From the NCBI GenBank assembly GCA_030998225.1, contig JAPYXD010000555.1, positions 4,278,001-4,342,000 of the forward strand: DNA of 64,000 bases, written 5' to 3'. Position numbers and translations under genes: made by a program. Below, one piece after another: positions 1 through 64,000 of the stretch; the first letter of the stretch is position 1; each line of letters opens with the position of its first letter. Source of the DNA: Diplolepis rosae. Taxonomy: Eukaryota > Arthropoda > Insecta > Hymenoptera > Diplolepididae. The notes beneath the pieces are model-generated. The model ran no database searches. It worked only from the letters and a program-made list of their open reading frames with translations, and had not been told where the DNA came from.

Positions 1-50
1 GTTTCTTTTCTCCTGGGTAGTTACAAAATAAAACTTCGAATAGAAGTGTT

Positions 51-790
51 CCCAGATAACAATCGTGCGAGGCACGTTACTCGCACAGCATGCGAGGAAT
101 ACGGTGCGTGCATAGTGCGGTACATATGCGTCGCATTTTGTGGCAGGCACGTACGTGGGAGGCATATGTCTCGCACTTTGTAATAGGCATCTGTTTATAT
201 ATATATGTTATATATATATGTAATCACATGGTTGGAATAAACTTCAACATGGCGTTTTTTTCTGTTGGTTAGGCCGCAATGTAAAGTTGACCGCGCGTTG
301 ACCGGCATCACTAAATAACTCTAATAATATAAGAAAATGTACTATTTGTTAGAGTACTGAAAATATTTTGCTGTTCATTGTGATTCAACTATAAGTTGAA
401 TACTTATTATATTCCAAATGTATAACTGTACTAATATAGTAAACTACTTATTTATTGTCACATTGTTTATTGAGATTTATTGGATATATAACAAACATTT
501 ATCCATTGCCCGTATGTATAATATCGGTTTTCAACTTTAAATATAATGTTTTCAAGTACATTTTGTATTTTTATTTCTTATCATGATTAATATTTTGGAA
601 ATAATTTTAAATTATACGAGACGCATAAAGCTCGCTTTTTACCGTCACGAATGCGAACTTCACTGCGTGCCGGCGATATGCGTCACATATGATGACGCAT
701 CTGCGTGGCGTGGTGAACGCACGCGTAATGCATAATTCGCACCCGTGCGAGCGGTAACGCTCGCACTGTACGCGCACTTTGTTATCTGGG
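51..790. mobile_element. Non-autonomous TIR element (MITE-like)
   Basis: The ends are inverted copies of CCCAGATAACAA (51-62, and its reverse complement at 779-790). Inside each end lies a GC-richer zone packed with GTGCGAG/CTCGCAC-type words in both orientations (about 63-190 and 640-780). The centre (about 300-620) is AT-rich and non-coding. No transposase ORF is present and I see no convincing target-site duplication, so the superfamily is open. The element sits in sequence upstream of the first visible chitinase exon, probably in an intron. Confidence 0.6.
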
Positions 791-1257
791 TTTCATTAAC
801 ATAAAAAGCTACATAGAGTAGCGAGCTTTTTTATTTTCAAAACTTCTTTTTATTAGCGCTCTTGTTCTTTTTTGTTTATATGATGGCATATGTCACTTTT
901 TCAGTAATTTACACAAAACACGTCAAACTATACTTCGATTTTGTCAATCTTGCCTATTTTTAATTTAAAAAAATCACGTAATGCGAAAAAAAAGAATTTT
1001 TTATCAAAATTCGAAAATTTAGAGGTTATGTGAAAACTAGAGACTAGATGATAAAACGGCCTTCAGATTTGTGATCAGCGAGTCAAACTCCATAGGAAAT
1101 TATGGGTCTCGTTTCTAGCTCAAAACTTAAAAGCTAAAAAATTAGCTTTAGAAAGTATTATATTATATGACACAAAACGAGATACTGAAAAGTAGTATGA
1201 AGAAAATACAAATTCCTGTTCGCTGTGACATTTCAAATTCCTACATTTACCCTGAAG
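791..1257 (+). other. Chitinase intron, no coding signal
   Basis: AT-rich sequence between the TIR element and the first recognisable chitinase exon. I searched it for the N-terminal part of a GH18 domain and a signal peptide and found neither. The 5' exons of the chitinase must therefore lie left of position 1. The acceptor ending at 1257 closes this stretch. Confidence 0.5.
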
Positions 1258-4200
1258 GTGGTTATGCAAAGTTCACTGGTCTTAAGACTTACAACAAGAA
1301 CCTAAAGACGCTACTCGCTATCGGAGGTTGGAATGAGGGGTCCAGCAGGTTCTCACCAATGGTGGCAGACGCCCGCAGAAGAAAAGAGTTCGTGAAAAAC
1401 TGCGTCAAGTTCTTAAGACAGAATCACTTTGATGGTCTTGACCTTGACTGGGAGTATCCTGCATTCAGAGATGGTGGACAACCTCATGACAAGGAAAACT
1501 ATGCCCTTCTCGTAGAGGTATTTTAATTTTTTATGTCCTACTTTTACTAATTTATCATTTTTAATATTGGAAGGTCGAATTATTTCTACACACATCTTTC
1601 AATTAAAGAATTTATAATTTTTGCAAAGGAACTTCGCGAACAATTCGAAAGGGAGTCCTCGAAAACAGGACGAACGAGATTGTTACTGACGATGGCCATG
1701 CCTGCTGGTATTGAATACATCGATAAAGGTTACGACGTTCCACGGCTCAATGAAAATCTTGACTTTATTAATCTTCTATCATACGACTATCACTCAGCCT
1801 TCGAACCTGCTGTTAATCACCATTCTCCTCTTTATTCTCTCGAAGAAGATAACGAGTATAACTACGACACTGAATTGACGATCGTAAGACTTTCTTTTGC
1901 TTTATTTAATAGATACCTATTTATAATAAACAATTATGTATCATAGGATTAAATAGATATGATGAATGTCCTACTGAGGTTTTGTTTTAATCTTCAGGAT
2001 TATACAATTAGCCATCTTATTAAGAAAGGCGCCAGTCCGGAGAAGATTGTTCTCGGTATCCCAGCTTATGGCAGGTCTTATACCCTCTTCAATGAAGATT
2101 CAACCGAAATTGGCTCACCAGCTGCTGGACCCGGAATCGAGGGAGATGCCACTCGAGAAAAGGGATATCTGGCCTACTACGAGGTATTTTGTTAATCATT
2201 TGAAACAAATGACGAATAGATTTAGTTTTATATTTTATTAAACTGATAAAATGTTTTTCAGATATGCGAGAATATACAGAAAGGCGATTGGGAAGTGATT
2301 CAGCCAAATCCGGAAGCCATGGGACCTTATGCGTTCAAAGAAAATCAGTGGGTTGGTTATGATGATGAAAATATAATTCGACTGAAAGCTCAGTATGTAA
2401 ATGAAAAAAATCTTGGAGGAATCATGTTTTGGTCGATTGAAAATGATGACTTTAGAGGTAAATGCCATGGTCGACCTTATCCTCTTATCGAAGCTGCGAA
2501 AGAAGCACTTTTTTTTGGAAGTCCGTAAGTAATATTATTCCCTATAACACTTTAATTCACATGACTTGTTTTCTTTTTACTGCGAATTGAAGGTGTGCAG
2601 AAAGAAGGCAAAATCTTTTTACTATTTTCAGAAAACCCCAAGAAGTCAAAGAGAAGACTACTATTAAAAAACCATCTAGGACCCAATCGAGTCAAAGCAA
2701 TACGTCTGGTAGGCCATACTCATCTGCTAATAGGCGTACTAGCACCACTGAGTCTACTACCAGAAAGAGATTAGGTTCTTCCAAGTCAAAAAACAAATTT
2801 AATGCAAGAGTGTCAGAAGATAAGGAGGATGAGGAGGAAATTGTACATTTAGAAGTAGAAGAAGAAGAAGAAAATAATGATAGAAATGCTGTTAGGACAA
2901 ACGATAAACCTACAAGATCAAGATTCAATAGCAAAAACCGACCAAGGAGTCGAGCTACTGAAGATAGTGGACGTAAGAAACAGAAGAATCGAGATAATAA
3001 GCCAGTTGAAGATTCTAATGTTGAGGAGTCTTTCAGCAACAAATTTACGACTCCAGAACCACCAACTACTCCTGATCCAGGAGCTGGTAAGATTTCCATG
3101 ACACAGTGTTAATATGACGATATATCGCAAATATCACGTTTAGCAATTTTAATATCTAATAAAAATATAATAATCATTTTCAGACTTCAAGTGTCAAGAT
3201 GAAGGGTTTTTCTCACATCCTAGAGATTGCAAAAAGTACTTCTGGTGTCTTGATAGTGGACCGAGTGGCCTTGGAATTGTAGGACATCAATTTACATGTC
3301 CTTCAGGTAAGATTTTTAAAGAAAAAAAAATTTTATTTGGTCAACTAATTGCAAACATTTTATTCCATTTATCAGGTCTCGTTTTCAATAAAGCAGCAGA
3401 CTCTTGTGATTATCCACGTAACGTAATTTGTCCAAAAGTGAAATCTGAAAGTGAAGTAAAAACGACTAGAGCACCAACTCTTGCAACCACTGCTCAATCC
3501 ACAACTACTCGTCGTACGACTACAGAGAAACCTGAACCTGAGGAAGAATATGAATATGAGGAAGAAGATGATGTAGAAGAAGAGGAAGAAGCACCCAAAA
3601 CCACTGCCAAACCACTAATTTACAAGACGATTAGTAGAAATAGACCTAGTTCGACTACACCATCCACAGCGACGACGACGAAGGCATACCAAGAAACTTT
3701 TGAAAAATCTACTGAGCTAACAGAAGAAGAAGATCCTAGAGTAATCAAAGAACTACTTGATTTGATTAAAAAAGCAGGAGGAATAGAGCATCTTGAGAAA
3801 CAACTTCTTCTGCAAGAGAAACATACTGGAGGGACATCTGGAACAACCGCTGAACGTGGACAAGCCACTCCAGCTACCATAAGTCGAACTTTATATGAAC
3901 GTGTCTTGAACCGCCAGGGTTCGAAAGTGGGTTCTCGAGTTTTCGGTACATCGTCACCAAAGTCAATCGAACACAAAGGCAAAGAAGAAAAGGAGGAAAA
4001 TAATAAGTCAAGAATTGGCTACACAAACGGACCTGGACAAGCACAATTTGATGGACTTGATGATCTTCCCGAAGTTAAGAGTCTTAGGAGGACGAATAAA
4101 CCTAAGTACACCACAATAGAGAGATCTAGGTAGCAAACATGAAACATTTTTTACTTAAATATATTAGAAATATCTCTTCTATTTGAACGTATTCATAATG

Positions 4201-7200
4201 TTTATTCTAGTTCATCCAAACCATCCCCATCTGACAGAATTGACGATAGCGAGGATGAAGAAGAGACCGATGATAACACTGATGTGGCATCTTCGGAAGA
4301 GAAAAGGATCAGCAACCCTCCTGATGATAAAACTCTTTTGCCACGAGTTACACCAAGTTACGTCAATATTCGACGAAATCATCAAGCAACAACAAGGTAA
4401 ATTTGGTAATTTTAATTATGTTGTTAATTGTACCAGAAGTATCAATTGTCTTATTTCTTTTATAGCAAAGACGAAAATGATGTTAACGTGAAGGGAGAGG
4501 TGGAAGAAGATAAACCCGGCACACGTCATCGATTTTCATTTACTACAAGGTAAGTTGTACATTTAAATCCTAAAAAATATTTTATTTTAGTTTTCCTTGA
4601 CTAACACAAAATTTCTTTCCGTATTTTAGGACTGAAAAAACCTTCTCTGAGAAAGAAGATCCAAAGCCTCAAAGGTATCGTTTTTCCAAACTAAAGTAAG
4701 ATATCCAAGTGTTTACAATCATCTTCAAGATCTAGAAAATTCTGACCAATCTTACTTTTAGGAGCTCATCAATTGCTGATCTTCCTGACGAAGTTCAAAG
4801 TCCAACTGAATCAGAAAAATCTGTCACAAGAACAATTTTTCCAAACAGGAACACGGACGAATCTTCCAACTCAAAATCTAGGTTGATAATTTTACTTCTT
4901 TGATTGAAATCGATTAATTTTAATAGCGAAAAAAATATTAGAAACAATTAATTGAAACAAATTATTCAACAAAACGAGGTCAATTATAATTACAGATATG
5001 TCAGCATCCAGCGATTTAGAAGCACAACAGAGAAGCCAGAGAGTAATCAGAGTGAGGATCAAGAAACGACATCTACTCCAAGAGTAACCATTCAAACAGA
5101 AACAACCCTGAGCACTTCCCGCAAGGACACATCTACCCCGGCACCCGGAAGTTCCGAAATCCCTTACACTGTATCAATGTCTTATTCACAGAGCTCATTA
5201 TCGTCGTCACTATCTACGTCCCCACTAACTACAATCACCACTAGCACCACTACCACAGAAAACCCTACAACGTTACAAAACACGTTTGACGATGAGCCCG
5301 TATTTAGAACAGAGATAACTAACCCTACTCGAAGCTCCTACTTGGGTGTAAAGCTTGTTGAAGACTCGGAATCTGAAACTTTCTTGTCAACATTGCCCTT
5401 CAGTAGCTCTCCAACGACTGCGACGGAATCTACGACGAAAGTGAATCTAGCAGCAGTTTCTCAACCGAGACCTTTCGGGTTTACGCGAAGTAGATCTAGA
5501 CCAAGCTTGACCCAGACCTCTTCATTTTTGGATTCCACAACTGCATTATCCACTTCCACAACAGTGCCGTCGAGGTCCAAGGTGAGTACTTCGTCCAGAA
5601 ACTTTACAAGGTCGGCGAACACACAACAAACACGAGGTCGCGTGAGGCAAAAAGCCACGACAGAATCTTCAAGTCGCGTTCTTTCGGAAAAAAAACAGAA
5701 GTTGCGGGAAAGCGTTGGGACTCAAGAAGTCACCGAAGTGAGTAAACCGATAAGCAGACGCCGAGGATCTACTAGATATAGTCGTCCAACTGCCTCAGCT
5801 GACCGTGAGGAAATTTCTTCAAACTCGATCAGTCGAACTCGAGTAAGGGTCACTACTATTTCCCCAAATGCTGAAACTATTCAGCCATCAAGAAGAAGCA
5901 GACGTCCCATTTCAAAGTCAAACATTGAACGTGAATCCAGGAATGAGTTGGAGAATAGTCCAATCATTAGGATATCTCAAGAGGTTCCTCAAAATAATTC
6001 ATCCACTCGAAGGTCGAGACGACCTGGAAAAAATATTGGTGAAGGTTCTTTGATTAAAAACATTAGAGTTTTCAAGGAACCAGAAAATATTGAAAGTCAG
6101 CGACCGGGTTTAAGAAGATTTGAAGATTCCACAGCTCAGGCTTCTATTCAAGACTTAAGTGAAACGACATCAACATCAAACTTGGATAAAGAGACTTTCT
6201 TTTCTCCTTCTTCTTACAACTTCTCAGAAACAACCAAATCGTATCTAAAGTCTACTCGAGAAAAGGATAATCAGATATCCTGGACTGGACGGAATTCAAT
6301 ACATCCTTATTACTCGACGGATCTTGGTGTTAACATTCCTTCTACTACTACAGAGCCTGTGAAGTCTAGAAATTATAGAAGAAAGTTCACAGCCTCGTAT
6401 GACGAGTTATCACGCTCAGTTTCATCAACAGAATCTTCAACAAATCCTAGAAAAAGAATATTGCTGTTAAGAAAAAGACCAGTAACAGATACGTCCACTG
6501 AAGCAAATGAAAATGAGACTTTCCGCACTCAACGAAGAAGGAAAGTCATTAGACGACTTCGTCCTACTGAGAAAGAAAGATCTACTACTACTGAGAGTTA
6601 CAGAAATCAAGAACAAAAAGAATTCCGTACAAGATACTTTACAAGATCTACAACACCAAAGACCACAGCAGATAAACTTCACAAACTGAAAACTACTGTT
6701 AATCCTTCAAATTTCAATGAAGATTCTATTTATGGAACTTATACTACTGAAATCATTCCAACAGATGCAGATACTACTACGTTCTCTAGTGAATTAAACG
6801 ATGATTCGACAGAAAATGTTCAAACTACTTTGTTGGATCAAATAACAGAAGCTGAAGTAACAAACCCGGTCACCGAGGATTATTTCAATTATGAAAGTAA
6901 AGCTACAACAGAATGGAACACTATACAGACTTCAACGTTACCTACAACTTTAATTATCGTTCCTGATCATCTACCAACACTGACTGAGTTCCTTAAAAGT
7001 AGAACCTCATCACCTACAGAAATTTCTTCGACATATGAAACAACCACCCCCATTGCTTTGAAAATAACTCAATCAAATGAACCCTTCATCACTCGTCAAA
7101 AGCTCTCTCGTAGACCATCAAAGCCAACTACTAGGACTGCAAATGCTCGTCGTTTTCCTACTTATAGTACAAGTAGTATAAGTTCCACAACAGAATTTGA

Positions 7201-10200
7201 GCCAGAAGTAGTTGCCAAACGACTAAAGAATTTGTTTATACGTCGTCGTCCAAGTTTTTCAAGAGCATTCCTAGAACCTGAAAATAACAATTTTGATGAA
7301 ACAGAAGATATTCATGATGTTATCGAAGACGTTACTTTAGGTAATACAAAGAATAATGAAACCTCTGACAATTCTAGTTTTGCTGGTGTACCTGATGAAT
7401 TCTGGAAAAGCTTCACTACTGCCATAAACTCTCAATCAAAGTCTAGTTTACAGGAGTCGACTAAGGGTCCAAACGTTTTATTCCATCTTACAGAGTCTTC
7501 AAGTACAGAATCATATTCAGACAATAACGAAAAAGTTAGGCCTGTTTACCAAAGACCGGAATATCGAACAATTTTAAGAACAAGTTCAAAAACGCTTGCC
7601 CCTGATTCTTCACCCAAAGAATTTGAAGATGGGAGCAATATTCCAAGTAACACTGCAAGGTCCACATTATCCGTTTATCGAAAACCAAGATTGCGTTTAC
7701 AAAATAACGAGCCTAATGTGGAAAATAGTGAAGGATTAGCGCAGATAAAAAATAGATTCTTCCCGAAGCGAAAAAGCACGACTGAACAGAGTGTAATGGA
7801 AACTTTGGTGCCAGCGAAAAAATTTGACTACACAGCTGATGCTTACCTACGGAAACAGCAATCACAACGTGGATCTTCAAAATCTAGAAATAAAGACGAG
7901 GAAGACGTTGAGTTTCAAAATTCCGTTGACATATATTCAACGACTCCTTCCTCAAAACCTCAGATCACAAGATTAGTTACTTCAGTAGTAGAGTCTGCCA
8001 CAACAGAGCGGCAGAGGATTTTGATTAGAAGAAAGTATTCTCAGCTAACTTCAACCAGCTTCATCCCGGTGCAAACAACCACGAGTCGCTACGAACGACC
8101 AATAGCTACCTCATTTTTTCTAAAGTCAAATAAAAGAAACAAAGAAAATCTTAACTCGAAAGATGAATATCTGAACGAAATTCCAAGTAGTGCTTCGACG
8201 GAGCCAAGCATTGAGAAATCAACATTGCCGATCGAGAGTGCATTTCTAAAAGGTGTAGGAAGATTCACCACTGAAGCGACTGGTGAATCTTCTACCATTG
8301 AAATCGAGTCAGTTTTTAATAACCTCATTTCCTCCAACAAAGATACACACAAATAACTAAATCTAGTCTTTAAGAAACGTGTACCATAGTTATTGCCATG
8401 CCATCAACATTATCATCCATTATTTTTGAGATAGAAACATAGTTAAATAGAAGCTAGCGACCGGACATAATCATCGCAAGAGATCAATGCTTCCACATCA
8501 CCTATCATCTTTTATTCTTCCCCTAACAGACAGTGGGTGAAGAAAGGGACAAATAAGGAGTAAAAAGAGGGGTACGAAAGAAATTATCAAGAGGGGGACT
8601 GAGGAGAGACTAAAATGTGCTCTCATTTTGATTTTCAGATGGCCAGCTTTCTACTACCAACTCTGAAGCAACTTATTGGCCACCCAAGCTATTCATCCTT
8701 CAATCTTCAAGAAGATAACATCGTCGGAGTCACTCAACCTTCAGTACCATCCTCAAAAGAAAATTCATTACGAAGATCATTTGATGAAAAGCCTGATTTG
8801 GTCGACGATCCTATACAAATTCTGGATGACACAGACGAAGATACCAATGAATTATTGAAATTACGGGTACCTGAGAATAAATTGAACAAAACGATTCACA
8901 CAGTACTAAAAATACAAGTACTCGATTCGAGCAACGAAAAGAAAGATAATAGCTTGGAATTGGATGAAAATATAGTCAATAGGAATCTTGTAACTAATGA
9001 GTTATTATCAACGAAACAGAGTGAAGTTCTCAGTGAAGCCCAAAAGATTTCAATAACCGAAAGCACTCCAAGTGACGAAAGCAATGCAACAGTTATTCCA
9101 AGTACCACTAGTAGTCTTCCATTAAATCCTAGAACAGCAGATATCGAACGAGCTAGAAGACGAAGAACGCGTACTAATTCTTCGCAAGCTACAACCCGAT
9201 CAATTCACAATAAACCAAGAGTTCAAACTAGGAGATCATATAGAAGAAGTAGAATTAGTGCTCCAAGGACCACTACAACTATCAGAGTCACCACTTCCAG
9301 AGGAAGTACACTTCCACCTCCATCTACGACGGACTTTATTCGTGGATTTCTGCTAACAAGAAATATAGATGAAGTTTTAATCACCAAAAAATTTGATCAA
9401 GTATCTACAGCTGGTATTCAACAATCCACAGATCTAAGCACTGTTTCGACTACTGAAGTAACATCAGCGTATAGCACTAAAGCCACGGAATCTTTGCTTG
9501 ATACCACCACGGAGTATTCTGAATCAAGCACTTTCATTAATTCTCGTTTCAATGGAAATAGAAATCAGGAAGAAGAATCGGTTTCTAATTTTTATGAGAC
9601 AACCACAGAGATTGCGCAAAAGAATGAAGAAGTCAATTATGCAGACACATTTTCTCCAGGTGACTATTTTTATCAATCATTAGAGAACACAACAGAAAGT
9701 TTTGGAACCACGATATCTGATTTAGAAGAAAATAATGACATCGACTTTGGGCATACTTTATTAAATACAGTAATTGTGCCCGATACTGAAAAAGTTATGC
9801 CTTTACCACAAAGTTATTTGAGAAGAAAGAAGATCAAGAAAATAAAGCCAGTGAGCTCTGTAGAGGATTCAACTACTCAATCCTTCACATATACTACAGA
9901 AGATTCTTCATATTTTACACATCATGATCCTACAACTATCACAATTATGGACTCTACATTACCTGATATTACGTCTCCTCCTACAACTCTTGATCTTACA
10001 ACTTTCACCCAAACCTCTGATTTAACAACTCTTGATTTTACATCCGAATCTTTGATTTCAACGACAGAGACTCCATTGATAGAACAATCAACAATATCTG
10101 ATGATCTAGTTGCTTCCGGTCGAACGGGATTTAATTTTACAGACATAAGTGATTACTCAATTAAATTGATAACTCAGTTTAAAAATATTTTCTTGAAAAA

Positions 10201-13200
10201 TGATGACTTTATCAAACCTACTTCAAAATCTGTGGAATCAAACACAGATAGAACTGATTCTTTTACAACTATACTTACTCTGGAAGATTTTCAAACAACC
10301 TCTTACGAACCAGACGATTTGGAGAAGTTAGAATCTAAAGGTGCTATAGAAATTAAAGATAAAGATATTACTACAGAAAAAGGATTAAAAGCCGATTCAA
10401 CTACTCCGTCGAGTAAACATCAAATAAGAGATGAAAATGATACTGCTACTTCTTTCACAAAATCGTCAACAGTCATAACTAACCAATCACTTTTAGTCGA
10501 AGCCAAAGCTAACAGTCCATCTCTAACTACAACTACTGTTGAATCAGTCGCAAAAAACAAAAAAACTACAGCCAATGGGCGAAAACGTGTTTTGAAACGA
10601 AAGCGACAAAAGATTGAACCTACACTTCATAACAAAAATATGAAAGTATCAAAGACTGAAGCCATAGAAGTTACTTTAGAAAAGAATGAAGAAAAATCAA
10701 CGACTCCTGCGACCGTCATATCTACAAAAACTACTCCTGAAACAGAAAAGCCTACCAGAAAACGTATCGTAGTAAACAGAGGTACTGTAAAGTTCGCATC
10801 TGGAACAACACCATCGTCAATGGCCGTGGAAAGTTTACCAAATATTAGGGATCATCCAAATCAAATTGCATCACGGAGGAAGAATAAAGTCGTGAGGAAG
10901 AGACCGAAGCTTCCAACAACTGACATCCCGGAATCAAATCTAAGTACCTTGAACAATCAATCTGATAGCAACGGAAAGCAATTATCTCTAGACCCGGAAA
11001 TCAAGACCTATAATGATGCTGATGAAGCTGGCAGTGAGGTCAGTGTCAATGAAAAACAAGTAATCTCCTCAGTCTCGCAAAGCATCTCCTTTCTCTATCC
11101 ATTGCCTCTTGCATTTATAAACTCTGAGAATTGGGCAATGGTCTCACAAATTCGAAGTCAGCCTGGAGGATGGGAATATCTAAGAAAGCTAACACCTGTA
11201 GCGACGTCCAGGTCTCATAATCTTCGACGTCTATCACTTTCTACGCATCTAACAAATCAAAAACCGAGGAATTCCGTCCGTAACTCTGAGTACTAATCAA
11301 AGGATTCGCGGAACAAGCATTCAAAATAAAGGAACTGCTATTTTCGTTCACATGCCTACGATTCTGATTGTTTTATATTAACACACTGATTCTTCGAGGG
11401 TGTATCATTTTTACGCAACCCTCGTGGTTAACTTTTCCGTAGTTCCAAGAATCTTAACATGCTTTCGTCTAGTCTTGTCACTCTCCATTCTAATCTATTT
11501 TTTCATACCATATGGCTTCAGCTACTTAGGCACAGGTTGCACTATAAGACAGTTCTGTTCAATATTTCATCCTATTATCTTCATATCACTGCAACTTTAT
11601 CAACAGGTTAACGTCTACAGAAGTTCAGCATTCAATACACGACGACCAGCATCTTTCCATCAACGAGAACCATATAGAAGCAGAGTCAGAACGAGCACCT
11701 ATCAGCCTTTAACTTCTACACAGGCAGCTTCTAGGAGATTCGGTAGTCTGAGCGCTTTACGTCAGACTCTTCTTTCTGAAGAAACAACTTTGCCGTCGAA
11801 AAAATTCAGTTTAGGTGAGTTAAGAAGCACTTATGCAGTTGTATTTGAGGCGCTTAAATATTCCCCAAATTGATTCTACCGAAGTACATATGGCCGAATT
11901 AATGTTTGCCCAAATTTATATGAGTTATCATATAACTCCATTTTTACGTTTCTGCATAACTATTTGTTATAATATTTATTTTTTCGAATTACATCGTTGT
12001 ACGAGGGCTGTTCAATAAGTCTGTGACTTCTCGAAAGATGATGCTGTTATCGTAAATATGTTACTACTCTAAGAGAATACCATCTAATATCAGTGCCTAT
12101 ACAAAATTTCAAGGCAGTACGTTGGTTAGAAAATTTTTACAGCCAGTTGAATTTAGTTTTCCATTGTTAAAACAAAACCATGGAAAAAAGAGAGTATATT
12201 AGCACAAGTGATGCTGAGCGTCCTGGCCGTCCAAAAGAGGTGACTTCTCAAGAAATGATCGATAAAATCCACATAGTACAAAGTATAAGGTAAAAGCACC
12301 AATAGCCGGACGTCTAAGGAAATGTCATTCAATTTTTTGTATTAATCGTTCTAAATGTGATGCGGAATCAAGAATTGCCGCGATTACTTTGATGTATGTG
12401 TCCTCCCTACTATAACAAAAAGTCCAGAGTTGTCTTAAATCTGAATAACCCATTTTAATAATTCTTTTCATTAAATAATGTTCTGGAGCCAATTGCCGGA
12501 CGGGTAAAGTGAATTGATCCAATAGCTTGACAGCGCTGCACCAATACTCGGACAAGAGAATATTATAATTTGATTGATATGGATTTGATATTTTTTAAGC
12601 ATAATAAACACTGGGAAATATTTACGGAAACATTTTTTAGGTCTGCGCTTATAAAAAAAAAGTATTGAAAAGATTTTACAAATAGAATATATTATATTTA
12701 GAGCTTGCAGCACTAATTGTCAATCGTTTTTGCCTTATATCCTCAATCGCATTAATAATATCCACTTTGGTATAAAGCTTTTTAATCTTTTTTTCTGATA
12801 CTTTTTCCATGATCTATAATAAAGACACCAAATACATAAAACCCAGAAAATACATATGTTAAAATGCAAATACTTTCTCAAAATATCAGATTTTCAGCAA
12901 ATCCATAATTCAAACATTATTTCTTTAAAAAATTATTCATTACCAATCATACTTTATCATTATTATTGAAAATTATCATTCAAAAAGATCAAAAAGTGGG
13001 GAAATTTCACTCTGAAATCCATATTTTCATTGTTCTCAATGTAAAATCAACAAGAAAATAAACGTCAAATGTCAATTGCACAAAGAAAAATGGATGTTTA
13101 GAATTGACATCTAGATGCTTAACTATGGGACAGCCATCTTATATGTTTAGTTGTAATATCTAGATATTCAGCTGTAATATCCAAGATGTTAAATTATACA

Positions 13201-15990
13201 GAGATTAATATCTTGGATATTACAGTTGAACATCTAGATATTACAATTGAACATATAAGATGGCTGTCCCATAGTTGAACATCCATTTTTCTCCGTGTGA
13301 GGTTGGATTTCATATTTGACTAATTAAAATATGTTTAAAGTAATTTACCTAATATTTTATCAGATAGATATCTTCTATGCATTGAAAACAATCAAATACT
13401 TACCACATTTCTCGAAAATATCAACAGCACTTTTTCAAATTCGCATTCGTTTTTGTAATAACCTTTTCGTCCGGTGACTAGAGCGAAAACAAAATAAGTG
13501 CAATGTAACTCCGGACACGCGTTCGGTTATTAGGCAAAACGAATATCCATTGACCTAATAACCGGATTTAGGATATTTAATTAAAGTAAAATTTTTTTTA
13601 ATTTTGAAAAATATTATGATGTAGATAAAGCATTTGACTTCAGTTTAACACGTATTAAAATGAAAAATAAGGGTAAATGTAAATGTTATTTGCTTAACAA
13701 AGACAACGTGTCAGTTAGTTTATAGAGCAGATTTCGCTACATTTCGACCAGCCTTGTGCTTCAGTAGAGAAATTTTTTTTCTTGGCGAAGTTTTAATTTC
13801 TAATTCAACAAATTTTTCACTTTTTTAAAGTGTACGTTTCGAGGTTTGTATACGGTACACCAAAATAACGATAAGTGATTCGTAAATCTCTAATTTTGAG
13901 AACAATTCATGGCTCTGTCCGGCTATTGGGTACCGTCCGGCTATTGGTGCTTTTACCTTACATTTTACATGAATGTTTGGGCATGAGGAAGCTGCCTGCA
14001 AGATGGGTGCCGCGTTTGCTCACAGCCGATCACAAGCGGGATCGTGTGGTTGCGTCTGAGAAATGTTTGCGCATGTTTCAACGTGATTCAAAGGAATTTT
14101 TGCGACGTTATGTAACTTTTGATGAAACGTGGATTCATTATTATACTCCAGAAACAAAAAATCAGTCGAAAATGTGGACTGGGCCTGGCGAATCTGCGCC
14201 GAAAAAAGCGAAGACGGTTCCATCAGCCGGTCAGGTCATGGCCACAATTTTTTGGGACTCACATTGTCTCACATCGATTATCTCCAGGAGGGAAAAACTA
14301 TTACAGGCGAGTATTATGCCTCATTATTAGATCGATTTGATGCCATACTAAAGGAAAAGCGGCCCCATCTGGCGAAAAAATACTACGAAATACTTCCTCA
14401 TCCACCTTATTCCCCAAATTTGGCTCCTTCCGATTATTTTTTGTTTTCTAACCTGAAAATTTGGCTTGGAGGTAAAAGATTCTCATCGAACGAAGAGATC
14501 ATTGCTGCGACAAATGAGTATTTTGAGGAGTATGATAAAAATTACTTTTTAGAGTGCATAAAGAAGCTTGAGTACCGCTATAATAAATATATACAGTTAA
14601 AAGGGGACTATGTTGAAAAATAAATTGGAATTTTTGTTATAAAAAGTGTTCTTCATTTTAAAGTCATGGACTTATTGAACAGCCCTCGTACATGTGACCG
14701 AATTAATGTTTGCCCAAATTTGTATAAATCATCATATAATTCCATTTTTACGTTTCTGCATAAGTATTTGTTATATTTTTTATTTTTTCGAATTACCTCG
14801 TTGTATTTAAGCAGAATAGATTAAATAGATTAATAGAAAAATTATATTATTGCAGCTTCTGAGGATGATTCTGCGATTCTTTTAAAACAATTAACGAAAC
14901 AGCAAGACCAGAGAGCTGAGATGGACGATCAGACCAACAGGGCACACGAAATAATGCTAGAACCAGAAACAAACCTTAGCACAACTGAACCCGGTACAGC
15001 ATCCTCGCGAATGATCCTAATAATAATTTAAACGTTTTCCTATATAACTATTAATGTTGAATTAAGATTCACTCTTTTAAAATCTTTCTCTCCACGTCTA
15101 ATCGAACGTCTGTTTCCTTCTCAGCCAGCAATCGCCATGTCTTCATCGTTTGGTCTTAAGAACACTAACTCTCGTCTATGTCCTTCTGGTCTTCACTCTT
15201 CGATTTTGCAATGCTCGTTTCTATAATTTTTTCATCATTGTGCCTTTGCATTCTGAAAAATACCAAGTGAGAATCAATTACCAAGAACAACAAGTTGGTA
15301 ATTACTTTCTATTGGTACATTCCAGAAGCCTTAACGCTACTGTCTGTTATCACCAGCGTTTTTCTTTTCGTTCCGCACGTCAGCCTTCACTTGGGATAAC
15401 TTGAAATGCATCATTGTCTCTATTAATAATTAATACATCATGTAACTAAATAATCACGTGGCTTTGCACATTTCCACATTTATAAATACTATTTTTAAAA
15501 TGGATCAGGAAAATAATGAAAACAATACATTCTACGATTAGGTGATTCGTCATTCAGAAGACCATTTTGGCGAAAGATAAGCACGACAGAAACTCCAAGA
15601 ACTCTAGGAACCACCGCTATCCCGGCCTTTAGACGCCGGCAGGGGCAAAAATATTTCAACAGAGTCGTTTCGCAGAATTTATCGCAGAACTTGCCGCAAA
15701 AACCTCGACGTCCAGCGATTGTTGATTATGATTACTACGAGGATGAGGAGGAAAGATTCGTTGGAAAACCGAGCCTAAACGGCAAGCTCTACGTTACTAG
15801 CAGAGGTAGTATTCGTTGCCTCGAACAAGGCAATTTCCCTCATCCTTCCTCTTGCAAAAAATTCATCACTTGTGCGAGAATGGTCAACGGGTTGATTGTA
15901 GGAACTGAATACATGTGCCCAGACAAACTCTCCTTCGACCCAATTGGCGGCATATGCAATTGGTCTGCTGGGCTTGGCTGCAAAGAATAA
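1258..15990 (+). CDS. Cht6: Group VI chitinase (Cht6-like), 5' end missing
   Basis: Secreted chitin hydrolase of the cuticle/peritrophic matrix class. Exons: 1258-1517, 1629-1883, 1998-2183, 2262-2524, 2632-3086, 3184-3306, 3376-4129, 4211-4396, 4466-4549, 4630-4695, 4762-4881, 4996-about 8282, about 8712-about 11038, about 11607-11814, 14856-14993, 15542-15990. Phases agree throughout, giving about 3,053 residues in the window. The GH18 catalytic motif FDGLDLDWEYP with its Glu is at about 1430-1459. SYDYHSAFEP and MFWSIENDDF are also present. A six-Cys CBM14 spans 3184-3440. Then come about 2,500 Thr/Ser/Arg/Glu-rich residues and a second six-Cys CBM14 just before the stop (about 15815-15987). 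Drosophila Cht6 has the same long-tail architecture (family knowledge). Signal peptide and start lie off the left edge. The borders near 8282/8712 and 11038/11607 are best guesses: frames stay open to stops at 8356 and 11296, so a shorter isoform is possible. Confidence 0.85.
4211..4881 (+). other. Block of four symmetric cassette exons in the chitinase tail
   Basis: Four consecutive short exons (4211-4396, 4466-4549, 4630-4695, 4762-4881; 186, 84, 66 and 120 nt) are all multiples of three and all bounded by phase-2 introns. The split codon is usually AG|N (Arg/Ser). Any subset could be skipped without changing frame. They encode the start of the Ser/Thr/Arg-rich linker between the first CBM14 and the giant exon. 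Arg-rich junction peptides recur (HRFSFTTR, YRFSKLK, then IQRFRSTTE in the next exon), suggesting exon duplication. Confidence 0.6.
11885..11999. repeat. 115-bp flanking duplication, left copy
   Basis: A 115-bp stretch immediately left of the mariner element, about 90% identical by eye to 14689-14803 on its right side. Both copies begin with TACAT and end with CGTTG, and each is followed by TA. This is either an older tandem duplication split by the transposon or an unusually long duplication of the target. Confidence 0.75.
12288..13958. mobile_element. 1.67-kb TIR element nested in the mariner
   Basis: 25-bp perfect inverted ends (12288-12312 and 13934-13958, beginning AGGTAAAAGCACC) flanked by TA on both sides (12286-12287, 13959-13960). 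A partial copy of the end (GTCCGGCTATTGGG) is repeated just inside the right end at about 13917-13930, and related CCGGAC words occur subterminally (12491, about 13512, about 13560). The interior is AT-rich. The only ORFs are short minus-strand ones (for example 12325-12555) that I do not recognise, so it is probably non-autonomous. Confidence 0.75.
13079..13300. repeat. Long palindromic foldback element
   Basis: Two arms of about 90-105 bp (13079-about 13190 and about 13206-13298) are near-perfect inverted copies, including the shared word CTATGGGACAGCCATCTTAT. The loop is about 15 bp. The left arm carries an extra of about 20 bp (near 13100-13119). Outermost bases read CACA..AAAAATGG on both arms. 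The transcript would form a long hairpin. It is the innermost layer of a three-level nest within the chitinase intron. Confidence 0.8.
14689..14803. repeat. 115-bp flanking duplication, right copy
   Basis: Partner of 11885-11999, lying directly right of the mariner end. About a dozen differences between the copies indicate the duplication is not recent. Confidence 0.75.
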
Positions 15991-16583
15991 TCTAAACAAA
16001 TTATTTCTGAGATCAGGACGTTTCATTGATAAATCAAAATTAGATGTTTTAACTGATTTTTGATATATATAGAAGCTTTCGGACGCTATTCAAAAAAAAA
16101 GTAAGTTAGTCGGATTTAAAGTATATTTTAATGTAGTGACAATGCTGTATTGTGAATTAATCAAATGAAAAATTAAATTATAATAATTATTGGAAATTCA
16201 GCATACAACATGTATTGTCCGGTCGCAGAAAGTCGTCGATAGTTTTTACATATCGATAATTTAGGCATTATTAAAATAGACATGTGTAGTGTCTAAGCTC
16301 TCTTTTTTAAAAGGTCATTGTGTCAGTAAGAAAGAGATCATCTAGCCATAATTAATTGTAACCGCTGAGTGGTGATATTATTGGTAAAGAGATTTTTTGT
16401 ACTGCGTGTAAATATTGAAGAATCAGTGTAAATAAGTTGTACATGAAAGCGGTTTAGTGCACGAATGGAATAATTTATCTCTATTTAATGAAACGCCTAT
16501 AAAACCTTTTTCACCTTCGTGCATTTTGAAGTTGCAAGAATAATTTAGTGCTATAATCTCGTATATAAATTTTTAAGTGCAAT

Positions 16584-16589
16584 AATAAA
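16584..16589 (+). terminator. Candidate poly(A) signal of the chitinase
   Basis: AATAAA about 600 bp after the chitinase stop, in an AT-rich 3' UTR. Other A/T-rich variants lie nearby, so the choice is uncertain. Confidence 0.3.
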
Positions 16590-17391
16590 AAACGATTGTA
16601 TTCGTATTTTGTCTCCGTATTGTAGATTAGTTTTTTGCTGACTAATAAAACTATGATATAATATTAAAGAACTATCTTTTTGATTTGCGTTTGGCTAAAT
16701 TTATTGTTATATTATTTATCAACAAAATTACATGGAGGAATAAACATTAATTTTCGAATGTCTTATGACCACAACTTTGAAACGGAAATTTACGTTTAAC
16801 TATTGTATTTTCCAGTTGTAGAGAAGAGTGTAGATCATAAATTACACTTAAGTTAGTTACAACTAAATAGTCATTGGTAATAACCCTCAAGTTTCGTCAC
16901 GATTCACCTCCAATACTGTGTTAACAGCGTGTCATTGTAATTTATGTATTCACACAATAAACACAGCAGGCGATTCTCTTCTTTTACCCACTAATCAAAA
17001 TAATTTATATGCTATTGCAATAATATACCTAAAGCTGGCTTATATATAGCTACAGTTTACACATTATAACAGGGATGGGTTATAAACTATCATTGAACTA
17101 AAGTTCTTTTAGAAATAAATTTAAACTTCACAAAATCTAATTTGCTAGATCACTTTAACATATCTTATATTTACCTTAAGATACTTTCACTGTTCTTTAC
17201 TTGATATTCTCTAACAATCTGCGTTTGTCAGTCAATAATAACGCATAAAAAACGAAATATTTTCACAATTTGTACTTGTACTCAAAAAAAATTTGCTAGT
17301 CATTTAAAATTAAGAAAAAAATAAAATGAAAACTTTAAAGTAAAAAAAAGAAAAAACTAAAAATGATCAGTCATAAATTTTAACCAGTAAT

Positions 17392-17397
17392 TTTATT
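17392..17397 (-). terminator. Candidate poly(A) signal of Mlf
   Basis: TTTATT on the + strand (AATAAA on the gene strand), 55 bp beyond the Mlf stop codon. Confidence 0.45.
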
Positions 17398-17452
17398 GAT
17401 TAGAACTCTTACTTAATTGAGAGACCCATCCCTTTGTAACCATTTCAGATTC

Positions 17453-20400
17453 TTAATCATCACTATTTTCGGCAACGTGTCGTTTGTGTTTTACTTCTGG
17501 TTCTGGGGTGTGTTCACGTTTTCGACCTACTGGGGATGCGGAGGGGGAAGAAGAAGACTTTTCATCAGATTTTTCTTCGGAACTGAAAATTAGAATGATC
17601 ACTGTTTAGTTTCATTAAAAACTTTAAACAATTTCTTGTTTTTTCTTTTGAAATATCTAATACTTTTTCTTTTTTTTTATGTATACTCTTGGAGTTATTT
17701 GAATTTCAAAGGTTAATTTTAAATACTCAATTTCTACTTATTTTGCTGATGAACATATTAGGTAGATGAAAATGAATAATAATGATAGCATTAGGTCAGA
17801 GAGAAGCAATTAATGTTTAAGAAGAAGGAATATAATCAAAGCGCAGATTTTTAAGCTTTTTAAATTCATCTGATTTTTACTTTTTGAACATTAGACATGT
17901 TCCCTAAACATGTTATTTGAGAAGTAAAACTTTGATTGATTTTTCTTCAAAAATCGAGAAACTAAAATACGAGTAAAAATAAAATAAAAAGTATATAATT
18001 TAACTCCATGATAATCATGCTATGATAAAGAGCAATTAGACATGAATAATGATTCCATTCGATTTTATTAACATGCTTAATGTTTATAAAGCGCTCACTA
18101 TGCCACAAATATATATATATATATTTTTTTAATTTTAGATTTTAATAAAAAAAACTAAGAACATTCGTCAAATCTCTGTGACATAGTTTCAGGAAATTAA
18201 AAAGTGAAAAGAAAATAATGCAGCTAAAAAGAAATCGAAGGTTACAAACAAAAATTAATTTAATTTAAGGCATGTACTTACGATGCACAAGCGTCACCGT
18301 TCCGTACTATGCTTTTTTATAGTTATAATTACTTGTGGCTGTACCTGAAATTCATAACAGGGAATATTTTTCATAATATTCCACTCTCGACAAATAATGT
18401 TTAAATCACATTTACTATTACTTAATTGAAAGCAAAAAAGGAAAAGAGATAAATTTATTTTAAGAAAACACTAAAAAATTTGGTCGTTTTAATTTTTACA
18501 TATGTTAGAAATTGATTTTCACCCACAAAGTTGTGTAGAAGTGATTAATAGCAATTTAAGAAGTAAAAGAGTGAAATTATACTTTAATACTATAATATGG
18601 ATGCTTTTCAACCTTGAAGTTGATAAAAAAAAGATTTGTTGAAATTGATTGTAACAAAGCTTCAATGAATCAGCATGAAAAGTTAGTTAGCATTTGCAAG
18701 ATGAGATGCCATTTAAATAACTAATGCTCAGTAATAGTTAATAAATGGAAGGCACAAGTAGAAAAGTACTATGGACCCTTCTTTTACGCCCAACGTAATT
18801 TCCTTGTTCTTTAACCTTAAAAAATTTTACGTTTTTTTAAAAAAGTAATTTTTACTGCATTCTTAAAGCTAATTGTGTTAAACACTAAAATAACCCTTAA
18901 ATAAATTATCATTAACGTACAATAAAATTGAGAAACTAATGCGAGTAACAGGTTATTATATTTATTACATAAAAATTGGAATTGCCTAAAAACTTTGATA
19001 ATAGCATTTCAAAACAGATCTTTTATCCATTGATAAAATTAGATTCCTTCATTTACAAATTTCTATCAACTATAGTTGTAGAATTCCTTCTTCAAACAGG
19101 ACTCACCAAAAACAAAAATGACAGCTGCTTAACTTTTCAAACTTACCGTGACTTAAACGCCCTTATTGCTCTTCTTGGAGAAGGTACCCATCTTGAGTGA
19201 TTAGAGTGTCGACTACTAAAGAGTGTACCAACAACCAGACCAATAACAAAAAAAAATGGTTGCTTCATAAAAAGCACTCTACTAATCTTGTGTACAAATT
19301 AAAAGGTATAACTATAATTATAAATACGATAAATTAGCAACTTAAATATTAATCGGTTAATAAAGAATAGTTTTCATCTTTACTACCAACATGCAGTAAA
19401 ATCTATAAAACTAAAGGTAATTATGATTTGGAAAAATTTATTGAAAATTTGCATGCATTAAGTTTTACAATACACACAATTTACTAAATTCTCAGCTGTA
19501 AGTTTGCCGATCTTGCATTCTCAATTTTTTTTATTATTCTTTCTTCCTGACCTCTTGTATCTGTCAAATTTTAGTTAAAATGTTAGGAATCAAAATAGTA
19601 TGAAGATTAACTACAAATCATGCAAAAAAAATAGTAAATAAATAACTAATTTTTATAACTAAGAACATAAATTTTCCTACGACCCTCAAACAATTCAACT
19701 TTATAGAGTCACTTATCTTGAAAAAGAACTTTAATAATGAATATTTAACTATAAATTCCCTCACATGATCGCAAAGCTTTACTAATAATACAATTATTAT
19801 CCCAAAGAAAAAAATCAAATTTAAGTTGTTTAATGCACATTGCTTACCTTTTCCTGTTATTAGTAAATAATAATATGATAATAACTAATATTTAAAAAAA
19901 AAAACTAACCTTGAAGAAGGACTGGGTAAAGCTAATTGCCTTTGCTCTGGACGTCGCCTGCCATGCGAAGAACCTGCTGCTCCACCAATCGCACCCATTG
20001 AACGTCGCGTGCGCGTTTCCCATTCTTTATTAAATGAGTCTGCTTCCTCTGCATAAATAAAATATTTAATCAATTGTTTTGAATCAAGTTTTGTAATTAA
20101 TATTATTCACAAACTTATTTATTTCAAACATACCTTCATCAAGGTTGATAAATTCTTGGTTCTCTTCCTCTTCGCCACTGCGTAAATCCTGTTTACGTTC
20201 AAGAATGTGAGCCCTTTCTCCGATATGATGACCAATTGCCATCTTTTTGGTCCCAGTCCGAGAATCACAGACCGTCTTTTTAACTTCCTTCACACCTCCA
20301 GGTGCCACGCTTGTGGATGTTGATTCTTGGTAAACTTGAGGCCTACCATCAGGACCATTGGTCATTGTCATCACAGAAGTACTTGCAAATGAGTGACAGT

Positions 20401-21345
20401 TTCCGTTTCCCTGTAAGACAAACGTTTTTCAATTTATATTATTTAGATGAAGAAAATGGAAAAATTTTAATATCAATAACAATATGCGGACTTACAAAAT
20501 TAGAAAGCATCATTTCAGGATTCATAGAGGGCATTGGAAATCCAAAGGAAGGAAATCCAAACGGCATCATTTGCAAATCGTCAAAAGGTCCCCTCTGTCG
20601 TTGACGAGGGCCTGTTAGGGCTGGGGGTCCCATCATTCCAAAAGGATCCGGAAACATCGAACCCATTGCAAACCTTTGCAGTCTGTTTTGAAAAAAACCC
20701 TTTTCACTGACTATTCATGCAGGTATTACTCTTAAAACGGAACATAATTTAACTGAATCATTTTTTCCTTTATCAAAAATAAAGCAGTCGCCAATACATT
20801 TTGACGGTGTCCAAATTTTCATGATCGAATAAATCTCAAAAATCCAAGCAAACAAAAAAATGGTCACCATGGAAACTTTTGCTTTTTATAAATATGGAGC
20901 TTAGGTACTTGAATAAAAATTGAGTTCTTAGTGATTTCTAGAATATGCTGATACATTTGAAAACATTTTATTTCAAATTGACCTCAATTATATGAAAACC
21001 TTTCAATCCATAACCAACATTAATTCCTTTCCAATTTAATCACACTAAAACTGATATTTGAGGTTGGAGATGTAATCATATTCATTAAAAGAAACAAATG
21101 TAAAAACCAATGTACATGCTTCAATAAAATAATAAAAAATGTCATTAGAGGTGAAACTTTCATCTGCCATAACAACTCCAAAATGTGCAGGTGCTCTAAT
21201 CAAGCACACTTAAATATCGATAATATATTTTATAAAGACCCAAGAATATTAATAAAACAATGAAAGTTTAGAAATCATAAAGTCAAACTTACGCTACAGC
21301 TGGATCATCATCAAAATCTCCAGTCAAGGCTCGGAAAAGAGACAT
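17453..21345 (-). CDS. Mlf: Myeloid leukemia factor (MLF1/2 family)
   Basis: Conserved nuclear/cytoplasmic adaptor of the MLF family; Drosophila Mlf acts with the DnaJ-1 co-chaperone and stabilises the RUNX factor Lozenge (family knowledge). Exons on the minus strand: 21293-21345, 20496-20682, 20134-20410, 19910-20048, 17453-17582. All junctions keep phase, giving 261 residues. The start MSLFRALTGDFDDDP matches the family N-terminus. A Met/Pro/Phe-rich stretch follows (residues about 25-80). The MLF core has KKTVCDSRTGTKKMAIGHHI, ERAHILERK and EEENQEFINLDE, then DSFNKEWETRTRR. The C-terminus is Ser/Lys-rich (SSEEKSDEKSSSSPSASP) with a basic, nuclear-signal-like patch VGRKREHTPEPEVKHKRH. The family is 240-310 residues long, so this is full length. 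Two in-frame extra exons between the last two suggest C-terminal isoforms. Confidence 0.93.
18282..18344 (-). other. Candidate alternative 3' exon of Mlf
   Basis: 63-nt exon-like segment in the last Mlf intron, with acceptor AATTTCAG and donor GTAAGT. Joined to Mlf exon 4 in phase 2, it adds only RYSHK and then a TAA, giving a shorter C-terminus without the basic patch. Its length is a multiple of three, but the internal stop makes it a terminating or poison exon. Confidence 0.4.
19147..19191 (-). other. Candidate 45-nt cassette microexon of Mlf
   Basis: Minus-strand segment with acceptor CACTCAAG and donor GTAAGT. In phase 2 it is open and frame-preserving, inserting WVPSPRRAIRAFKS between the MLF core and the acidic tail. 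The peptide is Arg/Ser-rich and could change localisation. Confidence 0.4.
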
Positions 21346-22287
21346 GTTGATGTCGAAAGGTTTTCGGTCACTGAACCTTGATTATCAGCTGCCACTCTTT
21401 CAATAGAAATGCTTCAAGGTTTTTGATTTTAAAAAAGACTTTACGAATTTCAATTCACAATCAGTGATTCTTCGAAATTACTATAATACTCTCTGCCTCT
21501 AAGCACTGATAATTCCCGAATATACGATTTGTCGCGAAGATTCTCGAATTTCCTTCACTTTACTTCACTGGAAATTACTTTATGCAACTTTATGTTACTT
21601 ATGGTCCATGGAGATTGAGAACTGGCAATAAACGACATCTGCTTTTCATCATGAGAACCAGCTTAATTATATATACGTCGATACTTAGTGGCGCCAAAAA
21701 TTCAATTTGTAAAGGCAATTTTTATCTTATTTCACACGTGAAATCACATTTAAATAATATAAATTTACAAAATATAAACGTAAATAATTACGAAAAAGAT
21801 AAATCGTATCTAAATACCGTATCAATTAAACTTGTAATTAATTTTATAAATAAACAAAGGTAAAGAATTTGTATCTTCTAGATTTTTATAATAATTATTT
21901 GTATTTTTTGGCTACGTATACTTTTTGAGCATATTAACTCAAGGATATATTTCGATAAAAATTAAAAAAATCATAAAGCGGCATCTTATCTTTAAAATAA
22001 TCAAATTTAATCATAACATAAAAGTCATGATCGTTATCTGCGATTATAATTCTCTCAAAATCTTTGTATTTCGACCACAATTATATATGTAAAATAACAA
22101 TAATTTTTATTTGCAACAATACATTTTAACAATATTAGCAAAAATATTTTCTATCTTTTTATTCACATTAACTGAATTAGGATCTCTACTTTTTAGTCAA
22201 TAAAATAAAAAAGAGATTGAAGACATGAAGACTGAGAGGGAAATTATCATGCAACAAAATTGCCGAATCTATTAAATGTCAGCTACT
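21346..22287. other. Divergent intergenic region between Mlf and the transporter
   Basis: About 0.9 kb between the Mlf start (minus strand) and the TATA candidate of the sugar transporter (plus strand). It should contain the Mlf 5' UTR and promoter. A 93-codon open frame at 21582-21863 has composition typical of AT-rich non-coding DNA and I do not support it as a gene. Confidence 0.45.
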
Positions 22288-22323
22288 TATAAAAGAGAAG
22301 CGGAGGCTGTATTTCACTCAGTT
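22288..22323 (+). promoter_or_regulatory. TATA box plus initiator, candidate transporter promoter
   Basis: TATAAAA at 22288-22294 and an arthropod initiator TCAGTT at 22318-22323, with 32 bp between the T of TATA and the initiator A. It lies 620 bp before the transporter ATG. A donor-like GAG|GTGATG at 22341 and an acceptor TTTTCTCTACAG ending at 22655 allow a short non-coding first exon. A second TATAAAAG at 22622 has no well-placed initiator. Confidence 0.5.
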
Positions 22324-22943
22324 GGTTCTCTTCATCTCGAGGTGATGGCAGATAATTTGAAAAAGTATTTTATCTGATAAAACCAAAAACTTAATTGATA
22401 TTAAAATTTTTCTCAGCGTATCATAAATATTATTTAATTAAAATTTTATCTATAAAATAATAAGAAACGATTTTAATTGTCCATAAATAAATAAATATAA
22501 TTAAACCGAAAGAAATACATTTTTAAGTCAGTATTTCCAAGACTTTAGCTTGGTTATTAATTTGCATTTAAACTTGGCGTGTAATAAAATAATAATTGAC
22601 ACAAAGTGAAAGTGAATTTAATATAAAAGGTTTTCAATACTGATTTTCTCTACAGCGCCTAGAAGCAGTTAACCAGAGTTACACCAACGTTAGTTGCAAA
22701 TCATCCCTCTGAGTTTTTGAATATTTCAAAAATTATTTCGATTTTTTAATTCATTGAACGAATGGGCCAATTAAATTATCACCAAAATGATATTTGGATA
22801 AAGGAGATAAACAGTTTAAAGTGTGAAAAATAGTCCAAAACTTAACTCGTGATTTCGAACATTTCTTAAATTTTTTTAGTAGAAATTAATATAAAAAATA
22901 AATAAAAAGTAGTTAAAGTTAAAGTTTCATAAAGAAGTGCAAG

Positions 22944-25900
22944 ATGGTGGTTGGTATGAGGTAAATATCATTTAGATAATTACTTTCTTTATTTTACAAC
23001 ATATATGAAAAAAGTGCTGTTAAGTATTGGATCCAATACTTTTTTAAGAAGTTCAATACTTATCAATATTTTCTCTTCTTAAGACACGTAAAAATTATAA
23101 ACTCAGGATTTTTTTGTGTCTAAAGCTTTAATGAGAATAGAGTATCATAAAATGCTAACAAATTGAAATAAAAGTTAAATGTAGCTAAAACAATGTCATT
23201 ACTGTATGTATGTTAAATAAAATATCAATATTTCCTTAATTTCTGATTGAGCTCTACTGATATTGAAATCAGAACTTAAAAATTAATTAAAATGATAGCA
23301 AATAATAATGATGCAATAACATGGAACATTTTGCGGATAAGTAATAAGAGGGGAGAGATAGAAACAATAAATTAACACGATAATTAACTAAACTATACTC
23401 ACTGTGATAATTGGAAAGGTTTAAAAGCATTTGAAATTAAATTTCTCTTGAGAGAATGAGAAATCATTGGAAAACAGTATATCGCAGTTAGTATAATAGT
23501 TTCTTCCTTCTCAAAATGGATAGAAATGGTTTAAAAACTCATCTCCTGGGGTCTGTACGAAAATTACTTTTTGTAAATTATTTTAGTCTCATTGCTTCTC
23601 ATTAATATAGATCCAAATTATTTTTTCAGAATCAATTTTCCTATTTATATTGATTATTTATTAATATTACAAAAAGTTATAATCATATTAAATACATTAT
23701 AAATAAACAATAATTATTCAAAACTCCATTCCGAAACACCAAATTAGTTGAATAAAATTTCTTAATAGTAAACATTGTTTTATTTCATATTTAGTGAAGA
23801 GAATCAATCTGTTCTGAATTATCAAACCTTGAATGCGAAGCCTGAAATCAAATCTAAGAAACTGAATAATGCCATTGAACAAAATAATAATTATGATGAC
23901 TCGATTATTACCAAGCAGTATTCCTCAAATTCAAAAGGTGTAATTGCACAGGTAATTTTGAATTTTTATGCTCTATATAAATAAATATTTTCTTATTTGT
24001 TTCAATTAATTACTAACTAGAGACAAGAAAAAAAACTAGAAGAGCCATTTTCAATGACCAATTTTTTCGTCAGATAAATAGTCTAATTCAAGTGGCAACA
24101 CTTGCAAAAATAAAATTTATTAAAAACTACTTTCCCTTTCGGAGCGAAAACTGACCATTTAAAATGGCACTTTTAGCTATTTTCCTTTTTGCGTATAATT
24201 ACCACTGTCATGGATGTTTTATGATTATTATTGTGAAACTATATGTGTTAATAATTAAATTCAGCTATCTATTTTTCTCGAATAGATCAATAGTTTATTT
24301 ATACTTTGAACAATTCCAAAAAAACTTAAGGATTAAAATTATTTTAGTGCTTGGTAACTGCAGCAGTATTTATATTAATGGTTGGTTGTGGAATGCCAAT
24401 TGGTTACAGTGCCATTCTTTTACCCCAATTGCTCGAAAGCAATGGAACCCTTCACATTGATACAGAAACAGGCTCTTGGATAGGTCAGTAAACAATTAAT
24501 AAATAGTAATAATTAAACCTTATTTCTTAATTATATTACTTACTTTAATTAAGATTTTAATACTCACACTTTAATTCATTGATAAGCAATTTTTCTCTAG
24601 TGGGACTTCATATTTGGAAATACTTAATTAAAAAATTATGAAAATATTGTTCACCTGTGGTGTTGAAGTATATAAAATTCCGTGATTAAGAATTATTTCA
24701 TTTGTTAAATGACTTTCTGCTTCTTCAATATGAGTCAGTGAATCTGAAATGAAAATAAATTGTAGTGGTCTTGATCGTAAATATGGTGCCCCTGCGTAGG
24801 TCTCTGTGATAAAGATCATGGATCAAGATACAGGTTCAAGGTACAATTGGAGTGTTCTGACCCTCATGCAATGGAATTATTATTATTAGATTCGTTCATA
24901 ACTATGCTATATCACTGACCTACATACGTTTTGATTGAATAATTTTATCTGTCTCGAGGCTACCTGTGTTTGGTGTGACAAATTATACTGTTGATTCATT
25001 CATAATTAGAAAAAGGTACTTCTCTAAACTAAATCACAGGGGAAAGGGCTTTATTTATTTTTTAATTCATCTCAGACAAGTAAAATTGTCATATTTAATT
25101 TTATGGTCAAGACCAATTATCCTATTTATTGAAATGAGGTAAACTAATAATAGTAGCTTTATTAAACAAAACAAAATTATCTGAATTTTGAAATCACATT
25201 TATTTAAATCAAGAAAAATTGCTAAATAGAAATAGCCTTGATAATAATTTAATACTATTTTTCAATCTAATGTTGGATTTCATCGCTTGTTTTATTAATT
25301 TAGCATTTTGTATCTAATGTAATATTTTACTTTTTTTAGAAATATTTGTTCACCGTTCACTTGTTAAGTATTTCAAATTACTTAAGAAAACAATAGAAAA
25401 ATATTACTAAATTAAACTATATGGCAGAAAACATAAATAGAAATATAAACTTCTCTTAACGCATATCTTGATCAAAATCGCTTATATTTTATATTTTCCG
25501 GTTAATTATATCCATATTCAATCATTTTTATTACAAAGCTTGTATTACGAACTGAGTATTAATATATTTTGGATTCCTGAATATGTAATCGTTTACTCTC
25601 AATAAAATTTCTGAGTTTTAAGAGATATTGCAGAAAATCAAAGAAATTTTCAAATGACGTAAGTCAGAGAGTGAAGAGTAGATTAAAGTGTAAGTTGGCG
25701 CTTGTGAATAATATAATAATTTATAATGTATTCATATGGCCCTATCACTCATGCGTCACCTTGACGAAATTGGACCCTGACCCACTAAGGCTAAAGTTTC
25801 CGTAGATAATTTCGCCATTAGACACTTCCGTGGATCGGTGAGCTTATACAGTCAGATTAAGCCTATTTATTTTTATGCGTCCGTCACACAAATGCGCCTT

Positions 25901-28308
25901 ATAAATTTATTCTTAAGGACATGTCGGGCCTTGTAAATATGATTTTGCGATCTGTGTCAAGGACGTTATCTGTAGTCTCTCCAATAGAGGTAGATTTGCT
26001 CAGCATCCCGCCGCTTTGGGGACCTAAAGAAAAATTAGTTTTATAACAACAAAGCATAGTCTGAATTCTATGAAATTATAGCAAGAAACTTTCTTCAATC
26101 TTTAAGAACTGTAAGACGTATACAAATGTTATAGAAAAAAATGTAATAACTTATAAAATTGTTAATTTATTAACAAATTATGAATTTTTTATATCATGCG
26201 ATTACCTTAGCGAGATTGGAGAAATGGCAGAAATAGTACATTGGATTTTCGAACTGAAGTTACCATCAAATTTTGACTTCTTCATACTTATGTATCAATT
26301 ATTATCATCATTGATATGATGCTTATTACTAGATTATATAGAACTTATTACAAACTAATCATATTAGTAGTGCGATTAATATGAAACATAATGTTCAACT
26401 TTCATAAAGTGGGTTAATTTTACAGCCTCAGTCCATAGTTTGGCTACGCCGATTGGAGCTCTAGTCTCTGGACCTCTTATGGATTTAATTGGCAGAAGGG
26501 GTTGCCTCCAGTTAGCTGCAATTCCTCTATGTTCAGGATGGATAATTATGGCAATTGCAAAATACATTCACTACGTCTTCGTAGGTAGAATTCTTTCGGG
26601 ATTTGCTGTAGGATTAACTGCTGTTCCTGCCCAGGTTAAATTTCAATGTTTACATCAATCTGATTAAATGTTGATAATTTCCATGATTTTAAATATTGAT
26701 TCAAAAATTAGGTAATATTGGGAGAAATGTCAGATCCAGGGCTTAGAGGGATGTTAGTAGGTGGAACCATAGCTGCATACTGTGCAGGTATTCTCTTAGT
26801 CTATGCTCTTGGTGCTGCTTTGAGGTGGAATCTTGTTGCCATTTATAGCACAATTCCATCAATTTTGGGGCTCATAGCACTTAGCATGGTCCATGAAAGT
26901 CCCGCGTGGTTGATCAGGCAGAAAAGAGTGGGAGCTGCTAGAAAAGCTCTTTTTTGGCTCAGAGGTGGTGACAAAGCTCAGGTATTTTTTTAAAAATTCC
27001 TTAATTATATGTTTTTTATATTTTATTACCATTATGTTTCAATTTTGATATTTATATCTATATTTGTGTAGGTGAGCATAGAAGTTGCTATATTAGAGGA
27101 GAGAGCAAACGCAGATCTAGTTCGCAAGTCATCAAACTCATCCTTCTGCCAGCGAATAATTTCAGTATTTTGCAAGATCTTGAGTCCTGGTATTTTGAAA
27201 CCTCTGATAATAATTAACGTCTTTAATGTTCTTCAGCTTTTAAGTGGTACCTATGTAATTGTCTTTTATGGTGTTGACCTCATGAAACACATAGGTAGAT
27301 ATCAATTATAATAAAATCTATAATTAATGAGAATGTTTTAACCTTTATCAATCGAGACAAAATAGTTTAAAAAGAAAATTTAAAATTCATTAATTTTATT
27401 AATTATTTTTTACTTGTTTATTCTTAGGGGGAAGCAGTATGGATAATTATTTACTGGCTGCTTTATTAGCAGTGATGAGGTTTATATTTTCTTTGTGTGC
27501 TTGTTTTATGTTACTGAAAATGGGTCGAAGAACTCTCGCCCTTCTTTCCGGTATAGGAACAGGAACGTCGTCTTTGATCTTGGCTAGTTACTTATTGCTT
27601 CGACAAGGAGTCTCTTTTTATGATGTAAGGCAATTACTGTGAAATTTCTGTAGAAAATATTAAAAGTAATACAAAAATGGAATTCCATATTTTAAAAATG
27701 AATTCAATTTCAATTAGTTTTGTAAATATTCCGAGTTTCAGATTTACGTACTTGGAGCCTGCCTTTTAATGTACGTGGCTGCAAATACAGTTGGATTTAT
27801 GTGTTTATCTGGAATTATGGTAGGTGAATTACTACCCCAGAGAGCAAGGGGTGTAGGGGGTGGTTTTATATTCTTCTTGTTCCATGTAACTCTCTTTGCA
27901 GTCACTAAATACTTTTCAGTGGTAAGTTCTTGTTGATACAAATTCCTTATATTTTACTATAATTAATACAACTTTAACTAATAAAAAACAACAATCGGTA
28001 ATTATTCAATTTTTTAGGTGACTGAGTCCATTGGAATGCCTGGAATTTTTCTCATATTTGGTACTTTTGCATTTATCAATGTCGTCTTTACCTATTTTTC
28101 TCTACCTGAAACAAAAGATAGAACACTTCAAGAAATTGAAGATTACTTTCAAGTAAGTTAATGACAACAATTTGATCACCCATTAATAATAATAATTATT
28201 ACAGTTTCATCCGAAATAAGTTAATTTAATTTTTCTTTTATTTAGAAAGGAAATATATTTTGGATAACAACAAAAGACGAACGAAAGCAAGCTGAACCAC
28301 TGATCTAA
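22944..28308 (+). CDS. MFS sugar transporter, facilitated trehalose transporter (Tret1)-like
   Basis: Twelve-helix plasma-membrane sugar carrier of the SLC2/MFS family. Exons: 22944-22960, 23795-23951, 24348-24483, 26426-26634, 26712-26981, 27072-27294, 27428-27624, 27742-27921, 28018-28152, 28246-28308. All phases agree, giving 528 residues. The start ATG lies in a 17-nt coding exon (MVVGM), and a polar cytosolic N-terminus of about 55 residues follows. Family signatures: GPLMDLIGRRG (loop 2-3), GRILSGFAVGL, GEMSDPGLRGML, HESPAWLIRQ (loop 6-7, normally PESPRWL), KMGRRTLALLSGIG, and LPETKDRTLQEIEDYF at the C-terminus. The central loop and C-tail length fit insect Tret1-like proteins. Whether it prefers trehalose or another sugar cannot be read from sequence; Tret1-like genes are expanded in insects. 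Confidence 0.92.
24655..24743 (-). other. Orphan exon-like segment, antisense in a transporter intron
   Basis: On the minus strand, the acceptor TTTTCATTTCAG and the donor CAG|GTGAAC bracket an 89-nt open segment reading SLTHIEEAESHLTNEIIL in one frame. No neighbouring minus-strand exons were found in the 1.9-kb intron. It may be a fragment of an antisense transcript or chance. Confidence 0.15.
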
Positions 28309-28950
28309 TAGTTGACGATCGTTTAAAAACACGCTACTGCCAAAACTATAATATTAAGATATCCGAAGTCTCTCAAATGCTGATAATTATTTTTAATAAG
28401 CCGTAAGAAAAAGAAACAGGGTTTACGGTTAATAATAAGTAAATGCTGTTAACTTTTATCAGTAAAAGTTAGATTTTAAAATTAAACAATCTTAATTGTA
28501 GGTTTTAATAATAACTTTAATTCTGATCCAATGGATCTCAGTTATTTTTTAAGAAATGTAGAGTACTATTAAATTAATTAGAGTACTATTATTTAAAAAA
28601 ATATTATTTTCATTTCGCGAAAATTAATAACAAATTTTTAATTTATTGAATGTAATTACAAAATTATTATATGCATTAAGTGAGTATTATAAGTTTTTTA
28701 CATATAATTGTGCCATAATATTAAGAAACATTGAATCGAATGATAATTACGTACTTGTTAATTAAATATAGTAAATTTGATTGTGATAACAAAAAGTATG
28801 AATATATGAGTTTTCCCCTTATTCAGCACATTTATTTATAAACTTCTGAGATAAAATTTATAGCCGGAATAGTTTTTTTATTTTCCCTTTTGCCACTATC
28901 AAAAAATAAATTGTGGGTGTGTTATTTAAATAATCAATCATTCATTAAAA

Positions 28951-28956
28951 AATAAA
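28951..28956 (+). terminator. Candidate poly(A) signal of the transporter
   Basis: AATAAA about 640 bp after the transporter stop and only about 130 bp from the stop codon of the convergent gene at 29084. The two 3' ends probably lie close together or overlap. Confidence 0.3.
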
Positions 28957-29083
28957 GTATTTGGATGTAAAAGAACACATTAAGTAAGCAGACAAAACTT
29001 TGTTATAATTGATAAATAATAATATGTAAAATAAAAGTTATTATTATTTTTTTGTACCTATAGTTATTATTGTATCTTTTATT

Positions 29084-32000
29084 TCAAGCTTTTTTTTCTA
29101 CAGCTTCCAGGGTCCCAGCATCTGCATTCAGGAAGACCATCTGACCTGAATGAGAAGGTTTTATTTATTTTTATATATTTTTGTATTCAAAGTAAAAGGT
29201 AATTACTTACCAGTTTTAAAAATACGAGTAGCACCCTCCGCTCCTACAATGCATGGTAGGCCATATTCCCTGGCTACCACTGCACCATGACTGATCAGCC
29301 CTCCAAGTTCGGTGACTACTCCACTCAATAAAGGAAAATAAGGACTCCAACCAATATCAGTAGCTTGAGTTATTAAAATATCTCCAGATTTTAACTCTCC
29401 TGCTTGAGACAATTTTGTTATCACACAAGCTCTTGCATAAATGGAACCGTTATAGACAGATGATCCAGTGACTTTAGCGACACTTTGATGAGTTAATGTT
29501 TCATGAAAAGGCTGTTCAATTCAGAAATAATCAATAGGTATCAGAACGACAATTATTGTAAATAATAATTAATAATACACACTTGCAATGGTTTAGGCAC
29601 TCCTACATTCAACTCTGCAAATTGGTCTTTCTCCAATTTCGAAAACAATCTTTGTCTTTTAAATACTCTGTAAATAAATAAAGAACGATACAAATTAAGT
29701 ATTAACAAATATATATATATATATATAATTATTGAATTCAAATATCATAAATCGTAAAAAACCTACTTTCGAACTAATGCAAGGTCAGGTTTCTCAATCA
29801 ATAACCCAATTTCGTAATGCGTTAAGAAAAATATCAGACTCTCATCTGGAATACGATTTTCTGCAACAAGAAGTTTAGCTAGCTTTCTATAAGATAATCT
29901 GAATTTATGTAACATATTTGTCAAAACGGATTTTGTCATTTCCCGACAAGCCACAGCTTTTCTGCAAGATGGAACCACTTTTTGCAGAATCCATCTTGTT
30001 ACCTTTTTCTTTGGAGTTTTCAGTTTAGCAACCGTCTCTTCTGCACTCAGATCTACGTTTTCTACAGTATCTGTAGGCGATCTAACCATTGCCTGAAAAT
30101 AAAAAAATTATTTTTAAAATTAATTTTGTAAAAAAATAATAATTCCTTTGAAGAATTCGTACCTGTATAGCACTTAAAAGCTTTTCAGGTTGCATGCTCC
30201 AAGTTTCAGTAATAAAATCCATTTCTTTGATACTTCGATGTCCATAGTCTCGAAGAAGCTTATCTAATAAATCAGCAGCTTCTCTGCTATTTTCTTTCAA
30301 CCAACTAGAAACTTCTCTACAGTTAATTTGTGAAAATTCTTCTACTTTGCCAGTCTTTCTGATAAGTTTCACAATTTCTCGTAAAGCAATAGGCACTTGT
30401 GCACTAATTACGTCGCTGCATGAACTCAATAAAACAGAAATATCGGAATAATGATCGGTTGTTAAATCATTGCTGTTTTCAGTCAGAATTGACATGAGAA
30501 GTACTTCATAAAAGACACTTATTCTTGAAGTTATGTTGTGACAAAAACCAACCTTGCAATGAGAATATAAATTGACATTAACAATGATAATAATTAATAA
30601 AACATCTGTTGTTAAAGTAAAAGTTAATTTAAATTTCTCATACTGTTTCAAGTTTATCCATGGATTCATTAATGGCTTGATAAAGTTCTTGAATTGTATC
30701 AAACTGATCTGGATCCAATTTGGTATTATCAAAAATAGCAATTGCTTCATTCATTTTTCTCTCACCGTTCCAAAGGTCTTGAATCATAATTATTAAATTG
30801 AGCAACCATCCTACAAAATCTATTGTACCATTTCTTTCTTTTGCTTGTTTGTGAATTTCTGGTGTAGTTATCACATGACCACAAACAGCTACGTCTACTA
30901 TTTTATTACTTTTGGTTACATCTTTTTCAACTACGGCCAGCATTGTCTGGAAAAAATAAATAAAACATTTCCTTTTTGAGTCAATATATACTTTTACAAG
31001 CCTAAGTTTCACGTTATAGAATATTTATTAGAGAAAATAAACACTTACGTTGAAATAATTAATTGTGACTCTCATGGATGTGACGTGAATATGATAGTCA
31101 CAACAAGGAACGATGGAAGGCTTTTTGAAATTTTCATTAATGGAATTATTTAAAAGAACCACGAATGTACTAAGCGTTAAAGGTGATGTGACACCTGGGA
31201 AAACTTCACCAACATTTGCAAATGTAAAAATGTCATTTTCTAAAGGAGCAGCAAAATCTAATTCATGCATTAATTCGAAATCAGTCCAGTTCTCAAGAGC
31301 AGTGATAGGACGAGATTGAAGTAAAAATATTTTGTCCCCAATGATAGCCCATTCTATATCTCGAGGACTTTGATATACATTTTCCAGATGTAGTCCAACT
31401 TTAGCTACTTTAATGGCGACCTGTTCTGAAAGAGAGCTTTTTTTAATTTCCTCATCAGATAGTTTATTTACGCTCGTTCCTGAATTTTCAGTCATTATAA
31501 TCTTTTGAGACTTTTTTCCTATTTCGATACTCCTGATACTTAAAGTGTCATTCCAATCTCTTTGTAGAACTATAGTGTCTGGTTCTACCATAGCAGAAAC
31601 TACCGACTAAAATAGAAAACCAACATAAATATGATATACTTAGATAATGCAATAGCTGTGTTTGATACGTTAAGCAATTCAAAAATTTGATTTGTAGAAT
31701 AATTACCTCCCCAAGACCATAATTTGAAGTGATAACAATATTTCTCGGATCGGATGTAGTTGGATGCCTAGTAAACATAACTCCTGACACTTCTGCATCT
31801 ACCATGATTTGAACACAAACTCCCATTGATGCTTTTATAGGGAGTCCTTGTCTTCTCCTGTGAAAAAGGAGTTAAAAATATGTACCATAATATTGTAGAT
31901 TTTTCTGAATTATTTAAAATTGATTGGATTTAAGTTTTTCCACCTGTATTCAACGCTTTGGTAGGTATATAGACTCGCCCAACAATGAGCTACATATTTC

Positions 32001-34485
32001 AAAACATTGTCAGCATTCTGAATTCCAAGGAAAGTGGAATTTTGACCAGCAGCTGATGTTTCTTCACTATCTTCTCCGACTGCACTGGATCTAACAGCAT
32101 ATCGGTTTTTATTATTTAATTTGTCATGTTCTTTTAAATCGTTTAAAGCTTTTAATATTGCTTCTTTTATTGGTCCAATTATAACAGTAGTTTGGATGAG
32201 AGAAACAACTCTAAAATATAATTTTTTTAAATTAGAAACATAAATATGTATATCATGTAAAATAGGCGCGAATCAATTTAATCATCAATGTTACTTACTT
32301 TTCACAATAGTCTTTCAAATCCCCAGATTTTTTATATTTGAAATCTTCAATAGCAGAAAACAACTTCTCATATGATTTGATTTGATATTGAAGTGCATTA
32401 GTTGTTACGCAAAATCCTTGCGGAACAGAGAACTATAATTGTTAAATATTTATTTCAGTTTAAAAAAACTAGTTTATAATTAATAATAGATATTAATATA
32501 ATAATTTACGTACATTATTAGTTTTGATTGAAGTTAAAAACGCGAGAGAACTTCCTTTTCCACCAACAAGTTCTTCGCTTTGACAAATCTTGTCCTTAAA
32601 TGATACAACAAAATTTTTTGTTTCCTTCGCTGATTCAGGTAATGGGAAACTTGGAGGTTGAGAAGTGATTTTCCTCAAAGAATCGCTATTGTCAAGATAG
32701 TTAACTAACACCAATGCTTTCCCTACAATACAAAAATAATCAAGTGTTAAATTCAGAAAATAAGTATGTAATGATAATATGAATCAAATATAATGAATAA
32801 TCATGTACCTTCATACTTGTTTTGTTGCAAATTGATTTCATAACACAAATATTTTTTATTCAAATTGTCACCATGATAAAAAATACGTTTTGAATTTTTT
32901 TGAAATTCCATAGAAAATTCGAACAATTTTCCTCCAGCTGAAAATTTGCGAAATACACTAAATAAAAGAAATAAATCATTTTTAAAAAAAGTATATTATT
33001 ACTTAAAAAATAAAACCTTTAAATCGAATTTTGTTGAAATTCCCTTCCTCTGAATTTATGAAAACATCATTGCCTAAATTTATCCAATCTATAGCATGTA
33101 TAGAACCATCTATGAATTTTAAATGACCAAATTTGACTCTGAAAGAAAATAATTTTAAAATCGACGCTTATATTGAACTTTTTCATAAATAAGTCTTATA
33201 AATCTTACAATTGTGAGCAGTCTTTCAATTTCCTAAAACTAAAATAATACGTTAATCCTTTAATTGAGCCAAAAATGCTTATTATCCTATCAAATTTCAA
33301 ATTTATTTCATTTCCCCACTCTCGTTGATGTATGCCCCTTAAATAAAATTCTCTAGTTGACGAATCTTCAAGAATGATCTGCCCTATGAGAGATCCCCAT
33401 TGATCAAATTCATTATCTTCTATAGAATTTCTGAAAAAAATAACATATATTTGATTTCATATGAAGAAAACAAATTTCATATTTTATGTAATCATAAAAA
33501 GTTAATAAAGTGGCTTACATTTTTTTCATCCAGACAGATGAAATCTCCTTCTTTAGATGTTTACTCCAAAAATCTGATTTTGTTAGAGGTACCGAATTCG
33601 AAATAAATCTATAAAAATATAATATAATTTTAATTTTTAAGATATAAAAAAAGCTTTCTCCAGTTTCAAAACTTACATGAAATTAAAACGAACATGTTCA
33701 ATTTTTCCCATATCATATGCAGTACTTTGTCTAATTCCACTTCTTAATAAACCGTTAAATATGATACGCCATCGTTTCAGAGGTTCACATACAGAAATTT
33801 TTAATCCTCCAATGGACCAACCTTGCTTGTTAGATTTATAAGTTATCGTACTTGGATGTTCTGAAAATAGGTAATAAAGTATGTAAAATTCAATAAATGT
33901 GTATTTTTTACATTTATTTATCATATTACCTGGTAATTCATAGGTTTGACCATCTGAAAGATTTAGAAAAAGTAACAATTCTCTCTCATTTCCTGTAGTG
34001 ATAAGTTTTATAAATAATGAATTTCCGTTTTGATCACTTCCATAAAATAAAGAGCTATTTGAAAGCTGAAAATAAACCAATTTTTCAGATAACAAAGTAA
34101 AATATTGACATAGTTTGAAACTTTGATAAAATAATACTGACCTCTTCTCCATCAAAAATTTTCTGAAGATCTTTCTCATTTTTCACATTTTCAATCGCCT
34201 TTAACTTGTCAAACTTTTCTCTAGATAGATATTCGTTCAATTTTTCTTTTTTCTTGTTGCACCACCAGAACTTGATCATTAAAAACCATTTTCTACAATC
34301 TATTATGGACTATAATTATAATTTCAAATGAATAGAATATTCTAAATATATTGAATCAAAAAAGGTTATTCACCACTATCCGTATTCGGAATGTCTTCTT
34401 TATCTTTGAATTTCCTAAATGAGCGATAAATCACAATTGTACAAAGAAATAGAATTATAAGCTGCACACCAATTAAAAATACCAT
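29084..34485 (-). CDS. PEP synthase / rifampicin phosphotransferase-like protein
   Basis: Predicted ATP-dependent phosphotransferase with PPDK-type domains. Nineteen exons: 34374-34485, 34142-34299, 33930-34065, 33677-33860, 33519-33608, 33209-33430, 33017-33138, 32809-32937, 32514-32722, 32299-32432, 31944-32210, 31707-31857, 31049-31606, 30644-30946, 30163-30552, 29767-30092, 29583-29667, 29211-29511, 29084-29145. The total is 3,939 nt, 1,312 residues, every phase consistent. Residues 1-25 are a hydrophobic anchor followed by basic residues. Residues about 30-420 are an unrecognised extension. The PPDK N-terminal ATP-grasp domain has ELVGGKGSSLAFL (about 435), FSVPQGFCVTT (about 455), YAVRSSAVGEDS (about 535) and DIEWAIIGDKIFLLQSRPIT (about 721). 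The C-terminal swivelling domain carries the phospho-His motif GGLISHGAVVARE (about 1266). There is no C-terminal PEP/pyruvate barrel, so the layout matches rifampicin phosphotransferase rather than true PEP synthase. Similar genes are annotated in arthropods as putative PEP synthase; substrate unknown. Confidence 0.9.
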
Positions 34486-34537
34486 TTTTTTTCTTGTTAT
34501 CGTTTCCTAGTTTTGACAAAATTTTCGTACTTTTCAC

Positions 34538-34567
34538 ACTAATCAGCTTTTGAAGTTAAAATATATA
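34538..34567 (-). promoter_or_regulatory. Candidate core promoter of the PEP-synthase-like gene
   Basis: On the gene strand a TATATAT (about 34561-34567) is followed about 26 bp later by an initiator-like TTAGTG (about 34538-34543), 50-60 bp before the ATG at 34485. A/T richness makes chance matches likely. Confidence 0.3.
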
Positions 34568-34599
34568 TCTCGTTACTGTCTGATATTCCATTTATAAGT

Positions 34600-36888
34600 A
34601 TATCAGTGATCTCTGATATGAGTGAAAAAAATTATCTAGATAAGGTCGCCACTTATTATTACAATCTTTTTTATTTACATGTCAAGACCAATTTACCGAA
34701 TATTTTGATTATTGAGCATACTTTGATTTACTTATTTAACACTACAATTAATATATTCTTTATCCTATTCGCATTGAAAAGAAATCAATTTTTAAAAAAT
34801 TTCTGTAGTTCTTCACTTTCATTTTATTCGCATCCAAAGCATTCGACCGCTTATTCAATGTTCATGATTCAACTGAAAAATGAGCACCATGTAATATGCG
34901 TAGTTGAATCCCGAAGGACATCCAGCGAAACCATCAATTATAACCAATAATAGACTGAATCAGACTACACGATCTCTTGTAATATTAAGCTTCCAAAAGT
35001 TAAGGCATCATAAAAGTAAAAAAGTAAAAAATATTATTTCAGATTGAAATATACCTCAACTAAAATTATCATCAACATTCAAAACATTGAAATTCTATTC
35101 AAGCATAGATTTGAAATGAATTATTGCTTAAGATCAAATAAAACAAAAAATATTGTAACTGGTTTTTCAGAATACAATTTTAATGCAAAATAATTCAAGT
35201 TTTTTTAAAAAAAAGACTAAAACCTAATTATTGTCTCCAACCGTCCAGCATTTAAACATTTAGATATTGGAGAATTAGAAAACAGTTAAATTGATGTTAA
35301 AATATAATTAAACTTAAAATTTGAATAATTCAATTAAAAATCTTTCGATTTCATTATCGTTTAATATGAAATTTTTTAAATCATTTTTTTTAACACCGAA
35401 ATTTTTCAAGGCGCTAGATGCATTGCTTGTTAAAACATTTAAGTATTTTTTTGAGTTAAAATAAAAAAGGTAATAAAAAGTATTTAAAAAAAATTTAATC
35501 TAATCAATGATAGACGCAATAATAAATCGACCATTGAACTCAAGTTAATCTGTACTATATACAAATAATTGGTTTTTGAACTAATAACTTCTGAAGCAGG
35601 TGGGAGAAATAGCAATCTAGAATTTTTATACCTAACGCAAAGTACTTTGCAAGTTTAACATAGTTCATTCTTGTTCCTAGATCAGTAAAACTCAGACTGC
35701 CCATTCTATATTTGTGATAAATTATAAATCAAATTGAGAATGGATTCTTAACGTCGAAAACCGCGGATTACGATATCGCTCTCCTATTTCGAAGTCCAAC
35801 TTTCATCATAACCTGGTTAAAATATGCATGAAACAATCATTATCTACTTTAAGAAGACGAGATGTCTCAGGTCTTATTAACTTATCATTCTTACACAATA
35901 CTGATTATAGAAAAACACTCCAATTTCGTCTTTATATCGATGAAATTAAAATAGTGTTCTAAATTTATTTTTTTTCCTCTGAATCAGAAATTTCAGATAC
36001 TTCACTTGTCATATGTATGGACAGCTGCCCTGTCTTAGAGCTGGGAACATCCACTTTAAATAAATCAAGAGCCAATCTGAATTACTTTTAGAAATTATAA
36101 TGATTCTTTTAGTGAAGATGAGGATATTTCTAAGTTAGGAGTAGAATTCTTGATTTGAAAATCATTAAAAATTTTTTATAGTTTTTGCTCCTCTTTTACA
36201 GAATACTAACTTCGTTTTTTGTATTTTGTTCTAATGTTTCACCCTCCTGAATTCCACTTAATTGATTTCCATCCGTCTTTGATTTTTTAGTACTAGTGCG
36301 CTTCATTTTTGCCACGAAAGAGTTGACGAATCTTTTTATATATTACCCTTAAAAACAATACGAAATCAATAAAAATAAAAAAAACTTGGCAATAAAAATA
36401 CTGCAAAACTGTGAAAAATTTCAAAAGGCGGACGCTGCTGAAAATCAGATGCAAAACAATGCTTTTCAATATTCAACATAATATGTTACGTACTACTTTA
36501 AAAGAAAATTGTTAGTTTAATAAATAACTCACTTCATTTATTAATCTTCAACATACTCAATCGATATAGAGTACGTACACTTCATTTGTAGAACTCTCAA
36601 ATCACAACCTTACAATTAATATAACTTTTTAATTCACGATTTCTTGCAATTAAACAATTTTATAAAATGGAAGTAGCACAATTTCAGGTATAAAATCTTA
36701 TCAATAAGAAATAACAAAGATGAACTAACACTCTCACCTACACAGTTTCATAATTCAGATTAAAAAGAAATGAAAATTATTGGATCACACTCAAATTATG
36801 TTTTTAGAGGATATCAAATTGAAAAAAGACTGTTAAAATCAACTTATAATAAAAAATGTTAATCTCTGTAATCTATACTTATTTTGAA
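34600..36888. other. Intergenic region, mostly featureless
   Basis: 2.3 kb of AT-rich DNA between the PEP-synthase-like start and the CLPTM1L stop. A 114-codon plus-strand frame at 34606-34950 has no recognisable domain. The only coding-like signal is the two-piece minus-strand candidate at 35965-36306. TTTATT at 36537-36542 could be the CLPTM1L poly(A) signal (AATAAA on the gene strand). Confidence 0.4.
35965..36306 (-). CDS. Possible small two-exon gene or gene relic
   Basis: An ATG at 36306 opens a 36-codon frame rich in Lys/Thr/Gln (MKRTSTKKSKTDG...), ending at 36196, with a possible donor GAA|GTTAGT. About 130 bp further on, an acceptor (AATTCAG) precedes an open segment at 35965-36076 reading LALDLFKVDVPSSKTGQLSI and ending in EISDSEEKK and a TAA. 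The second piece has clear coding character, but the two phases do not join without another exon or a frame change. A TATATAAAAAG lies about 45 bp upstream of the ATG. It may be an unannotated small nuclear-type protein or a decayed gene; I do not recognise the family. Confidence 0.25.
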
Positions 36889-39800
36889 TTACTGGAGTTT
36901 CTTTTCAGACTGGCTAATGGTGACTGGTTGTTCATCTATTGTGGCAGAGTCTATACGCGATTTATCCACTGGATACAGCCTAAAATTAATTAAATTTTCA
37001 TTAGAAATTATTGGTTATCTTACAGTATATCTATAAATTTAAAAATGATGAAAATTTACCATCGCTGATAGAGATAAACGAGGAAAACTGCATCGTCTCT
37101 GAAACAGGCGACTCTGTGAGCCATTGGCATCGTGATGATGAAAGCAAAAACATCATCAATGAATGTGTTAAATGCCTTGTACATGAAAGCCTTCCAAGGT
37201 AAATGAGCAACAGACTTTAGCTTGTAATTCAGAAACAGCTGAGGCAACATAAAGAGAAAACCGAAAGCATAAACGCCTTTCACGAGAGAGTCTATGCACC
37301 ACGAGTACCAGCTAAAATAATTTAAAAAAATTATATTTTCCTTATTAATTCAAAAACCGAGTTTAGAAATACTATTTATACCTTTTGTGAACCTGGTAAA
37401 CTAGAGAATAAATCGCGCCAAAAAGAACAAGTGGATATAACAAATAGCTTAGATATCGCATGCTCTCTGCATCGAATTCTCGAGACTTTGCTTCCATAGA
37501 GTTGCACTTGCTCCAGTTGAATTTTATCCTAGGGATGATATTATCTCCTCTTACTATTTCTGCTCTTACAATTTTCTTGGACTTCCACAACTATTAAAAA
37601 AGATTCATTAACATTAATTAAAAATTTGTTTTTGTCCATAGAATTTAGAAATATAATTCTATTAGTACCTCAATAATAGTACCAATTGCTGCTGGAATCA
37701 GTATGAGCAAAGAAGAGCCTTCATCAAGAAGATACAAAAATATTATGGTTTGACTAAAAGCTCGCCAGAGAACCGTATGAATGCTAAGACCTGCGAGGTT
37801 TTCTTTATTCCTCCAAAAACTGACGTCATTTTTGAAAGCCAGAAAATCAAACAGCAGCTATAATAGTTTTAAGTTAAAGAGATTCATACATTATTTGTGA
37901 TTTTAAAAGCACAATTTTAATATTGCAACTAATTATTATCTTACGTGCATGGATGCAATGAAGACAGTTGCAGCCAGTAAATAAAGGTTTGTATCTGCTA
38001 AAATTCCTTTGACTTCATCAACGTCTTTGTCAGAAAAGCCAAATTTTTTTAATGATCGCATTGCTGCCTCGACGTGCAAAATCAGTCTAAGTTTTCCAAT
38101 TGATATAGGAGTGTAAGAAACTGTTACATTAGCAGAATCCAATTCAGATGTGATTAGTACCAGGTGGCTTAAACGAGTTTGTAAGAAATTATGATTTATA
38201 ATTGGAAGATACTTCCGATCTCGAGTCAGTCTGAAATAAACATAATGCAAATAAAATACTTAGATTATAGATAAGATTATATAAACTTAAAAATTGTTTT
38301 TACTTAATGCTGGGCATAATTTCCATAGGCATATTATTAGTTGGAAGCTCTATATTGTCAGTCATAATCGTAAACGATACTGTGTTTTTTAAATGAGATA
38401 CTGGCTGTGTTAAAGATCTTTTTTTTCCCTTAGGCTGCTCAACTCCAAGTAAGTTGGAACCCTTTAATTCCGGAACAGCGAATTGAGTCATTTTAATTGG
38501 AATGGATACAGCATAATTATTCTGTGGGCAAAAATAATAATACTAGTTCTAAGAAACTTACAGTTTTCCAATTTATATCAGAAAATTGATTATTTTCATA
38601 CCCTTTGCAGTTCGTAGAAAGATTTTTTTGAACTCCTAGTCGAAGGGGATAAAAACACGTGCAAAAACAGAGTGCCATTATTCCGAGTTTTTCGAGGTAT
38701 ATCTAAAGTTATTGGACTGTAAAGAAAAATATACACTCTTTAGTTAGATTTACAAACAATTCTGAAAAAATAATTTTTCTGCTAAAAATTTTCAAAAATC
38801 AATTGTTATGGGAAATTATTTCCATGACATTAAATGATTTACTTCAACATTTATTTACCGGTAAGGTATGCAAAATAAAATTACTTACCATCAATATGTC
38901 GAAAAATTAAAAATAAAATAAAATTTCTTTTGTAAATAAATCTGCTTGGAATTCAAAACCTATTTACTGTTTTTGTAACTACTTCTTATCAACAGAAGTT
39001 CAAAGTTTAAAGGGGTGAAAGAAAAAGTTATTGTAGTGAAAAATGATTTTATTAAGTAAATATAAAGTGTAGGCAAACAACAGACATTTAATTATTAAAA
39101 ATATCAAAAAACTTCTCTAACAATTCATTGCAACATAAAATAAATCATGTGACTATACAAATTCAGAAAATATGGTTAACAATTATAATTTACTTTAAAA
39201 TATATATAAAAAAGAATTTTTTTAATAATTATAAATAAATTGAAGAAAAGTATAGTTCTGTATATAATAATATAAAAAATAATGTTAAAGCATAAAAATA
39301 TTTCATCAAATAAATCTAGAGAAAATTAGGCTTTCTCTTTTTCTTTCCTCTTCTAGACCTTCTCTTGTTAGTAAATGTAGGACTTCTTGGTAAGAGCATC
39401 ATACCTGGACATCCATCTTCTGAGTTTCCGCAATCGCAAAGTCCTTTTGATGGTGAAGTTGATTTTATCGTTACATTATCTTGCATACTTAGATATTTCA
39501 ATTCATTTTGAACTGTAAATCCATAATGTTTCAAAAAATCAGAACCCAAAATTGGCGTACCAACATCTAATACAGCAAACTTCCAGGTGAATTCTCGACC
39601 TAATCCAAAATCCACCCTGCGAGTCGTCCAACCATCAATTGCGATGATCGAGCCACAATTTAAGCTCTCGACATTATTATTAAAAGTTTCCAAAGGACAT
39701 CCTTCCATTTTTGATTTTGGGAAAATACTTGTCTGAGCTCCGGTGGCAATAACAAATAAAGTTTCCGATTTTTTATCCCTGATATGAAAGTTGTGCTTCT

Positions 39801-42800
39801 TTGAATCAAAGTCATCTTCTTTTGGTAAATAAGTGTGTGTTTCCTCTAACTTAGAATTAGTTATATCATCAAATGCATTTATTATTTTTGTAGGTTTTAT
39901 GACGAAAGTAGGAATATCAGGCCAATATTTTCGCGCTTGACATTCGCAAAACTCTGATGAGCAAAAAATAACCTTTGAAGTTGTATGATCAATAACTTTT
40001 TTATCACTGAAGTCTAATGTAAAGTCATAGTGGTGGAAAAAATCATTGGCAATCATCGGTCTCTTGATATCTATCAAAGCAAACTTCCACACAAAATATC
40101 GTCCTGAACCAAAGTCTAATTTTCGTGTGATCCAACCATAAACTGGAATTTTGGAGCCGAAGGCATTGATAAGGTTGAAAGAATCATCGAAGGCTTCAAT
40201 CTCTTCTTCTGTCACACCTGTTTTTGGGAAAACGCTTATTGAAGTTCCAGATAAAAGATATGGCATTTCTGTTATCTTGTCGATAAGAATGAGCCGTTTT
40301 TCTTCTAGACAACGACTACGACTAGCTCTCAAATCACAGCGTCTTTCAATCATTTCAAGTTTCTTTCCGGCAGTTTGTAATTCAGAATTTGATTCTAATC
40401 TTAGAAATGACAAAGAAGGCCAAGCATTGTAAAAAATACCACAATTACAAGAACCTGTAAAAGCTGAAGTTGACATCGTTGTTATTGAATCAAAAAGCCG
40501 TGGATATTTCATTGAGTAATTACACTCGAGACTATACTGACGCAAAAAATCCTGAGCAATAATTGGTTTAACAACATTTACAACTGCAAACTTCCATTGG
40601 AATTCTCTTTCCAACCCAAAATCTATTTTGAGTTCAATCCAACCATGAATTGGATAAACTAAATTAGTACAATCAACAAGTTCTGAACCATCAGCAATTT
40701 CCATAGGACGTCCTTGAACCTGAGACCTTGGAAAGACACTAACTTGTGCTGTTTCATCGACAAAAAAAAGTGTCTGTGAATTTTTATCTGTCACGTGAAA
40801 ACAATGTTTAATCTCTTTTAACTCTGGCGATTGAGGGATTCTTTTAATCATTAATGCAGGTGAGGTTTTCAATCGCTCGTCAGTTGCATGATAATCGCAA
40901 GGTTCTAGTAAAAGTGTGGTTGACCTTGAACTTTCCTGGTTGATAATTGCATGTTTATTAAAATCAACTCTAAAATTAAAATAACTCAGAAAACTGTAGC
41001 ATATTATTGGTTTGTTGATGTCAACGACTGCGAACTTCCACATGAATTCTCTTCCGAGTCCAAAGTCCAATTTCCTACTTGTCCAACCCTGAATCTGTAA
41101 AGATGAACCATCACTATCTATTACCTCAAAGAAATCCTCAATATTTTCCATCGTGTGCTCACCCATTTCTGAGACAGGGAAAACACTTATTTCCGACTCA
41201 GTGTTTATAAGAAATGTAAGTTTTGTATTGTTATCAGTGATATGAAAACACTCTTTTTCGTTTAGCTTAAGATAATTTTTTTTGCTTCTATGTTTTTTCT
41301 TACGTTCAGAAGTTTTAGATTCTTTTTCAGACATCTTAAAATCTTCCTCAGGCCTTTCTAAATCTTCATTTGTGTCCTCTTTTATGTTTGCATTTTCAGA
41401 ATTCTCTTCTACTTTATTTGAAATTTCTCGTATTCGTAAACAAGTTGAAAATGGCCATCCATCATTGGGTTTGCCACAGTCACAAGGTTCTGTAGGTGGT
41501 GGAGCAGTCATCCGTGTATGGGGATCAAATATGCCTTCAGTATGAAATGCAAGCCCATAATAAGATATAAAATCCCAACCAATAATTGGCTTACCGATGT
41601 TAATAACTGCAAATTTCCAAGTAAATTCTCTTCCTAATCCGACGTCTAACTTTTGTAATGTCCATCCTAAAACTTGTAAAGCCTCTCCGCAAGCTCCAAC
41701 GAGTTCAAACGAACCATCGAAAGGTTCTATCTCCTCTTTCCTTACTTTTGAATTTGGGAAAATGCTCATTTCTGATGAGGTGCCAATCAGAAATAAAAGG
41801 TTCGAATTTTTGTCAATGACATGAAAACGATGTTTCATATCAGATTTACTATCGAATCTTTTGATTTCTGATTTGGATATTTTAGATTTAGATTCATCAG
41901 GTGGGGTAGATTTTTTTTCTCCATATCCATATTCTTGTTTTTTAGTTTTAACCTCCAGTTTTGACGTGTTTGAAAATCTTTTTATTCTTAAAGTCGAAAA
42001 GGGCCATCCGTCATAGGGCTGACTGCAATCACAAGGTTCTGAAGGAGGTGGAGTTGATATTAATGTCTCAGAATCAACAAGGCATCTGCTGTGAATTAAA
42101 AATCCATAATGAGATATGAAATCCGAACCAATAATTGGTTTACCAATGTCAATAACTGCAAACTTCCACGCAAATTCTTTTTCTATATTAAAATCCAGGT
42201 TAATCTTTATCCATCCTAGAATTTTCACTACCTCTCCGAGATCTCCAATGAGTTCAAATGTATCATCAAAAGGATCTATATCCTCTTCTGTTACTTCTGA
42301 TTTTGGAAAGACGCTAACTTGAGTTTCAGTGTTTACAAGAAATAACAATTTCGAGTTTTTATCGATAACGTGAAATCGGTGCTTTATATCAGATTTTATC
42401 TCCGGTTTCTGGAAATTCTTATCGCTTTCTCCAGATTCCTCCTGTTGTTTCTCCTTTGGTTGAATCTCTTCCAGATCTTCTACAGATTTTTTAAATTCTT
42501 CTCCATAAAATGATTTAGATTGTACTTTAGGTTCTTCAGATTTTGCTAAAGCTTCTTCAGAATCTATTTTCATTGTTGGAAATTCCTGATCTAATTTACT
42601 TTGAATTTCTTTTATCCTCAAAAAGGACATATTTGTCCATCCATCATTGGGTTTTCCGCAGTCACAAGGTCCTGAAGGTGGTGGAGCTGTCATCCATGTT
42701 TCCGCATCATAGATACCGTCGGTATGAAATGATAATCCGTGATAAGATATAAAATCCCAGCCAATGATTGGATTGCCGATGTCTACGACTACAAACTTCC

Positions 42801-45800
42801 AGGTGAATTCTCTTCCTAGTCCGAAGTCCAACTTCTGGGTCGTCCATCCTAGAACTCGGATACTCTGACCAAAATCTCCCAGAAGATCAAATGAACCATC
42901 AAAAGGTTCTATGTCTTCTTTTTTCAACATTGATTTGGGAAAAACGCTAAGCTCGGCTGGACTGCTTATGAGAAATTGTAGCTTTGAGTAGTTGTCAGTG
43001 ATATGAAAACGGTGTTTCACTCCATTTTCATTCTCTGCATTTGGTGAATTAGTATTACTAATCCCGGAGTCTTTAGATGAATTAGATTTTCTTCTCCAAG
43101 TTCCAAAATCATCGATTGCTATATTAGATTCTTGATCATCAGAATTAGGCGTTAGAGATTCCTGTTCAAACTTTGGAGAATCATCTTTGACTTCTAATTC
43201 TTGACTTTGTAATTCATTTTTGAATACTTGAGAATCTTCTTCAGATGTGATTTTTTTTCTTCCAGTCCTTAATTCTTGAATTTGTTTAGTTAACTCTTGC
43301 TTTGGTTCTTGATCCTTTAATTCAGAATACTTGAAATCTTCTTCAGGTAAAGGTTTCTTAGACTCATTGTTTGTATCTAAAATAATTCGTTTTATTTTTG
43401 AACATGAAACCGGCCAGCCATCCATAAGTTGCCCACAATTACAGGGTCTTGAAGGCGGTGGAGTCGATAACAATGTCTCTGAATCGGTGAGACCATTGCT
43501 TTCAACTGAAAATTTGTAATAAGATATAAAATCCATGCCAATGATTGGCTTGCCAATATCGATAACTGCAAACTTCCAGATGAGTTCTCTTCCTAGTCCG
43601 AAGTCCAACTTCTGAGTTATCCAACCCAATACTTGTAGAACATCTCCGAAAGCTCCAACCAATTTAAATGATCCATCAAAAGGTTCAATGATCTTTTCTT
43701 TCAGTTCCGATTTCGGGAAAACGCTGACTTCAGTCTCGATATCTACGAGAAATAAAAGTTCCGTGTGTCTCTCAGTGATATGAAGACGGTGCTCAATTTG
43801 AATATCCAGCTTTAGATCATTTTTATTCTTTCCTCCACGTTTTCGATCTTTTGGAACAAACCCTTCTTCTGATTCCTTGATCGATTTATCAATTTGCTTG
43901 GACTCCTTAGAAATCTGATTGGAATTATAACTACTCGATTTAGAATTAGCAAAGGAATTTTTCTGGTTTTTTGTAACCGGTCTTTTCATCAACATGGAAG
44001 TTGAGGGCCAACCATCCTTATGATTTCCACACTCGCAAGGACCTGTGGGTGCCGGAGTGGAAATCTTCGTCACTGTGTCAAAAAGACCGGAATATCCCAT
44101 TTTGTACTGAGTTATGAGATCGAACTTTTCTAAAAAGTCAAGTCCAATTATTGGCTTTTCGAAATCAATGACTGCGAAGGTCCAAGTAAATTCACGTCCT
44201 GTTCCGAAGTTTAATTTTCTAGTTGTCCATCCTTGAACCTGAATGGTCGTGCCAAAAAAATCCACAATTTCAAATAAACTATTAAAAGAATCTATGGTCT
44301 CTCCTCTTATTTCTGATTTCGGAAAAACACTAATTTGTGATGCGCTACCAACTAAAAATGGCATTTTTGTGTTGATGTCATTAACGTGAAAACGGTGTTT
44401 CACAGATCTTTTGATTATTGCAGTTTCTAAAGGCCAACCATCATTATAAGTTTCGTTTCGGTGACACTCACAGGCGACTGTCGAAATTCTATTAGTTTCT
44501 AGTTTTGTTTTAGGATTGATTAGGCACATCTTGTCGAAATCAATTTTTAGAGAAAAGTGGGATAAAAAATCGGTGCCGATTATTGGCCTCTCAAAACTGA
44601 CTAATCTGAACTTCCACTCAAAGTCTTCTCCCAATCCAAAATCTAATTTTTGTCTGATTTGACCAAATGTGTGGATTATAGAGCCGGAACTATTGACAAG
44701 AACTTTACTGGGTTCGATTTCCGATAAATTTTCTGGTATTAGTGATATGGGGAAGACACTTACTTGAGCATCGAGGGCGACGAGGAACTGCAGATTTGTT
44801 TTCTTATCGGTAACAACAAGTCGATGTGGTTTAGAACAACGTTCAATTTTCACCATTTTTCCTTCATTTTTCGAATTTTTCCGATTTTCACGAAACTTGC
44901 GAGGTACAGTTTCCATTTTCTCTTTCTTCATAACAAAGTAGTAAATTAATTCAACTGTTTATTCATATCTTGAACCGATAGTAGTGCACAACAGCAACAA
45001 TTTTCGACAATGATAATATATGAAAACACCAAAAAATAACGATCGAAACAGTTGGAAACAGCTGAACAAGACGGAAATAAGTGAAACTGTGCGCGCAAAA
45101 ATCGATTCCTTTTTCGATTTAGCGATCCGGAAAATTTGGTTTTACTTTCCGGTATTTAAAAGTACACATGTGCTCCTTTTTTGCCAGGACTTCTTTCTCA
45201 CATGAAGGTAGAAGTAATTTTTTTTTAAGCTGACACATAGTTTGCTGAGGTAATGTACGTAAAAAGCCGCATTTGAAAAAATTTAAAATATAAAAAATAA
45301 TGTATTAATGATTTTTAACAAAAATATTCTTTAAAACTTTTTAGTAGATTTAAAAAAAAGTTGAGTTCATTGAACAGATTTTCTGTATGTTTTACTAAGC
45401 GCCCAGTAATATCTACAGAATATAAAAAAATTCCGAGTTTAGTAGATTGTACTGAAAGATAGGTGAAACTTTAATAAAATCTGTTGATAAAACTGAACTT
45501 GTTTCAACGCATACATAGATATTAAACAAACTTTTAATTCAACTTTATGTTTTAGGAAGTTTTTAGCAGAAAAAATTAGTAATTAAAAATACATACAAGT
45601 CTTGAGATTCCTCATACTTGAACTTCGAAGAAGAAAAAACATGTGATACCTCTGTCTGAAGAGGTTGACTCACAACAGAACTATAGAAGTCTAACTGAAG
45701 TTCTGGCTTCGTATTTAAATAAGAACCTAAGCAACTTTCTCCTCTTCCACATGCCGGTGGAATAAAAAGCAAAGATATTGAATATAATGAATAACAAATA

Positions 45801-45850
45801 TAGGACAAAAATACCCCCGAAACAATGAGGCTAAACGACGGTCGCCTCAT
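36889..45850 (-). CDS. CLPTM1L: CLPTM1-like protein (cleft lip and palate transmembrane protein 1-like)
   Basis: Multi-pass ER membrane protein of the CLPTM1 family; the human homologue has been described as a lipid scramblase for GPI-precursor lipid (family knowledge). Exons: 45597-45850, 38602-38716, 38304-38521, 37945-38230, 37669-37857, 37382-37590, 37060-37311, 36889-36979. The total is 1,614 nt, 537 residues, nearly the same as human CLPTM1L (538). The start is ATG 45850 (MRRPSFSLIVSGVFLSY) with an N-terminal membrane segment. Diagnostic blocks are KTRNNGTLFLHVF, FWRNKENLAGLSIHTVLWR, YPLVLFGAIYSLVY, FGFLFMLPQLFLNYKLKSVA, FNTFIDDVFAFIITMPMAHR and ACFRDDAVFLVYLYQRWLYP. The first intron is 6.9 kb and holds an entire same-strand gene (39316-44931), so CLPTM1L transcripts must pass through it. 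Confidence 0.93.
39048..39053 (-). terminator. Candidate poly(A) signal of the nested gene
   Basis: TTTATT on the plus strand (AATAAA on the gene strand), about 265 bp beyond the stop of the nested retropepsin-repeat gene. Functional use here would also risk truncating CLPTM1L transcripts. Confidence 0.35.
39316..44931 (-). CDS. Ten-repeat, catalytically dead retropepsin-like protein
   Basis: A single 1,871-codon exon from ATG 44931 (MKKEKMETVPRKFREN). It encodes ten tandem copies of a domain of about 140 residues joined by charged Lys/Glu/Ser linkers. A full copy reads in order: (K)HRFHVIDKNSKLLFLV, a degenerate catalytic site, VSVFPKS, FELIG, a GW strand, KLDFGLGREFTWKFAVIDIG, KPIIGxDFIS, a variable stretch, STPPPSxPCDCG, and DGWP. 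The FLV-xSG-xxVSVxP, W-F-hydrophobic strand and PIIGxDFL pattern is that of gypsy/Ty3-type retropepsins. No copy keeps D-S/T-G, so proteolysis is not expected. No RT, integrase or zinc-knuckle domain and no signal peptide or membrane segment is seen; the C-terminus is very basic (NKRRSRRGKKKRKPNF). The unbroken frame implies selection as a host gene. Function unknown; a scaffold or an inhibitor/binder of retroelement proteases is conceivable. Confidence 0.88.
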   Translation of the reverse strand: MKKEKMETVPRKFRENRKNSKNEGKMVKIERCSKPHRLVVTDKKTNLQFLVALDAQVSVFPISLIPENLSEIEPSKVLVNSSGSIIHTFGQIRQKLDFGLGEDFEWKFRLVSFERPIIGTDFLSHFSLKIDFDKMCLINPKTKLETNRISTVACECHRNETYNDGWPLETAIIKRSVKHRFHVNDINTKMPFLVGSASQISVFPKSEIRGETIDSFNSLFEIVDFFGTTIQVQGWTTRKLNFGTGREFTWTFAVIDFEKPIIGLDFLEKFDLITQYKMGYSGLFDTVTKISTPAPTGPCECGNHKDGWPSTSMLMKRPVTKNQKNSFANSKSSSYNSNQISKESKQIDKSIKESEEGFVPKDRKRGGKNKNDLKLDIQIEHRLHITERHTELLFLVDIETEVSVFPKSELKEKIIEPFDGSFKLVGAFGDVLQVLGWITQKLDFGLGRELIWKFAVIDIGKPIIGMDFISYYKFSVESNGLTDSETLLSTPPPSRPCNCGQLMDGWPVSCSKIKRIILDTNNESKKPLPEEDFKYSELKDQEPKQELTKQIQELRTGRKKITSEEDSQVFKNELQSQELEVKDDSPKFEQESLTPNSDDQESNIAIDDFGTWRRKSNSSKDSGISNTNSPNAENENGVKHRFHITDNYSKLQFLISSPAELSVFPKSMLKKEDIEPFDGSFDLLGDFGQSIRVLGWTTQKLDFGLGREFTWKFVVVDIGNPIIGWDFISYHGLSFHTDGIYDAETWMTAPPPSGPCDCGKPNDGWTNMSFLRIKEIQSKLDQEFPTMKIDSEEALAKSEEPKVQSKSFYGEEFKKSVEDLEEIQPKEKQQEESGESDKNFQKPEIKSDIKHRFHVIDKNSKLLFLVNTETQVSVFPKSEVTEEDIDPFDDTFELIGDLGEVVKILGWIKINLDFNIEKEFAWKFAVIDIGKPIIGSDFISHYGFLIHSRCLVDSETLISTPPPSEPCDCSQPYDGWPFSTLRIKRFSNTSKLEVKTKKQEYGYGEKKSTPPDESKSKISKSEIKRFDSKSDMKHRFHVIDKNSNLLFLIGTSSEMSIFPNSKVRKEEIEPFDGSFELVGACGEALQVLGWTLQKLDVGLGREFTWKFAVINIGKPIIGWDFISYYGLAFHTEGIFDPHTRMTAPPPTEPCDCGKPNDGWPFSTCLRIREISNKVEENSENANIKEDTNEDLERPEEDFKMSEKESKTSERKKKHRSKKNYLKLNEKECFHITDNNTKLTFLINTESEISVFPVSEMGEHTMENIEDFFEVIDSDGSSLQIQGWTSRKLDFGLGREFMWKFAVVDINKPIICYSFLSYFNFRVDFNKHAIINQESSRSTTLLLEPCDYHATDERLKTSPALMIKRIPQSPELKEIKHCFHVTDKNSQTLFFVDETAQVSVFPRSQVQGRPMEIADGSELVDCTNLVYPIHGWIELKIDFGLEREFQWKFAVVNVVKPIIAQDFLRQYSLECNYSMKYPRLFDSITTMSTSAFTGSCNCGIFYNAWPSLSFLRLESNSELQTAGKKLEMIERRCDLRASRSRCLEEKRLILIDKITEMPYLLSGTSISVFPKTGVTEEEIEAFDDSFNLINAFGSKIPVYGWITRKLDFGSGRYFVWKFALIDIKRPMIANDFFHHYDFTLDFSDKKVIDHTTSKVIFCSSEFCECQARKYWPDIPTFVIKPTKIINAFDDITNSKLEETHTYLPKEDDFDSKKHNFHIRDKKSETLFVIATGAQTSIFPKSKMEGCPLETFNNNVESLNCGSIIAIDGWTTRRVDFGLGREFTWKFAVLDVGTPILGSDFLKHYGFTVQNELKYLSMQDNVTIKSTSPSKGLCDCGNSEDGCPGMMLLPRSPTFTNKRRSRRGKKKRKPNFL
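39390..44830 (-). repeat. Ten degenerate retropepsin repeats in protein order
   Basis: Approximate first residue and gene-strand position of each copy: R1 35 (44829), R2 177 (44403), R3 379 (43797), R4 638 (43020), R5 849 (42386), R6 1030 (41840), R7 1224 (41258), R8 1373 (40812), R9 1542 (40305), R10 1710 (39800). Active-site windows are FLVALDAQ, FLVGSASQ, FLVDIETE, FLISSPAE, FLVNTETQ, FLIGTSSE, FLINTESE, FFVDETAQ, YLLSGTS and FVIATGAQ. R4 and R6 are especially alike, as are R3 and R5; R1, R7, R8 and R9 are the most diverged. The longest linkers precede R3 to R7. Confidence 0.88.
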
Positions 45851-48800
45851 TTCGGCCACAAAAATATATTCACTTTTTAAAATGAAAAAAAAAGTTTTGA
45901 AACTGAATGTCTAACTTTTGTAAAAAAAAGTGTCATAAAGAAGTAAAGTCTTGTTTACAAGAACATTGCAAGTATGTCATTCTAAGTAAAAGACAACTAA
46001 ATAAATTTAACTACGACCACGATATGGATACAATAGTTTTAACAGCTTATTTCTAACAAATTATCTATAATTTATCAGCATACAGCACCAGACAGAAAAT
46101 GTTTTAAACCCAAGTAACGAATAGGGAATTGACAGCACATCATGACGAGTTCTAACCTCAAAAAGCCGTAATTATTTTTTACAAACAGTTTTCACTTAAA
46201 TAATGATAAAACTTGAATTACACAGTTTTGTAATAAAGAAATAAACTCAATATTGATTATCAAATAGAAAAAAAGTTTATAACAATTTGTAACTCCAAGA
46301 AGAATATCATAAATTCAAGAAAACAAAACGTGTAAACACATCAGCACAATAAGCAGTATTGTACGTGATAGTACGCGTGTCAGAACTGTCATGTCCTTAA
46401 TTCTTTATAAAGTTGCGTTACTTTTTTAAATTGAAAATGAATATAATTCGTTACAATATCATTAAATTAGTAAGAAATACAGTATTTCTTGTTATTTTAT
46501 TTAAAATTTGAGTTCATAAAATTTACAAACAAAAAATGATAAGTCTGCAGATAAGACGATATTGAGGATTCAAACTGCACAATAGGGTTTTTACTCATTG
46601 CAATAAACTTTTTTAAATAATACTTTAGTGAATTTTAAACTATTTCAATCATTAAATTGTAAACAACTTTAGCATTAAATGTGTATTTCATTAAAATCTA
46701 AAAAGGATATTGATAATAACATAGATAAGACTATATTAATGACTATAGGGTATACAAATACGTAATAATAGGATATTAGATGTTTTAAATATTTTTATTA
46801 TTTTCACAGTGCGACAAGCAATCATTAACAAACCCAAGTCTTTGCTTAAAACACACAAACGTTTTTATTTTCATATCCATTCTGTTGAACGATATAAAAA
46901 AGTGTCAGATACGTTGTAACATTTACTTTCCCAAACGCTTACACTAAAATATTTCTAGGTAAGCTAAAACCGTGAAATTTCTATCATTTACAGGAGCAAA
47001 CGTTTTAAACCCTCCAAAACCGGAGAATATATACACTAGTCTACAAATCTGTATCGCTCGATGCACGCTATCGTATTATTATTAAACATAAAACAATGGG
47101 AAAGATTTTCTAAATGATTGGCTAAATCTAGACCTGATGAAACTAATAAACTGGAATGTATGTACAAAGGACTCTGCATATTTCTAGTTTATTAAAAAAG
47201 CTATTCTTCCTCGTGGGGAAATTAAGAAAACAATCTTGACAATGTCCTCATTATTTTAAAAATTCGTTGCAGATCCATTAGTCTGGATTATTTTATAAAT
47301 TATAAAAGTCGATCAGACTCCATCATTAATGAAATTCATTATATTCATTTATAAAACTTGAAATCTAGAGGACAATATACAAACTGTTCGATAGCATTGT
47401 TATAGATTTATAAAATAAAAATAAATATTTAGTTTAATATCTTTGTAAATTAAACAAGTTGAATAGAGTGAATAAAATTAACTTAATTGTGACTATAAAA
47501 CAGTTCATAAAATTTTTTACTTTCGCCAAACTAATTGTATTAAGTGTGAAATACTATAAATTTATTGAAAAATCTTTATTTTTCTCGATCTTCTGGTTAA
47601 AATTTAGTAAAAACTAAAATCTAAGAATATATTAAAGTAATTTATAATAATTTTTCGTGGTTTCACGATTGACGAGAAAAATTATCTATCATTATTTGGT
47701 ATGGAATGGCGTATGTATAAATAACAAACAAAACTTAACAAAATGTGGGCAATCTGCTATTTTCTCTGTTATAAATCTGTGATGTAATCACTTTAATTGT
47801 AAAATTATTTCAACCAATAAAATTAAAATTAAATTTCCTTCCGTTAGATAAGTGATACACATAACTATAAAATTTTAATGCCAATAGCTCAGTCACATTT
47901 TAAAATATTTTCATTTACATTTACACTAATAACAAATCGATCACGAATAATTTACATCAAAAATCATATTTCTTAGAGCACAGCCAAATCTTTCTTGTAA
48001 GACTAACAGGAAAGATTTAAATCTGACCGTGCTGAAAACATTTACACTCGCGAATACTGAATTGATGAACTAACTTAAGTAACAAGTGTAAGACTTTGGA
48101 AGGCACAAAAGTAAACCCCTGTGTTTGATTAAAAGCCAGTCGTGGTGCCTGATGTGAAAATTATTTACAAAATAATTTTACTGAGTAACCACTATTCTAG
48201 ATTGGAAGTCAAGATCGATTGTTACAATTAATTCGATCTGTTCTAAACAGAAGTCGGATGCATATAAATTTACAGTGTTTTATAAACAACTAGGACTTAA
48301 TAAATGTAAAATTGCAATGAAACAACAGAGAATATTTTCAATATTCGCATGCGCACTTGTAATGTGTCTATGTGATGTAAATATATATATGTATATATAT
48401 ATACTTTTTTTTAATACATATATATTTATTTATATAAGTATATAAACTTTCAATGATTATATCCTAATTTTCAGGCACATAGAACACACAAAGTATTGTA
48501 TAAGTATATAAATCTTGTATGTCTCAAATATACAAGAACATCTATGAAACTCTTGCACAAAGATAGTAATATTTTCAGAGCACACCGATATGTGATCCAA
48601 AATAAAATATATATATTCATATTCGACGTATCTCCTTAGTGGACCCAATTTCAACAAATATTAATCAACATCACAATATATATAACTTTAGAGTCCACTT
48701 TTGTGATTTGGGTTGCAAGCTATACACATCGAAATAGTAACATACATAGTATAATACATAATATATTAAATTTATCGAATATACACGCGTTTATTTGTGC

Positions 48801-50596
48801 TCGCACGCAAGCACATTACACATACTCACACATAATTTTTTATTTTATCATAACATCGTATATTATGTGTGTAATATGATATACAGCAAGCACCTCGGAT
48901 TGATCTACACGTCTTTTTAAATTTTGTCGATTTTCGAATATGAGCTCGTTTACAACTGAGAAATGGAAAAAGTAGAATTTAAATCTGAGTTGCTTGACTG
49001 TGACGAATACTGTTAGGTGTATTTAAGGCACTCGTGCGAGTCTAACGTAAATCGTACACCTCGGTCTTCACCTGGTGAACAAATAGTATATTCATTTGGT
49101 CTATGCAGACCTATCATAAACACGAATAAATAAAACAACAAAATATATCTACAAGGTATCGATTTCCAATTAATTATATTATAATATTATTATAATTATA
49201 TTATTATATTTTCAAGTTAAAAACGTTTCCACTTATATGAAACCAAATTTCTATCAAATCTATTTTATATTTTTGCCTAAAGGTTTTTAAAACTATCTGA
49301 TCTAATCAAGATTTTAAATCTTTAAACATTTTAAATCAATTTCCAGGGATTTTTCCGATTTTCTGATGCAATCGATACCTTGAGCTAACTTTGGAAACAA
49401 ATCTATTGCACGTTGTTGCTATTACAATCTACTTATTCTGGATAAATATAAGAAGTGAAAATTGATTGGTTTCAAGTGACTAAAATATATACACAACATA
49501 ATTATATTAACGCAACCTGACTTTCTAAATGGTTTTTTCTTTCACTGTATATTTTTTAAATTTCTTAGAATTAAATTATGGTACTAGTCATACAACACGA
49601 CAACCCTGTATGAATGTTGCACATTACTCACAAAATATTATAACAAAAAGAAGGAACTAGCACGTTAAGATACGATATAATCTCAACTTATGCTCAGACA
49701 GTCGGAAGCAATTGTTAGGTTCACTTTCATTGGTCCATTAATTGGAGTGAACATAGAGAGAAAGTGAAAAATTGCCTAAGTACGCACACGCAAATATCAC
49801 AAGAACCATGAGAACAATTTTTTTTATAGCTAATTATTTAGTATCATTAAGGTTATTAATCGTTATTAATATTTTTTTTATAATAGTTAGTATGGTTTGT
49901 TAGTGACGGATGAGAATGTACTTTTTTAACAGCCACAAGCATGCGCGACTACTTTATCAATACATCACATTAATTAAAAAGAGAATAATTTTGAAATACT
50001 AATTTTATAACTACATTTTTCAAATCAATTTCTTTCAAAAAGTTCCAAGGAACAACATTTTCAAATACCATATCCTGGCGTTTAACATTGATGAATAAAT
50101 TTTCACTTTCTCTCCAATTTTTGTCTTTTTCCATAAAACAGATATGTTATACAATTTTTTCTATTACTAGACTTTTTCGAGCGTAATATATTCATTCGTA
50201 TACACAATGTGAAAGCGTCACGTGAATGTATCACTCTTTAGAAATTGGAATATAATAAATATATTTATATATTATATATAGATATCTGCTATATATACAC
50301 ATATAATTTTCTTTTATGATGTAAATAAGGATTCTTAGTGAGGCATTAAATCACTCTTGAAATTTTTGTACAAATTGAAGAAGTTTCCATCTTCTCACAG
50401 AATAAATTACTTAATAATGTACCTTCTTTTGATGTCTTTGGCTAAAAATCTAGAGTGTGACTTATAATTACTCTTATGTAATAACAAAATCGTCTTATAG
50501 TCAGTTGCATCCAGTGTGGTTGACATGCAGTTGAAATTTTACAATCCTACCTCATTTGAAGATAAATTATCAGATTGCAACATTTCTCTGTTCCTA
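45851..50596. other. Long AT-rich gap: CLPTM1L upstream and probable long 3' UTR
   Basis: 4.7 kb without a supportable ORF, between the CLPTM1L start and the stop of the zinc-finger gene, both on the minus strand. It should hold the CLPTM1L promoter and 5' UTR (nearest part) and the zinc-finger gene's 3' UTR. AT dinucleotide runs occur at about 48380-48430, 49170-49210 and 50250-50300. No tRNA, rRNA or transposon ends were recognised. Confidence 0.45.
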
Positions 50597-53500
50597 TTAT
50601 TTATTTTCTTCAATTTGCGTCATTGATTTTTCATAGCCTAGTGCAACGTTCTGGGGAAAAAAAAAAAATTAGTTCTCTCTAATATATTTTTTAAATACTG
50701 GGGTACTTAAATTTTATTGCTTGAGTGTCTAGCTTAACTGCTGCACAGTTTCACTGCAAAGAAACTTCACTAAAATGGTTTATCTTAAAGTGCTCAATTA
50801 CTTTCATAAATAAAGGAATAATTAATTCAAAAGAATAAAAGAAAAAAAAATTAATACAAATTCATACCTGAACGGCGATTTGCAGGGGTGTAGATTCTCC
50901 TAATGAGCAATCTGATCTTAAAATATCAGCAGGCAACAGTCTTGGGCAAGGTTTTCCAGTGAAGAGCATGAAAAGTGTATGAATAGTTCTCCTCTGCGTG
51001 AGTTCAGTGTGCCGATGTTGATAACCTGATAAATGCCTTCTGTGTCTTATCACTGATGGAAACCATCTTTCACATAATACACAATATCTTCTGTGCTTGA
51101 TTGTCGCCTGAAAATAAGTAAGATGATGAATAAATTACTCTGAAATAAAATCTCATGAATTAAAGACACGTTGAATTATATGATACATACTTTCTCATGA
51201 AACACCCATTTTTGTACAGCATCAGCAAGAGATACTCCAGGATCCATCTGTTCAGCTTTTGTCACCTTATCAGAAACAATGTTTTCCACTTTTTCAGTTT
51301 TGTCGTCCAACATTTTAGGACCTTCTTCAAAAACATCAATGTCCTCTTGATTTGTTATTACAGGTGGTGAAAGCGAAGTATCTCGATCTGAACTTGGATC
51401 CAAATTCATTCCACCTTGTGGTTCCAAAATTGGCATTTCTTCCTTCACTTTTGATTCAGTTGAATTTTCGCTACTATTTTCATCAGACTTTGATAGTTTT
51501 GAAGTTTTATAGAAATTATTTTTATTCCTATCTCTATCTTTTGAAGATTCTCTAGACTTCCGACTTTTTGAATTTGACCTGCTTCCTGAGCGTTTTGATG
51601 TTAAATCGAAAGCTTTAGAACGACTGCTAGAATCACGAATTTTATTCGACTCATCAGATTGAATAGAACGAAGATTAGATCGTTTCCGATCCCTTAGCGA
51701 TATTGCGTTATCCTGTTCATATTTACAAGTCTCTTCATCTATCCTTGGGGTTTTCCTACTTCTGTATTTCTCTCTCGAACGACTACTTTCTTTAGATCGT
51801 TTTTTGTCATACCTTGTATGACTTCTTGAGGTGAAATAATTTGAAGTCTCTCTACCCGTATTATGCGAAATTATACCTTTTTCAGAATCAACAAGTGGAT
51901 ATACACTCCTCTGCTTTTTCTCAGCAATGACTTTCGGTCTTGATTTGCGAGAGGTGCTTTCTTTCTCGCATTTCGGCAAATATTTTCTTAACATTTCCTT
52001 CGCAGCCATAACTTCCTGGACAAGTGAGTGAGAATCTGAAAAATTGGTGGAGCTCGAGGCCAATAAATTACTCAAATTCTGAGTTGTATCAGTTGAGTGC
52101 AGCAAATCATTCAAGACAGGAACTTCGTCCTTGATATCATTCAAGGAATCTTGACCAGTACTTATCAGACAAGAACTTTCTTCATCTGGTAAAAGTAGCC
52201 TTGGAAGCTGATCAGAATCGTTTGTTGATTCTATGTCAGCCTTCTCATGAGGTATTTCATATTTTCCAAATTCTACATCATCATTCGATTCAGGAAATTC
52301 TTTATTGTCATACGTGGGTACGTCATATGTATCCACACTGCTATCTACAATTTCAAGCTCAAATTCAAACTGCGTTGGAATAGCATCTTCAGAATAAAGA
52401 TATTCATGTCCTTCATCCGTTACAAGCGAAGTAGGAAGCTCTGGCCGAACATCAAAAATTTCTTGGCTTTCTTCTTTCATTCTGATCATATTTGCCTCGT
52501 TTTCATCTAAACTGTCAAAAATGGTAATGACATCTGGAGCTAAAGTTGTTTTGCTGCCAACGACTTCTTCTGCATTCAAAAAAGTATATTTCGTGTCCAT
52601 TTCCTCATCCGGTTTCAGCTCCGTATGATTTCCATCCGTATTTCCAGTTTGATCACCGATACGACTAGAAAAATTCAACTTTTCTGCATCCTGAAAAAGA
52701 TCCTTGCTCTCAGAATTCATATTTTCATCAAACTTCTTCCATCTTTCATAAGCATCTCTTTGATTGCTTTGGATCTTTTCAGTGAACATATCCTTGTAAT
52801 ACAAAGATTGATTGTCTAGGTAATTTTCTTCCCCATTCGTTACTTCCCTCGCAGATTGGCAAGCTTTGATTTTGTAAAACCTTGAGCCTGTGTCAAAGTA
52901 GCGCATACCGCAATCTGATTTTCTTCTCTGCTTGACTTTACTTGAAAATATATCTGAACTAGATTCAATCCTAGACAATTCCTTCTGCTTTTTTAGACTA
53001 TGAATAAACTGCTCCCATTGAATTTTACTTGAATTAGATCTTCCTCGAACTGAAGCTTTTTCCCCATTTTTTGCAATGGCTAGCTTCAAAGCTATGTTCA
53101 CATGCCTTAATTCCTTTGCCATGCAATCCAGAATCCAAGAACGTTGAAGAACTACTTGTGGTTGTAAACTTGAATCCTTTAAAGAAATGGTTTTATTATC
53201 ACTGCTAACCTCGCATTTAAACTCAGCAGTCGGCGATGTTCGTTTGATGATAACCTTTGGAATTTTCTCTGCCATGCTCTGACAATCAGATGGAGGAATA
53301 GAATTTTCTAAATTTGGATCTGTTCTCCGATCCTGTTTTGTTTCTTCCTTTGATGCCTTTTTTGTCTTTTTATTTTCAGTTTGCAAAACATCAGAGTTGC
53401 GCCTTTTCCTAGATATCGAAGAGAAACTTATCAAATCTTTCTTTATCTTCACTTTAGGGATCTTACTTCTACATTCCTCAGCATCGATGAGAGAAGAATC

Positions 53501-56500
53501 GCTGACCATTTCCATTGATTCGGAATCTAAATAAGATTCATCTAGCGCCTCAGAATGTAAATCGCTTGTTTTTAAATTATTTAATCTTGATCTGTTCGCT
53601 TCTAGATCGCAAGATTTCGAGTCAGCACTTTTCGAATGTAAATTTTTGAATTTCTTAATCTTCATTTTTGGAACAAGTTTCTGGAGATCTTGAGAATTAT
53701 ACAGATCTATATTCTCAATAACGATTTTAGGGAGTTTGTCTTCAAGCTTTATTTTCATTTTAGGAATTCTGCTTTCCTCATTGCCAATTGTGTGAGGTCC
53801 ACTTTTGTTTATATCATCTAGTTTTGATCTAGATTTATTAACGTTTGTATCTTCGTTCGGCAACGAAGACTCTTCTGGAATTTCTTCAACGCTGGGTGTA
53901 ACTGGTCTATATTTAACGTTTCTTATAATCATCTTTGGTATCTTCCGATGAAATAGAGGTTCCACGCTTATTTCAGGTTCAGGTTTGGATTTTGAAAGTG
54001 CATTTTTATTCGTCTCAACCGTTCGTATTACAAGTTTAGGGACAGTTTTATCAGTCTCGCAACTTTTCAAATGAGACTTTCTTATGACATTCTCTTCCAA
54101 AGTCACATCAGGCATTTCATGAAATTGGTTGCTGTCACTACTTTTTGAAGAATTACAAATTTCAGAATCAATCAGTTCCTTTTGAACTTCTAATTTTGGA
54201 GGATCAACTTCAAAGCAGGAATCATCCTCGATATAAATTGATTCAACACTGTCTTTATCACTATCTTCTTTATTTATTTGAGAAGAATCTTCGATTTGAA
54301 TTTCTGATTGATCGGTTTCAAATTTATTTTCATTTGGTAAGCAATCTTTTTCATTCGAATTTTTACCTATGATCTCTTTTGTGCTTTCATCACTTTTATC
54401 CTGTGAGACTTCCGGACTTGTTTCTATTTCGGGAGAAGGAGACAGACCTCTCGATTCTAGATATTCTCTTTCACATTTTTTAAAATCTGATACTTCACTA
54501 TTTTCCCAAATATTTTCTTCATTGTTTTCTTCATTGTTTGTTTCATTGAAGTCTCTATTATATTCGGATTCTTGATTATGTTCGTAAATATTTTCCTGAA
54601 CGCTTGCTTGATTAGATTCTTTATTATAATATCCACTCAAAGGCTCTCCAACATTATCTTCAGTTTCTAAGCACTCACTTTTTTCTTGATTTTTTTCTTG
54701 ATTCTTGCATATTTCAGAAACAATCTCTACCTCTTGTTCGCCGATAGTTTGACAAGATTCATCTTCATTTGTAGGAATTTCAGCTATATGTACGTTTGCT
54801 TTTACAGATTGTTCTTGGGTTTCCTCGGTAGGTTTTAAAATAACTTCCTGTCTGTTCTGAAAAAAGCTAATTGATTCGATATTCGATGGGAGAGTCTCTT
54901 CAAGATTAATAGTTGGAACTTCCATATCTTTCGCCTTATCAACTTCCTTAGTTATGATATCAGGAGTTTCAGACTTGGATTCTAAATCCAATCTCGAAGT
55001 GACTAATTCCTCCTCCACTTGGATGTTTGCTGTTAATTTTGGTTCTTCAAGGTTAGACTCTGTCTTTTTCAAACTATCATTTTCTTCTTCTTCGTACACT
55101 TTATCGCAGCTTCCTGCATTTTGACTAATATCTTGATTAATTTCAAAGGCAGCAGAGTAACTGTCATCTTCAAGGTCTATGGTTTCAATATCATTATCTT
55201 TCATTACAGAGGGTAGAACCACATGCCTTTCTTTTTCTTCTTCTTCGATTGGTCGAGATTGAATGTTTTCTTGCTCATTTTCAATATCGGCCATTATGGT
55301 GTTTAAGTTGAGGGTTTCAGTTTCGTTTTTATTCACATTAGAAGATTCTTCGGAAGTTGATTTTGGTTCAGGATTAACGGAAACGCGATCGATTTCTATT
55401 TCTGTTTGTTTTGTTGTTTCTAACGTGTCTGCAATTTCTAAACTTTCCATATTTTCAACTAACTCTGTATTTTCCGTAATTTCAGAAGTTATTGTATTTT
55501 TGGAAGACTGTTCCTCATTTAAAGGCAAAAAAGTTTTGGTTTTACATTCTTCTAAATATTTGACAAATTCGGAATTTATTTCTGCAGAATGTAGAACATC
55601 ACTTTCGCTTCTTCTTCTTTCTGAAATTAAACTTTGAGATTGAGATTCAATACCGGGAGTGGATTGTCGTCTTTCAGGAACACCACTGGATTCTAAAGTT
55701 GGAACATCCTGCATAGGTTTTAAATACCTAGAATCCTCTTTACTAAAATCTTGAATGTGATCTTTGTTCTCAACGTTTGAATCTGATTTCGAATCAAGAT
55801 TAAAAGTATTGGATTCTGCATCGAAATTTGGTACCTTATCAGTTTCCATAATTTCCGAATAGTTATTTGATGATTCCAGATGGCTTTCTTTATTCTCTAC
55901 AACTGTGAAAACATCTTTATTATCAGTTGCTGTTATCAAATTCTTATCTCCAAAAGATACAGGAACAACTTGATTATCTTCGGCATTGCCCGGGCTTGGA
56001 CTTCGTATTTCAGTGACAACTTGACTTTCTTTTTCCTCTATTATATGTTCTATATTTGATTCGACGATTTTTAATGCCTCACTTGGGCTGGCTTCAGCAT
56101 TTTCGTCAATTTTTTCTTCAAGGTAATTTTTATCACATTCAATGTTTTCGATTTGTGAATTAATTTCGTAAAAATCGTTCTTTGAATCATTTTTCTGTTT
56201 TTCATCGAAGGCTTCCGATGAACTTTCATTAAAGGCATTATAATTTTTTATCGTCTTAATAACCATCGGTTCGTTGGTAAGACTACTCAACTTACTCTCT
56301 TTGTATGAAAGATATCTCTGATAACTTTTCTCAAGCTCTTGAGTGGCAAATCGTTTTGCTAACGATTTTTTTGGGGGTTTCACATCTGTTTGGTACTTAT
56401 TAACGTAAGATCGTTTGTCACTAAGCTTTGAAGATCGCTTTTCTTGAGACGTCGATGAAGAACTATAATTTGAACTGTAATTTTCATAATGAGATCGACT

Positions 56501-59500
56501 TTCTTTTTGTTGAGCTTCCATTAGTAAAGCCCTGTACGTAAATCTTGGATTCGGGCTGTAAGTAATTTTTCCGTCTTTCGTAGTGTAAACGGGAACTGAA
56601 TTCAAATTCTCTGCTTCTTCCAAAGTGCTGAATATTGGATTTAAATATCCTTTAGGGCTCATAGTCAAAGCTTCTCTTAGTATTTCGCTTGTATGTAAAG
56701 ACTTTTGTCTGGAAAACTCTGATGTATCAGGCAACGTTTCTAAACTCTCATTAGTGTCCAATTTATCAGTTCTGTGATTGTTTTCATATCCAGTAAAACA
56801 TATGTTATCTTTATACTTGATTTTCCGATACTTCTTTAGCTCTTGTAATTTTGACTTTCTGTCACTATCTTCTATTGGTTTCGACTTACTGACCGACTTC
56901 AGTCTGTTGGAAAGACAGTCAAATGTAGAATTACTCGCAATAATATTTCCTTCTAAAGGATTCTTAAGGCACTCAGCATAGTTAAGGCTAGGCATCTGTG
57001 GATTTTGACCCTTTCCAAAGTATTCAATTACGCTCCCTATTCTCTCCTCTTCTTGATCTTTTACTCTATTTCCTGCAATTTTATCCAAATCTTCCAAAGA
57101 TGTTTGATTTTTTAATATTATTGAATCAGTCTGTGGTAAAGGTTGATTGATAGAATTTCTCCCAGAACAAATCGTAGAACCACAGGTCGTCGGAGGTTCA
57201 TGATTTCCTTTATGTCCTAATTGATCACAGCTCTGTGGTAAACTTTGCATAACAGCTTTGCTGTCACCACGTGAAACATTAATCTCTATTTTAAATGCCT
57301 CAAAAGATTTATTGGAATCGTTGCAGTTTCTGAATTTTATTTCCAAGTCTGAGTCCATTTGTTTCCTATTTTCATTTGTACGCAATGTATCCTGATCATA
57401 ATTATTCTTCGGTCTTGGGTGGTCGAAAAATGTCTCAGTAGTTGCAATAGGTAGAACATGTTTTGCACAAATTTTATCAACTGGTTCTTCTTCTTTTTCG
57501 GAAGTAAACTTCGAAGATTTATTTTCTTCTTGAAAATGATCGATACTACGCTTTCTTTTCAAATTTTTAAGTTCCATCAGGAGTAGATTTTCTTCCTTAT
57601 TTTCAGTTTTCACATTTTCAGCAGACTTCGAACGTTTTTGCATTAAGTTCATTTTTAAAGATTTAGATCTAGATTGGTGGGAATTTTTCAAATTCTCAGA
57701 AAAAGCTAAGATTTCTTCACGTTCAAAGCTATCTGACAATTTTCTGTTTTCAGGGTACATTTTATTTTGGGTGTTTCGCCGCCAAGTAGAATTAAATATT
57801 TCTTCAGAGATGATGCTGATTCCTTTTGAATTCTGTTTCGTATTTTTAGAATCCTGTATTACGTTCTTAATCGAATTTTGCCTATCCCTTATATTCTTTA
57901 AAATTTTTGAAACAGATGCTGAAGCTTCAGCAACGTCTTTTTTCTTTTGTATTTTCTGATCTTTCTCGTTACTGGAAGTTTTAGTGTCAGAATTCGAATC
58001 CATCCCCTTTTTCATAGAATTGTCATCAAGACAAATATCATCAACTTTATTAACTTTTTCTTCATCAGGTTCGTGAACATTTAAACTAGTAATCGGCGTA
58101 GATTCTTTCATGATTTTCGTCAAGTAATTTTCGTCCATAGGTAACGCCGGAATTTTTGGCTCTTCATTTTCATCCCCAGGCATAAGAGGAATCGAATTCC
58201 AACACCACTTGTCCTGATCTTCCGTTGAAAAGACATCCATGTTCGAAGAATATTCCTGCGAATCTTTATTAACGGAATTCTCTGAAATTATTCGACTTGC
58301 AGAATTAACTTCAGTACATTTTAAGCCACTTTGCTTTTCCGAAATTGGATTCTTTTCGTATTTACTTTCTCCCGATTCCACCGAACAAGAAGGCCAAATT
58401 TCATTTTCCACAGCTTTACTGTTCTTAAATTTTGAGTCGACATTTTCATTGGTATCTTTCTTATTATCTGTATCTTGAAACTTTATCACTGAATCATTAT
58501 TACCTTGAAAATCAAAATCAAGGCCATCCTGTGACGACTTTTCAGAAAGATGTTCACCCTTGAGATGCTCATAAGGATCCATTTTAACAGGAGACTGTGT
58601 AAAGCTAATCATAGGACTGTTTTGAATTATTTCAATAGGATTTGTACTCGTTGTGAGATCAACACCCTGTTCAGTAGTCTCCTCACTATCTGAATGAGTC
58701 GGAGTATTCAAAGTCGTAGATATTGGTGTGCATTCGGAAGTAGTTAAGTCTGGCAAGCTGATATCATCAGGATTGTGATTCTCCTCATTCGTAAAGCTAT
58801 TCTGCTTCTTCAAGTTCGAATCTTCAGGTTCAGAATTGCTTTTTTCGAGAGGCAAGGTCGATAAATCTTGAGGACTGATTTGTAATTTTGAATCAGAATC
58901 ACTCTGGATAATTTTCTTGTAATTTACACTCGTGGAAGGTTCTTTGCTTTCGACCGTTACAGACATATTGTTGGTTTCTGTTAATGAATTTAATGAATTT
59001 ACAGGAACTTCCGGTTCTGGTTTTTCATTATAAGTAAAAGACCTGCATTCAGTTTCCCCTTCCGAGTTTTCCACTATATGAATCCTTGGAACGCTATCGA
59101 TTTCTTCTCTGACGCACTTTATTCTCAGTTTATCATCATAAACAACCCCTTGATTCAAATCATTGGAACAATCTTGAAGAAGATTCACATTAGACTGATC
59201 TTTTGGGTAATATTCCTGTGGTTTTAAAGAAGGCTCGTTCTCCAATTTTTGCTCAGTTGGATTTTCAGAGCTGTGAGCAACCAATCCTAAATTTTCGTAC
59301 TCAACAACGACTATAGGAGTCGGATTGCTAAGAACCACATCCGACAAAGTATTTCCTTCTTCTTCTTCCGCCTCATCCCAGTTTGCCAAAAACTGTCGAA
59401 CGTCCAGGGCAGGTTTGCTAGCAAAGCTTTTTGTACTCTTATGCTCTTCTTCCCTTGGATCCAAAATTTCGAACCTCTCGTCCTCTCTTCGCACAACTTG

Positions 59501-61156
59501 GCAATGCTGACTTTCTATTGTCTTCTGATTCATGTACTGCACTTCTCTAGGTATATTTTCTGGATTTGGAGCTACGAATTCTTCTTGGATATTTCTTACC
59601 GAAAGATGTTGTAGATCAGGATTTTTCTCCAAAGAAACATGCTGCTCTTTCTCAAGATTAACAGAATTTTGAACAGGGTTGATTGTATTATGAGACGCGG
59701 AAAAATTGGCGGGCAAATAATTTCGGTTAATCAAAACTCCGTTTTGATCAAACTGTAAATTTATAGGTGGTACTGTACTGTTCGCCGAAGTCAAGGTATT
59801 TTGCATTGCACTTTGATAGTCGACAGTCTGTTGTAACCTCAAAAGTTCTCTGTACCTGTGGATGCATTCTTGATACTTCGGATGAGTCTGGTACCCAGGT
59901 ATTCTCGATAATTCCCTGAGATGATTTTCCATTGAGAACCTCTGCATCGCATACTTTTGTTGATAAAGCTGATACTTTGGATAAGTGTTTTGCATCGAGA
60001 CCTGGTTTTGAACCTTGCTCGTGTCTTTCTCATGATTTTCCCACTGAAACTCTCTAGAAAATTGCGGATTGAGATAAGGATTCTGCACGGGGGACATGTT
60101 TGTGCTGATGCTGGGAACAACTAATCCTTTCTGTAACAAAGCTCCGCTTTGGTACTGGTTTTGTTTGGGAGAATATTTCTCCTGCACGTTGGCGTTATGT
60201 TCTGGATATTTGATAAGTCCAGAGTTTTGTGTGTTTATAACTCCCTGCCTCTGATAATCCTTCATAGCATAGGCATATTTTTGATAGTCCCCAGGAACAC
60301 TATAGTTCGGCAGGGGGTAATTCGGCAGGACAGTTGAAGGTTGATAATTTCTAGGAACGGAAGGGTCTTTAGGATATTTGTAGTCAGTAAAATTCCTTCT
60401 TTGATCAATGTGAAAAGAATTAGGTGGGATCATATCCTTGCTAGGGTAACTATCCTTTCTGTAAGCCACCTCGTTTCTATATCTTCTATTATCTGCAGCG
60501 TATCCGGACGCGCGAATATTTTCTCTGTAAGCGTTACTTGCCTGGTATGGAGGGAACTTCTCCCAAGTTTGATAATTTACATTGGGATCCGAAGTACAAC
60601 AAGGACCTTTACATGTGGCCATATAAGATCCTTGTCTGTTTGAAGGCACAGTATTTACGGGTGGAATACGTTGTCCTGTGGTTCCCATATTATTATTTAC
60701 ATTCATATTTGGTCCCATGACTCGAGGTACGGGTCCGTTTAATGAGATCTGGTTTCTGTGCGCCATTTCCTCATTTAGAGTGGCAACCGACCCATTTCTA
60801 ACGTCCACGTTGCTCGCATCGTCCATCATGGAGTTCATGGAGGATGAACCTCCATAGTGGCCGATACAGTTCGATACGTGAACCATCGAGTTTAAGGACG
60901 TCTCGGCCAAATTGCTAGATCCACTAGGAGTACTGTTTGGTGGCTGATAATTTCTTTGACTATAATTAATAACATCGTTCTGAGACTTACTGAGGCAATC
61001 TGTACTAAGGTTGAGCCCATTCATGGACGGTGGGCTGATGTTGGAGACGTACAGGTGAGAGGAATTCCCGTTCTGCCCAGACTTCGCAGCATCCGACCCT
61101 CCAGACTGTAGGGCATTGTACTGCTGCCAGTCTGGTATATTCCTGCTGTAGCTCAT
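50597..61156 (-). CDS. Giant disordered protein with one C-terminal C2H2 zinc finger
   Basis: Exons: 51191-61156 (a single 9,966-nt coding exon), 50868-51107, 50597-50650. Phases agree, giving 3,419 residues from ATG 61156 (MSYSRNIPDWQQYNALQSGG). Residues 1 to about 470 are rich in Asn/Gln/Tyr/Pro/Ser (low-complexity, prion-like). Residues about 500-3,000 are acidic and Ser/Glu-rich with scattered basic, nuclear-signal-like clusters. Residues about 2,370-2,635 hold seven short repeats of the form (I/V/L)PK(M/V/L/I)xI(K/R/E). Late in the big exon are RS/basic stretches (SRSREKYRSRK). Exon 2 carries a zinc finger, YCVLCERWFPSVIRHRRH followed by LSGYQH (C-x2-C-x12-H-x5-H), then FTGKPCPRLLPADIL. 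The combination suggests a chromatin or RNA-associated nuclear protein. I do not recognise the family, and the coiled-coil/disorder description is by eye. Confidence 0.85.
53240..54035 (-). repeat. Short PKxxI motif repeats within the zinc-finger protein
   Basis: Seven copies of a short hydrophobic-basic motif: VPKLVIRTVE, IPKMIIRNVK, IPKMKIKLED, LPKIVIENID, VPKMKIKKFK, IPKVKIKKDL and IPKVIIKRTS. They are spaced by roughly 10-75 residues of disordered sequence. Core: hydrophobic-Pro-Lys-hydrophobic-x-Ile-(Lys/Arg/Glu). Such spacing is typical of multivalent docking motifs. Confidence 0.7.
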
Positions 61157-64000
61157 TGTACATTATTATGTCAAGCAATTCTTGGATTCACCTCACGTCC
61201 CTTATTTCATCAAGGGACCACCAGCTACTAGCAGGGAGACTACCTGAAAAAATATATTTTTCAATTAGGTACATCGTCTTATCATTCACCGTAACTAGCT
61301 TTGCAATCAAAACAAATTCCAGACTTTTCCAAGTTTACTTAAAACAATCATTTCTTCGGGGATTTTTATTAAATTTAATCCAAGAAAATACAAACAAAAT
61401 TGTCAATTCTAAATTTGAAATATCACAAACAAATATATGATTTCAATATTACTTTTCAGAAAAAAACACTTTTCTGTATCAACTAATTAATAGAAATTAA
61501 ATGAAGTTAAAAATTGAGTAAAATAAAAATTAAGAATTCGTCTACATACATACTTAGTTTTTACTATCCAAATTTCAGTCGTTTCGATGATTACACAATT
61601 TCAAGTCTCACAATTCAAAAACAATTTTAATTTGTTTAATAGACAGAATATATGGTTTTCAAATGTGAAAACTATACAAATTAATTTAAAAACTGGTATA
61701 GCATTATCTAAGTAAGAATGTCTTCTGGTAATTCATTCAAAAAATGAAATTAAAAAATTTAAAACAGTAACCCCAATTTATAGGGTTTTCACACATTACA
61801 TAGTTTAAATTACATGATTCAGGTTTTGAAGACCTTGTACATATAGGCACATATTCCAAGCGTCTACTGATATGCCATTACAAGGACTTCTGATTTTCGA
61901 GAGAATAAAAGTAGCAAATACACATCACACTAAAAAGTTATAAATCAAAGGTTTATTTGCTTTTCAGAAGATCATTTTTTATAATCATTATAAGTCAGCA
62001 CTCCAAAATGTGCTTAGCCTTGATGAAATGTAAATTATAAAGTGTATGAACTAGGATTTATCAAGAAATTATCATGAATTGTTTTAGAATATTTCAAATG
62101 TGTATGAGTTTTGAAAATAGAAGACTTCAAAAGAAAAATCAAATCTTATTTTTGTCATGAAACGTAAAAAGGTGATTAAATTTCCACTAATCAATTTTGT
62201 ATTTCATAATATATCATGTAATTTTTTTCTGAATTTCTGAATCTAGATAACGATTGAATGGCTTCGTTTGAGCCTAGAATGAAAGAAAATGGCGTTTTCC
62301 AACAGGTTGTAATAAAGTCTATTAATGTCACATATCTCGCAATTAATCTCAAAATTAGTAAGAACTAAGAGAAGTTTTTACTATAGAGGTAATTATGGTG
62401 TTAAATTTGAAAGTCTTAACATGATTACAATGTAGCAGGGATTGCAATAAATACTTTGCTTCACTATCATAACACAAACAGAAAATTAAAATTGTACACA
62501 AATACAATCTATATTGACAAAAAATTTGAACAACTGCGTAATTTTTCTAATCCTGAATAAAATAAATTTTAGTTTAAACAGAAAAACATCGTTAAATTCA
62601 TTATTTTTTGATATAATATCGTGATAGGTATATAATTTTTACTGTATGACGCATGATTGTTATGTACAAGATTCTCTGATGCAATACATTTATTTTATCA
62701 AAGAAGCACGTTCAATAAAAACTTTACTTTTTAAAAAATTTGAATAATTATAAGTTCATGCATATGCATTTAATTTCATTATTTATATACTTAATACGTA
62801 AAAAAATAAATAATTTAGTTTACTAACTACATATATCTGTGGTTTAACACAAGACAATATTTTTAATGGAAGATGATTTAATCTCGCTAATTTTTATGCT
62901 CACAGTATCATATTCAATTAATGTTATTCTAAAACTGGAAACAGGCATGAGAAAATGTCATAGTTTTTATGACGAAAATTATAGAGCATAGACGAGTTTT
63001 TTTTTTTAAATAAAAAATACAGCTGCTACGATCAATATAGGTTAACATAAATTATTACCTCATGACACGTAAATGTTTACACGAAAGAATGCATTGGTGT
63101 TCAAATTAGTATCATTAGTGCTAATGAATAAATTGTACTGCAATACCAAACCCTTTAAGAATATAACATTAAAATCGTATAGTAAAATCGTATAGTAAAA
63201 TCGTGTTAACCAAATACTACCAACGCTGATTTAATCCCTAATTGATTTGTCGAGAAATAGAGATAAGGTGAATATAATAAGTAGTTATATTTTTTACAAC
63301 TCTATAAAAATGTTATCATTAAGAAGCCTAATTTAATTATCGATCATTTTTGTCCATTAACTAACACAAAATTATTGCCATTTCAGTTGTCGTTAATTTT
63401 ATTTAAAAATTTGTGCTATTTTAACAATTTCCAATTATTTTTTCGATCCTACTTTATACCATTGTCACTGACTTGCACATTGAAAATCACTTTGAATTTT
63501 TAATTTGGGACAAATGTTACGACCCGTTTCATGAATAGGTGTGTAAATATGTGTGTGTGTGTCTCCATGTCGTAAGGCAAATGATAACTTGATGCCGAAT
63601 TGAGCTAAAATTCTGAAATTTACAGGAATTGTAGTTGTTATGTCTAGTTGTTTCAAACTAGATGAAATAGAATTATGATGAAGCTAGTAAAATTTTTAAT
63701 TATTATTTTAAAAAACGTTTTCAAATATTTTTTTCTATTTTGATTTCATCATATAAAATAGACCTTGAATTTTTATATTTCATTGGAAAGCATCGATTTT
63801 ACTACAAACCTCATGTAAATAAAAATGCATTCATAGTTTTCAAACGCATCGATTGACCTTTATAAGGAATTTATACAGACAAAAATGAATGTTACATAGG
63901 ATGTTTTAATTTTTCGTTTTCGAGTAAAATATCTTAAATTTTCAATACATCCATCTTACGAGTAGCAGTAATTTTAATTTTCCTCAAGTCATGAGTACTA
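61157..64000. other. Upstream region of the zinc-finger gene
   Basis: Contains the 5' UTR of the zinc-finger gene: on the gene strand an acceptor (TATTTTTTCAG, ending about 61244) and a donor-like GTGAG|GTGAATCC near 61190 suggest non-coding exon structure just before the ATG. The rest is AT-rich, with a short tandem repeat AAAATCGTATAGT (three units, about 63172-63205) and a short GT run (about 63549-63560). No ORF or RNA gene is supportable. Confidence 0.4.

Follow-up and report, generated by a model that had tools for sequence, protein, structure and literature searches.

The array gene and its position within CLPTM1L

The window (the whole stretch of 64,000 nucleotides of Diplolepis rosae DNA analysed here) carries, on its minus strand, an array gene that lies entirely within the first intron of CLPTM1L and is read in the same direction as its host (Table 1). 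The frame opens with an ATG at 44931 and contains no internal stop, and the probability of such a stop-free run arising by chance, at the base composition of the frame, is about 10^-63. The product is identical to a database protein (P0002) and consists of ten retropepsin-like domains (D1 to D10) joined by linkers rich in K, E and S, with basic N- and C-termini. The original prediction had placed a single frame with ten such domains here, and this was upheld by the frame itself, by profile searches and by tblastn, the strand now being assigned as minus. It had also named the CLPTM1L locus; CLPTM1L is indeed the correct neighbour, but the array is nested in its first intron rather than merely being nearby. 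Splicing of CLPTM1L exon 1 in frame onto the array, using either of the two AG dinucleotides nearest to the start (44969 or 44955), was rejected because a stop precedes the array in both.

Table 1. Features of the array gene and the surrounding part of CLPTM1L.
Feature	Position	Strand	Remarks
CLPTM1L coding exon 1	45597..45850	minus	Donor GTATGT; exon joined to the first part of exon 2 matches PF05602, E 4.9e-13
CLPTM1L intron 1	38717..45596	minus	6,880 bases; encloses the array gene, same strand
CLPTM1L exon 2 onward	37645..38716	minus	Acceptor TTTACAG precedes 38716; PF05602 matched by frames 37936-38259 and 37645-37857
Array gene	39316..44931	minus	1,871 aa, ten retropepsin-like domains; uninterrupted 1,871-codon ORF
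D1 (aa 37-172)	44416..44823	minus	ALD at the DTG site; A and D same in 7/7 D1 domains compared
D2 (aa 180-314)	43990..44394	minus	GSA at the DTG site; first-position G in 7/7 D2 domains compared
D3 (aa 382-512)	43396..43788	minus	DIE at the DTG site
D4 (aa 641-771)	42619..43011	minus	SSP at the DTG site
D5 (aa 852-982)	41986..42378	minus	NTE at the DTG site
D6 (aa 1035-1165)	41437..41829	minus	GTS at the DTG site
D7 (aa 1228-1360)	40852..41250	minus	NTE at the DTG site; no Cys-x-Cys
D8 (aa 1377-1510)	40402..40803	minus	DET at the DTG site; position common to Leptopilina
D9 (aa 1546-1676)	39904..40296	minus	Active-site loop gapped by one residue in the alignment, 6/6 D9 compared
D10 (aa 1714-1847)	39391..39792	minus	ATG at the DTG site; Pfam PF13975 below cut-off
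Candidate polyadenylation signal AATAAA	39048..39053	minus	Starts 263 bases beyond the stop codon; motif match only

Ten protease domains of transposon descent

A profile built from the ten copies recovered each of them at full length (E from 8.5e-62 to 1.6e-50), a result that is circular for the window, and pairwise identity among the copies ranged from 30 to 66% (mean 41%). Pfam recognised the tenth copy alone, just below the cut-off (PF13975, 27.3 against 28.2 bits). When five transposon polyproteins (P0008, P0010, P0016, P0021 and P0026), with pol proteases that we take to be of the Ty3/gypsy class, were searched against the whole window by tblastn (E <= 1e-3), each matched all ten copies (E 1.3e-17 to 3.7e-8 for P0008), and homology to a retrotransposon protease thus extended to every domain. 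These five queries, which define the window search as one for the Ty3/gypsy lineage, gave no match outside 39316-44931, and therefore no reverse transcriptase or integrase of that lineage is present in the window. For this lineage, the claim that the frame is accompanied by nothing else from a retrotransposon was borne out. No LTR-like direct repeats flanked the frame; the four repeat families of at least 20 bases found in 38600-45700 all lay inside it. Two queries of the 758-Mb genome, in which the best candidates were scored, both gave a single array locus. A live transposon was rejected on these three grounds: only the protease of the Ty3/gypsy lineage in the window, no flanking LTR-like repeats and one array locus among the best candidates scored.

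The nearest sequence relatives found for the array domains were Ty3/gypsy pol proteases, examples being copies in the genome of the wasp itself and Megalopta genalis LOC143261982. Where complete, these pol proteins carry reverse transcriptase, RNase H and integrase after the protease (Pfam), and those read have one protease per frame with an intact D[TS]G, whereas the array has ten without the motif. The transposon-protease set used for comparison comprised 11 (P0008, P0009, P0010, P0013, P0016, P0017 and P0020-P0024) of the 18 non-array proteins found; P0011, P0012, P0014, P0015, P0018 (further Cordylochernes matches) and P0026 were kept outside the counts and trees, and P0025, a fragment in which the active-site stretch is missing, was excluded. 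Among 25 genomic places scored, 24 were non-array relatives of the transposon protease, with open frames of 140 to 1,134 aa, and the seven copies fetched (five distinct), in which the protease stretch alone was read, all had DTG. In the tree, 41 array domains fell on one side and 16 transposon domains on the other with a support of 100/100, giving the array domains one origin.

Structural comparison pointed to the retropepsin fold superfamily (MEROPS A2-like). Against solved structures, all six matches of the ten-domain profile were to ASPRV1, the sole structures found (E ~7e-4); phmmer with the whole protein gave two weak matches to another protein (E 2.3 and 9.9). D1 and D2 were both modelled as retropepsin folds (mean pLDDT 80, pTM 0.59, 7 sequences). 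The expectation that the repeats would match retropepsins was thus confirmed, by ASPRV1 through the profile and by the two modelled folds. A canonical D1-D2 retropepsin pair was not seen in the model, tethered HIV-1 protease matching over the whole length with an rmsd of 17-19 Å and a query TM of 0.25-0.27; as only 7 sequences went into the model, the relative placement of the two domains is weakly determined. The model of D8-D9 (pLDDT 40.6) was too poor for use.

Loss of the catalytic motif and gain of Cys-x-Cys

The catalytic D[TS]G was present in 11/11 Ty3/gypsy proteases compared and in none of the ten window domains, nor in any of the 41 complete domains of seven array proteins (the partial eighth domain of LOC117168564, residues 567-616, being excluded from domain counts). 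The loss was shared among domains of the same position, with A-x-D in 7/7 D1 domains, a first G in 7/7 D2 domains and a gap of one residue in 6/6 D9 domains. The 16 transposon proteases share 22 invariant columns; in the array domains, conservation among these was poorest at A45 (0/41), N47 and A76 (2 each) and the catalytic D16 and G18 (3 each), and best at G55 and F87 (41/41), F73 (40) and D86 and G64 (39 each). The A-A-N columns, to which A45 and N47 belong and which we take to be the flap, were intact in 16/16 transposon proteases, and in the array the first Ala was found in 0/41, the second in 9/41 and the Asn in 2/41. The 'fireman's grip' Thr position held Thr or Ser in only 19/41 wasp domains, which makes classical dimerisation less likely. 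Downstream of the domain, Cys-x-Cys was found for 33/39 array domains against 0/16 transposons (same rule, uncut tails); the six array domains without it included window D7. The original prediction had overlooked a key point, the absence of the catalytic motif from all ten domains.

With catalytic motif and flap both lost, the array domains would not be expected to work as retropepsin enzymes. That the array is still a protease, by way of an unorthodox or composite active site, seems very improbable: an Asp does occupy the catalytic position in 3/41 domains (window D3 and D8, and domain 4 of Belonocnema LOC117168563), but these read DIE, DET and DTQ, so that the Gly is gone, and D[TS]G occurs nowhere in any domain. 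Moreover, ASPRV1 is described as losing its activity through D212A, D212E or D212N alike (PMC11402058). On the absence of the motif from all 41 domains and the loss of the flap, an active protease was rejected.

The retroviral-like protease DDI1/DDI2 has a single protease domain, and to our knowledge the domesticated retroelement proteases described so far (ASPRV1, DDI1) have one active domain each. Human ASPRV1/SASPase is, like the array, a domesticated retroelement protease, but according to PMC11402058 it is a homodimer with one active domain and the motif DSGA, whereas the array has up to ten domains, all motif-less. The same paper describes DDI1/DDI2 as homodimeric, with ubiquitin-like and helical domains alongside, and traces the bilobal pepsin-like aspartic proteases, too, to a duplication whose products were fused into a single chain (PMC11402058). 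Pepsin-like enzymes are, however, active and have two lobes with a catalytic Asp in each, whereas the array has up to ten units and the catalytic motif in none.

Relatives in cynipoid wasps and selection on the domains

All named relatives of the array were cynipoid and had long open frames: in the gall wasp Belonocnema kinseyi, LOC117168564 (seven domains plus one partial) and LOC117168563 (six domains), and in the parasitoids Leptopilina boulardi and L. heterotoma, LOC127278650 and LOC122503757 (five domains each). Complete-looking array proteins thus had 5 to 10 domains. No named array protein outside Cynipoidea was found among the protein-database matches (one of the searches covering the best 7,994 candidates and, by an inferred limit, proteins of at least ~166 aa), a scan of viral contigs with P0001 gave six pattern matches of which none was confirmed, and none of the four LOC proteins had a Pfam match above the cut-off. 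In a literature search with subscription papers and preprints outside its scope, no published mention of LOC117168564, LOC117168563, LOC127278650 or LOC122503757 was found, and no title among the matches listed dealt with such arrays.

The four LOC proteins resemble the array in having the same domain, dead active sites and the same D1-D2 start; they end with D8-D9 as the last pair and have no D10, whereas the window array has one. In the tree D1, D2, D8 and D9 each clustered by position and were common to the gall-wasp and Leptopilina sides, a split dated to ~150 Ma (PMC7686688). Hence the search for orthologues did return intact array relatives, in Belonocnema and Leptopilina, and these were not broken transposons; orthologues with intact frames across species are what would be expected of a domesticated retroelement gene. 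Among copies within the array, pN was below pS in 45/45 domain pairs, and dN/dS was 0.16-0.44 in the 15 most alike copy pairs, with dS > 1 in 14 of those 15. The proposed dN/dS check therefore gave, as measured among copies, values well below 1, and the array domains are under purifying selection as judged among copies only.

These results bear on two further explanations. A decaying transposon, or a long frame without function that arose by chance, would fit a sequence of transposon descent, but it is the least credible reading given the 10^-63 probability of the frame, intact relatives across the ~150 Ma split, pN < pS in every pair, a conserved core with a gained Cys-x-Cys, and the absence from the window of other parts of the Ty3/gypsy lineage; the frame odds, the relatives, the pN < pS result and the core led us to reject both pseudogene and chance frame. 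The second takes the product for a factor secreted in parasitism or gall formation, akin to the retrovirus-like aspartyl protease of Toxoneuron nigriceps bracovirus (PMC4553618). In BFVD, the D1-D2 model matched best to a 'putative aspartyl protease' from a bracovirus (Q8QL56, E 9.7e-6, 25% identity), which may well be the T. nigriceps protein of the literature. However, inspection by eye revealed no hydrophobic leader at the N-terminal end of any of the seven array proteins, and the array has been kept in gall wasps and in parasitoids, so a secreted role appears improbable.

A probable pseudoprotease scaffold or a possible restriction factor

Because ten copies all lack the cutting site and shorter versions occur in related wasps, the family suggests that an enzyme became a binding protein of several parts. 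A protease that was retained, multiplied up to ten times in one chain and deprived of its catalytic motif must be used for its fold itself, which supports the original reading of the tandem amplification as a structural use. The array is thus probably a domesticated pseudoprotease that serves cynipoid wasps as an intracellular, non-enzymatic, multivalent binding scaffold. Its history would have begun with the capture of one Ty3/gypsy protease, followed by loss of catalysis and tandem copying within a single reading frame. At least four dead domains, and probably a fifth, would already have been present in the common ancestor of gall wasps and figitid parasitoids, and in gall-wasp-like genes the central part of the array would later have expanded, to ten domains here. 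If the protein is produced, as we infer, it would act within the cell on binding partners, each domain retaining its retropepsin core for binding or dimerisation and the charged flexible linkers joining these modules into a multivalent protein. The domains may associate by way of the ancestral retropepsin dimer interface, either inside a single chain or across two, and since retropepsin C-terminal strands meet at that interface, the Cys-x-Cys gained after most domains could clasp such pairs by a metal or a disulfide. With members in gall wasps and in parasitoids, a variable number of domains, and relatives of its ancestor that still carry the motif in the same genome, the family offers a tractable example of the change from enzyme fold to scaffold.

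A restriction factor is possible, though rather unlikely. The dead domains would pair with monomers of the Ty3/gypsy protease, and the inactive heterodimers would block Gag-Pol maturation; many diversified copies would broaden the range of elements bound. Consistent with this, retropepsins are described as requiring two subunits that each give one Asp (PMC11402058), array domain number varies, and the genome contains transposon-protease relatives that keep DTG in the seven fetched. However, those seven are known from the protease stretch alone, and the array copies differ from one another with a dN/dS well below 1; as the fireman's-grip position is not kept and the flap residues are lost, the array domains need not be able to pair with a live protease. 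A more elaborate form, to which we give somewhat less credence again, is a multivalent anti-transposon decoy in which dead retropepsins, in pairs clasped by Cys-x-Cys, would have captured live Ty3/gypsy protease monomers or Gag-Pol in cynipoid wasps for some 150 million years, with domain number tuned by lineage. Capsid-derived restriction factors are the parallel for gag, and the array family makes possible a direct test of transposon restriction by a protease-derived protein.

The array gene and its position in CLPTM1L

The original prediction, of one open frame encoding ten retropepsin-like domains (D1–D10, N- to C-terminus) and nothing else from a retrotransposon, held, with the absence of other retrotransposon parts established for one Ty3/gypsy lineage. 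The frame runs for 1,871 codons with zero stops, a length for which the chance calculated from base composition is about 10^-63, and the ten copies are 131–136 residues long with pairwise identities of 30–66%. When five transposon polyproteins were compared with the whole window (E <= 1e-3), each matched all ten copies and none matched anything outside them; the protease is therefore the only part of that Ty3/gypsy transposon lineage that has been retained. A dN/dS check, suggested alongside the prediction, was run by Nei–Gojobori comparisons among the ten window copies and gave pN < pS in 45/45 pairs, with dN/dS of 0.16–0.44 in the 15 most similar pairs, values that are rough because dS exceeded 1 in 14 of the 15. 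Residues outside the domains (linkers and tails) comprise 17.5% Lys, 13.4% Glu and 11.2% Ser. The C-terminal tail after D10 is strongly basic (KRRSRRGKKKRKPNFL), whereas it is acidic in both named Leptopilina relatives.

The joined translation of CLPTM1L exons 1 and 2 matched PF05602 (E 4.9e-13), as did the downstream CLPTM1L frames (2e-26 and 1.7e-31); together with the exon positions and splice ends, these matches therefore place the array gene within CLPTM1L intron 1, on the same strand. AATAAA starts 263 bases beyond the array gene's stop codon. In-frame splicing from CLPTM1L exon 1 into the array was tried at the two nearest AG sites, and both led to a stop. The 25-base inverted repeat just within both ends of intron 1 is AT-rich and possibly of chance origin; it could bring both ends of the intron close to each other, enclosing the nested gene.

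Features of the window
Feature	Position	Strand	Remarks
Two long frames	4952–11296	plus	1,134 and 893 aa; very high in Ser and Thr by eye
Transposase	13875–14623	plus	Presumably mariner-like; two overlapping frames, apparently broken
PPDK_N and PEP-utilizer exons	29203–31606	minus	Phosphoenolpyruvate-synthase-like enzyme, unusual in animals
CLPTM1L exon 2	begins 38716	minus	AG splice end
Inverted repeat	38774–38798 / 45550–45574		88% complementary
Array gene	39316–44931	minus	
Basic C-terminal tail	39319–39390	minus	
CLPTM1L coding exon 1	45597–45850	minus	GT splice end
3,326-codon frame	51176–61156	minus	No Pfam match at E 0.01
Frame adjoining the 3,326-codon frame	50862–51134		Weak C2H2 zinc-finger matches, below cut-off

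Relatives, descent and age

Database protein searches found six non-identical array proteins besides that of the window, and one entry (P0002) identical to it. Complete domains number ten in the window protein, seven plus one partial (LOC117168564) and six (LOC117168563) in the gall wasp Belonocnema kinseyi, five each in the parasitoids Leptopilina boulardi (LOC127278650) and L. heterotoma (LOC122503757), and five and three in further proteins of 1,271 and 841 aa. The similarity to these relatives suggests that the wasp with the window is a cynipoid too. The remaining 18 database proteins were transposon frames or fragments, eight of them classed by reading and the rest by Pfam columns or names. 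In the wasp's genome (758 Mb), the window protein matched itself and 24 other places (the best 25 of 425 candidates). LOC117168563 hit 28 other places as well as the array locus, where its match was split over seven pieces, so that a single array locus was found among the best-scored candidates. Seven protease-bearing places fetched from this genome (L002–L008) hold transposon-type proteases, DTG intact, and the open frames that carry them range from 175 to 1,062 aa; L003 has one stop within the matched stretch.

All 41 complete array domains fell on one side of a 52-domain tree (support 100/99), and again on one side (100/100) of a 57-domain tree that added five distinct own-genome proteases. 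In the smaller tree, domains from Belonocnema, Leptopilina and the window grouped by position for D1 (7/7), D2 (7/7; support 91/97 in the larger tree), D8 (6/6) and D9 (6/6), so that at least four domain positions would be older than the split between Cynipidae s.s. and Figitidae; one middle domain is probably a fifth. This ordering assumes vertical descent, with Belonocnema placed in Cynipidae s.s. and Leptopilina in Figitidae; the split is dated at a median of ~150 Ma (95% range roughly 116–190; PMC7686688). The middle domains were less orderly in the 52-domain tree: window D3 clustered with D5; window D4 and D6 joined domain 3 of LOC117168563 and domain 3 of the 841-aa protein; the three middle domains of LOC117168564 clustered together and loosely with the Leptopilina third domain; D7 partnered domain 4 of LOC117168563; and D10 stood alone.

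Loss of the catalytic site on a retained core

The catalytic motif D[TS]G was present in 11/11 transposon proteases, and as DTG in all seven own-genome copies (five distinct), but in 0/41 array domains, at the site or elsewhere; the catalytic-position Asp alone remains in three of the 41. Replacements are common to the same positions, with A-x-D in 7/7 D1 domains, a replacement beginning with G in 7/7 D2 domains and a one-residue gap in 6/6 D9 domains. The simplest reading is that catalysis would have been lost before the Cynipidae s.s./Figitidae split, and the D1 replacement residues appear themselves to have been retained. Conservation was measured at the 22 alignment columns that show no variation among 16 transposon proteases, which include five near-identical Cordylochernes copies. 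The five best-retained columns, presumably structural, are kept in 39–41 of the 41 array domains, and the five worst (0–3/41) are the catalytic Asp and Gly, A76 and two positions that we take to belong to the flap.

Every copy combines a dead active site with a conserved core, and has done so over a long time, which would mean that the fold serves some use besides proteolysis. Multivalent binding would be the simplest function for such a string of domains. In the boldest rival reading, the array's domains might pair with live Ty3/gypsy proteases and poison them; relatives of those proteases are present in the same genome.

Retropepsin monomers dimerise via their C-terminal strands (PMC11402058), and in array domains Cys-x-Cys is placed after that strand, so we propose that it may lock domain pairs together. 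Under an identical rule the motif follows 33/39 array domains (omitting two that the rule could not place) and 0/16 transposon proteases. Cys occurs somewhere in 7/16 transposon tails and two own-genome elements have C-K-E-D-W at the corresponding tail position, so Cys-x-Cys may derive from a single Cys.
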